Below are positions 1 to 64,000 of a DNA stretch of 64,000 nucleotides, in pieces (within the stretch, counting starts at the first letter, position 1; each line of letters opens with the position of its first letter). The DNA comes from an uncultured Oscillospiraceae bacterium (lineage in GTDB: Bacteria; Bacillota; Clostridia; Oscillospirales; Oscillospiraceae). The stretch covers positions 1 to 64,000 of the forward strand of contig CATONV010000004.1 of NCBI GenBank assembly GCA_951801655.1, read 5' to 3'. A model generated the notes under the pieces. That model was not told the origin of the DNA. It did not search any database and was given only the letters and a program-made list of their open reading frames with translations. A program made the translations under genes and the position numbers.

Positions 1-340
1 AGGGGAACAGGGGGCGCATGGGCCGGTCGATCAGGCGGCTGGCCAGCACGGCGGGCAGGGAGGGCCGGCCCTCGCGGCGCATGAAGCTGCCGGGAATGCG
101 GCCCACGGCGTAGAGCTTCTCTTCAAATTCCACACTCAGGGGGAAGAAGTCAATGCCGTCCCGGGGGCGGGGGGAGACGGTGACGGCCACCATCACGGTG
201 GTCTCGCCGTACTTCACCAGTGCGCTGGCGCTGGCCAGTTCGGCCACCTTCCCCACTTCAATGGTAAGGGGACGACCGCACAGGTCCATGGTCCAGCTCT
301 TAAATTTCGGGAACTGTTTGTGCTTGATGATAGTTGACAT
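1..340 (-). CDS. pnp: Polyribonucleotide nucleotidyltransferase (PNPase), N-terminal part; gene runs off the left edge of the window
   Basis: Reverse strand reads [30 protein letters not shown]...[41 protein letters not shown], the PNPase N-terminal signature; AAAAGGAG ribosome-binding site upstream; next to rpsO. Confidence 0.95.
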
Positions 341-385
341 GTCGATTCTCCTTTTCATTGGTATCCCCGGAGATTTGTCTGCCCC

Positions 386-573
386 TTAGCACTTGAATAC
401 GGGAACGATACGCCCATGTTGTCACGCCTCGCCTGTTCGCGACGCTCCCCTTCCCTTCGACTCGGAACACAAACAGCCGGGCCTTTGGCTCTGCTTGGTT
501 TGTATCCCTCTCTCCGGTCCAGGGTCGCTGCTCACCACGGCTCGGACGCTTCGCTGCCATATTCAACTGCTAA
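386..573 (-). repeat. 188-bp structured element with imperfect terminal inverted repeats, in the rpsO-pnp intergenic region (MITE-like element or structured leader RNA)
   Basis: TTAGCACTTGAATACGG (386-402) is the imperfect reverse complement of CCATATTCAACTGCTAA (557-573), with 2 mismatches; inner arms also pair (GATACAAAC / GTTTGTGTT on the minus strand). Confidence 0.45.
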
Positions 574-609
574 AAGACCAGCAAAAACACCGGGGGTATA
601 TGCGAACAT

Positions 610-637
610 AGGGCGGTGCGCAAAGACGCGCCGCCCT
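610..637 (-). terminator. GC-rich hairpin downstream of rpsO
   Basis: AGGGCGGTGCG CAAAGA CGCGCCGCCCT, 11-bp stem with one wobble; little U-tract. Confidence 0.5.
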
Positions 638-650
638 ATGAAACACAATT

Positions 651-917
651 TTACTTACGGATGCCCAGCTTGGCGATAATAGCGCGGTAACGCTCGATGT
701 CCTTGGCCATCAGGTAGTCCAGCAGCTTGCGGCGCTTACCGATCATCTTATACAGGCCGCGGCGGCTGTGATTGTCGTGGATGTGAACCTTCAGGTGCTC
801 GGTGAGCTCGTTGATGCGGGCGGTGAGAATTGCGATCTGCACCTCGGGGGAACCGGTGTCGGTCTCATGGGTGCGGTTGGCCTCAATAACAGCCGTCTTT
901 TCGTCCTTGCGGATCAT
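651..917 (-). CDS. rpsO: 30S ribosomal protein S15
   Basis: [69 protein letters not shown]; start placed at MIRKDEK rather than the ORF-track MEFP. Confidence 0.97.
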
Positions 918-956
918 GGGAAATTCCACCTTTCAAAATGTTCTGTCCAAAGGCCG

Positions 957-1008
957 GGTAACGGGCGGGTGTGTCCCCGCGCACCTGCGCGGGCCATGTC
1001 CCGTAACC
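957..1008 (-). promoter_or_regulatory. Strong stem-loop in the rpsO 5' leader (candidate autoregulatory structure)
   Basis: GGTAACGGG / CCCGTAACC outer stem and CCCGCGCA-CC-TGCGCGGG inner stem, about 40 nt upstream of the rpsO start. Confidence 0.4.
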
Positions 1009-1242
1009 AAGCGGCGGACGGCGCATATTGCATGCCCGGATAATATATCATAGTTTTTTCCTGATGTAAAGGGAAAAATCCGGGTTTAGGAAAATTTTTT
1101 GCCGAAGTACAGTCCTTCGCCCTAATTCTTTCCCGCCCGGTCCAGTCATCTAGGTATAAAAATCCCTAATGCGGTCTCTTTCTGTGTATATACTTGGAAA
1201 AGCAGAACATCTGCGAAACGGAAAACGAGGGGCTTTCAGTCT

Positions 1243-2202
1243 ATGCAGGAAATTGGTATTATGGAGGTTGGCGGCTTTCGGGTTGGCCACTCTCAGGATA
1301 TGGAGGGGGCCACCGGATGCACGGTGATTCTCTGTGACCGCATGAGTCCCGCCGGTCTGGACGTGCGGGGCGGCGGACCCGCCTCCCGGGAATCACAAAT
1401 TCTGAATCCCGTCGCCGCCGCCGAGGGGATTAACGCAGTTCTCCTCTCGGGGGGCAGCGCCTTCGGTCTGGATGCAGCCGGCGGCGTTCAGCGGTATCTG
1501 GAGGAGAGAGGAATCGGCTTTGACGTGGGAATTACCAAAGTCCCACTGGTCAGCCAGTCCTGCCTATTCGACCTGGGCGTCGGGGACAAAAATCTGCGCC
1601 CTGACGCGGCGATGGCCTACGCGGCCTGCGAAAACGCCGCCTATGACCCGCCGGCCCAGGGCAATGTGGGGGCCGGTACCGGCTGTTCCATCGGCAAATA
1701 CCGGGGCATGGGCCGGGCCATGAAATCTGGCTTTGGTACCTTCGCCCTCCAGGCCGGAGGGCTGAAGGTGGGCGCGCTGGTGGCTGTCAACGCCCTGGGC
1801 GATATATACGGCCCGGACGGGAAGCAAATCGCCGGGCTTCTCAACGAAGAGGGCACCGGCCTGTCCTCCACGCTGGAGGAGATGTTCCGGGACACCTCTC
1901 CGGCGGAGAATCTCTTTGCCGGCAATACCACCCTTGGCGTGATCGTCACCAACGCCAGACTGGACAAGACCCGCCTTGCCAAGGTGGCGGGCATGACTCA
2001 TAACGGCTATGCCCGGGCCATCCGGCCCGTCCACACCACCGCCGACGGAGACAGCGTCTACGCTTTGTCTCTGGGCAATTTCCCCGGCGACGTCAATGTA
2101 ACGGGGGCTATGGCCTCTCTGGCCATGGAGAAGGCGATTGTCAGGGCGGTGCAGTCTGCGGTCTCCGCCTTCGGGCTGCCCGGGTGGAACGAGACGAACT
2201 GA
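1243..2202 (+). CDS. P1 (S58/DmpA-like) family peptidase
   Basis: 319 aa; GFRVGHSQDMEGATGCTVILCD...VRGGGPASRESQILNP...LSGGSAFGLDAAGGV...GNVGAGTGCSIGK motifs typical of this family. Confidence 0.85.
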   Translation: MQEIGIMEVGGFRVGHSQDMEGATGCTVILCDRMSPAGLDVRGGGPASRESQILNPVAAAEGINAVLLSGGSAFGLDAAGGVQRYLEERGIGFDVGITKVPLVSQSCLFDLGVGDKNLRPDAAMAYAACENAAYDPPAQGNVGAGTGCSIGKYRGMGRAMKSGFGTFALQAGGLKVGALVAVNALGDIYGPDGKQIAGLLNEEGTGLSSTLEEMFRDTSPAENLFAGNTTLGVIVTNARLDKTRLAKVAGMTHNGYARAIRPVHTTADGDSVYALSLGNFPGDVNVTGAMASLAMEKAIVRAVQSAVSAFGLPGWNETN

Positions 2203-2208
2203 CCGCTG

Positions 2209-2913
2209 TCAGTCCTCCTCCCGCCGCCCCCGGTCGGTCGGCCCCACGATGGGCTTAAACTCTGGCTCCGGGTCCATGGGCTCCTTTGTCCCCACACATC
2301 GGTTGATGGGAGTCCCCATCAGATGAAATTTTTCCTCATAGTCTGTCATAATCCCGCAGATCCCCGCCCCGTGCAGGTCCCGTGTGACTTCAGACAGCGT
2401 GAAGCCCGCCTTCGGGAACTGGAACAGCGACCACTCAAACAGGTCGTGGTTGTCGCTCTTAAAATGTATCTGTCCGCCCTGGCGCACAATCCCCCGGTAG
2501 AGGATCAGGAACTGCTCATGGGTCAGCCGCCGCCGGGCGTGCTTCACCCCGGGCCAGGGATCACAGAAGTTGATGTACAGCAAATCAACCTCGTCGGGGG
2601 CAAAGTAGTCCCGCAACAAAGCTGCGTCCCCGTCAATAAAAAAGATATTGGTCAGCCCCTTGGCCTGGCACCTCTCCATGGCGACGATCATGGCGTCGGG
2701 CACTCTCTCCAGGGCAATGTACAGCACATCGGGATTTTTCTCCGCCGTCTCGGCGGAGAAGCGCCCCTTGCCGCAGCCGATCTCCAGCCGCAGCTCCCGG
2801 GCCTCGGGGCGCAGCTCCCGCCAGCGGCCCCGCATTGCCCGTGGATCAGAAATCAGCATCGCCGCACAACGCTCCATCCGTATCGGTAAATTTGGTTTTT
2901 TTCGCATTCTCAC
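2209..2913 (-). CDS. trmB: tRNA (guanine-N7-)-methyltransferase
   Basis: LEIGCGKGRFSAETAEKNPDVLYIALERVPDAMIVAME...LYINFCDPWPGVKHARRRLTHEQFL. Confidence 0.93.
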   Translation of the reverse strand: MRMRKKPNLPIRMERCAAMLISDPRAMRGRWRELRPEARELRLEIGCGKGRFSAETAEKNPDVLYIALERVPDAMIVAMERCQAKGLTNIFFIDGDAALLRDYFAPDEVDLLYINFCDPWPGVKHARRRLTHEQFLILYRGIVRQGGQIHFKSDNHDLFEWSLFQFPKAGFTLSEVTRDLHGAGICGIMTDYEEKFHLMGTPINRCVGTKEPMDPEPEFKPIVGPTDRGRREED

Positions 2914-3041
2914 AGGTTGGTCACCTCTCTGGTTTGATTCAAAAAATATCTTAACATATTCCGCGGAATACTTGCAATCATTTTTGAAATATATTATACT
3001 GTAAAGGCCGTCCGATTTGAATGCACCAGAAAATGGAATAA

Positions 3042-3117
3042 CGGGGTGTTGCGCAGTTGGTAGCGCGCCTGCTTTGGGAGCAGGAGGCCCGGGGTTCGAG
3101 TCCCCGCACTCCGACCA
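3042..3117 (+). tRNA. tRNA-Pro (anticodon TGG), CCA encoded
   Basis: CGGGGTG acceptor pairs with CACTCCG; anticodon arm CTGCTTTGGGAGCAG; T-arm CGGGGTTCGAGTCCCCG; ends ACCA. Confidence 0.93.
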
Positions 3118-3118
3118 C

Positions 3119-3154
3119 GTCGGAGCAAAGTCCGCTTTGCTCCGACATTTTTTG
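3119..3154 (+). terminator. Rho-independent terminator after tRNA-Pro
   Basis: GTCGGAGCAAAG-TCCG-CTTTGCTCCGAC followed by ATTTTTTG. Confidence 0.9.
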
Positions 3155-3239
3155 TAAAAAATTCCATCTACTCCTCTCCATACACAACATCAACGGGCAT
3201 AGACAGATTTCTCTGTCCATGCCCGTTCAGTATGCCGTT

Positions 3240-3377
3240 TCAGTGGCAGCTGCGGCAGTTTCCGCAGTCACCATTGCAGCCGTCGCCCTTACGGGACCTC
3301 CGCAATGCGCGGACAGCCAGTATTACCGCAGCGGCCAGCACGGCAATCACAATGACATCTCCCAATACAGGGGCCAT
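3240..3377 (-). CDS. FeoB-associated Cys-rich membrane protein (45 aa), absent from the supplied ORF track
   Basis: Translated by hand: MAPVLGDVIVIAVLAAAVILAVRALRRSRKGDGCNGDCGNCRSCH*; one TM helix plus Cys-rich tail, directly downstream of feoB. Confidence 0.85.
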   Translation of the reverse strand: MAPVLGDVIVIAVLAAAVILAVRALRRSRKGDGCNGDCGNCRSCH

Positions 3378-3402
3378 AATCAGTCTCTCCTTTCCAATTG
3401 GG

Positions 3403-5649
3403 TTACCTTGCAGCGGCGGCAGCCACGGAAGTCAGCCGGCGGGACTGCCCCTCCCCCTGATAACCCTTGCGCAGCAGCAGGAAGAGAATGCCAGCCAGCA
3501 GAATTATCGCTGCGGCGGTGCCGATTCCAAGGGTCGCCTCACCGGTGAACAGGCCGCCAAGCTGGAATACGATCAAGGCCACCACATAGGCGAAGCCGCA
3601 CATATAGCCAATGGCAAAGGCGGTCCATTTGGCATTATTCATCTCCCGCTTGATGGCGCCCATGGCGGCGAAGCAGGGGGCGCACAGCAGGTTGAAGATC
3701 ATGAAGCTGTAGGCGGTGATGGCGCCGAAGTCCGCCCCCACCAGGGCCCAGATCTCCTCGCCGTTCTCACTGACCTCACCGGCGAAGTGGTAGAGCGTGG
3801 CCATGGTGCCCACAACATTCTCCTTAGCGATCAGGCCGGTGAAGGAGGCCACGGTGGCCTTCCAGGCCATATCGCCCGTCCAGCCCAGGGGATAGAAAAT
3901 CCAAGCGATGGCATTGCCGATAGCGGCCAGCAGGGAGGAATTGTTGTCCTCCACCGGGCCAAACACGCCGTCAGTAAAGCCGTAGCCCTGGAGGAACCAC
4001 AGCACGATGGTGGACAGCAGGATCACCGTCCCGGCCCGCTTGATAAAACTCCAGCCCCGTTCCCAAGTGGCCCGCAGGACATTAGAAGCGGAGGGAGCGT
4101 GGTAGGCGGGCAGCTCCATAACGAAGGGGGCAGGTTCCCCGGCAAAGGCTTTGAACTTTTTCAGCATGATGCCGGAGATCACCACAGCGGCAATACCGAT
4201 GAAGAAGGCGGAGACCGCCACCAGAGCGGACCCGCCGAACACCGCGCCCGCAAACAGTCCGATGATGGGCATTTTGGCCCCGCAGGGGATGAAGCCGGTG
4301 GTCATGATGGTCATTTTCCGGTCCCGGTCCTGCTCGATGGTCCGGGAGGCCATGATGCCGGGGACGCCGCAGCCGGTGGCCACCAGCATGGGGATGAAGC
4401 TCTTGCCGGACAGCCCGAAGCGGCGGAAGACGCGGTCCATGATGAAGGCCACCCGGGCCATGTAACCCACGTCCTCCAGTATGGCCAGCAGCAAAAACAG
4501 CACCAGCATCTGAGGCACAAAGCCCAGCACCGCGCCCACACCGGCCACAATGCCGTCCTGAATCAGGCCGTACAGCCAGCCGCTGACGCCCAGGGAGGTG
4601 AGGATACTGTCAAAGAAGCCGGGAACCATTTCGCCGAACAGGGTGTCGTTGGCCCAGTCGGTACCCCAGGTGCCGATGGCGATACCCCATGGTTCGGGTT
4701 CCGCCGCAAAGGCAGAGCCATCAAACAGCGCCGCCGGGGAGGCGCCCATGGCGATGGAGTAGATTAGGAACATGACCAGCGCAAAGATGGGCAGGGCCAG
4801 GATTCGGTTGGTGACGATCTGGTCAATCTTATCAGAGACGGAAAGGCTTCCCTTAGCAGCCTTCTTCCGCACCGCCTTGGACACCACGCCGCTGATGTAA
4901 GAGTACCGCTGGTTGGTGATGATGCTTTCGGCGTCATCGTCCAGTTCTGTTTCGCAGTCGGAAATATGCTGCTCCAGATGGGCTTTCAGGTCGGCGGAGA
5001 GTCTCAGTTCCTCCATGACCTTTTGATCCCGCTCAAAAATCTTAATGGAGTACCAGCGAAGATACCCGTCCGCCACTTTGCCTTGGATGGATTCCTCAAT
5101 GTGGGCCAGGGCGTGTTCCACGCTGCCCGTGAACACGTGGGGCGGCTCCCCGGTCTGTTTCCTTTGGGCCAGAGTCACAGCCTTTTCTGCGGCGGCCATG
5201 CCGCCCTCACCCTTAAGGGCGCTCATCTCCACCACCTCGCAGCCCAGGGTGGTCCCCAGCTTGGCCAGGTCGATGGTATCGCCGTTTTTCCGCACCAGGT
5301 CGATCATGTTCACCGCCACCACCACAGGCAGACCCAGCTCGATAAACTGAGTGGTAAGGTAGAGGTTTCTCTCAATATTGGTGCCGTCCACGATATTCAG
5401 GATGGCGTCCGGCTTTTCGTTCACCAGATAACTGCGGGCCACCACTTCCTCCAGGGTGTAGGGGGACATGGAATAGATGCCGGGCAGGTCCTGAATGACC
5501 ACCTCCTTATGGCCTTTCAGCTTGCCCTCTTTTTTCTCCACGGTAACACCGGGCCAGTTGCCCACATACTGGCTGGAGCCGGTGAGGGCGTTGAACAGGG
5601 TGGTTTTGCCGCAGTTGGGGTTGCCCGCCAGGGCAATTTTGATGTCCAT
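3403..5649 (-). CDS. feoB: Ferrous iron transport protein B
   Basis: MDIKIALAGNPNCGKTTLFNALTGSSQYVGNWPGVTVEKKEG...DLPGIYSMSPYTLEEVVAR; C-terminal gate domains (GYMARVAFIMDRVFRRFGLSGKSFIPMLVATGCGVPGIMASRT). Confidence 0.97.
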   Translation of the reverse strand: MDIKIALAGNPNCGKTTLFNALTGSSQYVGNWPGVTVEKKEGKLKGHKEVVIQDLPGIYSMSPYTLEEVVARSYLVNEKPDAILNIVDGTNIERNLYLTTQFIELGLPVVVAVNMIDLVRKNGDTIDLAKLGTTLGCEVVEMSALKGEGGMAAAEKAVTLAQRKQTGEPPHVFTGSVEHALAHIEESIQGKVADGYLRWYSIKIFERDQKVMEELRLSADLKAHLEQHISDCETELDDDAESIITNQRYSYISGVVSKAVRKKAAKGSLSVSDKIDQIVTNRILALPIFALVMFLIYSIAMGASPAALFDGSAFAAEPEPWGIAIGTWGTDWANDTLFGEMVPGFFDSILTSLGVSGWLYGLIQDGIVAGVGAVLGFVPQMLVLFLLLAILEDVGYMARVAFIMDRVFRRFGLSGKSFIPMLVATGCGVPGIMASRTIEQDRDRKMTIMTTGFIPCGAKMPIIGLFAGAVFGGSALVAVSAFFIGIAAVVISGIMLKKFKAFAGEPAPFVMELPAYHAPSASNVLRATWERGWSFIKRAGTVILLSTIVLWFLQGYGFTDGVFGPVEDNNSSLLAAIGNAIAWIFYPLGWTGDMAWKATVASFTGLIAKENVVGTMATLYHFAGEVSENGEEIWALVGADFGAITAYSFMIFNLLCAPCFAAMGAIKREMNNAKWTAFAIGYMCGFAYVVALIVFQLGGLFTGEATLGIGTAAAIILLAGILFLLLRKGYQGEGQSRRLTSVAAAAAR

Positions 5650-5669
5650 TTGATTCTCTCCTTTCAGGT

Positions 5670-5685
5670 GTTAGCTATAGCTAAC
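5670..5685. promoter_or_regulatory. Perfect 16-bp palindrome between feoB and feoA (candidate iron-regulator box)
   Basis: GTTAGCTATAGCTAAC is fully palindromic and shares its half-sites with boxes upstream of feoA. Confidence 0.6.
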
Positions 5686-5723
5686 TTATGGTGCAAATAA
5701 CAACGGCCTTCCGCCGCGTTCGT

Positions 5724-5945
5724 TTACTGGACTTCGATCATTTCCGCGTCGCCCTTACGGACAGACAGCTCATAGCCCCGGACATTCAGCTCCATGGGGT
5801 CCCCCAGGGGGGCCACCTTGCGTACGAAAATCTCCACGCCTTTGGTGATGCCCATATCCATGATCCGGCGCTTCACCGGACCTTCTCCGTGGAGTCTGGC
5901 CACAGTGGCAGACTCTCCTACCTTGACATCCTTTAATGTTCTCAT
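5724..5945 (-). CDS. feoA: FeoA-family protein
   Basis: 73 aa: MRTLKDVKVGESATVARLHGEGPVKRRIMDMGITKGVEIFVRKVAPLGDPMELNVRGYELSVRKGDAEMIEV. Confidence 0.92.
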   Translation of the reverse strand: MRTLKDVKVGESATVARLHGEGPVKRRIMDMGITKGVEIFVRKVAPLGDPMELNVRGYELSVRKGDAEMIEVQ

Positions 5946-5958
5946 GCTGCTCTCCTCC

Positions 5959-6168
5959 TTATATTAAAATACGGCTCGCCATTGTCCTGTCCAGCGCGAT
6001 TCGACTGTCCTTCACCTGTACGATCAGGTTTCCCGCAATTTCGCTGATTACAGTTACCTCGCTGTCCACCACAAAGCCCAGCTCCGCCAGATGCTGCCGC
6101 ACCTCGTCCTTGCCTGAGATTTTGCGGACGGTCGCCGTTTCGCCCGCCTTTGCCATTGTCAGCGGCAT
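5959..6168 (-). CDS. feoA: FeoA-family protein (second copy)
   Basis: 69 aa: MPLTMAKAGETATVRKISGKDEVRQHLAELGFVVDSEVTVISEIAGNLIVQVKDSRIALDRTMASRILI. Confidence 0.9.
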   Translation of the reverse strand: MPLTMAKAGETATVRKISGKDEVRQHLAELGFVVDSEVTVISEIAGNLIVQVKDSRIALDRTMASRILI

Positions 6169-6194
6169 TCCGTTTTCGCCTCCCTTTTTATTCA

Positions 6195-6297
6195 GTTAGT
6201 CTTTTCCAACTGTTGTTCGGGTCAAGTTTACTATAACTAACCCTGCATGTCAAGCCCCTTGGAGAAAGATTTTCCCTTTTAGTTAGAATATACTAAC
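6195..6297. promoter_or_regulatory. Cluster of GTTAG-N6-CTAAC-like boxes upstream of the feo operon
   Basis: GTTAGTCTTTTCCAAC (6195-6210, weak), GTTTACTATAACTAAC (6226-6241), GTTAGAATATACTAAC (6282-6297), each 16 bp with the same half-sites as 5670-5685. Confidence 0.6.
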
Positions 6298-6473
6298 CCT
6301 CATAGAAACAGACGCTCCCGACGCAAAATCTTATCCAAATCCCTAAGTCTGCCCCGGCCATCTCAGCGGTCCGGAGTCGAGAGGCACAGGACCGCCGCCG
6401 ATTTTACACAGATTTTACATAACCCTGATAACAAATTTTACATCCACTGGTTACAATAAGAATGCATTAAACT

Positions 6474-8240
6474 ATGTGGAAGGATTTTGATTCCATGGAT
6501 ATTTTTGACGTACTCTCCCTGATCGGCGGACTGAGTCTGTTTCTGTTCGGCATGAGTCTTATGGGACAAGCCCTTGAACGGCGGGCGGGGGGACAACTTC
6601 GCGCCCTGCTGGAGAAGCTGACCACCGGCAAGCTGGCCGGACTTTTGACGGGTCTGGGAGTTACTGCGGTAATCCAAAGCTCCTCCGCAACAACGGTGAT
6701 GGTGGTAGGTTTTGTCAATTCCGGCCTCATGACCTTGAAACAGGCCATCAACATCATCATGGGCGCCAACATCGGCACCACCGTTACAGCCTGGATTTTG
6801 AGTCTTGCGGGCATCGAAAGTGAAAACCTGTTTATCAGACTTCTAAAGCCCTCCTCCTTTACGCCGGTGTTGTCTCTGATTGGCATCATCTACTATATGT
6901 TCTTCAAAAATGCAAAAAAGAAGGACACCGGCATGATCCTGCTGGGATTTGCCACCCTGATGTTCGGCATGGAGACGATGTCCGGCGCGGTATCCGGCCT
7001 GAGTGACATCCCGGCTTTTCAGCAGATGTTCATTCTGTTCAAAAATCCGGTGCTGGGCGTGCTGGCTGGGGCAATCCTCACCGCGGTAATCCAGTCCAGT
7101 TCCGCCTCCGTTGGCATCCTCCAGGCGCTGGCCGTCACCGGACAGGTCTCCTACGGCGCGGCCATCCCCATCATCATGGGCCAGAATATCGGTACCTGCG
7201 TAACCGCCATGATCTCCTCCGTAGGGGCCAATAAAAACGCCAAGCGGGCCGCGCTGGTTCACCTCTCCTTTAATATAATCGGCACGGTGGTCTGGCTGAT
7301 CGTGTTCTGCCTGCTGCGGGTCCTGTATTACCCTGCGTTTTTAAACGAGTCGGCCTCTCTGATGGGGATTGCCGTGGCGCACTCGATCTTCAACCTCCTG
7401 TGTACCATTTTGATGCTGCCGCTGTCCGGTTTTCTGGAGAGGCTTGTCACCGTCCTTGTGCCTGACGCCAAGCAGCCGGAGGCGTTTGAGGAGCTGGACG
7501 AGAGGCTGTTCGCCACGCCGTCCATCGCTCTGGACCGGTGCCATATGGTTGCCGCCGACATGGCCGAAAGCGCCGTAACCTCGCTGAACGAGGCGCTGAG
7601 CTGCCTGCAGGGGTTCTCCCCGGAGCTTGCGGCGTCCATCCGGGAGAAAGAAAACAAAACCGACCACTATGAGGACATTTTGGGCACTTACCTTGTCAAT
7701 CTCAGCACGCGGCAGATCAGCGAGGCAGATAGCCGGGAAGCGGCCAAGCTGCTGAAAATGATCGGCGACTTTGAGAGGATCGCGGATCACGCGGTCAACC
7801 TTCTGGAATCCGCGGAGGAATTGCAGGACAAGCGGCTGCGTCTCACCCAGGCCGCTTCCAAGGAGCTTGCCACAATTTCCGCAGCAGTCAGCGATATTTT
7901 GGAGTTGTCCCTCTCGGCCTTTCTCAAAAATGATCTGACTACCGCCGCTATGGTGGAGCCGCTGGAACAGGTGATAGACCAGCTGAAGGAGCAGCTGCGT
8001 ACCCGGCATATCCTCCGCCTGCAGAAGGGGGACTGCACCATTGACGCCGGCTTTGCCTGGCTTGATCTGCTGACCAATCTGGAGCGCACGGCGGACCACT
8101 GCTCCAATATTGCAGGGTGTGTGATAGACGCCGCCCACGACACTATGAATCTGCACCAGTCGCTGCGCGAGGTCCGCAGTGACAGCGAGGAATTTTGGGC
8201 GTATTACAAGGAATATACCCACAAGTACTCTCTCACCTGA
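6474..8240 (+). CDS. Na/Pi cotransporter family protein with C-terminal PhoU-like domain (start may be 6495)
   Basis: LSLIGGLSLFLFGMSLMGQALERRAGGQLRALLEKLTTGKLAGLLTGLGVTAVIQSSSATTVMVVGFVNSGLM, repeated QSSSA motif; C-terminal helical PhoU-type region. Confidence 0.92.
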   Translation: MWKDFDSMDIFDVLSLIGGLSLFLFGMSLMGQALERRAGGQLRALLEKLTTGKLAGLLTGLGVTAVIQSSSATTVMVVGFVNSGLMTLKQAINIIMGANIGTTVTAWILSLAGIESENLFIRLLKPSSFTPVLSLIGIIYYMFFKNAKKKDTGMILLGFATLMFGMETMSGAVSGLSDIPAFQQMFILFKNPVLGVLAGAILTAVIQSSSASVGILQALAVTGQVSYGAAIPIIMGQNIGTCVTAMISSVGANKNAKRAALVHLSFNIIGTVVWLIVFCLLRVLYYPAFLNESASLMGIAVAHSIFNLLCTILMLPLSGFLERLVTVLVPDAKQPEAFEELDERLFATPSIALDRCHMVAADMAESAVTSLNEALSCLQGFSPELAASIREKENKTDHYEDILGTYLVNLSTRQISEADSREAAKLLKMIGDFERIADHAVNLLESAEELQDKRLRLTQAASKELATISAAVSDILELSLSAFLKNDLTTAAMVEPLEQVIDQLKEQLRTRHILRLQKGDCTIDAGFAWLDLLTNLERTADHCSNIAGCVIDAAHDTMNLHQSLREVRSDSEEFWAYYKEYTHKYSLT

Positions 8241-8321
8241 ACTAATACGATGCTTTAAAAGCCGATCTCCTCTGCCGCCGTCCCCTTTGGCGTAAGCACT
8301 CCGGAGAGACGAGGTAACAAT

Positions 8322-10007
8322 ATGAGTCAAAAAATTTTTCGTTCCACACTGACCATAGCGGCAGCGGTGCTGCTGGCCTCCCTTGTGATCATACTGGGCT
8401 GCCTGTATGAGTATTTCGGCATGGTGCAGGCCAATCAGCTCAAGGATGAGCTGCGGCTGGCGGCCTACGCGGTGGAAGAAAGCGGCCATCGCTATCTGGA
8501 GAGGCTGACCGCCCGCGATTACCGCTACACCTGGGCGCCGAAGTACCGGCTGACTTGGATTGCCTCGGATGGGACCGTGCTTTTTGACACGGATGAGTCC
8601 GCAGAACAGATGGAAAACCACGCAAACCGCTCAGAGGTGCGGGAGGCCTTCGCCTCGGGCGAGAGTAACAGCGTGCGCTATTCCGACACATGGGCAGAAC
8701 GGACCCTGTACTGCGCCAAGGCCCTGAACGACGGGACTGTGCTGCGCATCTCCGTGCGTCAAGTGACCGTATTGGCGCTGGTGCTTACCATTCTCCAGCC
8801 CATTTTGCTGGTGGGCATCTTTGCTGTTATCCTCTCCGCCGTGCTGGCCAACCAGATGGCCAAACGAATCGTTCAGCCCCTTAACCGCCTGGACCTGGAG
8901 CATCCGCTGGAAAACCACGCCTACGAGGAACTCTCTCCGCTGCTGCAGCGCATCAAGCAGCAGCGCAGCCAAATCAACTCTCAGCTGCGCGAGCTGCGCA
9001 CCAGAAGCGACAAATTTGAGCAGATCACCCGGAGTATGAACGAGGGGCTGGTGGTGCTGGACCAGAAGGGGCTGATCCTAAGTATCAATCCGGCGGCGCA
9101 GAAGGTCTTCGGCGCGGACTGTTCCTGCATTCGGCATGATTTTTTATCGGTGGAGAGCAGTCATGAAATGCGTCAGGCGATTTTGGCCGCCCTGGAGGGC
9201 GGGCACAGCAAGATCAGGGCGGAGAAAAACGGCCGTGAAATACAGTTTGACATCAGCCGTATTGATTCAGAGGGCACCGTGATCGGAACCGTGCTGCTGG
9301 CTTTCGACGTAACGGAACAGGCGTTTGCCGAGAGCAACCGCCGGGAATTCACTGCAAACGTGTCCCACGAATTGAAAACGCCCCTTCAGTCCATCACCGG
9401 CAGCGCCGAGCTGCTGGAAAACGGTCTTGTCAAACAGGAGGATGTTCCCCAGTTTATCAGTCTGATCCGTACGGAAGCCGCACGTCTGGTTGCATTGGTA
9501 GAAGATATCATTCATCTCTCCCAGCTGGACGAGGGCGCCGCCCCGGCGCAGGAGACGGTGGATCTTTTCAAAACGGCGTCGGACGTGGCCAATGTTCTGC
9601 GCGACAGCGCCGCAGAAAAGGCCGTCCGTATCTCCGTCACCGGGGAGTCCGTTCAACTGGATGGCGTACCCGGTTTTCTGCATGAAATGATTTATAACCT
9701 CTGCGACAACGCCATCAAGTACAATGTAGAAAACGGCTGTGTGGAGATCAGCGTCTTCAAGGGAGAACAGGGGGCAGTTATTACCGTAAAGGACACGGGA
9801 ATCGGCATCCCGGCGGAGTATCAGTCCAGGGTGTTCGAGAGATTTTTCCGGGTGGACAAAAGCCGCTCCAAGGCCTCCGGCGGAACCGGCTTGGGCCTGT
9901 CCATCGTCAAGCACATTGTGCAGTACCACCATGGGACAATCGACCTGCAAAGCGAGGTCGGGAAAGGGACCTCTATTTCCGTTACTCTCCCTGCAGCGTG
10001 TTTTTGA
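8322..10007 (+). CDS. PhoR-like sensor histidine kinase (2 TM, HAMP/PAS, HisKA, HATPase)
   Basis: FTANVSHELKTPLQSITGSAELL H-box; NLCDNAIKYN N-box; DTGIGIPAEYQSRVFERFFRVDKSRS; GGTGLGLSIVKHIVQYHHG. Confidence 0.93.
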   Translation: MSQKIFRSTLTIAAAVLLASLVIILGCLYEYFGMVQANQLKDELRLAAYAVEESGHRYLERLTARDYRYTWAPKYRLTWIASDGTVLFDTDESAEQMENHANRSEVREAFASGESNSVRYSDTWAERTLYCAKALNDGTVLRISVRQVTVLALVLTILQPILLVGIFAVILSAVLANQMAKRIVQPLNRLDLEHPLENHAYEELSPLLQRIKQQRSQINSQLRELRTRSDKFEQITRSMNEGLVVLDQKGLILSINPAAQKVFGADCSCIRHDFLSVESSHEMRQAILAALEGGHSKIRAEKNGREIQFDISRIDSEGTVIGTVLLAFDVTEQAFAESNRREFTANVSHELKTPLQSITGSAELLENGLVKQEDVPQFISLIRTEAARLVALVEDIIHLSQLDEGAAPAQETVDLFKTASDVANVLRDSAAEKAVRISVTGESVQLDGVPGFLHEMIYNLCDNAIKYNVENGCVEISVFKGEQGAVITVKDTGIGIPAEYQSRVFERFFRVDKSRSKASGGTGLGLSIVKHIVQYHHGTIDLQSEVGKGTSISVTLPAACF

Positions 10008-10019
10008 TAGAAGTGCGGC

Positions 10020-10047
10020 AAAGGGCGGACCGGCAGGTCCGCCCTTT
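10020..10047. terminator. Hairpin between convergent genes, possible bidirectional terminator
   Basis: AAAGGGCGGACC-GGCA-GGTCCGCCCTTT, perfect 12-bp stem between stop codons at 10007 and 10049. Confidence 0.6.
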
Positions 10048-10048
10048 G

Positions 10049-11325
10049 CTAATCCGCGTCGAATACCGTCTCTCTCAAATCCAGTTCCTGGCCGCACCGG
10101 TTGTCAATGTCGGTGCCGTTGCCAGTAAAGCGGGTTCCGGGGAAGGCCAGGATGGCATCGCCACTGACATTCTCCAGCAGAACGGCGGTTTCATTTCCCT
10201 GAAAAATATCGTTATGGTAGAAGTTGTCAGATACTATGGGTGTGTCCTGAGCGTTAAAGCACATCCCCACCGTGTTATCCACAAAAGCGGTTTCATCGGC
10301 ATTGATCCAGGCATGATCCTCGGCCAAAAAGCCGGTCTTCCAGCCGGATACCCGGCAGCCGATCAGATGAAGCCGGGAGGTGCCCAAGGCCCGTACTCCC
10401 GTATCCTGTCCGCTGCCAAGGAAGTGTATGTCGTGAAATTCCCGCACACCGCGGGGGGAGGTGATTTGGGTGGAACCAGTGAAGGTGGTGCGCTGCCCGT
10501 CGGGACCCACGCTGCCATAGAGGTTGATGCACCGATCCTTCATGACGAGTCCGCCCTCATAGGTAACGGCGGGGAGGTAGAGATAGATCTGGTCGTATTC
10601 GTCAGAGGAGGCAGTGATCCGGTCCACCAGAGTCTGGAGCTCTTCCATCGTCTCCATAGGTTCGTCCTGGGCTGTGTAGCGGAAGACATTGATGCTGGTA
10701 TACCTCTCCTTCTGGGTCAGGCGGAGGGTATCACCGTTTTTCATGGTAACAGTGTAGACCAGCTCCGCCTCGTAGTCCCCTGGCGCCACAAGCTGAAAGT
10801 CCACAAAGGTCACAGCGGCGGCGCCGGGGTAGTAATCGCTGGGCTGGGGCTCTGTGCAGGTGACAGACACGTACTGTTCGGCGCTGTTGATCTGGGCGCT
10901 GACAGAGGCCATATCCTGCAGAAAAGTCTCCGTGACGGGCACGCCGCTGTCCGGGTCAAGGACATACAAGGGAACAGGATCGCGATAGGAGTCGTTCAGA
11001 ACCGCGTGGTAGTGATTCTCAGGCTTGGGGACTGGAGGGTCCGTCCGGGAGAGGCAGAGGCGGTAGGTTCCGGTGCGGCCGGTGTAAAGCAGCTCGCCGG
11101 TGTCGCTCTCATAGGTCTTGGGCCGTGTCTGAATCCAGACCGTCAAGGCCAGAAGCAGACCCGCCGCGAGGAGGATCAAGAGGGCGCTGGTCAGCGCCCT
11201 CCGCGGCATATGCCGCGGAGGGGATATCTCTTTTCTCTCTTTAACACTCTGCGTACAGAAGGGACAGAAGGAGGCCTCCGCCGGCAGCCTGGACCCGCAG
11301 TGGGGGCAGTTTTTCCAAACTTCCA

Positions 11326-11326
<1 letters not shown>
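10049..11326 (-). CDS. Zinc-ribbon, single-TM protein with extracellular right-handed beta-helix-like domain
   Basis: MEVWKNCPHCGSRLPAEASFCPFC (two CPxC pairs), TM helix ALTSALLILLAAGLLLALTVWI, C-terminal repeats (FTGSTQITSPRGVREFHDIHFLGSGQDTGVRALGTSRLHLIGCRVSGWKTGF). Start overlaps the upstream kinase stop by 1 nt (TGATG). Confidence 0.75.
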
Positions 11327-12042
<716 letters not shown>

Positions 12043-12069
12043 AAATTCAAACTCTATGCAGCCAGCATA

Positions 12070-12136
12070 TTGTTTCTGGCAAAAAAGTTCGATACAATGG
12101 TAATCACATTATATCGCTTTCTTTTTAAAAAGTAAA
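12070..12136. promoter_or_regulatory. Overlapping divergent sigma-A-type promoters for the XRE gene (+) and kinase operon (-)
   Basis: + strand TTGTTT-N17-TACAAT (12070-12098); - strand TTTACT-N17-TATAAT (12136-12108). Confidence 0.55.
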
Positions 12137-12150
12137 GGGGAGGAGAACAT

Positions 12151-12576
12151 ATGAGGAAGAAATCCACTGACGATTTGAGTCAGGAGCTGATGGAGCAGCC
12201 CAATCTGGACCAGTATATCACCGAAAACGAGGAATATTTTTCAGATACGGACATCTCTGCATTTTTAACGGATCTCTATGACAAATGCAGCCTCTCCAAA
12301 GCGGAACTGGCCCGCCGGGCGGGGATGAGCGAGGTCTATCTCCATCAGGTTTTCTCCGGGCGGCGCAGGCCCTCCCGGGACCGGCTGCTGTGCCTGTGCA
12401 TCGGGCTGGAGTCTGAGCTGGAGGAGGCCCAGCTGCTGCTGAAGAGGATGGGCTACGCCCCCCTCTACCCCAGACTCAAGCGGGACGCCATCATCAGCCA
12501 CGGTCTGCTCCACTATACGCCCCTGGGGGAAATCAACAACAAGCTGTTTTCTGAGAACGAAAAGACCCTATTTTGA
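12151..12576 (+). CDS. XRE/HTH-domain regulator
   Basis: LYDKCSLSKAELARRAGMSEVYLHQVFSGRRRPSRDRLLCLCIGL, a classic HTH_3 pattern; divergent from the kinase operon. Confidence 0.85.
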   Translation: MRKKSTDDLSQELMEQPNLDQYITENEEYFSDTDISAFLTDLYDKCSLSKAELARRAGMSEVYLHQVFSGRRRPSRDRLLCLCIGLESELEEAQLLLKRMGYAPLYPRLKRDAIISHGLLHYTPLGEINNKLFSENEKTLF

Positions 12577-12805
12577 TAAGGCCGCTGGCCGGCGAAGGAC
12601 AGCGGCGGACTGTATGTCACCGGCTTTGACCTGTCCGGGCTGACCATAGAAGGCGGAGCAGATGTCTGTGCCCTTTGTACCGGAGCCCCCGCCGGGCTCT
12701 ATCTTTCTTTTGCCCATATGGAGAATTGCAGAAGATTGAATTTTTCCCGTTTTTCCAGTAAAATGTAGTATGGGGTAATTTCAAAAACATTGGGAGGATA
12801 TCGAT

Positions 12806-14311
12806 ATGGCAAAAGAGACTTCAACCGCTCAGATTGGGTTTGAGAAGCAAATCTGGGACGCCGCCTGTGTGCTGCGAGGAAACATGGACGCTTCCGAATA
12901 CAAGACAGTAGTTCTGGGCCTAATTTTTTTAAAGTACATCTCAGACCGCTTTGAGGAGAAGCACCAGGCCCTGTTGGAAGAGGGCGAGGGCTTTGAGGAG
13001 GACGTAGACGAGTACACCTCCGAGGGCATCTTCTTTGTCCCTGCCAACGCCCGATGGAATATCATTGCCAAGGCGGCCCATACCCAGTCCATCGGAATTG
13101 CCATTGACGATGCCATGCGGAGTCTTGAAAAGGAAAACCCGCGTCTGAAGGACATCCTCCCCAAGAACTTCGCCCGGCCTGAACTGGACAAGCGGCGGCT
13201 GGGGGATGTGGTGGACCTGTTCACCAACATTCAGATGATCGAGAACGGCAGCGAGAAGGACATTCTGGGCCGAACCTATGAATACTGCCTGTCCAAGTTT
13301 GCCGAGCAGGAGGGCAAGCTGGCCGGGGAGTTCTACACGCCGTCCTGCGTGGTGCGCACGCTGGTGGCGGTTCTCCAGCCCTACCATGGCCGTGTCTACG
13401 ACCCCTGCTGCGGCAGCGGCGGCATGTTTGTCCAGTCGGCCCGGTTTGTGGAGAGTCACACCGGGAACATCAACGACATCTCCGTCTACGGCCAGGACTC
13501 CAACCCCACCACCTGGAAAATGGCCCAGATGAACCTGGCGATCCGGGGCATCGACGCCGACTTGGGCCGCTTCAATGCCGACACCTTCTTCAACGACTGC
13601 CACCCCACCCTGCGGGCCGACTTCGTCATGGCCAATCCCCCCTTTAACCTCTCCGACTGGGGGGCAGACAAGCTGGGGGACGACCCCCGCTGGCAGTACG
13701 GCCTGCCTCCGGCGGGCAACGCCAACTTCGCCTGGCTCCAGCACATGATTTACCATCTGGCCCCCGGCGGGCGGATCGGCATGGTGCTGGCCAACGGCTC
13801 CCTGTCCTCCCAGTCCGGAGGTGAGGGGAAGATTCGGGAAAACATCATCCGGGCCGACCTGGTGGACTGCATCGTCGCCATGCCCACCCAGCTGTTCTAT
13901 ACCACTCAGATCCCGGTCTCCCTGTGGTTCCTCTCCAAGGACAAAAAGCAGAAGGGCAAGACGCTGTTTATTGACGCCCGGAAAATGGGAACTATGGTCT
14001 CCCGCAAGCTGCGGGAGCTGGCCGGGGCGGACATCCAAAAAATCGCGGACACCTACAACGCCTTTGCCGACGGGTCGCTGGAGGATGTGAAGGGCTTCTG
14101 CGCCGTGGTGAATACGGAGGAGATCGCCCGGCAGGACTACATCCTCACCCCGGGACGGTATGTGGGCATCGAGGAGCAGGAGGACGACGGCGAGCCCTTT
14201 GAGGAGAAAATGGGGCGGCTGACGGCGGAGCTGTCGGGGCTGTTTGCCAGGTCCCACGAGCTGGAGAAGGAAATTCGGGAGCGGCTGGGGGAGATTGGGT
14301 ATGAGATATGA
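12806..14311 (+). CDS. hsdM: Type I restriction-modification system, methyltransferase (M) subunit
   Basis: GEFYTPSCVVRTLVAVLQPYHGRVYDPCCGSGGMFVQS...DFVMANPPFNLSDWG (NPPF catalytic motif). Confidence 0.97.
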   Translation: MAKETSTAQIGFEKQIWDAACVLRGNMDASEYKTVVLGLIFLKYISDRFEEKHQALLEEGEGFEEDVDEYTSEGIFFVPANARWNIIAKAAHTQSIGIAIDDAMRSLEKENPRLKDILPKNFARPELDKRRLGDVVDLFTNIQMIENGSEKDILGRTYEYCLSKFAEQEGKLAGEFYTPSCVVRTLVAVLQPYHGRVYDPCCGSGGMFVQSARFVESHTGNINDISVYGQDSNPTTWKMAQMNLAIRGIDADLGRFNADTFFNDCHPTLRADFVMANPPFNLSDWGADKLGDDPRWQYGLPPAGNANFAWLQHMIYHLAPGGRIGMVLANGSLSSQSGGEGKIRENIIRADLVDCIVAMPTQLFYTTQIPVSLWFLSKDKKQKGKTLFIDARKMGTMVSRKLRELAGADIQKIADTYNAFADGSLEDVKGFCAVVNTEEIARQDYILTPGRYVGIEEQEDDGEPFEEKMGRLTAELSGLFARSHELEKEIRERLGEIGYEI

Positions 14312-15485
14312 AGTCATTCCCTTCGGAAATTTACTGAAAGAGCCTATTCGTAATGGGCTTACAAAGCCAAAAGCAATTAGAGGACAAGGTGCAAAAATGA
14401 TTGCCATGGGAGAAATTTTTGCGAATTCACGAATTGGCTCTATCAATATGGATAGGGTTCCCGTAACTGATAAAGAGCTTAATAATTGTGGCATAGAAGT
14501 AGGTGATTTGCTTTTTGCAAGGCAATCATTAGTATTGGAAGGCGCAGGGAAGTGTAGTATTATAACAGTAGTGGATGAGCCAACTGTGTTTGAGTCACAT
14601 TTGATAAGGGTAAGAATAGATACATCAAAAGCAAATCCATACTTCTTATATTATTATTTTAATTCCCATCATGGAAAGGAAAATATTAAAACTATTGTGG
14701 AGCAGGTTGCGGCGGCAGGAATTAGAGGCAGCGACTTGATAAGACTAAATGTACCTTGCCCTACTTTGGAGGAGCAAAATCATATAGCAGAAATTCTTAA
14801 TAGATTTGATGATAAAATCGAACTGAACCAGCGGATCAACAAGAATTTGGAGCGGCAGGCGGAGGCAATTTTTGCAGAGCATTTCTTGAATAATTCAGAT
14901 ATTCCCGATGGATGGAGAACAGGAAATCTCCTTGAAATCGCAGACTATTTGAATGGATTAGCAATGCAAAAGTATCGCCCAAAAGATGGAGAAGTTGGTT
15001 TGCCTGTTCTGAAAATCAAGGAGCTCAGACAAGGGGTGTGCGATGATAGCAGTGAGTTGTGCTCACCGAGTATCAAATCAGAATATATCATCCATGACGG
15101 CGATGTTATTTTTTCATGGTCGGGAAGTCTGCTTGTTGATCTCTGGTGCGGCGGGATTTGCGGCTTGAATCAGCATCTTTTCAAAGTTATATCGAAAAAT
15201 TTCGACAAGTGGTTTTATTATAGCTGGACTTTGCACCACCTTAAACGCTTTATCGCTATTGCCGCCGATAAAGCGACAACAATGGGCCATATCAAGCGGG
15301 AAGAATTGGCAAAGGCTGAGGTACTGATTCCGTCGAAATCCGATTATGACAGAATTGGGACAGTTATGGGGCCAATATATGACCTTATAATTGCAAATAG
15401 GCTAGAGAATCGAAAATTGGCAGAAGTTAGGGATAGGTTGTTGCCGAAACTTATGGCTGGGGAGATTGATTTGCCGGGGGATTGA
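14301..15485 (+). CDS. hsdS: Type I restriction-modification system, specificity (S) subunit
   Basis: Two target-recognition halves separated by conserved IELNQRINKNLERQAEAIF and ending ENRKLAEVRDRLLPKLMAGEI; ATG at 14301 overlaps the hsdM end by 11 nt. Confidence 0.94.
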   Translation: MRYEVIPFGNLLKEPIRNGLTKPKAIRGQGAKMIAMGEIFANSRIGSINMDRVPVTDKELNNCGIEVGDLLFARQSLVLEGAGKCSIITVVDEPTVFESHLIRVRIDTSKANPYFLYYYFNSHHGKENIKTIVEQVAAAGIRGSDLIRLNVPCPTLEEQNHIAEILNRFDDKIELNQRINKNLERQAEAIFAEHFLNNSDIPDGWRTGNLLEIADYLNGLAMQKYRPKDGEVGLPVLKIKELRQGVCDDSSELCSPSIKSEYIIHDGDVIFSWSGSLLVDLWCGGICGLNQHLFKVISKNFDKWFYYSWTLHHLKRFIAIAADKATTMGHIKREELAKAEVLIPSKSDYDRIGTVMGPIYDLIIANRLENRKLAEVRDRLLPKLMAGEIDLPGD

Positions 15486-16206
15486 TAATTTGGAAACAGA
15501 AGAAATTATTGTGGCAATTCAAGAAGCCGCAAAGACAATAGCGACACCAAATTGGGCCGATATTTTATCAGTAATAGTCGCATTAGGTGCAGTTGTCGTT
15601 GCAGTTATTATTGCGTTTAAACAAAATAAAATAGCAAAACAGCAAAATGAGCTTGTAAAACAACAGAATGTATTTGCTGAACAGCAAAACCAGATCGTGA
15701 AACAACAGAATGAACTGGCAAAGCAACAAAATAAAATTGCAGAGAAACAGGCAGAAATTGCAAACCAGCAGAATAAAATTGCGTTATTCGGCAAAAGAGT
15801 ACAAGTTTATACTGAGATAGTAAAAATATATAACGTTGTCGAAATTTTAAATTTGACAAATATAAGTTCCTATCCTGCGAGAATGATTTTTAAATTTATA
15901 CAGGAGCAAATGGAATACGAAATTTCAACAGATTTACTTACTAATTTATCTATGTATCATCGTACAATAACAATTCTCAAGCAAGCACCATTCTTTTTCC
16001 CACAAATACCAATACATGATGTTAACAATTTTGGGTTTAATTTTAGTAGTTTGTTTTTTAATCTTAATACAGAATTAATTAATAACCCGGATATCACGAT
16101 GGAACAATTTGAAAATGAAGCAAGACAAAATTTTATTGCATCTGCTGAATCATTTTGTACAAAATATTTGCTATATATTGTAGAATGTTTAAAATTACAG
16201 AGGTAA
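15466..16206 (+). CDS. Uncharacterised membrane-anchored coiled-coil protein between hsdS and hsdR (start may be TTG at 15490)
   Basis: TM segment WADILSVIVALGAVVVAVIIAF followed by eight 7-residue repeats (KQQNELV/KQQNVFA/EQQNQIV/KQQNELA/KQQNKIA...) and a globular C-terminus; AT-rich. Confidence 0.8.
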   Translation: MICRGIDNLETEEIIVAIQEAAKTIATPNWADILSVIVALGAVVVAVIIAFKQNKIAKQQNELVKQQNVFAEQQNQIVKQQNELAKQQNKIAEKQAEIANQQNKIALFGKRVQVYTEIVKIYNVVEILNLTNISSYPARMIFKFIQEQMEYEISTDLLTNLSMYHRTITILKQAPFFFPQIPIHDVNNFGFNFSSLFFNLNTELINNPDITMEQFENEARQNFIASAESFCTKYLLYIVECLKLQR

Positions 16207-16213
16207 TTCAATC

Positions 16214-19200
16214 ATGTCCTACACTGAATCAAATTACGAATCCGCCGTCATCGAGCTTTTCGTCCAAATGGGCTACACCCACGTCTATGCCCCCGACCTG
16301 AACCGGGCGGACTGCACCAGTCCTGTGCTGGATGCGGTGCTTCTGGACAGCCTGGTGCGCCTGAACAGGGACCTGCCCCCGGAGGCTATCCAGGAGGCCA
16401 TGGCGAAACTGAAAGATTTTGACAGCGGCAGTCTGGTGCAGAAGAACCGGATTTTCACAGGGTATCTCCAAAACGGCATAGAGGTGAAGTATTTCGCCCA
16501 GGGGGAGGAGCTCTCCGCTCTGGTGCGCCTGGTGGACTACCAGCGCCCGGACAACAACGCCTTCTATGTGGTGAACCAGTATACATACGTGGAAAACGGC
16601 AACACCCGCCGCCCGGACGTGATTTTGTTCCTCAACGGTCTGCCCCTTGTGGTGATGGAGCTGAAAAGCCCCTCCCAGGAGGACGCGGGGGTGGAGAACG
16701 CCTATCACCAGCTTCGCAACTACATGCAGGACATCCCCTCCCTGTTCATTTACAACGCCATCTGCGTCATCAGCGACCTGTCCGCCAGCCGGGCGGGCAC
16801 CATTACCTCCGGCCTGGACCGATTCATGGAGTGGAAGACGAAGGACGGACGCTATGAGAACACCGCCTACGCCCAGTTTGACACCTTCTACGAGGGCATG
16901 TTCCGGCGGGAGAGGCTACTGGACATTTTGAAGAATTTCATCCTGTTTTCCGGCGACACCCAGAAGCCTGTCAAAATTCTGGCTGGGTATCACCAGTACT
17001 TCGCCGTCCGAAAGGCGGTGGACAAGGCGGTGACCGCCACCGCCACCGACGGCAAAGGCGGCGTCTTCTGGCACACCCAGGGCAGCGGCAAGTCGTTGTC
17101 CATGGTCTTCTACACCCATCTTTTGCAGGAGCCGCTGGACAGTCCCACCATCGTGGTCATGACCGACCGCATCGACCTGGATGACCAGCTCTATACTCAG
17201 TTTGCCAGGTGTGCTGAGTTCCTCCGTCAGACACCGGTTCAGGCGGAGAGCAAGGAGCATCTAAAATCTCTGCTGGAGGGCCGGGCGGCCAACGGGATCA
17301 TCTTCACCACCATGTTCAAGTTTGAGAGGGGGGAGACCGCCCTGTCCACCCGGCGGAACATCGTGGTCATGGCGGACGAGGCCCACCGGGGGCAGTACGG
17401 CTTTGACGAAAAAGTGGTCTACAGCGAGAACGGCCAGGGGGAGCAGGAGGCCCATGTGGTGGTAGGCAACGCCCGGATCATCCGGGATGCACTGCCCAAC
17501 GCCACCTTTATCGGCTTCACCGGCACACCGGTGTCCGCCAAAGACCGGAACACCCGGGAGGTGTTCGGGGACTATATCGACATCTACGACATGACCCAGG
17601 CGGTGGAGGACGGCGCCACCCGGCCGGTGTACTACGAAAGCCGAGTCATCCACTTGAAGCTGGACCAGAACACCTTAAATCTCATCGACGCTACTTACGA
17701 TGTTCTGGAGAAGCAGTCCAACGCCGAAACCGTCGAGAAGAGCAAAAAGATGCTGGGGCAGATGGAGAGCGTCCTGGGGGCGGGCTCTACCATCCAGTCC
17801 CTGTGTGAGGACGTTATTGGTCATTATGAGAACTACCGGGCCAGCCTGCTCACGGGAAAGGCCATGATCGTGGCCTACTCCCGGCCCATCGCCATGAAAA
17901 TTTACCGGAAGCTGCTGGAGCTGCGGCCCGGCTGGACGGAGAAAATCGGGGTTGTCATGACCAGCGGCAACAACGACCCGGAGGAATGGAACGAAATCAT
18001 TGGCACGAAGAGACATAAGGAGGAGCTGGCCCGAAAATTCAAGGACAACAGTGACCCCATGAAGATCGCCATTGTGGTGGATATGTGGCTGACGGGATTT
18101 GACGTGCCCTCCCTGGCCACCATGTACGTCTATAAGCCCATGCACGGCTACAATCTGATGCAGGCCATCGCCCGGGTCAACCGGGTGTTTCAGGACAAGG
18201 AAGGCGGCCTGATTGTCGATTATGTAGGCATCGCCTCTGCCCTGAAGGCCGCCATGAACGAGTACACCGAGAGGGACCGGGGCAACTACGGCGATATGAA
18301 TATCGCCCAGACCGCCTACCCCAAATTTCAGGAGAAGCTCCAGGTCTGTAAAGACCTGATGCACGGCTTTGACTTCAGCGGATTTACCATAGGCAGTCCT
18401 CTGGAGATGGCAAGGGCAATTTCCGGCGGTGTCAACTTTGTTTTGGACGCGGCCGCGCCTGACCGCAAAGAGCTGTTCGCAAAGGAGTCTCTGCTGCTCA
18501 AGCAGGCCCACTCCCTCTGCTCCAGCCTGACCACCGCACAGGAGAGGCACGACGCCGCCTACTATGAGGCGGTTCGTTCCGCTGTGGTCAAACTGACAGT
18601 GGGTGGAACCGGAGGCAAAGTGCTGTCCTTGCAGGAGATTAACGCGCAGATCAACAACCTGCTGAAAGCCAGCATTCAGAGTGAGGGCGTCATCAATCTG
18701 TTTGACAGCAAGCGTGTGGGAGAGAAGTTCAATCTATTTGACCCGGACGTGCTGGAAGAGATTGGGAAGATGAAGGAGAAAAACATCGCTGTGGAGATCC
18801 TCCGCAAGCTGATGGCGGAACAAGTGTCCGTCTTCCAGCGGACAAATGTGGTACAGTCACGGAAGTTCTCCGAGAAGATCGCCCGGCTGATGAATTCGTA
18901 TTATAATGGCCTGATTACCAACGAGGAGGTCATCAAGGAGCTGCTGGACACCGCGGCCCAGATTGCGGCGCTGCATCAGCAGGGTGAGGCGCTGGGTCTG
19001 TCTCCGGAGGAGATGGCATTCTATGACGCGCTGACCAAGCCGGAGGCCATCCGAGATTTTTACAAAAATCACCAGTTGGTGGCCATGACCCGGGAATTGA
19101 CAGAGATGCTCCGCAAAAACCGAACCATCGACTGGCAGAGAAAAGAAACTGCCCGAGCCGGAATGAGGAAGATGGTCAAGCGGCTGCTGAGAAAATATGA

Positions 19201-19282
19201 CTATCCGCCCGAGGGCGTGGAGGACGCCATTAACACGGTGATCAGTCAATGCGAGACGTGGACAGACCATGGGATATTATGA
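16214..19282 (+). CDS. hsdR: Type I restriction-modification system, restriction (R) subunit
   Basis: [22 protein letters not shown] (PD-ExK nuclease), [23 protein letters not shown] (Walker A), [14 protein letters not shown] (DEAH), [23 protein letters not shown]. Confidence 0.97.
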   Translation: [1022 protein letters not shown]

Positions 19283-19432
19283 ATCAAGGCAGATTCCGTC
19301 TCAGAATGACTTGCGCGCGGGACCACGCCGCAGACCTGACCTGAACGCAATGCTGGCCGGCGTGGCCACCGGCGCGGTAAAAGAGTAAATTTATGTCCCC
19401 GCCCCAAATTGGTACTGCGATAAGAAAACTTC

Positions 19433-19461
19433 TGTAGGGGCGGCTATCAGCCGCCCCTACA
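19433..19461. repeat. Perfect inverted repeat between hsdR and lacZ (candidate REP-like element)
   Basis: TGTAGGGGCGGCT-ATC-AGCCGCCCCTACA, 13-bp perfect arms. Confidence 0.75.
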
Positions 19462-19516
19462 TATTCTGACAGCAGCGCCGCAAAATGGGCGGGGACTGTT
19501 CAAAGGAGAGTTGTCT

Positions 19517-22282
19517 ATGCAGGCCAATCTCAACTGGCTGACCAACCCCCAAATTTTCCAGGTAAACCGCCTGGACGCCCACTCCGACCATGTGTGCTAT
19601 GCCTCCCCGGAGGAGGCGGCCCGGGGGGAGACCTCTCTGCGGCAGTCCCTGGACGGGATGTGGCGCTTCGGCTGGAGTCAACGCCCGGCCGACCGCCCGG
19701 CGGACTTCTGGCAGGAGGGCTTTGACGACAGCCGCTTTGGGACCATCCGGGTCCCGGGGCACATGGAGACTCAGGGATATGGGCAGATCCAGTATATCAA
19801 CACCCTCTACCCCTGGGACGGCCACGCCGAGGTCCGCCCTCCGGAGATCGACTGGGAGGACTGCCCCGTGGGCAGCTATGTGCGTACCTTTGACCTGGAC
19901 GCCAGCCTGCTGGGGAAAGTGGTCTGCATCAGCTTCCAGGGGGCGGAGCAGGCCATCTATGTCTGGCTCAACGGCCATTTTGTGGGCTACGCCGAGGACA
20001 GCTTCACCCCCTCCGACTTCGATCTGACCCCCTACGTCCGGGAGAAGGGCAACCGGCTGTGCGTAGAGGTTTACAAACACTCCAGCGCCGCCTGGATCGA
20101 GGATCAGGACTTCTTCCGGTTTTCCGGCATCTTTCGTTCCGTTTTCCTCTACGCCAAGCCGGCGGCCCACCTGGCCGACCTGTGGCTCCAGGCCGTGCTG
20201 GAGGAGGACAACACCACCGGCGTCCTGTCCGTCCGTCTGCTGCTGGAGGGGGAGGGAACGGTCCGCATGAGGCTGACTCACCCCGGCCAGGGGACGCTGT
20301 TTGACGGACTTCTGGACCTGGCGGCGGAGGGAAACTACCTGCGCAGTCAGCCCTTCCGCTTTGAGAATGTTCTCCCCTGGGCCCACGACCACCCGGAGCT
20401 GTACCGGGCAACCTTGACTGTTTCCGCCCTGAACGGGACCGTCACGGAGGTGGTCCCCTACGAGATCGGCTTCCGCCGGTTCGAGTTGAAGGACGGCGTT
20501 ATGCTCCTCAATGGAGAGCGGCTGATTCTCAACGGCGTCAACCGCCACGAGTGGAACCCGGAAACCGGCCGGGCCATCGGTCCGGCGGACATGACCGCCG
20601 CCATGGAGACCTTCCGGCGCAACAACATCAACGCCGTGCGCACCTGCCACTACCCCAACCAAACCCGCTGGTATCACCTGTGTGACCAGAACGGCATCTA
20701 TATGATGGACGAGGCCAACCTGGAGAGTCACGGCTCCTGGCAGAAGCTGGGGCGGGTGGAGCCCTCCTGGAATGTGCCGGGCAGTCTGCCCGAATGGCGG
20801 GACTGCGTGGTGGACCGGGCAAAGTCCATGTTTGAACGGGACAAGAACCATGCGTCCATCCTCTTTTGGTCCTGCGGCAACGAGTCCTACGCCGGGGAGG
20901 ACATTCTGGCCATGGCGGACTTCTTTCGGAAAGCTGACCCCAGCCGGCTGGTCCACTACGAGGGGGTGTTCCACTGCCGGGCGTTTGACCGCATCTCCGA
21001 CGTGGAAAGCCGCATGTACGCCCCGCCGGAGGAGGTCCGGGCCTATCTGGAGAACAGCCCCAAGAAGCCCTTTATCCTGTGCGAATACATGCACGACATG
21101 GGCAACTCTTTGGGCGGCATGGAGAGCTACATCCGCCTTGGAGAGGAGTTCCCCCAGTATCAGGGCGGCTTTATCTGGGACTACATGGACCAGGCCCTGT
21201 GGCGCACCGACTGCAATGGCCGCCGGGTGCTGGGCTACGGCGGGGACTTCGGCGAGAGGCAAACCGACTACGCCTTCAGCGGTAACGGCATCGTTTTTGC
21301 CGATGGGACAGAAAAACCGGCCATGCAGGAGGTGCGGTACTGGTACTCCACTCCCGAAGAGAGGGCGGCTCATGACGCTGCCAACGAGCGGGCGAAAAGA
21401 GAGTCGCCCCTTCCCACGCCGAGAGCGAAAAAATTCCCTCTCCGCGTCACCCACGGGGACGGGGCCCTGGGGGTGCGGGGAGAGGGCTTTGAAATTCTGT
21501 TCTCCTATCCGGAGGGCGGACCGGCGTCGTTGGTCTCCGAGGGGCGGGAATGGCTGTGGCGGGCGCCCCGCCCGGCCTACTGGCGGGCCCCCACGGAAAA
21601 TGACCTGGGCAACGGCTTTGCGCTGAAAAGCTCCGTCTGGGCGGCGGCGGACAGCTGGCAGAAGTGTGAAAACATCGAAATTCTGGAGGAGAGTCCGGAG
21701 CGGGTCTCCATCCGCTTCACTTACACGGCTCCTGCCATGCCGGGGCTGAAAACCGACGTGACCTACACCGTGGAGGACTCCGGCTGTGTGACAGCTGCCG
21801 TCCATTACCACGGCGGGGCCGGTCGGCCCGGACTGCCCTTGCTGGGCCTGCGCTTCGCCACCCCTGAGCCGGTGGAGGAGGTGGAGTGGCTGGGCCTGTC
21901 CGGCGAGACCTACCCCGACCGGAAGAAGGGCGGCGTCTTCGGCTGGCACCGGGAGGTCCCCCACGTCTCCGCCTACCTGGTCCCCCAGGAGTGCGGCTGT
22001 CACGTGGACACCCGGGCGGCAGTGCTGCGGAACGGGCTCTCCCGGCTGACCTTGGAAATGGCGGATCGGCCCTTCGCCTTCTCGGCCATCCCCTACACCC
22101 CCCAGCAGCTGGAGCAGGCCGCCCATGTGGAGGAACTTCCCTTCCCCGTCCGCACCGTGGTAACCATCTGCGGGGCCATGCGGGGCGTGGGGGGCATCGA
22201 CAGCTGGATCAGCGATGTAGAGGAGGCCTATCATGTCAGCGGAGAGGCGGATCAGAAGTTCTCTTTCCGCCTGTGGCTGTGA
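19517..22282 (+). CDS. lacZ: Beta-galactosidase, glycoside hydrolase family 2
   Basis: FGTIRVPGHMETQGYGQIQYINTLYPWDGH..., GVNRHEWNPETGRAIGPADMTAAMETFRRNNINAVRTCHYPN, SCGNESYAGEDI, FILCEYMHDMGNSLGGMESY. Confidence 0.95.
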   Translation: MQANLNWLTNPQIFQVNRLDAHSDHVCYASPEEAARGETSLRQSLDGMWRFGWSQRPADRPADFWQEGFDDSRFGTIRVPGHMETQGYGQIQYINTLYPWDGHAEVRPPEIDWEDCPVGSYVRTFDLDASLLGKVVCISFQGAEQAIYVWLNGHFVGYAEDSFTPSDFDLTPYVREKGNRLCVEVYKHSSAAWIEDQDFFRFSGIFRSVFLYAKPAAHLADLWLQAVLEEDNTTGVLSVRLLLEGEGTVRMRLTHPGQGTLFDGLLDLAAEGNYLRSQPFRFENVLPWAHDHPELYRATLTVSALNGTVTEVVPYEIGFRRFELKDGVMLLNGERLILNGVNRHEWNPETGRAIGPADMTAAMETFRRNNINAVRTCHYPNQTRWYHLCDQNGIYMMDEANLESHGSWQKLGRVEPSWNVPGSLPEWRDCVVDRAKSMFERDKNHASILFWSCGNESYAGEDILAMADFFRKADPSRLVHYEGVFHCRAFDRISDVESRMYAPPEEVRAYLENSPKKPFILCEYMHDMGNSLGGMESYIRLGEEFPQYQGGFIWDYMDQALWRTDCNGRRVLGYGGDFGERQTDYAFSGNGIVFADGTEKPAMQEVRYWYSTPEERAAHDAANERAKRESPLPTPRAKKFPLRVTHGDGALGVRGEGFEILFSYPEGGPASLVSEGREWLWRAPRPAYWRAPTENDLGNGFALKSSVWAAADSWQKCENIEILEESPERVSIRFTYTAPAMPGLKTDVTYTVEDSGCVTAAVHYHGGAGRPGLPLLGLRFATPEPVEEVEWLGLSGETYPDRKKGGVFGWHREVPHVSAYLVPQECGCHVDTRAAVLRNGLSRLTLEMADRPFAFSAIPYTPQQLEQAAHVEELPFPVRTVVTICGAMRGVGGIDSWISDVEEAYHVSGEADQKFSFRLWL

Positions 22283-22419
22283 TTTTTTGCGCTTTCGGCC
22301 TCAAGACCACGGGGCCCAACTGGAAAGGGTCGGCAGGGAGAACATCGTCCTTAGAAAATGATCTGCGCCGCCGAAAAGGCAAAACCTTGGCAGAAACAAG
22401 GGCTTTTTGACGAACTATA

Positions 22420-22448
22420 TTGCATTGCACGGAAAAATTTAGTAAAAT
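22420..22448 (+). promoter_or_regulatory. Candidate sigma-A promoter for the dynamin-like GTPase operon
   Basis: TTGCAT-N17-TAAAAT about 70 nt upstream of the first gene. Confidence 0.4.
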
Positions 22449-22519
22449 GTGATCCATTAAGGGCATTGACCATTGGTCTGGGACAGAGGCTGTGCTGAAT
22501 CTGTATTGGAGGGAATGAA

Positions 22520-24193
22520 ATGGTAAACAAAACTGGATATCTGCAAAAACTTGATGGAATATTGAACATTATGAGAAAATGCCAGCTGGAGGATGCTGTT
22601 TCAAATGAAATTGAGAAATTAAGGGACGCCATCGACGAATATGCGTTTCGGATTCTGATGATCGGCGGATTCAGCGCGGGGAAAAGCGCATTTTTGAACA
22701 CGCTGCTGAGCCGGGAGACGCTGTTAAAAGAGGATCAGGCGCCTGAGACTACCATCGCAACTGAGCTGGTATATGATGAAGCGGAGTTTATCGAGGCCGT
22801 CAACGCAAAGGGCGAAAAGACGCGCTTTTTGAGCAAGGAGGGAGATTCCCTATCCCCAAAGGACTGGAGATATTTGATTTATCATGTAAACAGTCCCTTT
22901 TTAAAAACTCATCCCAATGTGATCCTGGTGGATATGCCGGGACTGGATTCCAATATTTCCAACCACAACATGGCAATCGCGCAATATATTTCCAAAGGCA
23001 GCGCATACATCCTTCTGGTCAGCTGTGAGGACGGTACCTTGAAGGAATCCACGCGTGATTTTCTTTGGGAGGTCACACAGTATCCCCAGAGTATTACGTG
23101 CTTTGTTTCCAAGTCGGACCTTAAAGTGGATAGGGAGACCGCCGAAGTGGCAGAAACCATTCGAAGTGAGATTGCGGTGGCCTACGGGAGGAGTGTGCCG
23201 GTTTGTAATATTTCGGTTTTCGACGAAGATTTTATAAAAAAGGCGCAGGACGTAATCGAGGCATTTGACGCACAGACCTTATTTGAGGAAAAGTATCGGA
23301 CTGCAATCAATGCGGTCATTTCAACCGGGCAGGCTGCGCTGAGTACCGCTGCCGACGCAATGTTCCTTGACCTGCAGACGATCAACCAGAACATTTCCGC
23401 TTGTACGAAAAATCGGGACAACCTGAAACGGAAACTGGTGCAGGAAAAAGCGGAGCTGGAACGCAAATATAACCGGCAAGTGATCCCGGCCGTTTTAGAG
23501 GACGTTGAAAACGCGCTGCTGGGGCAGACCGGCCGCTTGACGCAGGCCCTCACTATCAGCGGGGAGGCATTTAACGCCTGTGTAAACTCGATCCTTCGTC
23601 CGATCCTTGTAAACTCTGCCCAGCAGCACATTGTCAGCAGCTTTGACGAATATATTGAGCATCTGGATTTGAACAATCTGATGGGAGAGGACAACGAAGC
23701 GGTTCGGCAGTCTATTGCGGACGGGCTTGAGCTTGTCCGTTCTTACGCCCATACGGTTCAGGAAAACGCCCGGAAGGCGGGGCTGCGCCAGGGGCGAGGC
23801 AGGTCTTACGAGCTGATCACAGGCGCCATTGCCATTGCCACAGATTTTGTTTCGCCGATTATCGAGCTTGCAATCGTGTTTTTACCGCTTATTTTTGAGG
23901 TTGCGGCCGGGATAAACCAAAAGTCTCAGTATGAAGATCTGGAGCAAAAGGTACGAAATGTTGTGATTCCGGAAATCGTTTCAAAACTTCAGCCGCAAAT
24001 TACCGCGGCAATCCAGGAGATGAGAGACGCCATGCTGGAAGAACTGCAAGCCAATCTGGATGAGACGATAAACGCCCAGGAAATGGCGCTGCAACAGGCG
24101 CTGGAGAAGAGACAGCAGGCTACAGATGATTTCAACGCAATGCAGGATGAGTGCAGACAGGCCATAAAACGGCTGGAAAGTTTGCGAGAATAA
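22520..24193 (+). CDS. Dynamin-like GTPase A (dynamin-family P-loop protein, 557 aa)
   Basis: G1 GGFSAGKS, threonines near VYDEAE region for G2, G3 DMPGLD, G4 SKSD; C-terminal helical region with hydrophobic segment (LITGAIAIATDFVSPIIELAIVFLPLIFEVAAGI). Confidence 0.85.
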   Translation: MVNKTGYLQKLDGILNIMRKCQLEDAVSNEIEKLRDAIDEYAFRILMIGGFSAGKSAFLNTLLSRETLLKEDQAPETTIATELVYDEAEFIEAVNAKGEKTRFLSKEGDSLSPKDWRYLIYHVNSPFLKTHPNVILVDMPGLDSNISNHNMAIAQYISKGSAYILLVSCEDGTLKESTRDFLWEVTQYPQSITCFVSKSDLKVDRETAEVAETIRSEIAVAYGRSVPVCNISVFDEDFIKKAQDVIEAFDAQTLFEEKYRTAINAVISTGQAALSTAADAMFLDLQTINQNISACTKNRDNLKRKLVQEKAELERKYNRQVIPAVLEDVENALLGQTGRLTQALTISGEAFNACVNSILRPILVNSAQQHIVSSFDEYIEHLDLNNLMGEDNEAVRQSIADGLELVRSYAHTVQENARKAGLRQGRGRSYELITGAIAIATDFVSPIIELAIVFLPLIFEVAAGINQKSQYEDLEQKVRNVVIPEIVSKLQPQITAAIQEMRDAMLEELQANLDETINAQEMALQQALEKRQQATDDFNAMQDECRQAIKRLESLRE

Positions 24194-24221
24194 CGGAAAG
24201 AAATCATTGAGGAGGGCAAGG

Positions 24222-26477
24222 ATGAACACGCAGCGACAAAGGGAGAGAAACAGGCGGTTTGCAGCGGAGATACAAAAAATAAAAGCAGCAATTCAAACGC
24301 AGCAGGGACTAATCGGAGGCGATCCCATTGAGTCCTTTACAGATAGAGTTGAGAGAATTACAAAGTATATGGAAGGAGAGAAGGAGAGAGGGGACAGTCT
24401 CACCATTGGGATCATTGGAACAGTAAAAGCCGGAAAATCCTCTTTGCTGAACGCCCTGGTGTTCAACGGGGAAGAGATTTTACCGAAGGCGCCCGTTCCC
24501 ATGACAGCCGCTCTCACAAAGATAAGCTATGCCGCGGTGCCGCAGGCTACGGTTGTCTTTTATGAACCGTACGACTGGGAAAAGATTGAGGGCCAGGCGA
24601 GAAGATTCAACGAGGCTGTTGAGGAGGAAATGGCGCAGGCCCGTCAGATGGCTCAAATGGATCCGCAGATAACATATTCCGGGGATTTCCTCAGCCGTTC
24701 ATGGGCGGTAAATCGAGTGAAAGCGCATAAAAAAGTGTCAGAGGCGGTGGAAGCCAGCTATGAACTGGTCTCCATGATGGAAAATTGCGACTATAATTTC
24801 CGTGAATTGCTGGGGACAAAGCGGATTATTCCCGGAGATCCCGGCGATGCTCCGGAGGAATATGTAGAGAAACTGGGCGACTATGTAGGGGCCGACGGAA
24901 AGTATACTCCGCTGGTAAACCATATAGAATTACAGATCAACAATCCCCTGGTGCAGGGCTTCGTCATCGTCGACACGCCCGGCCTGAACGATCCGATTGT
25001 TTCCCGCAGCCTGCAAACGAAAAAATATCTGATGGATTGTGACGTGGTGTTTGTGGTCAGTTCGGTGGGGCAGTTTCTGACCAGCCAGGATATGCAGCTG
25101 ATTGAGAAGGATCTGGAGTCTGAAAGTATCTCTCACGCATATATTATCGGATCTCAGCTGGACAGCGGGATCCTGCAATATAACCGGGCGGAAAAGCGGT
25201 TTCAGACGGCTTTCGACCGCAGCATGGAGAACTATGAAAGGCAGGCGGACAAGGCTCTCAGCAGTATGGAGGGAGGGGGGCTGTTTGACAGGCTGAAAAA
25301 GTCTCTCCCGCCCTTGCTTACTTCTGCCATGATGTTCGGGATTGCCCGAAAAATGGAGAGAGGCCAGCCCTTTGACGAGTATGAGGAGCATACGCTGAAA
25401 CAATACAGAGTACGATTTAAAGATTTCGACGAGGTGCTGGAAACGGCAGAAGATTTCTATGTTTTTTCCGGAATCGGAGAGGTGAAGGAGCGCGCCTATG
25501 ATGAGGTGCGGAGAGACAAGGCGGCGATTATCGAAGAAGGTTTGAAAAAATATACCAGCGACCAGTCCGGCGAATTGATCCGGCTTTTGGAGGAGATCAA
25601 TATTACGGCAAAGTCAAACCTGAACGCACTGCGTACCGGCGATGTGGAGAAGCTTGAAAAGAAGCAGGAGGACTTGAAGGAAAAGCTGGATTCCATACGG
25701 CTTGAGGTAAAAAACATCTTTGAAAATCAGGCGGCGTCCTGTAACAGACAGATCCAGAATATCAAGATTGAGATATCAAAAGAGGTCGGCGAGCACACCG
25801 ACCTTGAGATCAAAACGGAACGCGAAAGGAAGACAGATCCAGAAAAATATGGTTTTCTTGGACTGTTCAGAAGGAACCGGGAATTCTATGAGGATAAAAA
25901 GAAAGCCGAGCTGGCACAGACGCTTAAAAATATCCGAGGATATACAACGCGCGCCCAGGAGCTTATCAACAAGAACCTGAAAGAAATTTTTGACGAGGAG
26001 GGTCTTCGGGATAAGCTGAAGCGGTGCGTCATCGGCGCGTTTGATCTGACATCCAAGGAATTCCGGGAAGATGAGATACTGCTTCCCGTTAACACGCTGC
26101 TGGCGCAGCTTACCGTAAAAAAAGTAGACTTTAAAATCATGCACGAGGTACAAGACAGACTATATGGCTCCTTTGCGGATTCAAATGGCGTGGTAGAGGG
26201 CAATGACATCCACAAGCTGCACAAGGTTCAGGAAGAGATCTTGAATGAGATACTGATGCGCTTATCCAAAGCTTTGGACGAGAGCTGCAGTTGGATCGAA
26301 ACACGCATGATTCAGGCGTCCGGAAGCTTTGTGGACGACGTCCAGAAAAAAATCTCAGACAACATTGAGAGAACCAGAATGCAGCTTTCCGACAAGAAGA
26401 AAAACCTGATGCTGTATGAGAATTTTATCGAAGACATTGCCCGGTACAAGGAGACAGTCAGGCAATTGGGGGAGTAA
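24222..26477 (+). CDS. Dynamin-like GTPase B (about 751 aa)
   Basis: G1 GTVKAGKSSLLNAL, VPMTAALTKI, G3 VIVDTPGLNDPI; long helical C-terminus. ORF-track start 24207 uses an upstream MRRAR; ATG at 24222 seems better. Confidence 0.85.
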   Translation: MNTQRQRERNRRFAAEIQKIKAAIQTQQGLIGGDPIESFTDRVERITKYMEGEKERGDSLTIGIIGTVKAGKSSLLNALVFNGEEILPKAPVPMTAALTKISYAAVPQATVVFYEPYDWEKIEGQARRFNEAVEEEMAQARQMAQMDPQITYSGDFLSRSWAVNRVKAHKKVSEAVEASYELVSMMENCDYNFRELLGTKRIIPGDPGDAPEEYVEKLGDYVGADGKYTPLVNHIELQINNPLVQGFVIVDTPGLNDPIVSRSLQTKKYLMDCDVVFVVSSVGQFLTSQDMQLIEKDLESESISHAYIIGSQLDSGILQYNRAEKRFQTAFDRSMENYERQADKALSSMEGGGLFDRLKKSLPPLLTSAMMFGIARKMERGQPFDEYEEHTLKQYRVRFKDFDEVLETAEDFYVFSGIGEVKERAYDEVRRDKAAIIEEGLKKYTSDQSGELIRLLEEINITAKSNLNALRTGDVEKLEKKQEDLKEKLDSIRLEVKNIFENQAASCNRQIQNIKIEISKEVGEHTDLEIKTERERKTDPEKYGFLGLFRRNREFYEDKKKAELAQTLKNIRGYTTRAQELINKNLKEIFDEEGLRDKLKRCVIGAFDLTSKEFREDEILLPVNTLLAQLTVKKVDFKIMHEVQDRLYGSFADSNGVVEGNDIHKLHKVQEEILNEILMRLSKALDESCSWIETRMIQASGSFVDDVQKKISDNIERTRMQLSDKKKNLMLYENFIEDIARYKETVRQLGE

Positions 26478-26482
26478 GTGAT

Positions 26483-27745
26483 ATGGCGCTGAAACGCAAC
26501 CACGCCGCGGCTGACGCGGGCCCGATCAAGACGGGCAACCCATATCTGGACAAGCCGGAGAAGGGGCTGGCTCTGGTATCCAGTATTATATCAAAGAAGC
26601 CGGGAGAGGCATATTATCAGAAGCAGCGATACCGTCGGGTGGATCATCTGCTGGATCGGAAGCTGCTGTCCTATACACACAGGCTTGAGCTGAACGACGC
26701 ACTGAAGCTGTATTCCGAGCTGGTAATACTCAGCGACCAGCTGCGGTTCCCGTGGAAATATCGGATTTTGCAGGACCGTGCGGTCATTGGCCTGGGCGGG
26801 AAATTCAGTGCGGGAAAGTCCCAGTTTATCAACTCGATTTTAGGCGCCGGTTTTAAGAATCAATTGCCGGTCGACCAGGCCCCGTCCACATCCGTTCCTA
26901 CTTACATCGTCAGCGGGGACAGCAACCAAGTGTTGGCCTATACGAAAAAAGGCGCACAGGTCAAGCTGGACAATTGGGCCCTGGCCGCGATCTCCCATGA
27001 ATTTCAGACTACGTATGGCTTGGGACTTGCGCAGTACATGGATTTCATCGCAGTTTTTGCCGAAGACTTTCAGGACAATATTGCCTTGCTGGACACGCCC
27101 GGCTATAACAAACCCGACGCTTCTCTGGTTGAGGACTACTCCGATTTGCAGCAGGCGTATTCTCAGCTTCAGGCGATTGATTATCTAATTTGGCTGGTTT
27201 CTGTCGAAAACGGCACGCTTACAGACAATGACATCCGGTTTATGGAAAAACTGAATCTTCGCACAAAGATTTTAATTGTTGTGAATAAGTGCGACCTGAA
27301 GACGGAGAGCGAGTCAAGGAGGGTAGCGGAACAGGTAGAGAAGGCCGCGAGGAACGCGGGGCTGCCGATTTTTGATGTGATCCGCTATTCCTCCTTTGAA
27401 CCGGATGAATACCAGGGCGCGGAATATGTAGGGCGGTTTTTTCGCTATGCGCAGAAACGGGAAAGCAAGGCGGAGGATATCCAGCGGCAGTTCCTCAATA
27501 TTTCCAAGAAATTTGAAGGAGCGTTTCAGGCTACCCAAGGGCAGCGAGTGGAGGAGAGGGACGCACTTGGAAAGCTGATTTTTCGGGCAAATAATATCTT
27601 TGAGATATCCGCACTGGTAACCATGTACGGAGATATCAATTCCGATATCGATATTATTCGTAAAAATGAGAAGAAATTCCAGAAAGCAAAAAAAGAAATC
27701 TCAGACAGCATCCGTGACATGTTGCGGGAGGAGAGGTATCGTTGA
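26483..27745 (+). CDS. Dynamin-like GTPase C (420 aa)
   Basis: G1 GGKFSAGKSQFINSIL, DQAPSTSVPTYIVSG (G2 region), G3 LLDTPGYNKPD, G4 VNKCDLK. Confidence 0.87.
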   Translation: MALKRNHAAADAGPIKTGNPYLDKPEKGLALVSSIISKKPGEAYYQKQRYRRVDHLLDRKLLSYTHRLELNDALKLYSELVILSDQLRFPWKYRILQDRAVIGLGGKFSAGKSQFINSILGAGFKNQLPVDQAPSTSVPTYIVSGDSNQVLAYTKKGAQVKLDNWALAAISHEFQTTYGLGLAQYMDFIAVFAEDFQDNIALLDTPGYNKPDASLVEDYSDLQQAYSQLQAIDYLIWLVSVENGTLTDNDIRFMEKLNLRTKILIVVNKCDLKTESESRRVAEQVEKAARNAGLPIFDVIRYSSFEPDEYQGAEYVGRFFRYAQKRESKAEDIQRQFLNISKKFEGAFQATQGQRVEERDALGKLIFRANNIFEISALVTMYGDINSDIDIIRKNEKKFQKAKKEISDSIRDMLREERYR

Positions 27746-30264
27746 ATGAAAAATTGACTTTTGATGCTCTGGCAAAGGTTTCTTCCGTAGACCGCCAGGC
27801 GGATTCACCGGCGGGCAGGGCGTACGAAAAGCTGTTTGCGGCAATCAACAGCGACAGTAAGCCATTGATCCGCCAGATAGAGGAGAGCGGTTACCCCAGG
27901 AAGAGTGAACTGAAAGACGCATTGGATCAAATTTTAAGTATGGCCGATCTGTTTTTACGGTATCCCTTTTTGACCGGGCGTACGTCAGTTGGGATCGTCA
28001 GCGGAAAATCGCCTGTCGGCCTTCGTGTGTTGGATCAACTCCAAAACAGCGGACGGCGGGCCGCCTACGGAAAACAGTGGGATGTCCCATGCGTTGTATA
28101 TGACAGTATCGTACCTGGGCAGATTATGGCGACAAACCGGGCGGGACAAGTGATGAGGCTGACGCAGGAACAGTTTGGCGAGATTTGCAGCATCTACCGC
28201 CATGACCTCAATGTGCGGGATATGGTCGCCAGTTATGCAATCTCAGCTTCCCTGGGATATCCCAGAATCAATTATGTTCTGTTCCCGCGCTATGCAGACA
28301 AGTCAACCCAGGAATTTGCCAGACTTGCCGAGCTTTGCGACCTGTTTTGCATTATTTATGAAAAAAACAGCGGCACGGAGGGCCTCGCTGACACGATAAA
28401 AAATTCTGCCGCGCCCATATACATCGTTTCCGGCGACAACGCTGAGGCAGAAAACAAATTTCGGATCGATCTTGTGCGTCAGTGTCCGGGCCGGAATATC
28501 CATGTGATTTCCGAGGCGCAGCTGTCCCAGGTTTTAGAGGAGTATGACCATTTCCGGCATAACACTTTTTTGGGCGACCGGTTCCGCGCGGCGCTGCTCC
28601 CCATGCAGGTGTGGCGCTGTTCAGCAATCTGCAAGCATATTACAAATATCAACGCCTTGGCCAAAGACAGCTTGTTTTCCGAAGATATCGGAAGCGAAAT
28701 TGCAAAATTCCGTAAGAATGAGATCGGTTTCAGGGAACGTGAAGAGGAACTGAAGTGTGAATTTGAGCAAAAAATGCAGGAAATTGTTGGCCTTGCGGCG
28801 GAATTTGAAAAATCGTTGCGCGAGATGACGTCCCCAACAGTGGATGAAGACGGCGTGGAAAAACAATTTTCGTTCTATTACGGCGAAACCTGTGGACAAA
28901 TCATCCTGCAGTCTCTGCAATGTGAAGACAACCAGACGGCAGAGTATTATCTTTCCAAACTTAAAAAGGCAAATTGCGATCTGCTGCCGCTGTATCGTCT
29001 CTACTATCATGAGGCGGTGGGAAAGAGTCTTCTGAGAAAAGACCTGGAGTGGCTGCAGTGGCAGGAAGGAACCGATGTTTCGTCACAGGAGATCATTCGG
29101 GGCCTTTTTCATTTCGCCGGAGAGATAAGAATATCAGAAAACGAGAGGTGTAAACTTGCCTACCGTCTCAAGGAACGGTCAGCGGAGGAGGCGTATTATC
29201 ATGCGCAATACGTCGAGAGTAAGGCTGGCGCAGATCGGGCCAGGGCTGATTATGAAAAAGCGTTTGAACTGGGGAGCACCTCAGCCGCAGCGTGGCTGAC
29301 AGAATATTACGAAAACACGCACGACTCCTACCAGGTAAAAAAGCTTGCGGACAGTCTGATCCCCCAGGCCGCTTTCCTCTATGGGAAACAGTGTCTTTCT
29401 CCGTGCGCAGGAGAAAAAGTGCGGTACGCTCAGGGGATCACATACCTCCGGGTGGCGGTTTCCCTAAAATATGTACCGGCAATTTTATATTACGCGGACA
29501 TGTTGTACCTGGAAGTACATGAACAGCGTAACCCTGCAAATATTGACGTCGTGATCAAACTCTACTTGTTTATCTATCAGAACAAGCTGTATGCCGGTGA
29601 TGTGGTCCCGAGAATTGGAATTCTCTACCATATAAAGGAGGACTTCGGAAATGCCAGAAAGTATCTGGAAATGGAGCCGCATTCGGGAGAAGTCTGCTGC
29701 CGTTTGGGATGTATCTACCGTCAAGGCAGCGGCGTTGCAAGAGATTTTGGCAAGGCCCGGCGTTACCTGGAGGAGGCAAAGCGTATGGGCTATTCAGAAG
29801 CGGACGAGCAGCTGCGGCTGCTGAAGCGGCAGGAGTCATATCAAAAAAGTAAAGAAAGATCGGATCATGAAACATACCATCAGGCCGCAGATTATAAAAG
29901 TCAAATTACTTCCGGGTCCACTTCAAGCAGTTGCTTTATCACAACGGCTACCTGTCAGTTCCAGGGAAAGCCAGACGATTGCGAGGAGTTGACCGCATTC
30001 CGCCGCTATCGGGATGAAACGCTGATAAAAACAGAGACCGGGCAGGCCCTGGTCAAGGAATATTATCGAATCGCGCCTAAAATTGTGGAACGGATTGACG
30101 AGGACGATGATTGCGGCAAGATATATCAGTACCTGTATGATAATTTTATCAGGCCCGGGTATCAGCTTCTTTTGGACGGAAGGGGAGAGGAGGCTGCATG
30201 CCTGTATGAGAAAGGCGTCCGGCTTCTGGCCCAAAAATACGCGATAGCGTTTCATGCACTTTGA
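27742..30264 (+). CDS. Sel1/TPR-repeat protein with degenerate GTPase-like N-terminus and C-terminal CFI-box domain (840 aa)
   Basis: TTG start overlaps the preceding stop (TTGA) with GGAGG upstream; N-terminal GIVSGKSPVGLRVLDQL resembles a broken P-loop; Sel1-like repeats (CCRLGCIYRQGSGVARDFGKARRYLEEAKRMGYSEADEQL); CFITTATC...ELTAFRRYRDETLIKTETGQALVKEYYRIAPKIVERI. Confidence 0.8.
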   Translation: MNEKLTFDALAKVSSVDRQADSPAGRAYEKLFAAINSDSKPLIRQIEESGYPRKSELKDALDQILSMADLFLRYPFLTGRTSVGIVSGKSPVGLRVLDQLQNSGRRAAYGKQWDVPCVVYDSIVPGQIMATNRAGQVMRLTQEQFGEICSIYRHDLNVRDMVASYAISASLGYPRINYVLFPRYADKSTQEFARLAELCDLFCIIYEKNSGTEGLADTIKNSAAPIYIVSGDNAEAENKFRIDLVRQCPGRNIHVISEAQLSQVLEEYDHFRHNTFLGDRFRAALLPMQVWRCSAICKHITNINALAKDSLFSEDIGSEIAKFRKNEIGFREREEELKCEFEQKMQEIVGLAAEFEKSLREMTSPTVDEDGVEKQFSFYYGETCGQIILQSLQCEDNQTAEYYLSKLKKANCDLLPLYRLYYHEAVGKSLLRKDLEWLQWQEGTDVSSQEIIRGLFHFAGEIRISENERCKLAYRLKERSAEEAYYHAQYVESKAGADRARADYEKAFELGSTSAAAWLTEYYENTHDSYQVKKLADSLIPQAAFLYGKQCLSPCAGEKVRYAQGITYLRVAVSLKYVPAILYYADMLYLEVHEQRNPANIDVVIKLYLFIYQNKLYAGDVVPRIGILYHIKEDFGNARKYLEMEPHSGEVCCRLGCIYRQGSGVARDFGKARRYLEEAKRMGYSEADEQLRLLKRQESYQKSKERSDHETYHQAADYKSQITSGSTSSSCFITTATCQFQGKPDDCEELTAFRRYRDETLIKTETGQALVKEYYRIAPKIVERIDEDDDCGKIYQYLYDNFIRPGYQLLLDGRGEEAACLYEKGVRLLAQKYAIAFHAL

Positions 30265-30425
30265 CAGAAGCGTTCTGAATTTGGAAAACGGGATGGGGCG
30301 AAATCATTTATACCAGCGGATGAGAGAATTCTGATAGGGACAGCCTCTGTGCCAGGGACTGTCCTTTGTAATGCTGTGAAACCCCTTTCTTGTTTACAGC
30401 GCACCAATTTCTGCCCGGCGTGAAC

Positions 30426-30459
30426 AAAAGGACCATCCGGTTTTCCGAATGGCCCTTTT
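30426..30459 (-). terminator. Terminator for the sigma-54 regulator (minus strand)
   Basis: Minus-strand RNA AAAAGGGCCATTCGG-AAAA-CCGGATGGTCCTTTT pairs throughout using G-U wobbles, ends with U-tract. Confidence 0.65.
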
Positions 30460-30567
30460 CTGCTGTCGTTTGGTTATGAATAGCGTTGTCGCTGTTGGAG
30501 ATGTTCAAACATGTAGCGGGATGCAATTGCATCATACCAGGTCGCGCCCATGCAGTCGATGAATGTT

Positions 30568-32013
30568 CTATTGGAGAGAGCGGTCTAATCCAAAGTACTC
30601 CATTTTTTTATATAGGGTGGACCGGTGAATGCCCAACGACTCAGCGGTGCGCCGGCAGTTAAACTCATTGCCCTCTAAAGCCCGCAGAAGAATAGCCCGT
30701 TCTGCCTTCTCCATCTGTTCCCGCAGTGTTCCCTTGCCCATCTCCTGTTCCCGGGTATTTTGAATCAGAAAGGGAACATGTTTACTTTCAATCAGGCCGT
30801 CTTCCGCATAGGCGTACATCCTCTCAACAAAATTCTGGAGTTCGCGAACATTTCCCGGCCAGTTGTAAGACTCCAGCACATCCATAGCCACATGGCTGAA
30901 GCAGGTCTCTGTTTTGTATTGTTCGTTAAGCCGCCGCAAAAAGTATTCTGCCAGGATGGAGATATCCTCTCTCCTCTCCCGCAGGGCCGGCACATGGATG
31001 CGAATTACGTTGAGACGGAAGAACAGGTCGCTACGGAATGTCTTATTTCTGATACACTCACCCAGATCTTTGTTGGTGGCGGAGATAATGCGCACGTCGA
31101 TGGGCCGGGGCTTGCTTCCTCCTACTACATCTACTTCTCTCTCTTGTAGGACCCGCAACAGCTTAGCCTGCATAGGCAGAGGCATTTCGCCAATCTCATC
31201 CAAAAAAATGGTTCCGCCGTTGGCCTGCTCAAATTTTCCTTTTTTCCCTTTTTTGGACGCCCCGGTAAAGGCGCCTTCCTCATAACCAAACAATTCCGAC
31301 TCAAACAATTCCGCCGGAATGGCCGAACAGTTCAGTTTTACAAAGGGCCCCTTTTTCCGGGGACCGGCTTTATGAATCGCTTCTGCGACCAGCTCCTTGC
31401 CCACGCCGGTTTCTCCTACAATCAGCACGTTAAAATTGACACCGGCTGTTTTTTGGATATCGTTCTTCATTTGGGTGATACTCTCGCTGACGCCAATGAT
31501 GGAGGTCAGACCATCGTCGCCGATGTCCGCTTTCTCTCTGGAGATACAGGCAAGCTCTTGCTTGTAGTAGCTCAGCTCCTGGTCGATTTGCTTGAGGCGA
31601 TTGTTCAGACGAATCACATGGTCGTAAAATTTCACCTGGGCTACCGCCCCCATCACGCCATGCTCTTCTGAATAAATTGTCGCCCTGGTGGAAATCAGAT
31701 GTTTTTCCTCTGCATTTTTCAGAAATTTATCTGCAATCTCCTGGCGCATGTCCATACCTTTGATGGGCTTGGATACATGGATAAAGTTCGGCAGAAGCGA
31801 GGTTGGAATATAGTCCAATATATCCTGCCCAATGATCTCCTCCTGTTTCAGACCATCAACCCCCTCCAGCTTCAGCACATAGGTTGGGTTGATATCTACA
31901 ATCTTTCCCTCCTTGTCGATCACCAGAAAACCGTCGCCGGACATTTCAAGAATCGTTCGATAGGTGTGGTAGATCATATTCAAATCGGGTTGTGTTAGTT
32001 TCTTTTTCTGCAT
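30568..32013 (-). CDS. Sigma-54-dependent transcriptional activator (PAS + AAA+ + Fis-type HTH)
   Basis: VIVGETGVGKELVAEAIHKAG..., ESELFGYEEGAFTGASKKGKKGKFEQANGGTIFLDEIGEMPLPMQAKLLRVLQE (GAFTGA), FNCRRTAESLGIHRSTLYKKMEYFGL. Confidence 0.95.
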   Translation of the reverse strand: MQKKKLTQPDLNMIYHTYRTILEMSGDGFLVIDKEGKIVDINPTYVLKLEGVDGLKQEEIIGQDILDYIPTSLLPNFIHVSKPIKGMDMRQEIADKFLKNAEEKHLISTRATIYSEEHGVMGAVAQVKFYDHVIRLNNRLKQIDQELSYYKQELACISREKADIGDDGLTSIIGVSESITQMKNDIQKTAGVNFNVLIVGETGVGKELVAEAIHKAGPRKKGPFVKLNCSAIPAELFESELFGYEEGAFTGASKKGKKGKFEQANGGTIFLDEIGEMPLPMQAKLLRVLQEREVDVVGGSKPRPIDVRIISATNKDLGECIRNKTFRSDLFFRLNVIRIHVPALRERREDISILAEYFLRRLNEQYKTETCFSHVAMDVLESYNWPGNVRELQNFVERMYAYAEDGLIESKHVPFLIQNTREQEMGKGTLREQMEKAERAILLRALEGNEFNCRRTAESLGIHRSTLYKKMEYFGLDRSLQ

Positions 32014-32187
32014 AATATTTCCTCCGTAAGCAATGGGGCCTGTCAGGATTGTTTCTGGCCATGTCCTTAAGTATAATCCTTCTCCCTCAAAACTTACACG
32101 GACCTGCTCCAGGCATCGGAAAAACTTTGGGAAGCACAGCGTCCGCTGTGCCTCCCAAAACAGAGGCTGGACTCATTGCCATCCCCC

Positions 32188-34128
32188 TCAGGGATCGAAC
32201 ACCCAGGCCTTGGTAAATCCATCTGATACGGCCTCTATAATACGGCCCTCGCGATTGGCGTCTCCCACCACCACCACGCGGTCAAAGGCACGTTCAAACT
32301 GTTCCACCACATCTTTTCGTGGGGAGACTCCCATAGCCAGGACAACTGCCTGCGTCGTCCGCTTTACCCGGCTCCCGTCCATGCGGGACAGCTCTACCGA
32401 GTCAGGAGAAATCTGTTCCAGTTTGTGTCCGGTCAGGATCTCCACGCCCCGGCTCTCCAATTGCTGGCACTCGTCGGCAACAACCTGCGGGAATACGCCG
32501 GCAGCGACTTCCGGGCGCATCTCCACCACAGTGACACGACAGCCCCGATTCCCCAGAAAGGCGGCGGTCTCCAGTCCGGCCAGACCGGAACCAATTATGG
32601 TGACACACATGCCATCCAATAGGGCCTGACCGGTGAGGACCTCGGGCACGGTAAAGACGTGGCTGTCAAAAATACCGGGAATCGAAGCGGGACGGATGGG
32701 CTGAGAGCCTGTGCAAAGAAATACCCCCACCGGGCGCAGTACGCCGACCAGCTCCGCAGTCGCTTCCTGGCCGGTGATGATATGGACGCCCGCACGCTGA
32801 AGGCGGCGAATCATTCCCTGCTTAGCCCAGGTTATCTTTTCCTTTTTGGGCGGTTTCTCCGCGTAGTTGAGCTGACCGCCCAGCTGTTCGCTGCGTTCAA
32901 ACAGGGTGACGTCAAACCCTCTTTGAGAGAGAACACAGGCCGCCTCCATACCTCCGGGACCACCCCCGATTACCGCCACAGCCCGGCCGCCGCCGTTGCG
33001 GTTCAGGTGGGCAAACTCGTCTTCCCTGCCCAGCATGGGGTTGACCGTACACGTTGGCGGGACGCCCTTGAGCTGAGTGGCCATACAGTTCAGACAGCTG
33101 ATGCAGGTGCGTATCTCGTCCTCCCGTCCCTGCATTATTTTTTTTGTGAAATACGGGTCCGCCAGATGTCCTCTGGACAGTCCCACAAAGTCGCAGACAC
33201 CTTCCTCCAACAGCGATTGGGCAAAGTCGGGCTTTTTAACCGTGTTCACCGCGATGACCGGGCAGTTTACAGCCTCTGTAACCGCCTTGGCCAAGTGCTT
33301 TTTCCACCCCTGTGGGAAGGACGGGGGCTCGCGGTTGAATTGAGAGGACTCCTGAAGCCCGCAGTTGACGTTAATAAAGTCCATACCCAGCCGGTCATAC
33401 ACCTTGGCCATCTCCACGCCGTCGGCCAAGCTGTTGCCGCCTTCTACAAACTCATCGGCGGACATTCTTACGCCTACGACAAAGTGTTCTCCTACCGCCT
33501 TTCGAACTGCCTGATAAATCTCTGCCACAATGCGCATCCGGTTTTCCAGGCTGCCGCCGTATTGGTCCGTGCGTTTATTGATGGTCGGGGTCAGGAACTG
33601 GCCCAAAAGGTAGCCGTGTGCCGCATGGATTTCAATCCCGTCCACCCCGGCGTTTTGCGCCAGAACCGCCGCGTTTACATAGCGGTCGATGATAAACTGA
33701 ATGTCTTCCTGCGTCATTTCCCGGGCCATGCTTCCGTCGTTGGCCGGAGTGGGGGAGGCGGACCAGGGTTCCAGGCCGTTCAGGTTGGCCCGGGTGGTAC
33801 ACTTGCCCGGATGGTAGAGCTGAAGAATCAGCCTGGCATCGTACTTATGGATCGCGGCGGCCAGACGCGCGTAGGACATAGCCTGGGCCCGGTTCTCCAG
33901 GACCAGCTCATTGGGACTGAGTCTTCCGGTTCTGGAGTCGATGGTGATGATGCCGGTCATAATCAGTCCGGCGCCGCCTTTTGCCCGTTCCTCCAGATAG
34001 GCCCGGTAGTGATCCCCTGCTTCACCGGTGCTGTCCGCGTAGAACAGACCCACCGGTGTGACGACAATCCGATTTTTGATGTTAAGCCGGCCAATTTTGC
34101 CTGCCTTCAGTAAATCAGGGTAGCGCAT
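32188..34128 (-). CDS. NADH:flavin oxidoreductase / 2,4-dienoyl-CoA reductase-like FAD/FMN/Fe-S enzyme (OYE family)
   Basis: N-terminal OYE barrel (VDGIEIHAAHGYLLGQFLTPTINKRTDQYGGSLENRMR), CISCLNCMATQLKGVPPTCTVNP Fe-S cluster, AVIGGGPGGMEAACVLSQRG FAD fold. Confidence 0.93.
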   Translation of the reverse strand: MRYPDLLKAGKIGRLNIKNRIVVTPVGLFYADSTGEAGDHYRAYLEERAKGGAGLIMTGIITIDSRTGRLSPNELVLENRAQAMSYARLAAAIHKYDARLILQLYHPGKCTTRANLNGLEPWSASPTPANDGSMAREMTQEDIQFIIDRYVNAAVLAQNAGVDGIEIHAAHGYLLGQFLTPTINKRTDQYGGSLENRMRIVAEIYQAVRKAVGEHFVVGVRMSADEFVEGGNSLADGVEMAKVYDRLGMDFINVNCGLQESSQFNREPPSFPQGWKKHLAKAVTEAVNCPVIAVNTVKKPDFAQSLLEEGVCDFVGLSRGHLADPYFTKKIMQGREDEIRTCISCLNCMATQLKGVPPTCTVNPMLGREDEFAHLNRNGGGRAVAVIGGGPGGMEAACVLSQRGFDVTLFERSEQLGGQLNYAEKPPKKEKITWAKQGMIRRLQRAGVHIITGQEATAELVGVLRPVGVFLCTGSQPIRPASIPGIFDSHVFTVPEVLTGQALLDGMCVTIIGSGLAGLETAAFLGNRGCRVTVVEMRPEVAAGVFPQVVADECQQLESRGVEILTGHKLEQISPDSVELSRMDGSRVKRTTQAVVLAMGVSPRKDVVEQFERAFDRVVVVGDANREGRIIEAVSDGFTKAWVFDP

Positions 34129-34131
34129 ATT

Positions 34132-35430
34132 TTATCCTCCCATATTGCATTTTTCGTCCGCCAGGTAGGGGAAGGATTCGCCGCCCACCGGGATAATCAA
34201 AACCTCCGGCTCCTGATACTGAGCCAAAACCTGGTCGAATACCGTTTGGATTTCTTCCTCCCGGTGCCACACAAAGCGGCTGGGGCGGATTTCTTCCTCT
34301 GTGCAGCCGTTGGTCAGCCAATGGATCGTACAGATGTCATGAAGCTTTCCAATGCTGACGCCCACAGCCATAGACAGCAGCTCTTCTCCGGTCTCCCGGA
34401 CATCAATGCGGGCCTTCAGCTTTTCCAGACCGTGGTAAAGCCCCAAATGGCTGGGAAAATCCTTGTGGGGGCCCACCCCCTCCACACAGGGGGCCAGAAC
34501 AATCATGCTGCCGCCCTGCGCAATTATTCTCCCGCCGGCATATACTCCCTTCGTACACTGCCACATGTCCTGATCGGTGGGATAGGAGGAGACCACCACA
34601 ATGTTCGGCTTTCGGGGGACGGGGATGCCCAGTGTCTTTTTGCTGTTCTCCACGCCCGCGCGGTGGGCCTGGATATAGTCCCCGGCCACCACACGGTAAA
34701 TGCGGAAATCCCCGGTTAATGCCATGTTGATAATAAAGTGAAGACCGATCTTTTGCGTCCACTCTTCTACCGCCAGCCGTACAGGACATTCATCCATTCC
34801 GTAAACAATCCCATCCTGAAACCCCTGCATAACATGGAACTCTGACACGATATCTTCTGAGGTGATCCCGGGGTATAGGATTTTCGCGCCGCCCGACCAG
34901 CCCATGCAGCCATGGGGAATAATATTTCCGATCGCAATACGGAAATCAGCCTCCATGGCCGGCTTAAAAACTCGAATCGGAGTGCCCAGCTGGCTGGTCC
35001 CAACCTGCGTCAGCATGGACGGGTCGCTGAACTCTGAGTTCAGAACGGTATACTCCTCTACAACCCGCTTCCCAAGTTTTTTGATCATCTCTTCCCGCGT
35101 CATCCTGCGGTGACTGCCCAGAGCAATCACAAAGAAAATATTTTCTTTGGGGACTCCCGCAGCCAGCAATCTGGGCAGCAGATGCTCCAGAATCAGCCAG
35201 ACAGGCGTGGGGCGGGTAATATCGTCACAGATAATGCAGATTTTACTGTTCGGGCGAACCATCTCTTCAATGGGAGGGGTTCCGATGGGATGATCCAAGG
35301 CCTCCCGTATCAGCTGTCCGGGCTCCGGCAGATCGGGGAAGTGAGGCGGAACGGCAACCGTGACACGGACGGAATCGGGTATTTGCAGCGCATAGCTGCT
35401 GTGAGAGGAGGGAATCGCACACGACTTCAT
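34132..35430 (-). CDS. LarA-like nickel-dependent racemase family protein (DUF2088)
   Basis: SKICIICDDITRPTPVWLILEHLLPRLLAAGVPKENIFFVIALGSHRRMTREEM...GNIIPHGCMGWSGGAKILYPGITSEDIVSEFH. Confidence 0.88.
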   Translation of the reverse strand: MKSCAIPSSHSSYALQIPDSVRVTVAVPPHFPDLPEPGQLIREALDHPIGTPPIEEMVRPNSKICIICDDITRPTPVWLILEHLLPRLLAAGVPKENIFFVIALGSHRRMTREEMIKKLGKRVVEEYTVLNSEFSDPSMLTQVGTSQLGTPIRVFKPAMEADFRIAIGNIIPHGCMGWSGGAKILYPGITSEDIVSEFHVMQGFQDGIVYGMDECPVRLAVEEWTQKIGLHFIINMALTGDFRIYRVVAGDYIQAHRAGVENSKKTLGIPVPRKPNIVVVSSYPTDQDMWQCTKGVYAGGRIIAQGGSMIVLAPCVEGVGPHKDFPSHLGLYHGLEKLKARIDVRETGEELLSMAVGVSIGKLHDICTIHWLTNGCTEEEIRPSRFVWHREEEIQTVFDQVLAQYQEPEVLIIPVGGESFPYLADEKCNMGG

Positions 35431-35446
35431 ATCCTGTTCCCTCCTT

Positions 35447-36754
35447 CTAGTGGGCGAATTGGGCCAGCAGCGTGACCAATCCCATGGAAATGCCGGGAAT
35501 GAAGGTAATCAGCAGAAGACAAACAAACATGGCAATGATAAAGGGAATTGCCGCTTTGGAAATCTTCTCAATAGACAGCTGGGAGATGGCAGAGGCGGTA
35601 AACAGATTACATCCATAGGGGGGCGTTACAAAACCGATGGCCAGCGCACAGGTCATTACAATGCCAAATTGAACGTCACTCATTCCGGTGGCGGTAGCGA
35701 TGGGCAGCAGTACCGGCGTCAAAATCAGGCAGGAGGAGATGTTGTCTACAAACAACCCTACAAACAGCAGGATGAGCAAGATGACGATGCGCAGAACCCA
35801 AGGCTGGGTAAACGTTGCAGTCATCCAGGCCGCCACTTTCTGGGGGATCTGCTGCATTGTCAGAAAGTTGGCGAAGGACATGGAAAATCCAAGGGCCAGC
35901 GCGGTGAGCCCGCACATATCCGCGGTGGCGCGCAGAGAGGCCATCCAGGAGTTCCAGTCCAGCTCCCGGTAGATAAACACCCCGACGAACAGAGAATACA
36001 CCGTGGCGACAACAGCGGCCTCGGTGGGCGTGAAAATGCCGCCGTAGATCCCGCCCAGAATAATAACGGGAGAGAGAAGAGCAGGAATGGCGCTGAAGAT
36101 GATTTTTCCTGCGGATCGCTTTTCGCCACCCACGGCGGCGCTGTCCGTATGGCCCCGATAGCCACGCTTTTTGGAGATTATGTAGCATACTGCCATCAGC
36201 GCCACGCCAATCAGGATACCGGGCATGAAGCCGGCGATAAACAGGTCGCTGATAGAAGCACCGGAGGCCACACCATAGATCACAAAGGGAATGCTGGGCG
36301 GGATAATAACGCCAATTGTACCGGCGGTTGCGGTAAGGCCGGTGGCAAAATCCTTGTCGTAGCCCCGCTTTTCCATCTCAGGGAGCATCATGGTGCCCAT
36401 GGCGGATACGGTGGCTTGAGCGGAACCGGAGATTGCCGCGAAAAACATGGAGGCGGCCACTGTGGCCATCCCTAATCCGCCGGTAATCTTTCCCACCAGC
36501 AGGTCGGCTACTTCCACAATCCGCCGGGCAATTCCGCCGTTTGTCATCAGACTGCCGGCCAGCATGAAGAAGGGAACCGCCATTAGAGGGAAGGAATCCA
36601 ACCCTGAAAAAGCCTTCTGGGCCACCAGAATGGTCGGGGTGGAAGTGGCTGCCGCCATAGCAACAGCGGTGGACAGCCCCAGAGAAACGCCGATGGGAAC
36701 GCTGAGCATCAGGCAGGCAAACAGGATAACCAGACAAATTACGATACATTCCAT
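35447..36754 (-). CDS. dctM: TRAP transporter large permease (DctM family)
   Basis: 435 aa, multi-TM; PLMAVPFFMLAGSLMTNGGIARRIVEVADLLVGKITGGLGMATVAASMFFAAISGSAQATVSAMGTMMLPEM. Confidence 0.94.
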   Translation of the reverse strand: MECIVICLVILFACLMLSVPIGVSLGLSTAVAMAAATSTPTILVAQKAFSGLDSFPLMAVPFFMLAGSLMTNGGIARRIVEVADLLVGKITGGLGMATVAASMFFAAISGSAQATVSAMGTMMLPEMEKRGYDKDFATGLTATAGTIGVIIPPSIPFVIYGVASGASISDLFIAGFMPGILIGVALMAVCYIISKKRGYRGHTDSAAVGGEKRSAGKIIFSAIPALLSPVIILGGIYGGIFTPTEAAVVATVYSLFVGVFIYRELDWNSWMASLRATADMCGLTALALGFSMSFANFLTMQQIPQKVAAWMTATFTQPWVLRIVILLILLFVGLFVDNISSCLILTPVLLPIATATGMSDVQFGIVMTCALAIGFVTPPYGCNLFTASAISQLSIEKISKAAIPFIIAMFVCLLLITFIPGISMGLVTLLAQFAH

Positions 36755-37270
36755 TTACGGCTGTCCCTCCTTTACCGGGGCCTCGGGAATTTCGTGTCGA
36801 ATACAGGGGCGCAGATAATCGGCATATAAGATCTCAAGCAGGCGCAGATCCATCAATCCGGCCCCCAGCGGAACGCCCAGATAGGCGTACTGCATAGGCA
36901 ATCCCAAAGCGGCTGAGACCTGTTTGAAGCGCAGGATCGAACGCACCATCTCCACGCCCTTGAATACTACAAAGCATCCAAAGCCAAGCCAGACCAGGGT
37001 GATCACAAGCTCCAGCCAGTAGGCGCCGCGTCCGGGAAGCCTGTCCCGAATCATGGTAATACGCAGATGAGTGCGGTTGCGCGCCGCATAGCTTACGCCA
37101 AACCACATCAGCCACACAAACAGATATCGGGCCAGCTCCTCTGACCAGGAGATCGAATTGTCAAAAATATACCGCATGATAACCTGCACAAAGATCAGTC
37201 CAACTTGGAACACCAGAATGGGCAGGAGGACAAACTCCTCCAAATGGGCCCATATTTTTTTTAGTATCAT
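36755..37270 (-). CDS. dctQ: TRAP transporter small permease (DctQ family)
   Basis: IMRYIFDNSISWSEELARYLFVWLMWFGVSYAARNRTHLRI. Confidence 0.9.
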   Translation of the reverse strand: MILKKIWAHLEEFVLLPILVFQVGLIFVQVIMRYIFDNSISWSEELARYLFVWLMWFGVSYAARNRTHLRITMIRDRLPGRGAYWLELVITLVWLGFGCFVVFKGVEMVRSILRFKQVSAALGLPMQYAYLGVPLGAGLMDLRLLEILYADYLRPCIRHEIPEAPVKEGQP

Positions 37271-37325
37271 ATGGAAACCTCTCGTTCCTCTCAGATATTC
37301 CTAACCGCGTGCGGCTTCTGGCCTT

Positions 37326-38408
37326 TTACCGATTATAGAGATCGGTTGCCATCTCAATGGCTTTTTCGTCCTTTACAATTTCGCCAATCCGATCCCATAC
37401 GGGCTTTGTGGCATCCTTGAAGGCGTCCCGCTGCTCGTCAGAGAGATAGGTGATCTCCATTCCGGCCTGCTCCATCACGGGGATACAGGTCTCCTCCTGC
37501 TCCACCACAATCTTGCGGCCCTCAGTCAGGGCGTACTCCGCGCCGTCTGCAACCACCTGCTGAAGGTCCTCGGGCAGACTCTGCCAAAACAGCTCGGAGA
37601 CCACCAGGCCGTTGGCCAGGAAATACTGTTCCGTTACCGTATAGTATTTTTGAACCTCATAAAACTTCATCTGGTAGGTCATGACCAGACCGTTGTCCTG
37701 ACCGTCCACGGTTTTCTGCTGCAAACCGGTATACAGCTCATTAAAGGCCATAGGTGTGGGACTGCCTCCCAGGCTTTCAATAATGGCCATATCAATGGCA
37801 GCCTCCATCACCCGGAACTTCAGCCCCTTGCAGTCGTCGGGGGATGTGATCGCCCGTTTGCTGTTGGAGAGGTTACGAATGGCGCTCTCGCTCCATTTCA
37901 GGGCGCGGATCCCAACCACCTCCGGGAGGTCCTCCTTCATATACTCTCCAAATTCCCCGTCCAGCTGGGCATAGGCGTCTTCACGGTCGTGGAACAGATA
38001 GGGCATAGAGATCGCGTTGAGTTTAGGCATGTTGAAGTTGGCAATCACGTTTACCGGCGCAATGGCGGCCTGCACGGTATTAAGCTGCATTGCCTCGATC
38101 AGCTCCCGGTCACTGCCCAGAACCGAGTTGCAGTAAACCTCTACCTTGATGCGTCCGTTTGAATTCTCTTCTACATAGGGCTTGAAATAGTCGTTGGCCT
38201 CAATCCCCATGAAGGATTCCTCGTTGTAGGTGCCGGCAATTTTCAAAATGAATTCCGCCTCACCAGTTGACTGAGTCCCGGAGGAGGAGACAGATGTACC
38301 GGCGTCCGGTTTGCCGGTACTTCCGGCGGGGGCTGACGTCTTAGAGCAGCCTGTGCTGGCCAGGACAACCATAAGAGCCAAAGTAAGAGACAAGAACTTC
38401 TTTTTCAT
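37326..38408 (-). CDS. dctP: TRAP transporter substrate-binding lipoprotein (DctP family); start at MKKKFLSLTL
   Basis: Lipobox LMVVLASTGCSKTS; PYLFHDREDAYAQLDGEFGEYMKEDL...GLKFRVMEAAIDMAIIESLGGSPTPMAFNELYTGLQQKTVDGQDNGL. Confidence 0.93.
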   Translation of the reverse strand: MKKKFLSLTLALMVVLASTGCSKTSAPAGSTGKPDAGTSVSSSGTQSTGEAEFILKIAGTYNEESFMGIEANDYFKPYVEENSNGRIKVEVYCNSVLGSDRELIEAMQLNTVQAAIAPVNVIANFNMPKLNAISMPYLFHDREDAYAQLDGEFGEYMKEDLPEVVGIRALKWSESAIRNLSNSKRAITSPDDCKGLKFRVMEAAIDMAIIESLGGSPTPMAFNELYTGLQQKTVDGQDNGLVMTYQMKFYEVQKYYTVTEQYFLANGLVVSELFWQSLPEDLQQVVADGAEYALTEGRKIVVEQEETCIPVMEQAGMEITYLSDEQRDAFKDATKPVWDRIGEIVKDEKAIEMATDLYNR

Positions 38409-38496
38409 AAAAGTACCTCCCTTTTGTACTGCTGGAGACGCGTGCATCTCCGCTGCCGCTGGCAGATTTGCGGCAAATGCCATACTTTAAGATGCA

Positions 38497-38512
38497 AGCA
38501 AACTCTATGCCA
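38497..38512 (-). promoter_or_regulatory. Sigma-54 (-24/-12) promoter upstream of dctP
   Basis: Minus strand TGGCATAGAGTTTGCT; matches TGGCAYR-N4-TTGCW with correct spacing, about 90 nt upstream of dctP. Confidence 0.7.
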
Positions 38513-38875
38513 TATTTACAAAGCAAACCCAAACGACCCGTTCCAACCGCTTGGTCCGCCCTGTTCCGCCGCAAAAATACTTTTTTGAATTTTGGATAAA
38601 AAGCTGTGAAAACAGATGGATTTTTTTCTTAATTTTGCAGTTAAGTCCGAAATTGCAGCCTCCAAAAATCCCAAAATTTAGAAAGTCTCAAACGGTCGGG
38701 CATATGACAAAACATTGAATTAAAATAAAAAACCTGGAATTATTTTTGCCCAAACGGAGAAAGGCGCGGATGATCCGGCCTCTTAGAGGAAAAGTGTTGC
38801 TATTCGGCGACTTGCACAACGTCCGCAAAGTTAAAAAGCCTGAAATGTTAGGTTTTTCCCAGATGTCTTAAAATG

Positions 38876-38887
38876 GAGACATGTCTC
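38876..38887. promoter_or_regulatory. Palindrome in the divergent intergenic region, candidate enhancer/UAS for the sigma-54 activator
   Basis: GAGACATGTCTC, perfect 12-bp palindrome; further arms TGATACA (38918-38924) / TGTATCA (38941-38947). Confidence 0.4.
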
Positions 38888-39097
38888 TTTTTGTCGACAT
38901 TGCTGGAGTTGTGAGCCTGATACATTTTTTCTGTGCAACCTGTATCATATTTTTCTCAGTTTGTGTTTTTGTCATTATTCTGAATATTTTGCCGACAAAC
39001 GTGGATTTTTCAGGAAAAGTTTTGCCAAATGGTTGAATCCGCTGAAAACCGCACAGTTCCGCGCCGCCCTTCCGGTCCCAAATCCTGCCGAAAAAGG

Positions 39098-39113
39098 TGG
39101 CACGTAAATTGCT
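39098..39113 (+). promoter_or_regulatory. Sigma-54 (-24/-12) promoter upstream of the M20 peptidase operon
   Basis: TGGCACGTAAATTGCT, full match to TGGCACG-N4-TTGCW. Confidence 0.85.
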
Positions 39114-39214
39114 TATTCTGAATAACGTACACTCATGTTGTGGAGAGGCCACAGCAGGAAAATCCGATGGAGGAAGGAGGATGGGTGCGGTGCAGTTCCA
39201 GCACCTAACACAAC

Positions 39215-40870
39215 ATGCTTGAAAACGGTTATTTTTATGAGGAGGCCCTAGCACTGACCAAGCGCCTGGTAGAAATACCAAGTATCAATGGGACGGAGGG
39301 GGAGACACATGTTGCCCGATACGTCCATGACTGGTTAGCGAAGCTGCCGTATTTCCAGACTCATCCCCAGCAGCTGGTAGTTCAAGAGCTGAAAAACGAT
39401 CCTCTGCATCGAATCAACGTATTGGCGCTGGTTCGTGGAACAAAAAGCGACTGCCAGGACACCTTAATTTTACAGGGACACTGTGACACGGTGGGAATTG
39501 AGGACTTTGGTCCGCTGCGTGACTACGCGTTTGATTATCAGACCCTGCCAGAGAAAATCAAAGCCCTGACCCAGGACCCGGAGGTGTTGGCGGATATTGA
39601 GTCAGGCGAGTGGATGTTCGGGCGCGGCGCCTGTGACATGAAGTGCGGAGATGCCGTGCTGATGTGCATAACAAAATATTTTTCTGAGAACACCGGCCAG
39701 TTCGACGGCAATATCGTCTATATGCTCAACCCTGTGGAAGAGAACCAGCACTATGGCATTATGGATGCCCTGGATATCCTGCTGGAATGGAGAGAGAAAG
39801 AAAAGCTTAACTATCTGATGTCCATCAATACAGATTTCTTTTCTCCCGCTTATCCCGGAGATACGCACAAGTATTTTCATTCCGGCGCGGTGGGGAAAAT
39901 ACTTCCCTGCTTCTATCTGATCGGAAAAGCGACTCATGTAGGACATGGCTTTGAGGGCTTCAGCGCCACGCTGGCCGCCGCTGAAATTGTGCGGCAGATG
40001 GAGCTTCAGGCTGACCTTGCCGACGAATACCGGGGGGAGCTGACTCTTCCGCCTTTGGCCTTACGATGCCGGGATCTGAAACCGTCGTATGATGTCACGT
40101 CCCCCCAGGCCTGTTTCCTGTATTTTAACTATTTCATCCACAGTCAGCCCATGGCTGAAATTATGGGGTGCCTGCGCAGAGTGGCTGAGACAGCGATGGA
40201 GACGGTGGTTCGCCATACCGATCAGCAATTTAAGCGATACTGTCAGCGCACCGGGGAACCCTATCAGCCCTGCGGGTATTCCTTCCAGGTGCTGGAATAT
40301 GACCGGCTCTATGAACAGGCCAAGGCAATAGACCCGGATGTAGACCGGGCGCTTCGGGAGCTTGCGGACCAAGAGGTGCAGAAAAACGCTGACCGCAGAG
40401 AGATATCTCTTTTATTGGTGCAGCATCTTTGCAACGTATGTGCCATTACTCAGCCCACAGCCATCATCTTTCTGGCCCCTCCGTTCTGCCCCAGAAACAC
40501 GATGAAACTCCATGTTCCGGAGGAGAAGGCCCTCTTGGAGGATGTCAGGCAATTGTTAGACGAGCTGGGGCCGGCGATGGAAGAGGATATGAGACTTATG
40601 CAATTTTTCCCCGTTCTCTCTGACAGCAGTTATTTGAAAATTGACGACGACGAGGAGTCGATCCAGACGCTGATTCGGAATTTCCCCGGTTACGGACAAG
40701 TCTATTCGCTTCCCTTCGAGAATATCAAGGCGCTGAATATTCCCGCTTTTTCCTTCGGATGTTACGGAAAAGATGGTCATAAGTGGACCGAGAGGGTCAA
40801 TCTGCCCTACACGTTTGGAAAACTGCCCAACATTATTTTTGCGGCGCTGGAACGCTATTTAATTCAATAA
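39215..40870 (+). CDS. M20 family metallopeptidase (RocB-like)
   Basis: LTKRLVEIPSINGTEGETHVARYVHDWL...TLILQGHCDTVGIEDFGPL...GRGACDMKCGDAV. Confidence 0.85.
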   Translation: MLENGYFYEEALALTKRLVEIPSINGTEGETHVARYVHDWLAKLPYFQTHPQQLVVQELKNDPLHRINVLALVRGTKSDCQDTLILQGHCDTVGIEDFGPLRDYAFDYQTLPEKIKALTQDPEVLADIESGEWMFGRGACDMKCGDAVLMCITKYFSENTGQFDGNIVYMLNPVEENQHYGIMDALDILLEWREKEKLNYLMSINTDFFSPAYPGDTHKYFHSGAVGKILPCFYLIGKATHVGHGFEGFSATLAAAEIVRQMELQADLADEYRGELTLPPLALRCRDLKPSYDVTSPQACFLYFNYFIHSQPMAEIMGCLRRVAETAMETVVRHTDQQFKRYCQRTGEPYQPCGYSFQVLEYDRLYEQAKAIDPDVDRALRELADQEVQKNADRREISLLLVQHLCNVCAITQPTAIIFLAPPFCPRNTMKLHVPEEKALLEDVRQLLDELGPAMEEDMRLMQFFPVLSDSSYLKIDDDEESIQTLIRNFPGYGQVYSLPFENIKALNIPAFSFGCYGKDGHKWTERVNLPYTFGKLPNIIFAALERYLIQ

Positions 40871-40887
40871 GAAAGGAAGGATGATCA

Positions 40888-41868
40888 ATGAGTATTCAAA
40901 AGAGGAGTGTCGGTATAGTCGGGGTGGGGCATGTAGGTTCACACTGCGCGTACAGCCTGGCCGTCCAAGGCATTGTGGACGAGCTGGTTCTCTGCGACAC
41001 CAACGAGGCGCTTATGGCGGCGCAGGCCAAAGATCTTTTTGACGCTGCGTGCTGCTATCCCCACAGAGTAGCAATTCGTACCGGCCCCATATCTGCCCTG
41101 GCCGGCTGCGACATCGTAGTAATCTGTGTCGCCAGAGAAATCCCTGAGGTGGCGCTGCGGGATGCCGAGTTGGCCAACAGCGTCCGAGAGGTGAAGAGTC
41201 TGATTCCTCGGCTTATGTCCGCCGGTTTTGACGGGATTATCATCAACATTACCAATCCCTGTGATGCCATTACGCAGATTGTCTGGCGCGATTCAGGTCT
41301 GGACAGCAGAAAAGTGATCGGTACGGGAACCGGCCTGGATTCTGCCCGCTTCCGTTCCATCCTCGGCCGTGAGGTGGATCTCAATCCCAGCGCGATCAAC
41401 GGTTTTGTGCTTGGAGAACACGGAAACGCGCAATTTCCCGCCTGGTCCCACGTTACGGTGGGGGGCAAGGCGCTGGCTCAGCTGGAAAAATCCAGCCCGC
41501 GCTTCAGCCAGATTGACAAGGAGAAGATTACCCAGGAGGTCAAGGGGTCCGGTTATCAGGTCTGGTTTACAAAGCGGGGAATCGACTTTTCCGTTACCTC
41601 GGTGCTGGCGCAGGTGGTTCGCTGTATTTATAACGACGAGAAGGTGGCTATGCCCCTTTCTGTCATGCTGGACGGACAGTATGGGCAATCTGGCGTCTAT
41701 GTGAGTACCCCCGCGATTATTGGCCGGGAAGGAGTGGAGGAAATTCTGGAGCTGGAGCTCCCCGACGACGAGATGAAACATTTTGGCGCGTCCTGCGAGA
41801 GCGTGCGCAGGAATGTAAGAAGGGCCAACGAAATGGTGGCGGAAGGACTGGGAGGAGAAAATGAGTAA
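40888..41868 (+). CDS. Lactate/malate (L-2-hydroxyacid) dehydrogenase family protein
   Basis: VGIVGVGHVGSHCAYSLAVQGIVDELVLCDTNEA...NITNPCDAITQIVWRDSGLDSRKVIGTGTGLDSARFR...GEHGNAQFPAWS. Confidence 0.93.
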   Translation: MSIQKRSVGIVGVGHVGSHCAYSLAVQGIVDELVLCDTNEALMAAQAKDLFDAACCYPHRVAIRTGPISALAGCDIVVICVAREIPEVALRDAELANSVREVKSLIPRLMSAGFDGIIINITNPCDAITQIVWRDSGLDSRKVIGTGTGLDSARFRSILGREVDLNPSAINGFVLGEHGNAQFPAWSHVTVGGKALAQLEKSSPRFSQIDKEKITQEVKGSGYQVWFTKRGIDFSVTSVLAQVVRCIYNDEKVAMPLSVMLDGQYGQSGVYVSTPAIIGREGVEEILELELPDDEMKHFGASCESVRRNVRRANEMVAEGLGGENE

Positions 41869-42232
41869 ACTGTTTGACATAGAAGAAGTTCAGTGGACCC
41901 AGGAGGAAGGCGGAGTACGCTACTGCGTATTCCAGGCATCCGAACAGGCCACAGTTCAGTATTATGAGATTCCCAAAGGGCAGCAGACGGCCCAGGTGTC
42001 CTCGCCCTGCGAGATTTTGGTTCTGTGCGAGAATGGCATTTGCGACTATGTGATCGATGGGATCACCTATCCTGTCAATGACGGCGTCTGGTGCTGGATC
42101 CCCGCGGGATGTACCTATTTTGTTAAGAACCGGGATGGAAGCACTGCTGTCAATGTGCGCTATTATTTACCCGCGTGGGACTCTCTTCCGGAGAGTCCGA
42201 AGATTACGGACCGAGGCCATAATTGGCAGTAG
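41861..42232 (+). CDS. Cupin-like small protein
   Basis: 123 aa; VQYYEIPKGQQTAQVSSPCEILVLCENGICDYVIDGITYPVNDGVWCWIPAGCTYFVKN, cupin beta-barrel pattern. Confidence 0.7.
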   Translation: MSKLFDIEEVQWTQEEGGVRYCVFQASEQATVQYYEIPKGQQTAQVSSPCEILVLCENGICDYVIDGITYPVNDGVWCWIPAGCTYFVKNRDGSTAVNVRYYLPAWDSLPESPKITDRGHNWQ

Positions 42233-42257
42233 AACCACATAGAAAGGAGTGAATCGG

Positions 42258-42641
42258 ATGGAAGGCAGAAAACCAATCTTTTTTGATATTGAGGAGCAGG
42301 AGTGGACGGACGCGCCCAACGGTGCGCGGTCGGTCATTTTACAGGCCACGCCCAGAGCAACGATGCAGACGTGGGAGATGCCCCCCCAAGTGGGCCGGGG
42401 TGATCATCATCATTTTGCGGAGCAATTAGCCTTTGTCCGCCGGGGAAAGGCCAAAATCATTATTGAGGGCCGGGAGTATCATCTGAATGAGGGTTGCTTT
42501 GGAATTGTTTCCAGCGACGTGGTACACGGGGCCTTCACCTTGGGAAACGCAACAGCTATTGTGGTGGATATGTTCCTCCCTGCCGAGTCGGATCGCGTCC
42601 CCAGCGAAAAGGTTCGGGATCTGGGCCACCACTGGGAATAA
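42258..42641 (+). CDS. Cupin domain protein
   Basis: PPQVGRGDHHHFAEQLAFVRRGKAKIIIEGREYHLNEGCFGIVSSDVVHGAF, cupin motifs with metal-ligand histidines. Confidence 0.85.
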   Translation: MEGRKPIFFDIEEQEWTDAPNGARSVILQATPRATMQTWEMPPQVGRGDHHHFAEQLAFVRRGKAKIIIEGREYHLNEGCFGIVSSDVVHGAFTLGNATAIVVDMFLPAESDRVPSEKVRDLGHHWE

Positions 42642-42654
42642 GGAGGGAAAATTT

Positions 42655-43428
42655 ATGAAATGGGTCCGCTTTCAGGCAAAACAGCGGCAACCTGCCTACG
42701 GTATTCTGGACGGGAGTACCATCCGTCAAATCAGCGGCAGCATGTACAGCAGTTACCAGGAAACCGGTGAGTGCTTTCCGAGAGAGGAAGTAAAATTACT
42801 GGTTCCCTGCGAACCCACAAAACTGTTCTGCATCGGCTCCAACTATGTAGATCATATTAAAGAGCTGGGGCTGGAAATCCCGGAGCGTCCCGCTACATTT
42901 ATGAAACCCGTCACCTGCGCCATTCCCAGCGGAGAGAACATTATCATCCCGCCTTCCGCCCAGCGGGTGGATTATGAAGGAGAGCTTGGAATTGTAATTC
43001 GGGATGTTACCTGCCGGGTGACGCCGGAGCAGGCGAAGGAACATATTTTTGGAGTGGTAGCCTGCAACGACGTAACGGAGCGCAGTTTGATGAAGTGGCC
43101 GCTTCAGCTGACCTATGGAAAATCCTTTGACACGTTTGCGCCCATAGGTCCCTTTATCGAGACAGAGATTGATCCTGACAACACGGTCGTGCGCACGTAT
43201 TTGAACGGCAAAAAGGTTCAGGAGGACGAAACGGCAAAGACGGTATTCAAACCGAGTGTGCTGCTGTCTTACCTGTCTCAGGTGATAACCTTCTATCCAG
43301 GCGACGTGATACTGACCGGTACGCCCTTTAATGTTCTCCCCATGAAGGACGGCGACTTGGTGGAAGTGGAAATTGAGGGCATGGGAGAGAGACTGAGTAA
43401 CCCGGTCTGCGAAGCCGCCAAACAATAA
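42655..43428 (+). CDS. Fumarylacetoacetate hydrolase family protein
   Basis: KLFCIGSNYVDHIKELGLEIPERPATFMKPVTCAIPSGENIIIPPSAQRVDYEGELGIVIRD...GPFIETEIDPDN; start at MKWVRFQAK rather than the ORF-track start. Confidence 0.93.
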   Translation: MKWVRFQAKQRQPAYGILDGSTIRQISGSMYSSYQETGECFPREEVKLLVPCEPTKLFCIGSNYVDHIKELGLEIPERPATFMKPVTCAIPSGENIIIPPSAQRVDYEGELGIVIRDVTCRVTPEQAKEHIFGVVACNDVTERSLMKWPLQLTYGKSFDTFAPIGPFIETEIDPDNTVVRTYLNGKKVQEDETAKTVFKPSVLLSYLSQVITFYPGDVILTGTPFNVLPMKDGDLVEVEIEGMGERLSNPVCEAAKQ

Positions 43429-43444
43429 AATGCCATTTTGCAGA

Positions 43445-43473
43445 AAAAGGCCGGCGTTTTTATAACGCCGGCC
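43445..43473 (-). terminator. Hairpin terminator between convergent genes
   Basis: GGCCGGCGTT-TTTAT-AACGCCGGCC perfect 10-bp stem; minus strand runs into CCTTTTTC. Confidence 0.75.
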
Positions 43474-43658
43474 TCTGTGCCATTTTAACAGGATACTGAC
43501 AAAACGCTGAAGCATTGATTTTATCGGTGTCCGCCCACAGAGGCACTGGAATAAGGTCTGTCCCCGCAGACTGCCTTGTCATCTTCCCTGCCGCTCCCCA
43601 TCATCAGACAGATGCTTTCTTCCTCTTCTATCAGCGGGGAGATTTCATCAGTGGTTCC

Positions 43659-44313
43659 TTAAATATTGGCCAGGCGGATCCCCTGTCGTCCCTTTCCTCG
43701 AACAATCATTTGTTTATCCAACAACTGTTTAATTAGTTTTTCAGCGTTTTTCTGACTTATGTGAATTCCCTCTTCATCCATAAGCGCGATAAGACGACTG
43801 CGCCCTATCCCCCCTTCCGGGTATCGGCCAAGCAGTTCAAGGATTTTTTTCTCCTCCCTGCTTTCCGGGACAATAACTGGTCGCTCAATCATGGTATGGC
43901 CAATTGTCCTAATATTGCCAATCATATCATAGTAAGCAGCTGTATTTTGAAGTTCCCGCACATTTCCTGGCCATGGATATGCAATAAGCTGCCGCTCCTC
44001 TTCCGGAGTCAATTTCTGATTGCGTTTGGAAAATATATAGAACAATGGAATAATATCCTCTTTGCGCATTCTCAATGGTGGGATATCTATCACAAAAGTT
44101 GATAATCGGTAGTATAAATCGGCACGAAATTGATTCTTTTCGATCTGACTCATCAGCTTTTTGTTTGTAGCGGACAAAATACGGATATCAATATTAATGA
44201 TGCGGTCGCTTCCTAATCGCATGATTTTCTTTTCCTGAAGGACCCGCAGTAATTTTGCCTGCAAGAAAAGAGGCATATCACCAATTTCATCCAGAAAAAT
44301 ACTTCCTTTCTTT
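43659..44313 (-). pseudogene. Truncated sigma-54-dependent activator (C-terminal half of AAA+ domain plus C-terminal region)
   Basis: Frame reads KGSIFLDEIGDMPLFLQAKLLRVLQEKKIMRLGSDRIINIDIRILSATNKKL...PWPGNVRELQN; Walker A and GAFTGA regions missing. Confidence 0.85.
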
Positions 44314-44523
44314 GACCGCTTGGGGCATCACACCCAGATGAAGCGGAACATGCTCCGCTTGAGCCGTCATCATGCCGTCACAGTCATAAATAGAGCAGGA
44401 ACAGTCCCGTCGTTCCTTTACACCGGGGGAGTATGCAGTTCTGACCAAGCTTACTCCCATCTCTTCCGCAATGGAAACGAAGCTGTTCCTCACAACCTCC
44501 AGTGTTGCGGGATCAATACTCAT
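44314..44523 (-). pseudogene. Truncated hydantoinase B/oxoprolinase family N-terminus fused to the sigma-54 activator remnant
   Basis: MSIDPATLEVVRNSFVSIAEEMGVSLVRTAYSPGVKERRDCSCSIYDCDGMMTAQAEHVPLHLGVMPQAV, then frame switches to the AAA+ fragment. Confidence 0.85.
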
Positions 44524-44631
44524 AATATATACCTCCGTTTGAAATAAGTTTGCCGGGACGACAGTCAGCCGCCCCGGCACTAAGAGGGGTGGTTCAGGCC
44601 TGCCTCAGAGGGAAAAGGCGAGTCGGCGGTA

Positions 44632-46124
44632 TCAATGTCTGCTGTTGTAGGCAATCAGCTCATCCTTCGTCCCATCGCCGAAGAAGGTGTTGACTACCAC
44701 CGCATCTGGAGCTTTTGTCATATAGCTGACCGCAAAAGTCATAGCAGCGCACACAACAACGGCAGGGAAAACAGGAACAACCAGGTCCCAGCCAAACTTC
44801 AACTCCCAAACAAAGGCTGTGATTGCGCCGGTAATCATGCCGCTTAGAACGCCGGCGGCGTTAAGTCGTTTGAAATGGGTACAGCCGCAGACAGAAAAGA
44901 GATAAATTGGAATCAGACAGGACTCCGCGAGAATAATCAAATCCAGCACGCCAAGGCCGGAATACAACGCTGTCAGGATACCTCCTATGCCGATCACAAT
45001 AGTGCTGATCACGCCGGCGTTATATACTTGCCTCTCTCTGTGGCATCCTTTTTGAAAACCCCCTTGTAAATGTCCTCTGAAAAGCAGCTGGATGCCACCA
45101 GAAGTTGAGAGTCGACGGTAGACGTCATGCATGCAAACACCGCGCATAGGGCCAGTCCCCCAAGAACAGGGGGAAAAACATTGCCCACAATGGTGGGGAA
45201 TACCGTTTCCCGGTCCGTAATACCGGGGAACAGCACGAAAGCAGATGTCATAACCAGCGCGATGGAGGTGCAGCCGAATGCATGGCAGGTAACCGCCAGG
45301 GGGAACGCACGCTTGATAACCTGTTCATCCTTACAGGCCAGATAGCGCACAAGCAGCGAGGGCTGTCCCAGCCCAAGACCGATTACCAGATAGACAAACC
45401 AGGATACGATCATAAGCGGCGGGAACTTGGGGGTAACAGCGGCAAACATTTCGGGCGCCTCTTTGGCAATTACCGCATTGACAGCACTGAAGCCTCCGGC
45501 CTTGACCAGCATCACGGGAACCAGAATCAGGAAAATTCCATACATGATAATGCCCTGGAAAAAGTCGTTATAGACAACCGACTTAAATCCGCCCAGCGCG
45601 GTGGCAACCGTCAGAACAACGCCGACAATGACAATACCGGCCCGATATGGAAGACCAAACGCAGCCTGGAATAGCTTGCCCGCCGCCACCAGCTGGGATC
45701 CCATCAGGGGGATGTAGATAATGATTGTAGCTAGAGAAGAAAAGCTCTTGATTCCCTTAGAGTTATAACGGTAGGCCAACAGGTCGGTAATTGTCAACGC
45801 CCCCAGCTTGTCCGTCAGATTGGACAAAGGCCTGGCATAGACCACCCAGGAGAGGATGACGCCAATGGTCATAAACATCATACCATAAATCGCAAACGAC
45901 CAGCCCTGCTGATAAATTTTAGGGCCGCTGCCCATAAACAGGGAGGAACTGACCAGGGTCGCCACAAAGGAGAAGGCAATGGGCCAGGGTCCAATACTGC
46001 GGTCCCCGAGCAAAAAACCTTCCCGGTCCTTGCGCTGCTCTCTATGCTTGACCCAAGCGGATATTCCCAGACAAGACAAAATATAGAAAATAAACACGAT
46101 AACGTATACGGTTGACCTGTTCAT
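44632..46124 (-). pseudogene. Sodium:solute symporter (SSS family), frameshifted near 45031-45040
   Basis: N-terminal ORF 45009-46124 (MNRSTVYVIVFIFYILSCLGISAWVKHREQRKDREGFLLGDRS...) and C-terminal ORF 44632-45147 (ERQVYNAGVISTIVIGIGGILTALYSGLGVLDLI...) join if one AG unit is removed from a GAGAGAG run. Confidence 0.85.
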
Positions 46125-46246
46125 CGTTTATCCCCTTTCTTTTTATTGTCAAACAGCTTTCCGGAAAAAGACAGTACCCAGCTTCCAATTACACTGGCCC
46201 AGTAGAAAATCAGCCATACCATAATCCATGCAGGCAAACCGAACAT
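46121..46246 (-). CDS. Symporter small accessory protein (41 aa), absent from the supplied ORF track
   Basis: Translated by hand: MFGLPAWIMVWLIFYWASVIGSWVLSFSGKLFDNKKKGDKR*; stop overlaps the symporter start (ATGA). Confidence 0.85.
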   Translation of the reverse strand: MFGLPAWIMVWLIFYWASVIGSWVLSFSGKLFDNKKKGDKR

Positions 46247-46297
46247 AAAGATAACCTCCTTACATTAAACTTCAATTACAGTTCTACAGATATGCGG

Positions 46298-46816
46298 TCA
46301 ATTCCCAGCCAATCGCGCCATTTCCTTCAGCTCACTGGTGCTTCTGTATTGGTACATCAATCCCACATGCCAGGGGAAGGTACAGTGATGCCAATAATGA
46401 ATGAGATTGATGTATCGTACATAGGCGCCCATAAGCTCTCTGTACTCCTCTTTTGTCTGGAGTTGGAAGAGAACGGCGTCAATATCTTTGGCAAACTCAT
46501 TGATCTCGGGGGTTGAGACGTAGGAGAGGAATTGCATGGACTGAAATCCAACTGCCAACTCGTTATGCGTCATTTTTTTGAGGGCTTCCAAAGATATCTC
46601 CGGTTCGTCGCACATCTGCACAAACATAAAGAACATGTGCTGACCATAAGCGATTGTATATACGTCAACAAACATCATAGTGGACAGGTACTGATTGAAG
46701 GAACCCGCCCCAGTTACATTGATTCCATGGCGGGTTTTCCACATTGCTTCCGGCTCTTTCAGCCAGTTTTCATCGATCTGTGCGTCAATTTTACGTTTGA
46801 CTTCTTTCCAGTCCAT
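46298..46816 (-). CDS. Hypothetical protein (172 aa), no family recognised
   Basis: Intact ORF in the sigma-54 operon between the DUF3830-like gene and the symporter; MDWKEVKRKIDAQIDENWLKEPEAMWKTRHGINVTGAGSFNQYLS... Confidence 0.7.
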   Translation of the reverse strand: MDWKEVKRKIDAQIDENWLKEPEAMWKTRHGINVTGAGSFNQYLSTMMFVDVYTIAYGQHMFFMFVQMCDEPEISLEALKKMTHNELAVGFQSMQFLSYVSTPEINEFAKDIDAVLFQLQTKEEYRELMGAYVRYINLIHYWHHCTFPWHVGLMYQYRSTSELKEMARLAGN

Positions 46817-46830
46817 TTCTCAGCCCTCCT

Positions 46831-47244
46831 TTAAGATGCCGCAGAGACGATTACCGTCTGTGGTTCTGTGTCACCGGTCATGAAACGGTGCTTGCAGTTT
46901 AAACCAGCTTCCACCAGCTTTGGAATATCCTCCTCCAGCACATCAGCAAAACAATTCACATTGCCGGGCTCTGTGGTGGCGGCATAGGGGATGACGATAC
47001 GCTGACCATTTGTGTAAATGAACAGGCGGCCCGGCTTGCGGGGCGCGTCATATTCTCTCTCAAGCCAAAGCAGCTTCATGGGAATACTCATATTGTGGCC
47101 GGAGATAACTGTGTGACCGTGAATGCTCTCAAAGGGGAGAAGCTTCTCCAGTTCCGCACAGAAATGGGGCGCATGGTCCCACATGAGTCTCGCGCGCACC
47201 TGAATGCCAAGCGACGGCCACTCCAATTGAATTTGATCTACCAT
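46831..47244 (-). CDS. DUF3830-like protein (cyclophilin-like fold expected)
   Basis: MVDQIQLEWPSLGIQVRARLMWDHAPHFCAELEKLLPFESIHGHTVISGHNMSIP...; start at MVDQ (47244). Confidence 0.7.
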   Translation of the reverse strand: MVDQIQLEWPSLGIQVRARLMWDHAPHFCAELEKLLPFESIHGHTVISGHNMSIPMKLLWLEREYDAPRKPGRLFIYTNGQRIVIPYAATTEPGNVNCFADVLEEDIPKLVEAGLNCKHRFMTGDTEPQTVIVSAAS

Positions 47245-47439
47245 ATAATTTCCCTCCATCCATAAATTTGCGCTGCCCAATTGAGTTGGTTTTTCCTCTA
47301 AAAAGCGGGAACGGCATTTGCGGGGCAATTCAATTGCTATTCCAGAATGAATTGCAGCACAAACAAATCCATTTGAACTCAAGCGAACAGATGCACTGAA
47401 TCGCTTGTTTGTGTACAATTAACTCTGTTTAAAAGTTAA

Positions 47440-47455
47440 AGCAAGGTTTGTGCCA
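47440..47455 (-). promoter_or_regulatory. Sigma-54 (-24/-12) promoter upstream of the DUF3830/symporter/hydantoinase remnant operon
   Basis: Minus strand TGGCACAAACCTTGCT, match to TGGCACR-N4-TTGCW. Confidence 0.8.
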
Positions 47456-47854
47456 AGTTCAAATCGGCCCTGAATTTGTGAAATATGATAGATTCTCAGA
47501 TTAAAAATTATGCACTATATACTCTTTTGCGTGCGTTTTTTCAACGATCAGGCTGAAAATTTTTTACCTCACGGTTTTTTCACTTAAACTGTTTACATCT
47601 GTTAGAAGCTGTTTTTACTTGACGATAAATCAGGGAGTAAGGCCATGGGAAAAGACATGTCAACGCCCCACCAGACGCTGGCATACAAGCCGCCGGTGCG
47701 ATTTGAGAAATTTTATGGGCAGAAAAAAACACAGGCTCGAGAGAAAGCCTATGTCTAAAAAGTGAGCCTAAATCAATATTTTTTGACTCTTTTTCAGAAA
47801 TACATCATAGTTTGTCTTTTCAAAAAGTCAAGTTATTGCAGCGGCTGCAGAGAA

Positions 47855-47901
47855 AAACGGAGTTGTTTTTCGACAAAACAGTTCGAAAAACAACTCTGTT
47901 T
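47855..47901. repeat. 19-bp inverted repeat in intergenic region
   Basis: AAACGGAGTTGTTTTTCGA / TCGAAAAACAACTCTGTTT, one mismatch, 9-nt spacer. Confidence 0.7.
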
Positions 47902-48045
47902 CAAATCCAGTCGGCGTTTGTGTCAAAATATTTTGCAATGGTGAGGTTGTCTCCTGTGCTTACCTTCATCTTTTCTTGTCCGCCATAAGCCGCTGGAACA
48001 TTGCTATACGTTTATTGGAATATACAACAGCGTCAATTTCACTAA

Positions 48046-48831
48046 TCATACCGCATACCGCCATGAATTAAACACGCTGACGCAGATGATCACTGCCATC
48101 AGCGCGATGAACAGTCTCTCCACCGCCTCGCCCTTCATCTTTCGGTTCAGTCTTCTGCCCAGAACGCCGCCGCCCAGTCCGCCCGCCGCCATCAGGGCCA
48201 GCACCGGCCAGTGGAACTCCGGGACAGCGCCCGTCATGATGGTGGCGAGAAGACTGCAAAGCTGGCTGAAAAAGATGATGTACAGGCTGTTGGCGGCAGC
48301 CGTTTTGGTATCCATACTGAAAAAGAAGTACAGCACCACCAGATTGATGGGCCCGCCGCCAATGCCCAGAAAGCTGGACATGCAGCCCAGCGCCAGACCG
48401 ATCACGACGCAGGCCCCCTTTCTCCGGACCTGATGGGTGGGAATGCGGGCCTTGTTCAGGGTGTACAGGAGGGTCCCCACCGTAACGGCGGCCAGGCAGG
48501 CAGCTTGGACCGCCCCCACCCGGTCGGGTGTGTCCGACAGCTCCCGCGCCAGGGCGAAAAGTCGATTGCCCAGCAGCCCCCCAACTGCCGCGCCGACGGC
48601 CAGGGGCGTTCCCACATCCAGCGAGACCCGTTTCTCACCGGCCAGCAGGGACTTTCCCACCGAGTAGCAGCTCATGGTCAGCACAGTGCAGCCGGACAAG
48701 AAGCTGATGGCGGACACACTCTCCAAGTGAAGCAGGTCCAGTGCCGGCTTGATAATCACGCCGCCGCCGATCCCGCAGACGGCCCCCACCACGCTGGCCC
48801 CCAGCGCCACAAGGAAAAAAATCAGCACCAA
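48046..48831 (-). CDS. TauE/SafE family sulfite exporter-type permease
   Basis: GAVCGIGGGVIIKPALDLL and CMSSFLGIGGGPINLVVLYFFFSMDTKTAAANSLYIIFFSQ, the duplicated GIGGG motifs. Confidence 0.9.
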   Translation of the reverse strand: MVLIFFLVALGASVVGAVCGIGGGVIIKPALDLLHLESVSAISFLSGCTVLTMSCYSVGKSLLAGEKRVSLDVGTPLAVGAAVGGLLGNRLFALARELSDTPDRVGAVQAACLAAVTVGTLLYTLNKARIPTHQVRRKGACVVIGLALGCMSSFLGIGGGPINLVVLYFFFSMDTKTAAANSLYIIFFSQLCSLLATIMTGAVPEFHWPVLALMAAGGLGGGVLGRRLNRKMKGEAVERLFIALMAVIICVSVFNSWRYAV

Positions 48832-48832
48832 A

Positions 48833-49954
48833 TCACCTCGTTCTTAACAGCTCCCGCGCACGGCGCAGGCGTGGGAGGGCGTAGGCAAAAAAACCAGCAT
48901 ACGCCTGGCAGTAATAATTACGTCCCAGTCCGTCGGCCTCAGCAAGCCGATCCCGGCGGCAGCCGTTGCGGCACAGGGCGTACCACTGACAGCGGCCGCA
49001 CTCCTCCGGAACGCGCTTCGACGCCTGGATAAATCCTATATCCTCTCTGGCCCGGTCCAACTCCGCCCAGGAGTTCTCCAGAATGTTCCCTAGGCGGTAC
49101 TGGTCCAGCCCGTAGAAGTCGCAGGGGTAGACAGTGCCGTCTGCCTCCACCAGATACTGCAGGCCACAGCACCCCCGCATGGAGCACTGTTCCGGGGCGT
49201 GTCCGCCCAGCATCCACACCAGATTGTCGAAGTAGCGGACAGACCAGTACCGGCCCTGCTCCAGCTCTCGGTACCACAGGTCAAAGAGGGTCTTTAAAAA
49301 TTCTTCATACTGCTTTGGCGACAGGGAAAAACTCTGTCCGCCCCTGTCACCCTCCAAAGGGTCCAGACAGGGGATGTACTGCTGGAAGCGAAAGCCCTCC
49401 CTGCACAGGCTGGAAAAAACACTCTGGACATGCCGGGCCAGATATCCGGTCACTACGGTGAGGACATTGTAGTCCACCTCGGCCCGGTCCAGCAGCCGGG
49501 CCGCCCGCAGAACCCGGTCGTAGGTCCCCCTCCCCGCCCCGTCCTTCCGGAAGCGGTCGTGGCACTCCCGGTTACCGTCCAGGGAAAGTCCCACCAGAAA
49601 ATGGTTTTCCCGAAAAAAGCGGCACCAGTCCTCATCCAGCAGTATCCCATTGGTCTGAACGGCATATTGGACTGCCAGGCCGGCAGGGAATGTCTCATGC
49701 ACATGGGAGACAAAATCCCGGTAGAACTCCAGCCCCGCCAGGGTTGGCTCTCCTCCTTGAAACAGAAAGCTGACCGAGCCCTCCGCCGCTGTCAGCGCCT
49801 TTTCAATCAAGGCATGGCTCACCTCGATGGACATCAGTCCGTAGTTGGGGACGGCGCGGGCGCTGGCCTCGTCGGCGTAAAAGCAGTAGGCGCAGCGCAG
49901 GTTGCAGCCGCTGGAGGCCGGCTTCAGCAGGATACTCAGGGGCGGCATAGGCAC
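48833..49954 (-). CDS. Anaerobic sulfatase-maturating enzyme (radical SAM/SPASM)
   Basis: CNLRCAYCFYADE (CxxxCxxC), SVSFLFQGGEPTLAGLEFY, QTNGILLDEDWCRFF, C-terminal Cys-rich SPASM (CGLQYLVEADGTVYPCDFYGLDQYRLGNI...CGRCQWYALCRNGCRRDR). Confidence 0.95.
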   Translation of the reverse strand: MPMPPLSILLKPASSGCNLRCAYCFYADEASARAVPNYGLMSIEVSHALIEKALTAAEGSVSFLFQGGEPTLAGLEFYRDFVSHVHETFPAGLAVQYAVQTNGILLDEDWCRFFRENHFLVGLSLDGNRECHDRFRKDGAGRGTYDRVLRAARLLDRAEVDYNVLTVVTGYLARHVQSVFSSLCREGFRFQQYIPCLDPLEGDRGGQSFSLSPKQYEEFLKTLFDLWYRELEQGRYWSVRYFDNLVWMLGGHAPEQCSMRGCCGLQYLVEADGTVYPCDFYGLDQYRLGNILENSWAELDRAREDIGFIQASKRVPEECGRCQWYALCRNGCRRDRLAEADGLGRNYYCQAYAGFFAYALPRLRRARELLRTR

Positions 49955-49981
49955 TCCTCCTCTCTCCCTTGTTTGTGAATC

Positions 49982-50003
49982 GGGCCGCCCAAACGGGCGG
50001 CCC
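49982..50003. terminator. GC-rich hairpin after the GntR-family gene
   Basis: GGGCCGCCC-AAAC-GGGCGGCCC. Confidence 0.5.
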
Positions 50004-50010
50004 TCGCTGT

Positions 50011-51120
50011 CTATTTTCTGGCCGGCCCCACAGAGCGGCCCAGATAGATCTCCGGGGCCAAGACATAGGTATAATTGATGTCGTCGCAGTCCCGGTTACG
50101 GATCATCCGCATCAGTCGGGAGGCCACCTCTCGACCGATGCGGAAGCCTTGATGGACCGAACAGGTAACCCCCTCGGTCTCCCAATCCTCGTTGGAGTAG
50201 TCGAAGCACACCAGGGAGCAGTCCTCCGGCACCCGCCGCCCCTGCTCCTCCAGCACCTTCCGCACCATCCGATAGATCATATAGTTGCAGCAGACCACGG
50301 CGGTACACTGGGGCAGGCGCTTGAGGAAGCGGTCGATGGAGCGGACAAAGCGGGAGTCGTGGGCCTCGTTGGAGACGCACCATTTGGTATAGTCGTCCTG
50401 ATACTCCACCCCGTTTTTTTGAAGGGTAGCCGCCATCCCCTGAAACTTCTCAATACTCTGGTAGTTGTCCGAGACGAAGATGCCCGCAATATTCCGGTGG
50501 CCCTGTTGGATCAGCAGGCCAATGAGCTCCTCGGCACACCGCAGGTCGTTGACCACCACCCGGGGGCATTTCAGGTTGCGGTAGTAGTTGTTGTAAAAGA
50601 TGACGGGGATGCGCTTTTGATAAATCTTCTGGTAGCAGTCCAGGTTGGGGTTGAGCAGGCTGGCCTTCACGCCGTCCACGATAAAGCCCTGAAAGCCCTG
50701 GTTGACGACGGTTTGAAGGCAGTGGCGCTCATTAGCGAATTTATTGTCTGTGAGGAAGATCCTCAAATCCACCTGATCGGGGGGCAGGATGCTACGAATG
50801 CCCTCCATCAGGCTGGAGTTGGCGTTGCCGTCCTGTCCCTGGAGGATCAGGCCAATTTTCAGCTTACTGACGCTGCCTCCCGGCTCCCAGGACAGGGCGG
50901 CCTCCTTGTTGATATAGGTACCGCTGCCCTTCACCCGGCGGAGAAGGCCCTCTTGCGTCAGCCTCTCCAGGGCCCGGCGCACCGTCTCCCGGCTGACGGC
51001 CAGCTTTCGGCTCAGGGTATTCTCCGAGGGAATCTTTGTGCTGCTGGAAAACTTGTTTTCTTCAATATAGGCCCGTACCCAGAGATAGACCATCTCCGAC
51101 TTCCCGTCCAGCTCCTTCAT
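50011..51120 (-). CDS. GntR-HTH / LacI-type effector domain transcriptional regulator
   Basis: KIPSENTLSRKLAVSRETVRRALERLTQEGLLRRVKGSGTYINKEA (GntR wHTH) followed by a periplasmic-binding-like domain. Confidence 0.92.
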   Translation of the reverse strand: MKELDGKSEMVYLWVRAYIEENKFSSSTKIPSENTLSRKLAVSRETVRRALERLTQEGLLRRVKGSGTYINKEAALSWEPGGSVSKLKIGLILQGQDGNANSSLMEGIRSILPPDQVDLRIFLTDNKFANERHCLQTVVNQGFQGFIVDGVKASLLNPNLDCYQKIYQKRIPVIFYNNYYRNLKCPRVVVNDLRCAEELIGLLIQQGHRNIAGIFVSDNYQSIEKFQGMAATLQKNGVEYQDDYTKWCVSNEAHDSRFVRSIDRFLKRLPQCTAVVCCNYMIYRMVRKVLEEQGRRVPEDCSLVCFDYSNEDWETEGVTCSVHQGFRIGREVASRLMRMIRNRDCDDINYTYVLAPEIYLGRSVGPARK

Positions 51121-51151
51121 AGCGCCCTCCCTGACGCCGCAGCGGCGCCCC

Positions 51152-52504
51152 TTAGTCAGTAATGAGAGGCCGGGTCCCCTCCGCCCGCTGGATCCAGTCC
51201 AGCAGCCTCTCCCGCAGCTCCTGCTTCACCTGGACATAGGCCGGGTCGGCCACCACATTGTTCAACTGGTGGGGGTCCTTCTCCATGTCGTAGAGGAAGT
51301 CGTCGGCATACCGGCCAGCAGCGGCCGCTTCTCCGCCGTTGACGCCGGGGGCGTAGACGGAGTAGGTATACCGGGCGGTGCGGATGCACCGGCCCACCCG
51401 GCTCTCAGAAATCTGCGCGAAAACCTCGTTGGGTCTATTATCGTCCTTTTTCTCCACCACGTCAAGGAGGTTTTCCCCAATCATAGCCTCCCCCACGTCC
51501 ACTCCGGCCAGGGCCAGAATGGTCTTGGGCAGGCTGGCAGTACTCACCAGTTCCTCCACGGCAATTCCCCCCTTGAATGGCCCGCCGGCGATGACCAGGG
51601 GCACATGGAGGGCCGCGTCGTGGCAGGAACGCTTGTAGTCGTCGTAGCCGTTGAGGTGAGAGTCCCGGTTGCGGGTGAGGAAGTGGGAGCCGTGGTCGGA
51701 GGCGAAGATGATGACCGTATTCTCATACAGCCCCTTCTCCTTCAGCCTGGCCACCAGCCGGCCAAGATTTTCGTCCAGGCTGGCGCACTGGCCCAGGTAG
51801 TCGGGATACTCCTCCGCTGCGTTGCCCCCCAGAACCTTCAGGTCCTCGGGCAGAACAAAGTCCTTGAACCTCTCCCTGGAGCCCTCCGGCCCCTCGTAGT
51901 GCTTCCGGTCGTTCTGGTGGTGGGGCTCGATCTGGGAAATGGTCATAAAGAAGGGCTTTTCTCCGTCGTACTGGTCGAAAAACTCTAACGCCATGTCGTT
52001 GATGCAGTCGGCCCGGTAGCCCTTGAAGTCCACCCGCTGGTCGTTCTCGTCAAAGACGAAGCCGTCGTAGCCGTGGGAGGTGAACTCCAGCACGTCGGCG
52101 GCGCGCCAGAAGCCGGTGTAGCCCCCCCGCAGCTCCCGGGGAATAGCGGTGATGGTGTGGTCAATCGCAGGGGGCTTCTCCAGCTCCCCGTCGCTGGCCA
52201 GGTGCCACTTGCCGATGTAGGCGGTTTCATAGCCCGCCTCCTCGATATAGCTGCCCAGGGTCTTCACCCCGGCGGGCAGCATGATGTTGTTGCGGAAGCA
52301 GCCCGTCTCGGTGGGCCACTTGCCCGTCTGGAACAGGGCCCGGCAGGGGCCGCACACCGGCTGGGGGGAGAAGGCGTTGTCAAACTTCACGCCCTCCCGG
52401 GCCAGGTCGTCCAGATTGGGCGTGATGTCCAGGGGCTGGCCGAAGCAGCCGCAGGTGTCCCAGCGCTGCTGGTCGGTAAAATAGAAAATAATATTGTTGG
52501 GCAT
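51152..52504 (-). CDS. Cys-type sulfatase
   Basis: NIIFYFTDQQRWDTCGCFGQPLDITPNLDDLAREGVKFDNAFSPQPVCGPCRALFQTGKWPTE; CxPxR formylglycine motif (CGPCR, about 52340-52354); IFASDHGSHF. Confidence 0.94.
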   Translation of the reverse strand: MPNNIIFYFTDQQRWDTCGCFGQPLDITPNLDDLAREGVKFDNAFSPQPVCGPCRALFQTGKWPTETGCFRNNIMLPAGVKTLGSYIEEAGYETAYIGKWHLASDGELEKPPAIDHTITAIPRELRGGYTGFWRAADVLEFTSHGYDGFVFDENDQRVDFKGYRADCINDMALEFFDQYDGEKPFFMTISQIEPHHQNDRKHYEGPEGSRERFKDFVLPEDLKVLGGNAAEEYPDYLGQCASLDENLGRLVARLKEKGLYENTVIIFASDHGSHFLTRNRDSHLNGYDDYKRSCHDAALHVPLVIAGGPFKGGIAVEELVSTASLPKTILALAGVDVGEAMIGENLLDVVEKKDDNRPNEVFAQISESRVGRCIRTARYTYSVYAPGVNGGEAAAAGRYADDFLYDMEKDPHQLNNVVADPAYVQVKQELRERLLDWIQRAEGTRPLITD

Positions 52505-52507
52505 TTG

Positions 52508-54010
52508 TCAGTCCTCCTTTTGTGGGTTGGCCTTTCTCTCCTTGATCTTGCCCCTGACGATGGTGCCCACCGCCGCCACGATGAGGACCAGGAAGATGAT
52601 GCAGTAAACGCTGCTGAAAAAGATGCTGGGGCTGCCGTTGGAGATGAGCAGGGCCCTGCGGAAGTTGGTTTCGGTCATACTGCCTAGCACCAGGCCCAGC
52701 AGGATGGGCACAGGGGGCAGCTCCAGCTTGCGCAGCACCCAGGACAGGATCCCGAACACCAGGGCTACGCCCACATCAAAGTAATTTCCGTTGACGGAGT
52801 AGGCGCCCGCAAAACAGAAAATGACGATAATGGGGGTGAGGATTTCCTGGGGAATGGACACCACTTTAGCAAAGAGAGTGGTGAGGAACTTGCCCTGGAG
52901 AAGCATAAACACATTAACCAGAATCAGGCCCAGCATGATGGCGTACATGATGTCCCCCTGGGTGGTAAACAGGCTGAGGCCGGGATTCAAGCCGTTGATC
53001 ATCAGGGCGGAGAGCATGATGGCCACCGTGCCGTCGCCGGGGATGCCCAAGGTGAGCAGGGGGATCAGGGTGGCGCCGGTGACGGCATTGTTGGCCGATT
53101 CGGCGGCGGCGACCCCCTCCACGGAGCCGTGGCCGAACTCCTCTGGGTACTTGGACATGTTCTTGGCGGTGTTGTAGCTAAACCAGGAAGCCTCCGAGGC
53201 CCCGGTGCCCGGGATGATGCCCACCAGCACACCGATGATGGAGGAGATCAGCACCGGCCGGGCCATGCGCTTATACTCCGCCTTGGTGATGACCCCGTCG
53301 TCTTTGATCTGGGTGGTGTCCAGGTTGAGCCGGTCCAGCCGCCTCTCGGCTTTGGCCATGATCTCCACCAGGGCGAACAGGCCGATCAGGCAGATGGCCA
53401 GGTCCAGGCCCAGGTAGAGCCGGGAGATGCCAAAGGTAAAGCGGTCGTAGCTGGTCATGGGGTCGGAGCCCACACAGGAGATGAGCAGGCCCAGACAGGC
53501 GGAGATGAGGCCCTTGATCATACTCTTGCCCGACACGCCGGCGATGATGGTCAGGCCGAAGACGCAGACCATAAAGTATTCCGCCGTGCCCAGCTGGGCG
53601 GCAATTTTAGCCACCTGTGGCCCCAGAAACAGCAGCATCAGGGCGGAGAACACCCCTCCGAAGGTGGACGCGTACAGGGCGATTTTCAGTGCCGCCTTGG
53701 TGCGCCCCTTCTCGGACAAGGGGTGTCCGTCCAGCATGGTGGCCGCCGCGTGGGGGGTGCCGGGGGTGTTGATGAGGATGGCGGACACGCTGCCGCCGTA
53801 GCCGCCGGCGCAGTAGATGCCCAGCAGGAACATCATGCCGGGGATGGCCGTCATGGAGTAGGTGACGGGCAGGAACAAAATCACGCACAGGATGACACTC
53901 AGGCCGGGGATGGCCGCGAAGACCGAGCCGATAAACACGCCGATGTTGATCCAAAGGATATTTTCCAGGGTAAACAGCAGGCCGGTGGCCGGAATGATAT
54001 GCTGTAACAT
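52508..54010 (-). CDS. tctA: Tripartite tricarboxylate transporter large permease (TctA family)
   Basis: GIYCAGGYGGSVSAILINTPGTPHAAATMLDGHPLSEKGRTKAAL...LTLGIPGDGTVAIMLSALMINGLNPG. Confidence 0.96.
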   Translation of the reverse strand: MLQHIIPATGLLFTLENILWINIGVFIGSVFAAIPGLSVILCVILFLPVTYSMTAIPGMMFLLGIYCAGGYGGSVSAILINTPGTPHAAATMLDGHPLSEKGRTKAALKIALYASTFGGVFSALMLLFLGPQVAKIAAQLGTAEYFMVCVFGLTIIAGVSGKSMIKGLISACLGLLISCVGSDPMTSYDRFTFGISRLYLGLDLAICLIGLFALVEIMAKAERRLDRLNLDTTQIKDDGVITKAEYKRMARPVLISSIIGVLVGIIPGTGASEASWFSYNTAKNMSKYPEEFGHGSVEGVAAAESANNAVTGATLIPLLTLGIPGDGTVAIMLSALMINGLNPGLSLFTTQGDIMYAIMLGLILVNVFMLLQGKFLTTLFAKVVSIPQEILTPIIVIFCFAGAYSVNGNYFDVGVALVFGILSWVLRKLELPPVPILLGLVLGSMTETNFRRALLISNGSPSIFFSSVYCIIFLVLIVAAVGTIVRGKIKERKANPQKED

Positions 54011-54026
54011 AAAATCCTCCCCCTCC

Positions 54027-54542
54027 TTAAAAGTCCACGCCCAGGGCGAAGCGGAAGGCGGCCCAGATAGCCACCGCCAACACCAGGGTGATCACGTAGT
54101 AGGACTTCTTCCGGCACCGGAAGTAGAGAAGAAAGCCCAGGCAACAGAAGACCGCGCCCACCACAAACAGGCCGGTGAGTCTGCTGAGCAGCCAGGTGCC
54201 CACCAGAATGGCCAGGATTACCAGGGCCTTTATCTCCACCTGCACATTGATGACCTTCCAGTTCAGGGGCTGTTTGGTGGCCAGTTTATACAGCTCCTTG
54301 CCCACCAGCATGGCGCAGCAGAGAATCATTACCACCATCAGCAGCGTGGGGAAGGCCCGACCGTTGACCACGTCCTTTTCGGAAATCGCCACCTGGTCCG
54401 GCATGACCAGCAAAACGCCAAGCCCCAAAAGGAAAAATACGACACCGGTCACCAAATCGATGGGAATCCGAATTTCTTTCTCATGCAGTTTCCGGCCCCA
54501 GGAATCCATGCGGCCGTTGAACTGCTCCACCCATTTACTCAT
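54027..54542 (-). CDS. tctB: Tripartite tricarboxylate transporter small permease (TctB family)
   Basis: 171 aa with 4 predicted TM segments, between TctA and TctC genes. Confidence 0.85.
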   Translation of the reverse strand: MSKWVEQFNGRMDSWGRKLHEKEIRIPIDLVTGVVFFLLGLGVLLVMPDQVAISEKDVVNGRAFPTLLMVVMILCCAMLVGKELYKLATKQPLNWKVINVQVEIKALVILAILVGTWLLSRLTGLFVVGAVFCCLGFLLYFRCRKKSYYVITLVLAVAIWAAFRFALGVDF

Positions 54543-54563
54543 GGGGGACCTCCTTTCCTGATG

Positions 54564-54605
54564 AAAAAAGGGGAATGGGCGGGATTCCTCCCGATCCCAT
54601 TCCCC
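54564..54605 (-). terminator. Intercistronic hairpin plus T-run between tctC and tctB (partial terminator/attenuator)
   Basis: Minus strand GGGGAATGGG...CCCATTCCCC 10-bp stem with nested CGGGAGGAATCCCG, followed by TTTTTT. Confidence 0.75.
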
Positions 54606-54628
54606 GCATATCCGCTGTGGTACTCAGA

Positions 54629-55600
54629 TCAGCCGGCAACGATGTCCTTGTACTCGTTGACGATGTTCTTTACGTTGTCGATGTGGGCCTCCACGTCTTC
54701 CACGGACATGGTGTCCACCTCCAGCAGCATGGTGCCGTTCAGCCAGTCGGCGACCTCCTGGTCGGCCAGGATCTTACCATAGAGCTCCTTGAGTTCTTTC
54801 ACCTTGGCCTCGTCGGTGCCGGCGCGGGCCATGACGAAGCAACGGTTGCGGAAGTAGGGATAGCCGTGCTGGCCTACGCCCTCCACACCCTCGAAGGGGC
54901 CGTTGGCGATGTCATTCTCGTCAAAAGCGCACACCACAGTGACGCCGTTCTGCTGGAAGGTCTCCAGAATCTGGGACTGGTGGGAGACGGCGAACTGGGT
55001 CTCGCCCCGGGCCACGGCCTGGGCGGCCTCAGCGGCGGACTGATAGGGGGTGAGCTTCAGCTTGTCGCCGGCGCCCATGGAGCCGAACAGGGCGGCGGCC
55101 AGGAAGGCCTCGGAGCCGGTGGCGCCGTTGACGGCCACGCTGACCTCATTGCCAGCCTGCACATAGGCCTCCAGATCGGCGATGCTGCCGATGTTCAGCT
55201 TGGCGTCGGCGGAAAGAACGAAGATGGAGGAGTACAGGTTCTCCACAAAGGCGAAGTCCTCATAGCTGAACTGCATCTTGCCAGGATCCAGGATAGAGGT
55301 GATGGACAGCAGGCCCTCGCCCACGAACACCAGCTCGGTGGCGTTGGCCTTGGTGTCGGCCACCCAGGTGTTCACGGTGGCGGCGTCGCCCTTGATGGCC
55401 TCGGCCACCAGTGTGATGGTGTCGGAATATTCGGTGGACTTGGTGGCGGCCTGCTGGCTCACCATGGCGGCCACGCCGGAGGGGGCCCAGGGGCAGGTAA
55501 CCTTCCAAGTGGCATTCTTCTTGCCGCCGCAGGAGGCAAGAAGCGTCACGCACATGGCGCCTACAAGAGCAAGGCTGAGAATTTTCTTTTTCATAATCAT
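54629..55600 (-). CDS. tctC: Tripartite tricarboxylate transporter substrate-binding lipoprotein (TctC family)
   Basis: Lipobox LALVGAMCVTLLASCGGKKN; VTCPWAPSGVAAMVSQQAATKSTEYSDTITLVAEAIKGDAATVNTWVADTKAN. Confidence 0.92.
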   Translation of the reverse strand: MIMKKKILSLALVGAMCVTLLASCGGKKNATWKVTCPWAPSGVAAMVSQQAATKSTEYSDTITLVAEAIKGDAATVNTWVADTKANATELVFVGEGLLSITSILDPGKMQFSYEDFAFVENLYSSIFVLSADAKLNIGSIADLEAYVQAGNEVSVAVNGATGSEAFLAAALFGSMGAGDKLKLTPYQSAAEAAQAVARGETQFAVSHQSQILETFQQNGVTVVCAFDENDIANGPFEGVEGVGQHGYPYFRNRCFVMARAGTDEAKVKELKELYGKILADQEVADWLNGTMLLEVDTMSVEDVEAHIDNVKNIVNEYKDIVAG

Positions 55601-56100
55601 ACTCCTTTTACATTTTTGTGTTTATCAGATGCGGTCAATGTCGCTCCTTCCCGCATCTGTGATAGGCTTAATTTAACATTGGCTATCTTTTCTTTCAACA
55701 TCTTTTTTCAGAAAATAACAAAAGTTGTATGGCTATTGTCCTTTCCGGCAAAACCTGTCTGTCTGATTTCACTTTGTTCAACGCTTTGTACAAATTTCGA
55801 TCGTTGATTTTGTCAGTTTCCGCATAGCGTAACGGTGTCCGAAATGCGAAAAAAACAGAGAACCAGATTAAGGCGGGATAAAACACATCGCTGCAAAAGG
55901 AATCCTATGACCCGTTTAAGGGTGAGTTGTCTCATAAGAGAACATAAAAACAGCCCCACATTCGTGGGGCCGCTTGTAAGAGTATGTGGTGGGCAGTCCG
56001 CTTCACCACACCTTGAGGCACGGCCAATATTACGCCCTGATCGGGCGTGTGCAGGCCGCCCGTTTTACAGGCGGTCCTGATTCCGGCTAACCCGGCAATT

Positions 56101-57603
56101 TTAACGCTTATCCTCCCGATCGAATATCAGGTCATATTTTTCCACATCCACCAGCGCAGAGCCGCCGGCCTCAAAGGTGATGGCCTCCGCCTCCTGCCGG
56201 GTGTAGATTACGGTGCTGGCGGCCTGTTCGCCGTCGTTGACGAACACCTCCACGCTGAACCGGTCCAGGACGATGCGCAGTTTAATTGCGCTGTTCCCGG
56301 GCCGCACCAAAAACTTGCGCGTATGGACAATATCGTGGGGCAGGCCGCTGTGGGTCCGGTCCAGCTTCAGAACGCCGTCGCCGGGGCGGTACTGGAGTCT
56401 GGTCTCATACTGCTCGTCCTTGGCCACCCGGATGCAGAACCAGCGGCAGCTCTTGCCGTCGGCGGGCCGGACGGTAACCGTCATATCCAGCACCCGGCCC
56501 TGGACGCCGGGCAGGCTGACCTCCCCGCTGACAGGTACGCCGGTGTGCTTCACGCAGCGCCCCCAATAGTCCTCCAGCTCCCGGACCGGGACCTGATACA
56601 GCCGCCCGTTCCGCACCGAAAGCTCCCGGGGCAGTGTCATCTGCCCAAACCACCGGCAGTGGGCGGGCTTGGCCCCCGCCGAGGCCCAGTTCTGCATCCA
56701 CGCGATCATGATCCGCCGCCCGTCGGCCGTCCGCAGGGTCTGGGGGGCGTAGAAGTCCAGGCCGTAGTCGATGGCCTGGACGTGCCGGCGCACAAAGTCC
56801 CCTCTCCCGGGCTCACAGTCGCCGATGAGGCACACGGTGCCGTTGCCCGTGTGGAACTCCAGCCCCTCCGGGTCCATCTCCTGGGGGCTGACAATCAGCA
56901 CCTGTCTACCGTCCAGCGGAAAGAAGTCGGGGCACTCCCACATCTTGCCGTACCGGTTGCGGGAGCGGTCCAGGGTGCGGACAAACTGCCAATGAAAGCA
57001 GTCCGCGCTGCGGTACAGCAGGATGGCGCCGCTGTCGTCCTCGGTGCGGTTTCCGATTGCGGCGCGGTAGGTCCCGTCCTCCTCCCGCCACAGCTTCGGG
57101 TCCCGAAAATCAATGGCGCTCCCCCCCTGGGGCAGGTCTTCCCCGGTTAAAACAGGGTTGCCCGGATATTTCTCATAGTCCACCCCGTCTCCAATGGCCA
57201 GGCACTGGGTCTGGACGTCCTGGAGGTAGCCGTCGGCGTTGTGACTCCTTCTGACGCCGGTGTACATCAGCAGCTGCCGCCCGTCGGGCAGCTCCACAGC
57301 CCCGCCGGAAAAACAGCCGAAGGCGTCGTAGTCCTCGTCGGGGGCCAGGGCCACGGGCAGTCTCTCCCAGCGGAGAAAATCCCTGGATTTCAGGTGCCCC
57401 CAGTGCATGGGGCCCCACTCGTTGGAATACGGGTGGTACTGAAAGAACAGGTGGCACTCCCCCCGATAAAAGGAAAAGCCGTTGGGGTCGTTCATCCAGC
57501 CGATGGCGGGGGTGGCGTGGAAGGCGGGGCGCTCGCTGTCGGGGATGTGGGGGCCGTACTGAGTCTCAAACGCCCGGGCCTCTTGCAGCGGTCTACTGGT
57601 CAT
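56101..57603 (-). CDS. Glycoside hydrolase family 32 (sucrose-6-phosphate hydrolase / beta-fructofuranosidase type)
   Basis: RPAFHATPAIGWMNDPNGFSFYRGECHLFFQYHPYSNEWGPMHWGHLKSRDFLRWE; FRDPKLW; WECPDFFPL. Confidence 0.95.
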   Translation of the reverse strand: MTSRPLQEARAFETQYGPHIPDSERPAFHATPAIGWMNDPNGFSFYRGECHLFFQYHPYSNEWGPMHWGHLKSRDFLRWERLPVALAPDEDYDAFGCFSGGAVELPDGRQLLMYTGVRRSHNADGYLQDVQTQCLAIGDGVDYEKYPGNPVLTGEDLPQGGSAIDFRDPKLWREEDGTYRAAIGNRTEDDSGAILLYRSADCFHWQFVRTLDRSRNRYGKMWECPDFFPLDGRQVLIVSPQEMDPEGLEFHTGNGTVCLIGDCEPGRGDFVRRHVQAIDYGLDFYAPQTLRTADGRRIMIAWMQNWASAGAKPAHCRWFGQMTLPRELSVRNGRLYQVPVRELEDYWGRCVKHTGVPVSGEVSLPGVQGRVLDMTVTVRPADGKSCRWFCIRVAKDEQYETRLQYRPGDGVLKLDRTHSGLPHDIVHTRKFLVRPGNSAIKLRIVLDRFSVEVFVNDGEQAASTVIYTRQEAEAITFEAGGSALVDVEKYDLIFDREDKR

Positions 57604-58916
57604 AGGGTGTCCTCCGCATCGCGGCCAGCCTGACCGTGGCTTTCAAAGATGATGGGCTGGCCCTGGCAGGTGACCCTGCCGAACTTCACCTCGACGCTGC
57701 CGCCGCAGGCCAGATTAGGATAGGTCCCGTCGGGGATGTCCACCGCCACAAGGCCGCTGTTTCCCTTCAGGCTGAAAATGCCGGTGAGCCGGTCCAGATT
57801 CCGGCGGTGGTCCGCCACGAGGATATCTCCGGACAGAGCCCGGACCTGATAGACGCTGTCGGTGAGCAGCGGATGCCCTTTCAGCCGGTAGAGCCGCCGC
57901 AGCAGCTCCGTCCGGTCCGGCCCGGCAGCCCAGTTGACGGCGTCTTTTTCAAAGAGTTCGGGCAGGTGGGTACAGCCTGCCTCCTGTCCCCCGTAGAGAA
58001 GGGTCATCCCCTTCTGAAAGTAGAGGAAGGCGGTCCAGTTTACAAGGGCGGCCTCCCCGGGGATGGCGGCCGCAGCCCGAAGCCGGTCGTGGTTCTCCAG
58101 AAAACGCAGCTTGACGTAGTTGTCCGGATAGATCGCCTCCTGACCGGAGACCGCCTCAGCGTACCGCCTCAGGGGGAGTTTCCCCTCCAGATAGTCCTGG
58201 AACAGGGGAAAGATGTCATAGTCGTAGCTGACATCGAAGGCCTGGAAAATCTCCGAATCGGACAGGGCGGCAACGCCCTGTCCCCGGGCGAAGCGGATGA
58301 ACTCCGGCTCCACCGACTCGGCCAGCCAGATACAGCCGGGGCGGACCGCCTCCACCTCCTCCCTGGCCCTGAGCCAGAAGTCCAGGGGGATCAGGGGGGC
58401 CACGTCGCACCGGAAGCCGTCTACCATTCCGGCCCAATATTTCAGCGTCTCGATCTGATAGTCCCACAGCGGCCGGTGGGTGTAGTCCAGGTCCGCTATG
58501 TCAGTCCAATCGCCCACGTGGCTGCCCAGGCTGCCGTCGGCCCTGTGATAGAACCACTCCGGATGGTGTTCGGCCAGCCAGGAGTCGGGGGAGGTGTGGT
58601 TATACACCACGTCGATGATGCACTTCATCCCCAGGCGGTGGATGTCCTCCACCAGCCGCCGGAAGTCCTCCAGCGTGCCGTAGTCCGGATGGACCGCCCG
58701 ATAGTCCGAGATGGCGTAGGGACTGCCCGCGGTCCCCTTGCGGGCCCTGGTGCCGATGGGGTGGATGGGCATCAGCCAGATGATGTCCACCCCCAGGTTC
58801 CTGATCCGCTCCAGGTCTTGGCGGACGGCCTCAAAGGTGCCCTCCTGGCTGTGGTTGCGGACAAACACTGAATACATCACCTGATTGCGGTATTCCTTTG
58901 GCGTGTTTTTTGCCAT
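57600..58916 (-). CDS. Alpha-amylase family glycoside hydrolase (GH13)
   Basis: GVDIIWLMPIHPIG, GMKCIIDVVYNHTS, VDGFRCDVAPLIPLDFW, FLENHDRLRAAA; overlaps the GH32 gene by 4 nt (ATGA). Confidence 0.93.
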   Translation of the reverse strand: MAKNTPKEYRNQVMYSVFVRNHSQEGTFEAVRQDLERIRNLGVDIIWLMPIHPIGTRARKGTAGSPYAISDYRAVHPDYGTLEDFRRLVEDIHRLGMKCIIDVVYNHTSPDSWLAEHHPEWFYHRADGSLGSHVGDWTDIADLDYTHRPLWDYQIETLKYWAGMVDGFRCDVAPLIPLDFWLRAREEVEAVRPGCIWLAESVEPEFIRFARGQGVAALSDSEIFQAFDVSYDYDIFPLFQDYLEGKLPLRRYAEAVSGQEAIYPDNYVKLRFLENHDRLRAAAAIPGEAALVNWTAFLYFQKGMTLLYGGQEAGCTHLPELFEKDAVNWAAGPDRTELLRRLYRLKGHPLLTDSVYQVRALSGDILVADHRRNLDRLTGIFSLKGNSGLVAVDIPDGTYPNLACGGSVEVKFGRVTCQGQPIIFESHGQAGRDAEDTL

Positions 58917-58925
58917 GATGATCCC

Positions 58926-60431
58926 TCATTTCTTGGACGTTTTCCCCTTGGGAAGACGCTGATAGACCCGCATCTCCCGGTACAGCCGCCGGGACAGCCT
59001 CTCGTCAAAGGTGCCGGGCAGGGTTCGCCACTGCCAGTTACTCCCCAAGGTGGAGGGGGTATTGATCCGGGCCTCGCTGCCCAGACCCAGCAGGTCCTGA
59101 AACTGCATCACCGCCAGCTTGGCGGGAGAGGCCCAGGCGGTGCGCATCATGCCCCAGTGGTAGCCCTCCTGGCCGGAGAGGCGGAGATAGGCCTTGGCAT
59201 AGGCCCGGTCCGCCTTGAGGGCGGAGGCCATCCAGCCCTGGACGGTGTCGTTGTCGTGGGTCCCGGTGTAGACCACGCAGTGGACGGGATAGCGGTAGGG
59301 CAGGTGGTAGACGCTGTCCGGGTCCCTGCTGTCAAAGGCCATCTCCAGCACCTTCATGCCGGGGTAGCCCGAGTCCTTCAGCAGCTTGCGTACCGAGGGG
59401 GTGAGAAAGCCCAGGTCCTCGGCGATGATGTCCTTTTTGCCCAGGGCCTTGTTCACCGCCTTGAAAAAGTCGATCCCCGGGCCGGGCTTCCACCGGCCGC
59501 CCTGGGCGTTGCTGTCCCCGCTGGGGACAGCAAAATACTGGTCGAAGCCCCGGAAGTGGTCGATGCGCAGGGTGTCGTAGAGTTGGAACTGGAAGGAGAT
59601 GCGCCGCAGCCACCAGGCGTAGCCCTCCTCCTTCATCCTCTCCCAGTCAAAGAGGGGGTTGCCCCACAGCTGGCCGTCGGCGGAGAAGCCGTCGGGGGGA
59701 CAGCCCGCCACCTCGGTGGGCCGGCCGTCCTCGTCCAGCTGGAACTGGGGCCGGTTGGCCCACACGTCGGCGCTGTCCAGGGCCACATAGATGGGCAGGT
59801 CCCCGATGATGGACAGGCCCAGGCGGTTGGCGTACCCCTTGAGAGCCCGCCACTGGCCGAAAAAGAGATACTGTACCGCCTTCCAAAAGTCTGTCTCCCC
59901 GGCCAGCTCCCGCCGGGCCGCCTCCAGGGCGGCGGGCTGGCGCAGGCGCAGCTCCCTGGGCCACTGGAACCAGGCGTCCCCGTCATGCCGGCTCTTTAAG
60001 GCCATAAACAGGGCGTAGTCCTCCAGCCAGTCCCGCTGCTCCCCGCAAAAAGCGGCAAACTCAGGGGGATTCCGGGCCAACAGGCGGTCACAGGCCCTTT
60101 TGAGAACGGGGTAGCGGGTGCGGTATAGCAGCCCGTAGTCCACCCGCGACGGGTCGGAGCCCCAATCCAGGCCCTGGTACTCCTCGGGCTTCAGCAGGCC
60201 GTCCTCCGCCAGCGTATCCAGGTCGATAAAGTAGGGATTGCCGGCAAAGGAGGAATAGGATTGATAGGGGGAATCCCCGTAGCTGGTGGGACCCACGGGC
60301 AGCAGCTGCCAGCAGCTCTGGCCGCCTGCGGCCAGGAAATCGGCAAACTTTCTCGCCTCCATCCCCAGCGTGCCGATTCCGAATGGGGAGGGCAGGGAGA
60401 AGATCGGCATAAGAACTCCTGCTTTTCTCAC
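58926..60431 (-). CDS. malQ: 4-alpha-glucanotransferase
   Basis: MPIFSLPSPFGIGTLGMEARKFADFLAAGGQSCWQLLPVGPTSYGDSPYQSYSSFAGNPYFIDL...LRIDHFRGFDQYFAVPSG...IIAEDLGFLTPSVRKLL...GTHDNDTVQGW. Confidence 0.97.
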   Translation of the reverse strand: MRKAGVLMPIFSLPSPFGIGTLGMEARKFADFLAAGGQSCWQLLPVGPTSYGDSPYQSYSSFAGNPYFIDLDTLAEDGLLKPEEYQGLDWGSDPSRVDYGLLYRTRYPVLKRACDRLLARNPPEFAAFCGEQRDWLEDYALFMALKSRHDGDAWFQWPRELRLRQPAALEAARRELAGETDFWKAVQYLFFGQWRALKGYANRLGLSIIGDLPIYVALDSADVWANRPQFQLDEDGRPTEVAGCPPDGFSADGQLWGNPLFDWERMKEEGYAWWLRRISFQFQLYDTLRIDHFRGFDQYFAVPSGDSNAQGGRWKPGPGIDFFKAVNKALGKKDIIAEDLGFLTPSVRKLLKDSGYPGMKVLEMAFDSRDPDSVYHLPYRYPVHCVVYTGTHDNDTVQGWMASALKADRAYAKAYLRLSGQEGYHWGMMRTAWASPAKLAVMQFQDLLGLGSEARINTPSTLGSNWQWRTLPGTFDERLSRRLYREMRVYQRLPKGKTSKK

Positions 60432-60460
60432 GTTTTTTCACCTGTTTCTAATATGGTAAA

Positions 60461-60480
60461 GGGCCGCCGTCAGGCGGCCC
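60461..60480. terminator. Hairpin downstream of the LacI-family gene
   Basis: GGGCCGCC-GTCA-GGCGGCCC. Confidence 0.5.
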
Positions 60481-60485
60481 TCTCA

Positions 60486-61499
60486 TCAGCTGAGCCGAGC
60501 GACACTCTCTCCCTCCACCATGTGGAACGGGACCAGCCCATGCACAGAGGGACTTCTGCGCAGGATACTCCGGAGGAGGGCGTCCACGCCCCGTTCGGCC
60601 AGCTGCTGGATGTCCTGGCGGACGGTGGTAAGGCGGGGCAGAAAGTACTGCCCCGTTGTAATGCCGTCGTATCCCACCACGGAGATGTCTCCGGGGACCT
60701 GCTTGCCCAGATCGGACAGAGCCCGGATCGCCCCCATGGCCATCACGTCGCTGACGGCGAAGATGGCAGTGAGATCAGGACACCTCTCCAGCAGCACCTT
60801 GGTGGCGGCGTAGGCCTCCGGCATGGAGTAGCGGCAGGGCTCGCACTGCCGGTCCACGTCGAAGGGCAGTCCCAGGCGCTGACAGGCGTCCCGGCAGCCG
60901 GTTAGGCGGCTGTAGCTGATCTGAGAACAGGACCAGTTGCCCCCCAGCAGGCCGATGTGGGTGTGGCCCTTGGCCGCCAGCAGCTCCACCGCCTGCTGAG
61001 CGGCTAAATGGTCGTCAGTGGTGAAGGAGGAGAGGTTGGGAAAGCCCAGCTCCTGGGCCGTATTGGTCAGCAGCACGCAGGGCACCGTGATGGGGGCGAA
61101 GCCCGCGCGAAACAGCTCCAGGTCGCCGCCCAGGAAGATGATTCCCATGGGCTTGCGCTCCCGGCACAGCCGGCAGGCGTACGCCACCTCGTTGTCATCC
61201 TCGTCCAGGTAGTAGACAAAGGTGTCCTGACCCGCGTCCTGAAGCAGGGCCTGGAGCTTCCCCACCAGGTCGGCAAAGAGCATGTTCATGATCCCCTTTA
61301 CGATCATGACAATGCCGGTGCTGTTTTGAAGCTTCAGGTGCTTGGCATTGGCGTTGGGCTGGAAGCCCTGCTCCTCCACCACCGCCATCACCTTCTGCCG
61401 CGTCTCCTCGCTGACGTCTGGGTGATCGTTGAGTACACGGGACACGGTGGCCACACCGTACCCGGACAGCCGGGCTATATCTTTGATGGTCACAGGCAT
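60486..61499 (-). CDS. LacI-family transcriptional regulator
   Basis: MPVTIKDIARLSGYGVATVSRVLNDHPDVSEETRQKVMAVVEEQGFQPN. Confidence 0.97.
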   Translation of the reverse strand: MPVTIKDIARLSGYGVATVSRVLNDHPDVSEETRQKVMAVVEEQGFQPNANAKHLKLQNSTGIVMIVKGIMNMLFADLVGKLQALLQDAGQDTFVYYLDEDDNEVAYACRLCRERKPMGIIFLGGDLELFRAGFAPITVPCVLLTNTAQELGFPNLSSFTTDDHLAAQQAVELLAAKGHTHIGLLGGNWSCSQISYSRLTGCRDACQRLGLPFDVDRQCEPCRYSMPEAYAATKVLLERCPDLTAIFAVSDVMAMGAIRALSDLGKQVPGDISVVGYDGITTGQYFLPRLTTVRQDIQQLAERGVDALLRSILRRSPSVHGLVPFHMVEGESVARLS

Positions 61500-61516
61500 C
61501 CCTTCTTTCTAAATGC

Positions 61517-61539
61517 GGGGCGGCCGACCGGCCGCCCCC
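61517..61539. terminator. Hairpin between the ABC permease gene and the lacI-type gene
   Basis: GGGGCGGCC-GACC-GGCCGCCCC arms. Confidence 0.5.
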
Positions 61540-61588
61540 CGTAACCTGACAGCACAATCTTAACACATCGCCAGGGGAAACGCAAGCA

Positions 61589-62446
61589 TTACCCCTTCAC
61601 CGCGCCGGCGGCAACGCCCTTGATAATGTGCTTCTGGCAGGTGAGGTAGAAGACAATCACCGGGATGATGGACAGCAGAATCAGGGCCATGGTGGCGCCC
61701 AGGTCCACGGTTCCGTAGCTGCCCTTCAGGTACTGGATGTGGATGGGAATGGTGCGGTACTCGTTGATGTCCAGCACCAGAACGGGGAGAAGGTAGTCGT
61801 TCCACACCCACATGATCTCCAGGATGCCCACGGAAATCATGGTGGGCTTGAGCATGGGCAGCACCACAGAGAAGTAGGTGCGCAGGGGGCCGCAGCCGTC
61901 GATAGCGGCAGCCTCCTCAATCTCCAGAGGGATAGACTTTACAAAGCCCACGAACATGAAGATGGCCAGGCCCGCGCCGAAGCCCAGGTAGACGATGGGG
62001 ATGGTCCAGGGGGTGTTCAGCTTCAGCTTGTCGGCCGTCTTGGACAGGGTGTACATCACCATCTGGAAGGGGATGACCATGGAGAACACGCACAGGAAGT
62101 ACAGCACCTTGCAGAACAGGGAGTTCACCCGGGCGATATACCAGGCGGCCATGGAGGTAAAGAGAAGAATCAGGAAAGCGGACATCAGGGTGATGACCAC
62201 GCTGTAGAGTACGCTCTTGACGAAGGGGTAGTTGCCGAAGGTCATACCTTTGATGAAGTTGTCCAGTCCGGCGTACATCTCGCCGGTGGGCAGGGCGAAG
62301 GTGTCGGTTTTGACGAAGGTATTCAGCTTGAAGGAGTTGACGACCACCATCAGCACGGGGAACACATAGATAACGCAGATGACAGCCAGGATGGCAGACA
62401 GGGTGTTTTTCCTGCGCTGTTCCGCGGAGAGTCTCTTCTTATTCAT
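61589..62446 (-). CDS. Carbohydrate ABC transporter permease (MalG-like)
   Basis: EIEEAAAIDGCGPLRTYFSVVLPMLKPTMISVGILEIMWVWNDYLLPVL (EAA motif). Confidence 0.95.
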   Translation of the reverse strand: MNKKRLSAEQRRKNTLSAILAVICVIYVFPVLMVVVNSFKLNTFVKTDTFALPTGEMYAGLDNFIKGMTFGNYPFVKSVLYSVVITLMSAFLILLFTSMAAWYIARVNSLFCKVLYFLCVFSMVIPFQMVMYTLSKTADKLKLNTPWTIPIVYLGFGAGLAIFMFVGFVKSIPLEIEEAAAIDGCGPLRTYFSVVLPMLKPTMISVGILEIMWVWNDYLLPVLVLDINEYRTIPIHIQYLKGSYGTVDLGATMALILLSIIPVIVFYLTCQKHIIKGVAAGAVKG

Positions 62447-63351
62447 TACTGCTGTACCTCCTTATTGCGGGTGTAAGCCAGCTGGGCCAGACCCATGCCG
62501 GCCACCAGGATGAAGAAGATAACCGCCTTGGCCTGGGCGATGCCCTGAGATGCGGACCCGGTACCGTTGAAGGTGTTGAAAATGTTCAGCGCCAGCATCT
62601 CGGTGGTCCGGATGGTGGTGCCGTCGGGCTGGATGATGAAGGGCTGGCCGGCAGTGAGGGCCAGGTTCTGGTCGAAGAGCTTGAAGCCGTTGGTGAGGGA
62701 CAGGAACACGCAGATGGTGATGGAGGGCATCACATTGGGGATGGTCACCTTGAACAGGGTCTCCATGCGGGTGGCCCCGTCGATGCGGGCGGCCTCCAGC
62801 ATCTCGCCGGGGACATTTTGCAGGCCGGCGATATAGATAATCATCATGTAGCCCACCTGCTGCCAGCACATCAGGATGATCAGGCCCCAGAAGCCGAATT
62901 TGCTGTCCATCAGAATGGAGGTGGACCAGCGGCTGAGGATGCCGTCGAAGATCATGGACCAGATGTAGCCCAGGACGATACCGCCGATGAGGTTGGGCAT
63001 GAAGAACACCGTGCGGAACAGGTTGCTGCCCCGGATGGACTGGGTCAGGATGTAGGCCACGATGAAGGCAAGCACGTTGATAATCACCAGAGAGGTTACG
63101 GCGAACAGGGCGGTGTACCAGAAGGCGTGGGTGAAGGAGGCGTCCTGAAAGGCCTTGATATAGTTGTCAAAGCCGATAAACTTGGCGTCGGAGACCAGCT
63201 TGAACCGGCACAGGGACAGCCAGATACCCTGGATGAAGGGCCAGACAAAGCCAATGCAGAAGGCGGCCACAACGGGACCCAGGAACAGCGGACTCCACAT
63301 CCGGGTGGCGCGCTGGATGGAGTTGCTGTTGGAAATCTTTTTCGTTTTCAA
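62446..63351 (-). CDS. Carbohydrate ABC transporter permease (MalF-like); probable TTG start at 63351
   Basis: EMLEAARIDGATRMETLFKVTIPNVMPSITICVFLSLTNGFKLFDQ (EAA motif); GAGGAG about 7 nt upstream of the TTG. Confidence 0.93.
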   Translation of the reverse strand: MKTKKISNSNSIQRATRMWSPLFLGPVVAAFCIGFVWPFIQGIWLSLCRFKLVSDAKFIGFDNYIKAFQDASFTHAFWYTALFAVTSLVIINVLAFIVAYILTQSIRGSNLFRTVFFMPNLIGGIVLGYIWSMIFDGILSRWSTSILMDSKFGFWGLIILMCWQQVGYMMIIYIAGLQNVPGEMLEAARIDGATRMETLFKVTIPNVMPSITICVFLSLTNGFKLFDQNLALTAGQPFIIQPDGTTIRTTEMLALNIFNTFNGTGSASQGIAQAKAVIFFILVAGMGLAQLAYTRNKEVQQ

Positions 63352-63407
63352 AGTCTCAACTCCTCTACGATTGTTACGGGGGGATGCCCTTACCCGCGGC
63401 GGAAAAA

Positions 63408-63434
63408 CCGGGGCGGGCGATGTGCCCGCCCCGG
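63408..63434 (-). terminator. Intercistronic hairpin between the solute-binding protein and permease genes
   Basis: CCGGGGCGGGC-GATGT-GCCCGCCCCGG perfect 11-bp stem. Confidence 0.6.
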
Positions 63435-63461
63435 CTCGTGTCAAAGGGTAATGTGCAGGGA

Positions 63462-64000
63462 TCAGTTGTTGACGTTGTTATAGCACTGGGCCCAGCCGTC
63501 CACAAAGGCGGTGCGGAACAGCTCCCAGTTGGCGTCGCTCTGGTCGGCGTTGTACTGGTTGAGGGCGGACACCATGGCGGCGCGGTAGTTGTCCACGTCG
63601 GGCTGGAAGTTGGTGGCGGCGTTCATGCTGTAGCAGCCCTTGTCCATGTAGGCCTGGGCGGCGGCAAGGAAGCCGTTGGTGGAGGGAACGGCCTGCTTAT
63701 AGGGCATAATGCCGAAGGTGTCCACCAAGATGCGGCTGGCCTCGGGGTCGCTGACGCACCACATCATAAAGTCCATGGTGGCCTTCTGGTTGGCCTCGGA
63801 GGTCTTGGCGTTGATGGCCCAGTAGTTCTCGGTGCCCACGTTCAGACCGGCCTTCTCCTCGCCGGCCACGCCGCAGTAGTAGGGGATCATGGTTGCGTTG
63901 GGCACGGCGTCAGACACGCCGCTCTCGCCGGTGTAGGCCCAGGAGCCGTTGACATAGAAGGCGGCCTTGCCGGTCTTGAACTCGTTCAGGGGGTCGTGGC
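63462..64000 (-). CDS. Extracellular sugar-binding protein of the ABC transporter, C-terminal part; gene runs off the right edge
   Basis: ...DPLNEFKTGKAAFYVNGSWAYTGESGVSDAVPNATMIPYYCGVAGEEKAGLNVGTENYWAINAKTSEANQKATMDFMMWCVSDPEASRILVDTFGIMPYK; frame stays open to the window edge. Confidence 0.92.
   Translation of the reverse strand, partial: HDPLNEFKTGKAAFYVNGSWAYTGESGVSDAVPNATMIPYYCGVAGEEKAGLNVGTENYWAINAKTSEANQKATMDFMMWCVSDPEASRILVDTFGIMPYKQAVPSTNGFLAAAQAYMDKGCYSMNAATNFQPDVDNYRAAMVSALNQYNADQSDANWELFRTAFVDGWAQCYNNVNN

Follow-up and report, generated by a model that had tools for sequence, protein, structure and literature searches.

Most descriptions of bacterial dynamins concern pairs. The best solved relatives of the proteins studied here, Cj-DLP1 and Cj-DLP2 of Campylobacter jejuni (cj0411-cj0412; PDB 5owv/5oxf), form a 2:2 heterotetramer that tethers liposomes, with DLP2 as an adaptor; their operon also includes a Sel1-type (HcpA-like) gene, and a role in membrane repair has been speculated upon by the authors (PMC6104087). 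In B. subtilis, DynA takes part in membrane surveillance against antibiotics and delays lysis after phage infection (PMC8844932). Defence finders have already labelled dynamin operons 'dynamins' in other studies (PMC12595487, PMC12629846), so that the idea of a defence function is in part already catalogued. A search of published, mostly open-access papers returned no description of a three-dynamin operon or of the CFI box.

The window analysed here, a 64,000-nt stretch of a contig from an uncultured Oscillospiraceae bacterium, carries a four-gene system that is real and apparently uncatalogued. It spans positions 22520-30264 and consists of four consecutive ORFs on the + strand, designated G1 (22520..24193, 557 aa), G2 (24222..26477, 751 aa from its ATG), G3 (26483..27745, 420 aa) and G4 (27742..30264, 840 aa). 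Based on the ORF list, Pfam and profile matches and, for G2, a structure model, G1 and G2 encode dynamin-like GTPases and G3 a short one; G4 encodes a predicted degenerate GTPase followed by Sel1-type repeats and a CFI box. The coordinates confirmed the arrangement given in the original prediction, with gaps of 28 nt between G1 and G2 and of 5 nt between G2 and G3, and a 4-nt overlap (TTGA) in which the TTG start of G4 overlaps the TGA of G3. G1 is preceded by a likely ribosome-binding region (22505..22519, + strand; ggaggg ahead of the ATG), and no consensus sigma-70 promoter was listed immediately upstream of it. The ATG of G2 has GAGGAGG just upstream, and an alternative upstream TTG at 24207 would give a product of 756 aa.

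The type I RM operon that had been placed about 3 kb away (HsdM, HsdS, a 246-aa coiled-coil-like ORF and HsdR; 12806..19282, + strand) is indeed located 3.2 kb upstream of G1 and is mentioned here as context only; it is not contiguous with the four genes because a beta-galactosidase gene (lacZ, 19511-22282) intervenes. The lower GC content ascribed to the block relative to its flanks holds for the upstream side only: GC is 0.49-0.51 and GC3 0.56-0.62 in the operon genes versus 0.64/0.84 in lacZ and 0.57/0.79 in the HsdR gene, whereas downstream an NtrC-type regulator (0.49/0.59) and a peptidase at 39.2 kb (0.51/0.61) are equally low, so that this contrast was ruled out as an insertion signal. 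No empty site could be demonstrated by comparison via a downstream flavoprotein gene, since its closest relatives are only 44% identical. A phage or prophage origin was rejected, as no match turned up in viral contigs or phage records.

Pfam Dynamin_N matched G1 (4.4e-17), G2 (1.6e-22) and G3 (1.3e-10), bearing out the prediction of three distinct dynamin-like GTPases. Each has a dynamin-type GTPase domain with both the P-loop (G1 motif) and DxPG (G3 motif), namely GGFSAGKS and DMPGLD in G1, GTVKAGKS and DTPGLN in G2, and GGKFSAGKS and DTPGYN in G3; the P-loop is kept in 63 of 65 G1, 66 of 66 G2 and 86 of 86 G3 proteins. The G1 profile matched Cj-DLP2 (5owv_C, 8.1e-19) and BDLP (1.7e-16) and aligned to 5owv_A along almost the full length of G1, in which residues 443-465 correspond to a conserved hydrophobic, paddle-like segment, FVSPIIELAIVFLPLIFEVAAGI. 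For G2, the best solved sequence relative is Cj-DLP1 (5owv_A, 2.5e-27), and the structure model (pLDDT 86) predicts long helical bundles in addition to the GTPase domain, with a tip formed by a beta-hairpin (residues 530-563) whose loop carries GFLGLFRR. Foldseek matched this model to BDLP at 5.1e-13 and to BDLP, SynDLP, IniA and Cj-DLP1 with a probability of 1.00; full-length TM-scores against solved dynamins are ca. 0.30-0.35, which can be expected for hinged proteins and is no proof of the same architecture. The G3 profile matched Cj-DLP2 over positions 26-402 (1.3e-15), zero match to G3 was found in the PADLOC library, and its C-terminal part is only short. Dynamin-type stalk helices, on which the original reading depended, are thus predicted as a neck/trunk stalk with a membrane tip for G2 by the model and for G1 by the profile.

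What is new here concerns the fourth gene, predicted to encode a pseudo-GTPase fused to a repeat scaffold. Originally viewed as a separate scaffold or adaptor, its product is instead a fourth dynamin-family protein as judged from profiles and a structure model, the N-terminal ca. 330 residues being a degenerate G3 paralogue from which the GTP-binding motifs have been lost. Alignment of G4 with G3 by hhalign (99.5%, E 2.6e-23) covered G4 residues 5-327, a match was also obtained with the G3s of other types only (7.3e-22), and the column-shuffled (20), reversed and C-terminal controls were all negative. In Foldseek, the AlphaFold model of G4 matched Sel1 proteins together with Cj-DLP2, IniA, BDLP and mitofusin. 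DxPG is absent from 13 of 13 G4 proteins, and no Walker A was found. The pseudo-G3 region (residues ~1-330) is followed by helical, Sel1-type repeats (~331-700), a disordered linker (711-729) and the CFI box (731-802). Of the two features first assigned to this gene, the CFI box is secure (NCBIfam CFI_box_CTERM, NF041770; 64.2 bits vs a cut-off of 40), whereas the Sel1 match (1.5e-5) falls under the Pfam cut-off for a single repeat. The box is usual in the G4 family, being missing from three Ruminococcus-type G4s, and occurs as a C-terminal module on unrelated proteins (ends of kinase-like ORFs, Sel1), so that by itself it is uninformative on function.

The four-gene block is more than a chance cluster. 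Co-occurrence of the four genes elsewhere, which the original prediction had called for, was found in several phyla: Bacillota, Spirochaetota and Enterobacteriaceae share the G1-G2-G3-G4 order, among the last also on F-type plasmids of E. coli (one such plasmid operon lies at 6839-14427 of locus L028), and both order and sizes are kept in E. coli and E. albertii plasmids, Citrobacter, Veillonella, Epulopiscium, Selenomonadaceae, Brachyspira and Ligilactobacillus, with intergenic gaps mostly below 25 nt or overlapping. Among loci found via G3 alone and having full flanks, 43 of 44 also carry G1 and G2, the three GTPases being thus conserved together far beyond this genome. G4-bearing loci form one G3 clade (SH-aLRT 98) with members in Bacillota, Spirochaetota, Lentisphaerota and Pseudomonadota, and G4 occurs in every intact member, the exception (L045, Melainabacteria) stopping at a contig edge; most carriers of the four-gene type in the scan are Bacillota. 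Outside this clade, G1-G3 are common with other partners, either WYL regulators or a HerA-like ATPase and a nuclease. Operons designated type C run on into the HerA-like ATPase and, in some cases, then into a WHH nuclease ORF with colicin-DNase/WHH similarity. In the type C loci, hhalign detected no G4-like domain in the intermediate genes, and the suggestion that one of the type C proteins is TerB-like, a sequence guess, was discarded for lack of Pfam support.

The operon is mobile and moves horizontally. Of 60 relatives searched, only the genome studied here has a full-length G3, and the same holds for full-length G4 among 399 genomes from the phylum; the E. coli plasmid and Citrobacter copies share 99% nucleotide identity, and broken or interrupted copies also occur. 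Between these two copies dN/dS is below 1 for every gene, which is no strong test because so few changes separate them at this identity.

Overall, the operon is probably a membrane-acting stress or anti-phage system, and our favoured guess for its role is defence or envelope-stress protection, with defence slightly ahead. As a dedicated anti-phage defence, a reading given somewhat less than an even chance, G4 would sense membrane damage caused by phage or a phage component and the set would either seal the membrane or delay lysis, in a DynA-like manner, or permeabilise it and abort infection, in an Eleos-like manner. The mobile, sporadic distribution of the set, down to one G3 among 60 relatives and one G4 among 399 genomes of the phylum, and its carriage on F-type plasmids argue for this reading, as do the partial similarity of G1 and G2 to LeoA/LeoBC models, the type C operons continuing into an ATPase and sometimes a nuclease, BREX genes directly adjoining locus L039 and Zorya genes adjoining locus L030. 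Neighbourhood evidence is weak for the four-gene type itself, whose loci show little defence enrichment, with mostly metabolic neighbours, WYL models matched by 2 of 102 proteins, BREX genes directly adjoining one locus and, in the window, the type I RM operon 3.2 kb from G1. It is stronger for the sister types, near which RM, Gabija, DarTG and BREX genes were found and WYL models were matched by 15 of 124 proteins versus at most 1 of 124 in a control consisting of Clostridia only, the sister types being mainly proteobacterial. The dynamin set of Pseudomonas element I55, a DefenseFinder call, also speaks against defence, having been inactive against the phages tested (PMC12595487).

A phage-independent function in envelope stress or membrane repair, whereby the dynamins would reseal or vesiculate the membrane after antibiotic or cell-wall damage, is held more tentatively. 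The Sel1-type gene of the Campylobacter operon and the repair role speculated for it (PMC6104087), DynA-mediated surveillance (PMC8844932) and the occurrence of the CFI box at the end of kinase-like ORFs all fit such a role, whereas patchy spread together with plasmid carriage would typify conflict systems more than repair genes. A LeoABC-like aid to vesicle release or secretion appears improbable: in one strain, vesicle-associated markers drop to roughly half on LeoAB deletion (PMC4159319) and some type C operons include the colicin-DNase/WHH-like ORF, but the four-gene type is without a cargo gene and is carried mostly by Bacillota. Finally, it is very improbable that G4 is an unrelated helical scaffold resembling G3 only by artefact, or that it still binds nucleotides. 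Pairwise BLAST of the window G4 against E. coli G4 gave no significant N-terminal match, and the window G4, alone among the G4 copies, has a GIVSGKS string that can be read as a near P-loop; but the profile match extends over 316 columns and its controls are clean, the predicted structure and its Foldseek matches also point to GTPase ancestry, and GIVSGKS is one residue short of Walker A and missing from the nearest relative.

Homology, motif status, gene order, co-conservation and predicted folds make it slightly more probable than its opposite that the locus encodes a heteromeric dynamin-like machine for membrane tethering or remodelling, with G4 as a nucleotide-blind sensor or assembly platform, and this machine is best read as related to Campylobacter DLP1/2 and LeoA/LeoBC. 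From this we infer a physical complex acting on the membrane, of which G4 may be the sensor or cap. G1 and G2 would represent the membrane-contacting arms, the former via its conserved hydrophobic segment and the latter via the hairpin tip that ends its long stalk, and G3, shortened and with little stalk, would serve as a connecting GTPase. G4, in which a putatively nucleotide-blind G3-like fold sits on an arm of Sel1 repeats, would most likely cap or nucleate the GTPase chain and, by analogy with pseudo-enzymes in other oligomers, may couple it to a signal or a partner protein. The resting set would be cytosolic and assemble through GTPase-GTPase contacts; upon sensing envelope damage or infection, it would tether, seal or disrupt the membrane.

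A broader and rather doubtful extension is an undescribed bacterial immune system in which a three-GTPase dynamin core, distributed over many phyla, would be combined with swappable partners (a Sel1 sensor built on a dead GTPase, a HerA-like ATPase plus nuclease, an additional G3 or a coiled-coil extension), a pseudo-GTPase switch licensing assembly on damaged or phage-occupied membrane. The conserved dynamin triple with its obligatory pseudo-GTPase would offer a natural and tractable model for the control of dynamin assembly by a dead GTPase. Since the four-gene operon occurs on E. coli F-type plasmids, roles in phage defence, membrane repair and vesicle release can be examined directly in laboratory strains of this species.

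When compared to the described systems, the four-gene operon is not a standard Eleos system, in agreement with the original expectation that the set was not already catalogued as such. Eleos (LeoA and LeoBC; ETEC LeoABC, PDB 4aur) is likewise a multi-dynamin operon, but it has two components to which G3 and G4 are here added, and LeoBC is split in ETEC whereas G2 is a single gene. PADLOC matches of G1 to LeoA (4e-12) and of G2 to LeoBC (2.3e-13) are partial, with 44-48 bits, and G1 scores 21.1 bits against NCBIfam LeoA/HP0731 (NF041922; cut-off 325), which places it outside the LeoA family. The operon also suggests that the LeoA/LeoBC entries of defence catalogues represent just one portion of a larger family of three-dynamin systems whose partners can be exchanged. 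Nostoc BDLP1, IniA, SynDLP and the mitofusins, which head the Foldseek results for the G2 model, share a GTPase with neck/trunk helices but are single proteins or occur in different gene contexts. B. subtilis DynA also brings two dynamin units jointly to the membrane, yet as a single fused chromosomal protein without a Sel1 or pseudo-GTPase partner. In the Campylobacter operon, no CFI box has been reported whereas G4 carries one, there are two dynamins instead of three, and the Sel1-type HcpA-like protein (cj0413) is separate rather than fused to a pseudo-GTPase. Both loci nevertheless combine heterotypic dynamins and a Sel1-type gene in one operon, with DLP1 resembling G2 and DLP2 resembling both G1 and G3.

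The four plus-strand genes at 22520-24193, 24222-26477, 26483-27745 and 27742-30264 of the window (G1 to G4) have, in the window sequence, the positions and spacing first described for them, and the products of G1, G2 and G3, proposed as dynamin-like GTPases, all match Pfam Dynamin_N. The Sel1 repeats and the CFI box expected in G4 were both recovered, the former as a weak match and the latter as a clear NCBIfam match. There is indeed a type I RM locus 3.2 kb upstream of G1, beyond a beta-galactosidase gene, and the low GC content attributed to the operon is seen relative to the upstream flank only, the downstream genes being just as low. Inside that RM operon, a 246-aa ORF (15466-16206, plus strand), with HsdS on one side and HsdR on the other, has a GC content of 0.31 vs. 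0.57-0.60 in HsdM/HsdR. In its product, a hydrophobic stretch precedes numerous QQN/KQQNE-like repeats. The ORF was probably inserted recently or is an accessory gene of the RM system.

The original prediction treated the genes as one set, and they indeed occur together elsewhere. Protein searches against plasmids found the order G1-G2-G3-G4 also in E. coli and E. albertii, where the genes are successively annotated as dynamin, dynamin, dynamin and CFI-box protein and encode products of 563/724/405/829 aa (557/751/420/840 aa in the window). The E. coli version was matched in 5 of 5,426 complete genomes, always on a plasmid, with one copy having a fragmented G2 and one being interrupted by an IS3 element. 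A G3 alignment, run against 85,488 genomes, gave 80 loci. In 43 of the 44 loci having at least 6.5 kb on each side, G1 to G4 profiles seeded from the window and E. coli sequences detected both G1 and G2 next to G3. The system is rare within the host's own group: among 60 relatives examined, a full G3 match was confined to the host genome itself, and no full-length G4 was found outside that genome among 399 genomes of the phylum.

Four arrangements can be told apart by gene order and by the G3 tree, a quick tree with several uncertain long branches. Type A (G1-G2-G3-G4) forms one G3 clade (SH-aLRT 98) that takes in the window, other Bacillota, Brachyspira, Enterobacteriaceae, a Lentisphaerota MAG whose short contig has only G2-G3-G4 and a Melainabacteria contig that stops inside G3. 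Type B, with G1-G2 and a longer G3, occurs frequently in Pseudomonas and Burkholderia. In L091, L111, L030 and other Pseudomonas loci, a WYL regulator gene occurs just upstream of a three-dynamin operon, at 59 nt in L091 and L030; the latter is on a P. aeruginosa plasmid and adjoins ZorC/ZorD genes. Lachnospiraceae and Gammaproteobacteria carry type C (G1-G3-X-X-G2), with a HerA/FtsK-like ATPase 3' of G2 in 14 Bacillota loci, 7 of which have a WHH nuclease-like ORF; in type D, G3 is present twice. In L084 (1476-13609) and ca. 13 similar Bacillota loci, the operon reads G1-G3-(beta-helix)-X-G2-HerA/FtsK ATPase, and in some of them a WHH/colicin-DNase-like ORF and a small ORF come next; this resembles a separate system of dynamin, translocase and nuclease.

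G4 had been taken for a scaffold or adaptor; its N-terminal region is instead best read as a pseudo-GTPase akin to the G3 lineage, because of profile and model matches and the lack of GTPase motifs in the family. A profile of 13 G4 proteins, limited to their residues 1-330, matched the G3 family along almost the entire G3 length (probability 99.5, E 2.6e-23); it still did so when only G3 proteins of other types were used (E 7.3e-22). Probabilities were at most 0.4 in all controls (20 column shuffles, one reversal and the C-terminal part of G4). PDB matches to the AlphaFold model of G4 (pLDDT 82.6) were Sel1 proteins and also Cj-DLP2, IniA, BDLP and mitofusins. Neither P-loop nor DxPG was found across the family alignment; the window G4 holds GIVSGKS, one residue short of Walker A, which is absent from its nearest relative, L034. 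In the rest of G4, a helical repeat and a disordered linker lead up to the CFI box; three Ruminococcus-type G4s have a Ser/Tyr- or Ser/Thr-rich tail in place of the box. These proteins, from L046 (11181-16990), L043 and L040, have the tail ...SSYYSSGW, and in L046 the ORFs after G4 encode an unknown 313-aa protein, a radical SAM enzyme and a U32-type peptidase, a set that hints at a modified C-terminal peptide.

Sel1/CFI-box proteins also stand next to dynamins in a Spirochaetaceae type B-like locus (L106) and in a different Bacillota genome (L144), and the Campylobacter DLP1/2 operon carries a gene like that of HcpA, a Sel1-like repeat protein (PMC6104087). Sel1 repeats probably joined dynamin operons more than once, and this repeated origin argues for a functional link between the two. 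In L144 (1-3597), the gene of a long Sel1-repeat protein with a terminal CFI box precedes a dynamin-like ORF by 19-20 bp, making a second, differently built pair of the two. The CFI box is a C-terminal module common to different proteins; kinase-like ORFs in L146, L147 and L148 end in a zinc-ribbon-like region and this box.

The dynamin assignment of G1 to G3 agrees with PDB profile searches, in which the best relative of G2 was Cj-DLP1 and that of G1 and G3 was Cj-DLP2, and with the G2 model (pLDDT 86), which has a GTPase domain, long helical bundles and a beta-hairpin tip; full-length TM-scores to solved structures were low, so that the class of fold is established and the conformation is not. 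In most members, aromatic, glycine and basic residues lie in the loop at the hairpin tip, and most G1 members have a conserved hydrophobic segment; both are likely membrane contacts. Liposomes are tethered and also tubulated by the Cj-DLP1/2 tetramer of C. jejuni, DLP2 being the adaptor between the DLP1 arms (PMC6104087). By likeness to this pair, the arms would be supplied by G1 and G2, with G3 as the connecting GTPase, and G4 would be a nucleotide-blind unit that caps or nucleates the assembly and brings in a protein-binding repeat arm.

As to biological role, anti-phage defence is a tentative reading, favoured by the mobility of the operon, by 99% nucleotide identity between the E. coli plasmid and Citrobacter copies and by BREX genes directly downstream of a Selenomonadaceae type A operon, although type A neighbours are mostly metabolic and WYL models matched only 2 of 102. 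Near the sister types (other arrangements of G1-G3), these models were matched by 15 of 124 proteins, vs. none (at most one) in the families listed for 124 control proteins, a set not matched by phylum; Zorya genes adjoin a Pseudomonas type B operon, and single RM, Gabija, DarTG and BREX genes occur near sister types. Against defence, the dynamins of the Pseudomonas element I55 gave no protection from the phages tried (PMC12595487). Envelope repair is a rather doubtful alternative. Vesicle release is improbable.

No match to G3 or G4 was found in PADLOC 2.0, and neither the set of three dynamins nor its dead GTPase was found described in the journal papers searched, few of which were subscription-only. 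Some such operons are probably flagged in part as 'dynamins' by defence finders (PMC12595487, PMC12629846), and the three-dynamin set may therefore be partly visible in defence catalogues. The set is not a LeoA/LeoBC Eleos system in composition or as judged with the curated LeoA model, in which G1 reached 21 bits and the cut-off is 325, although G1 and G2 do resemble those proteins. The G1-G4 system is related to the bacterial DLP pairs and may well work like them.
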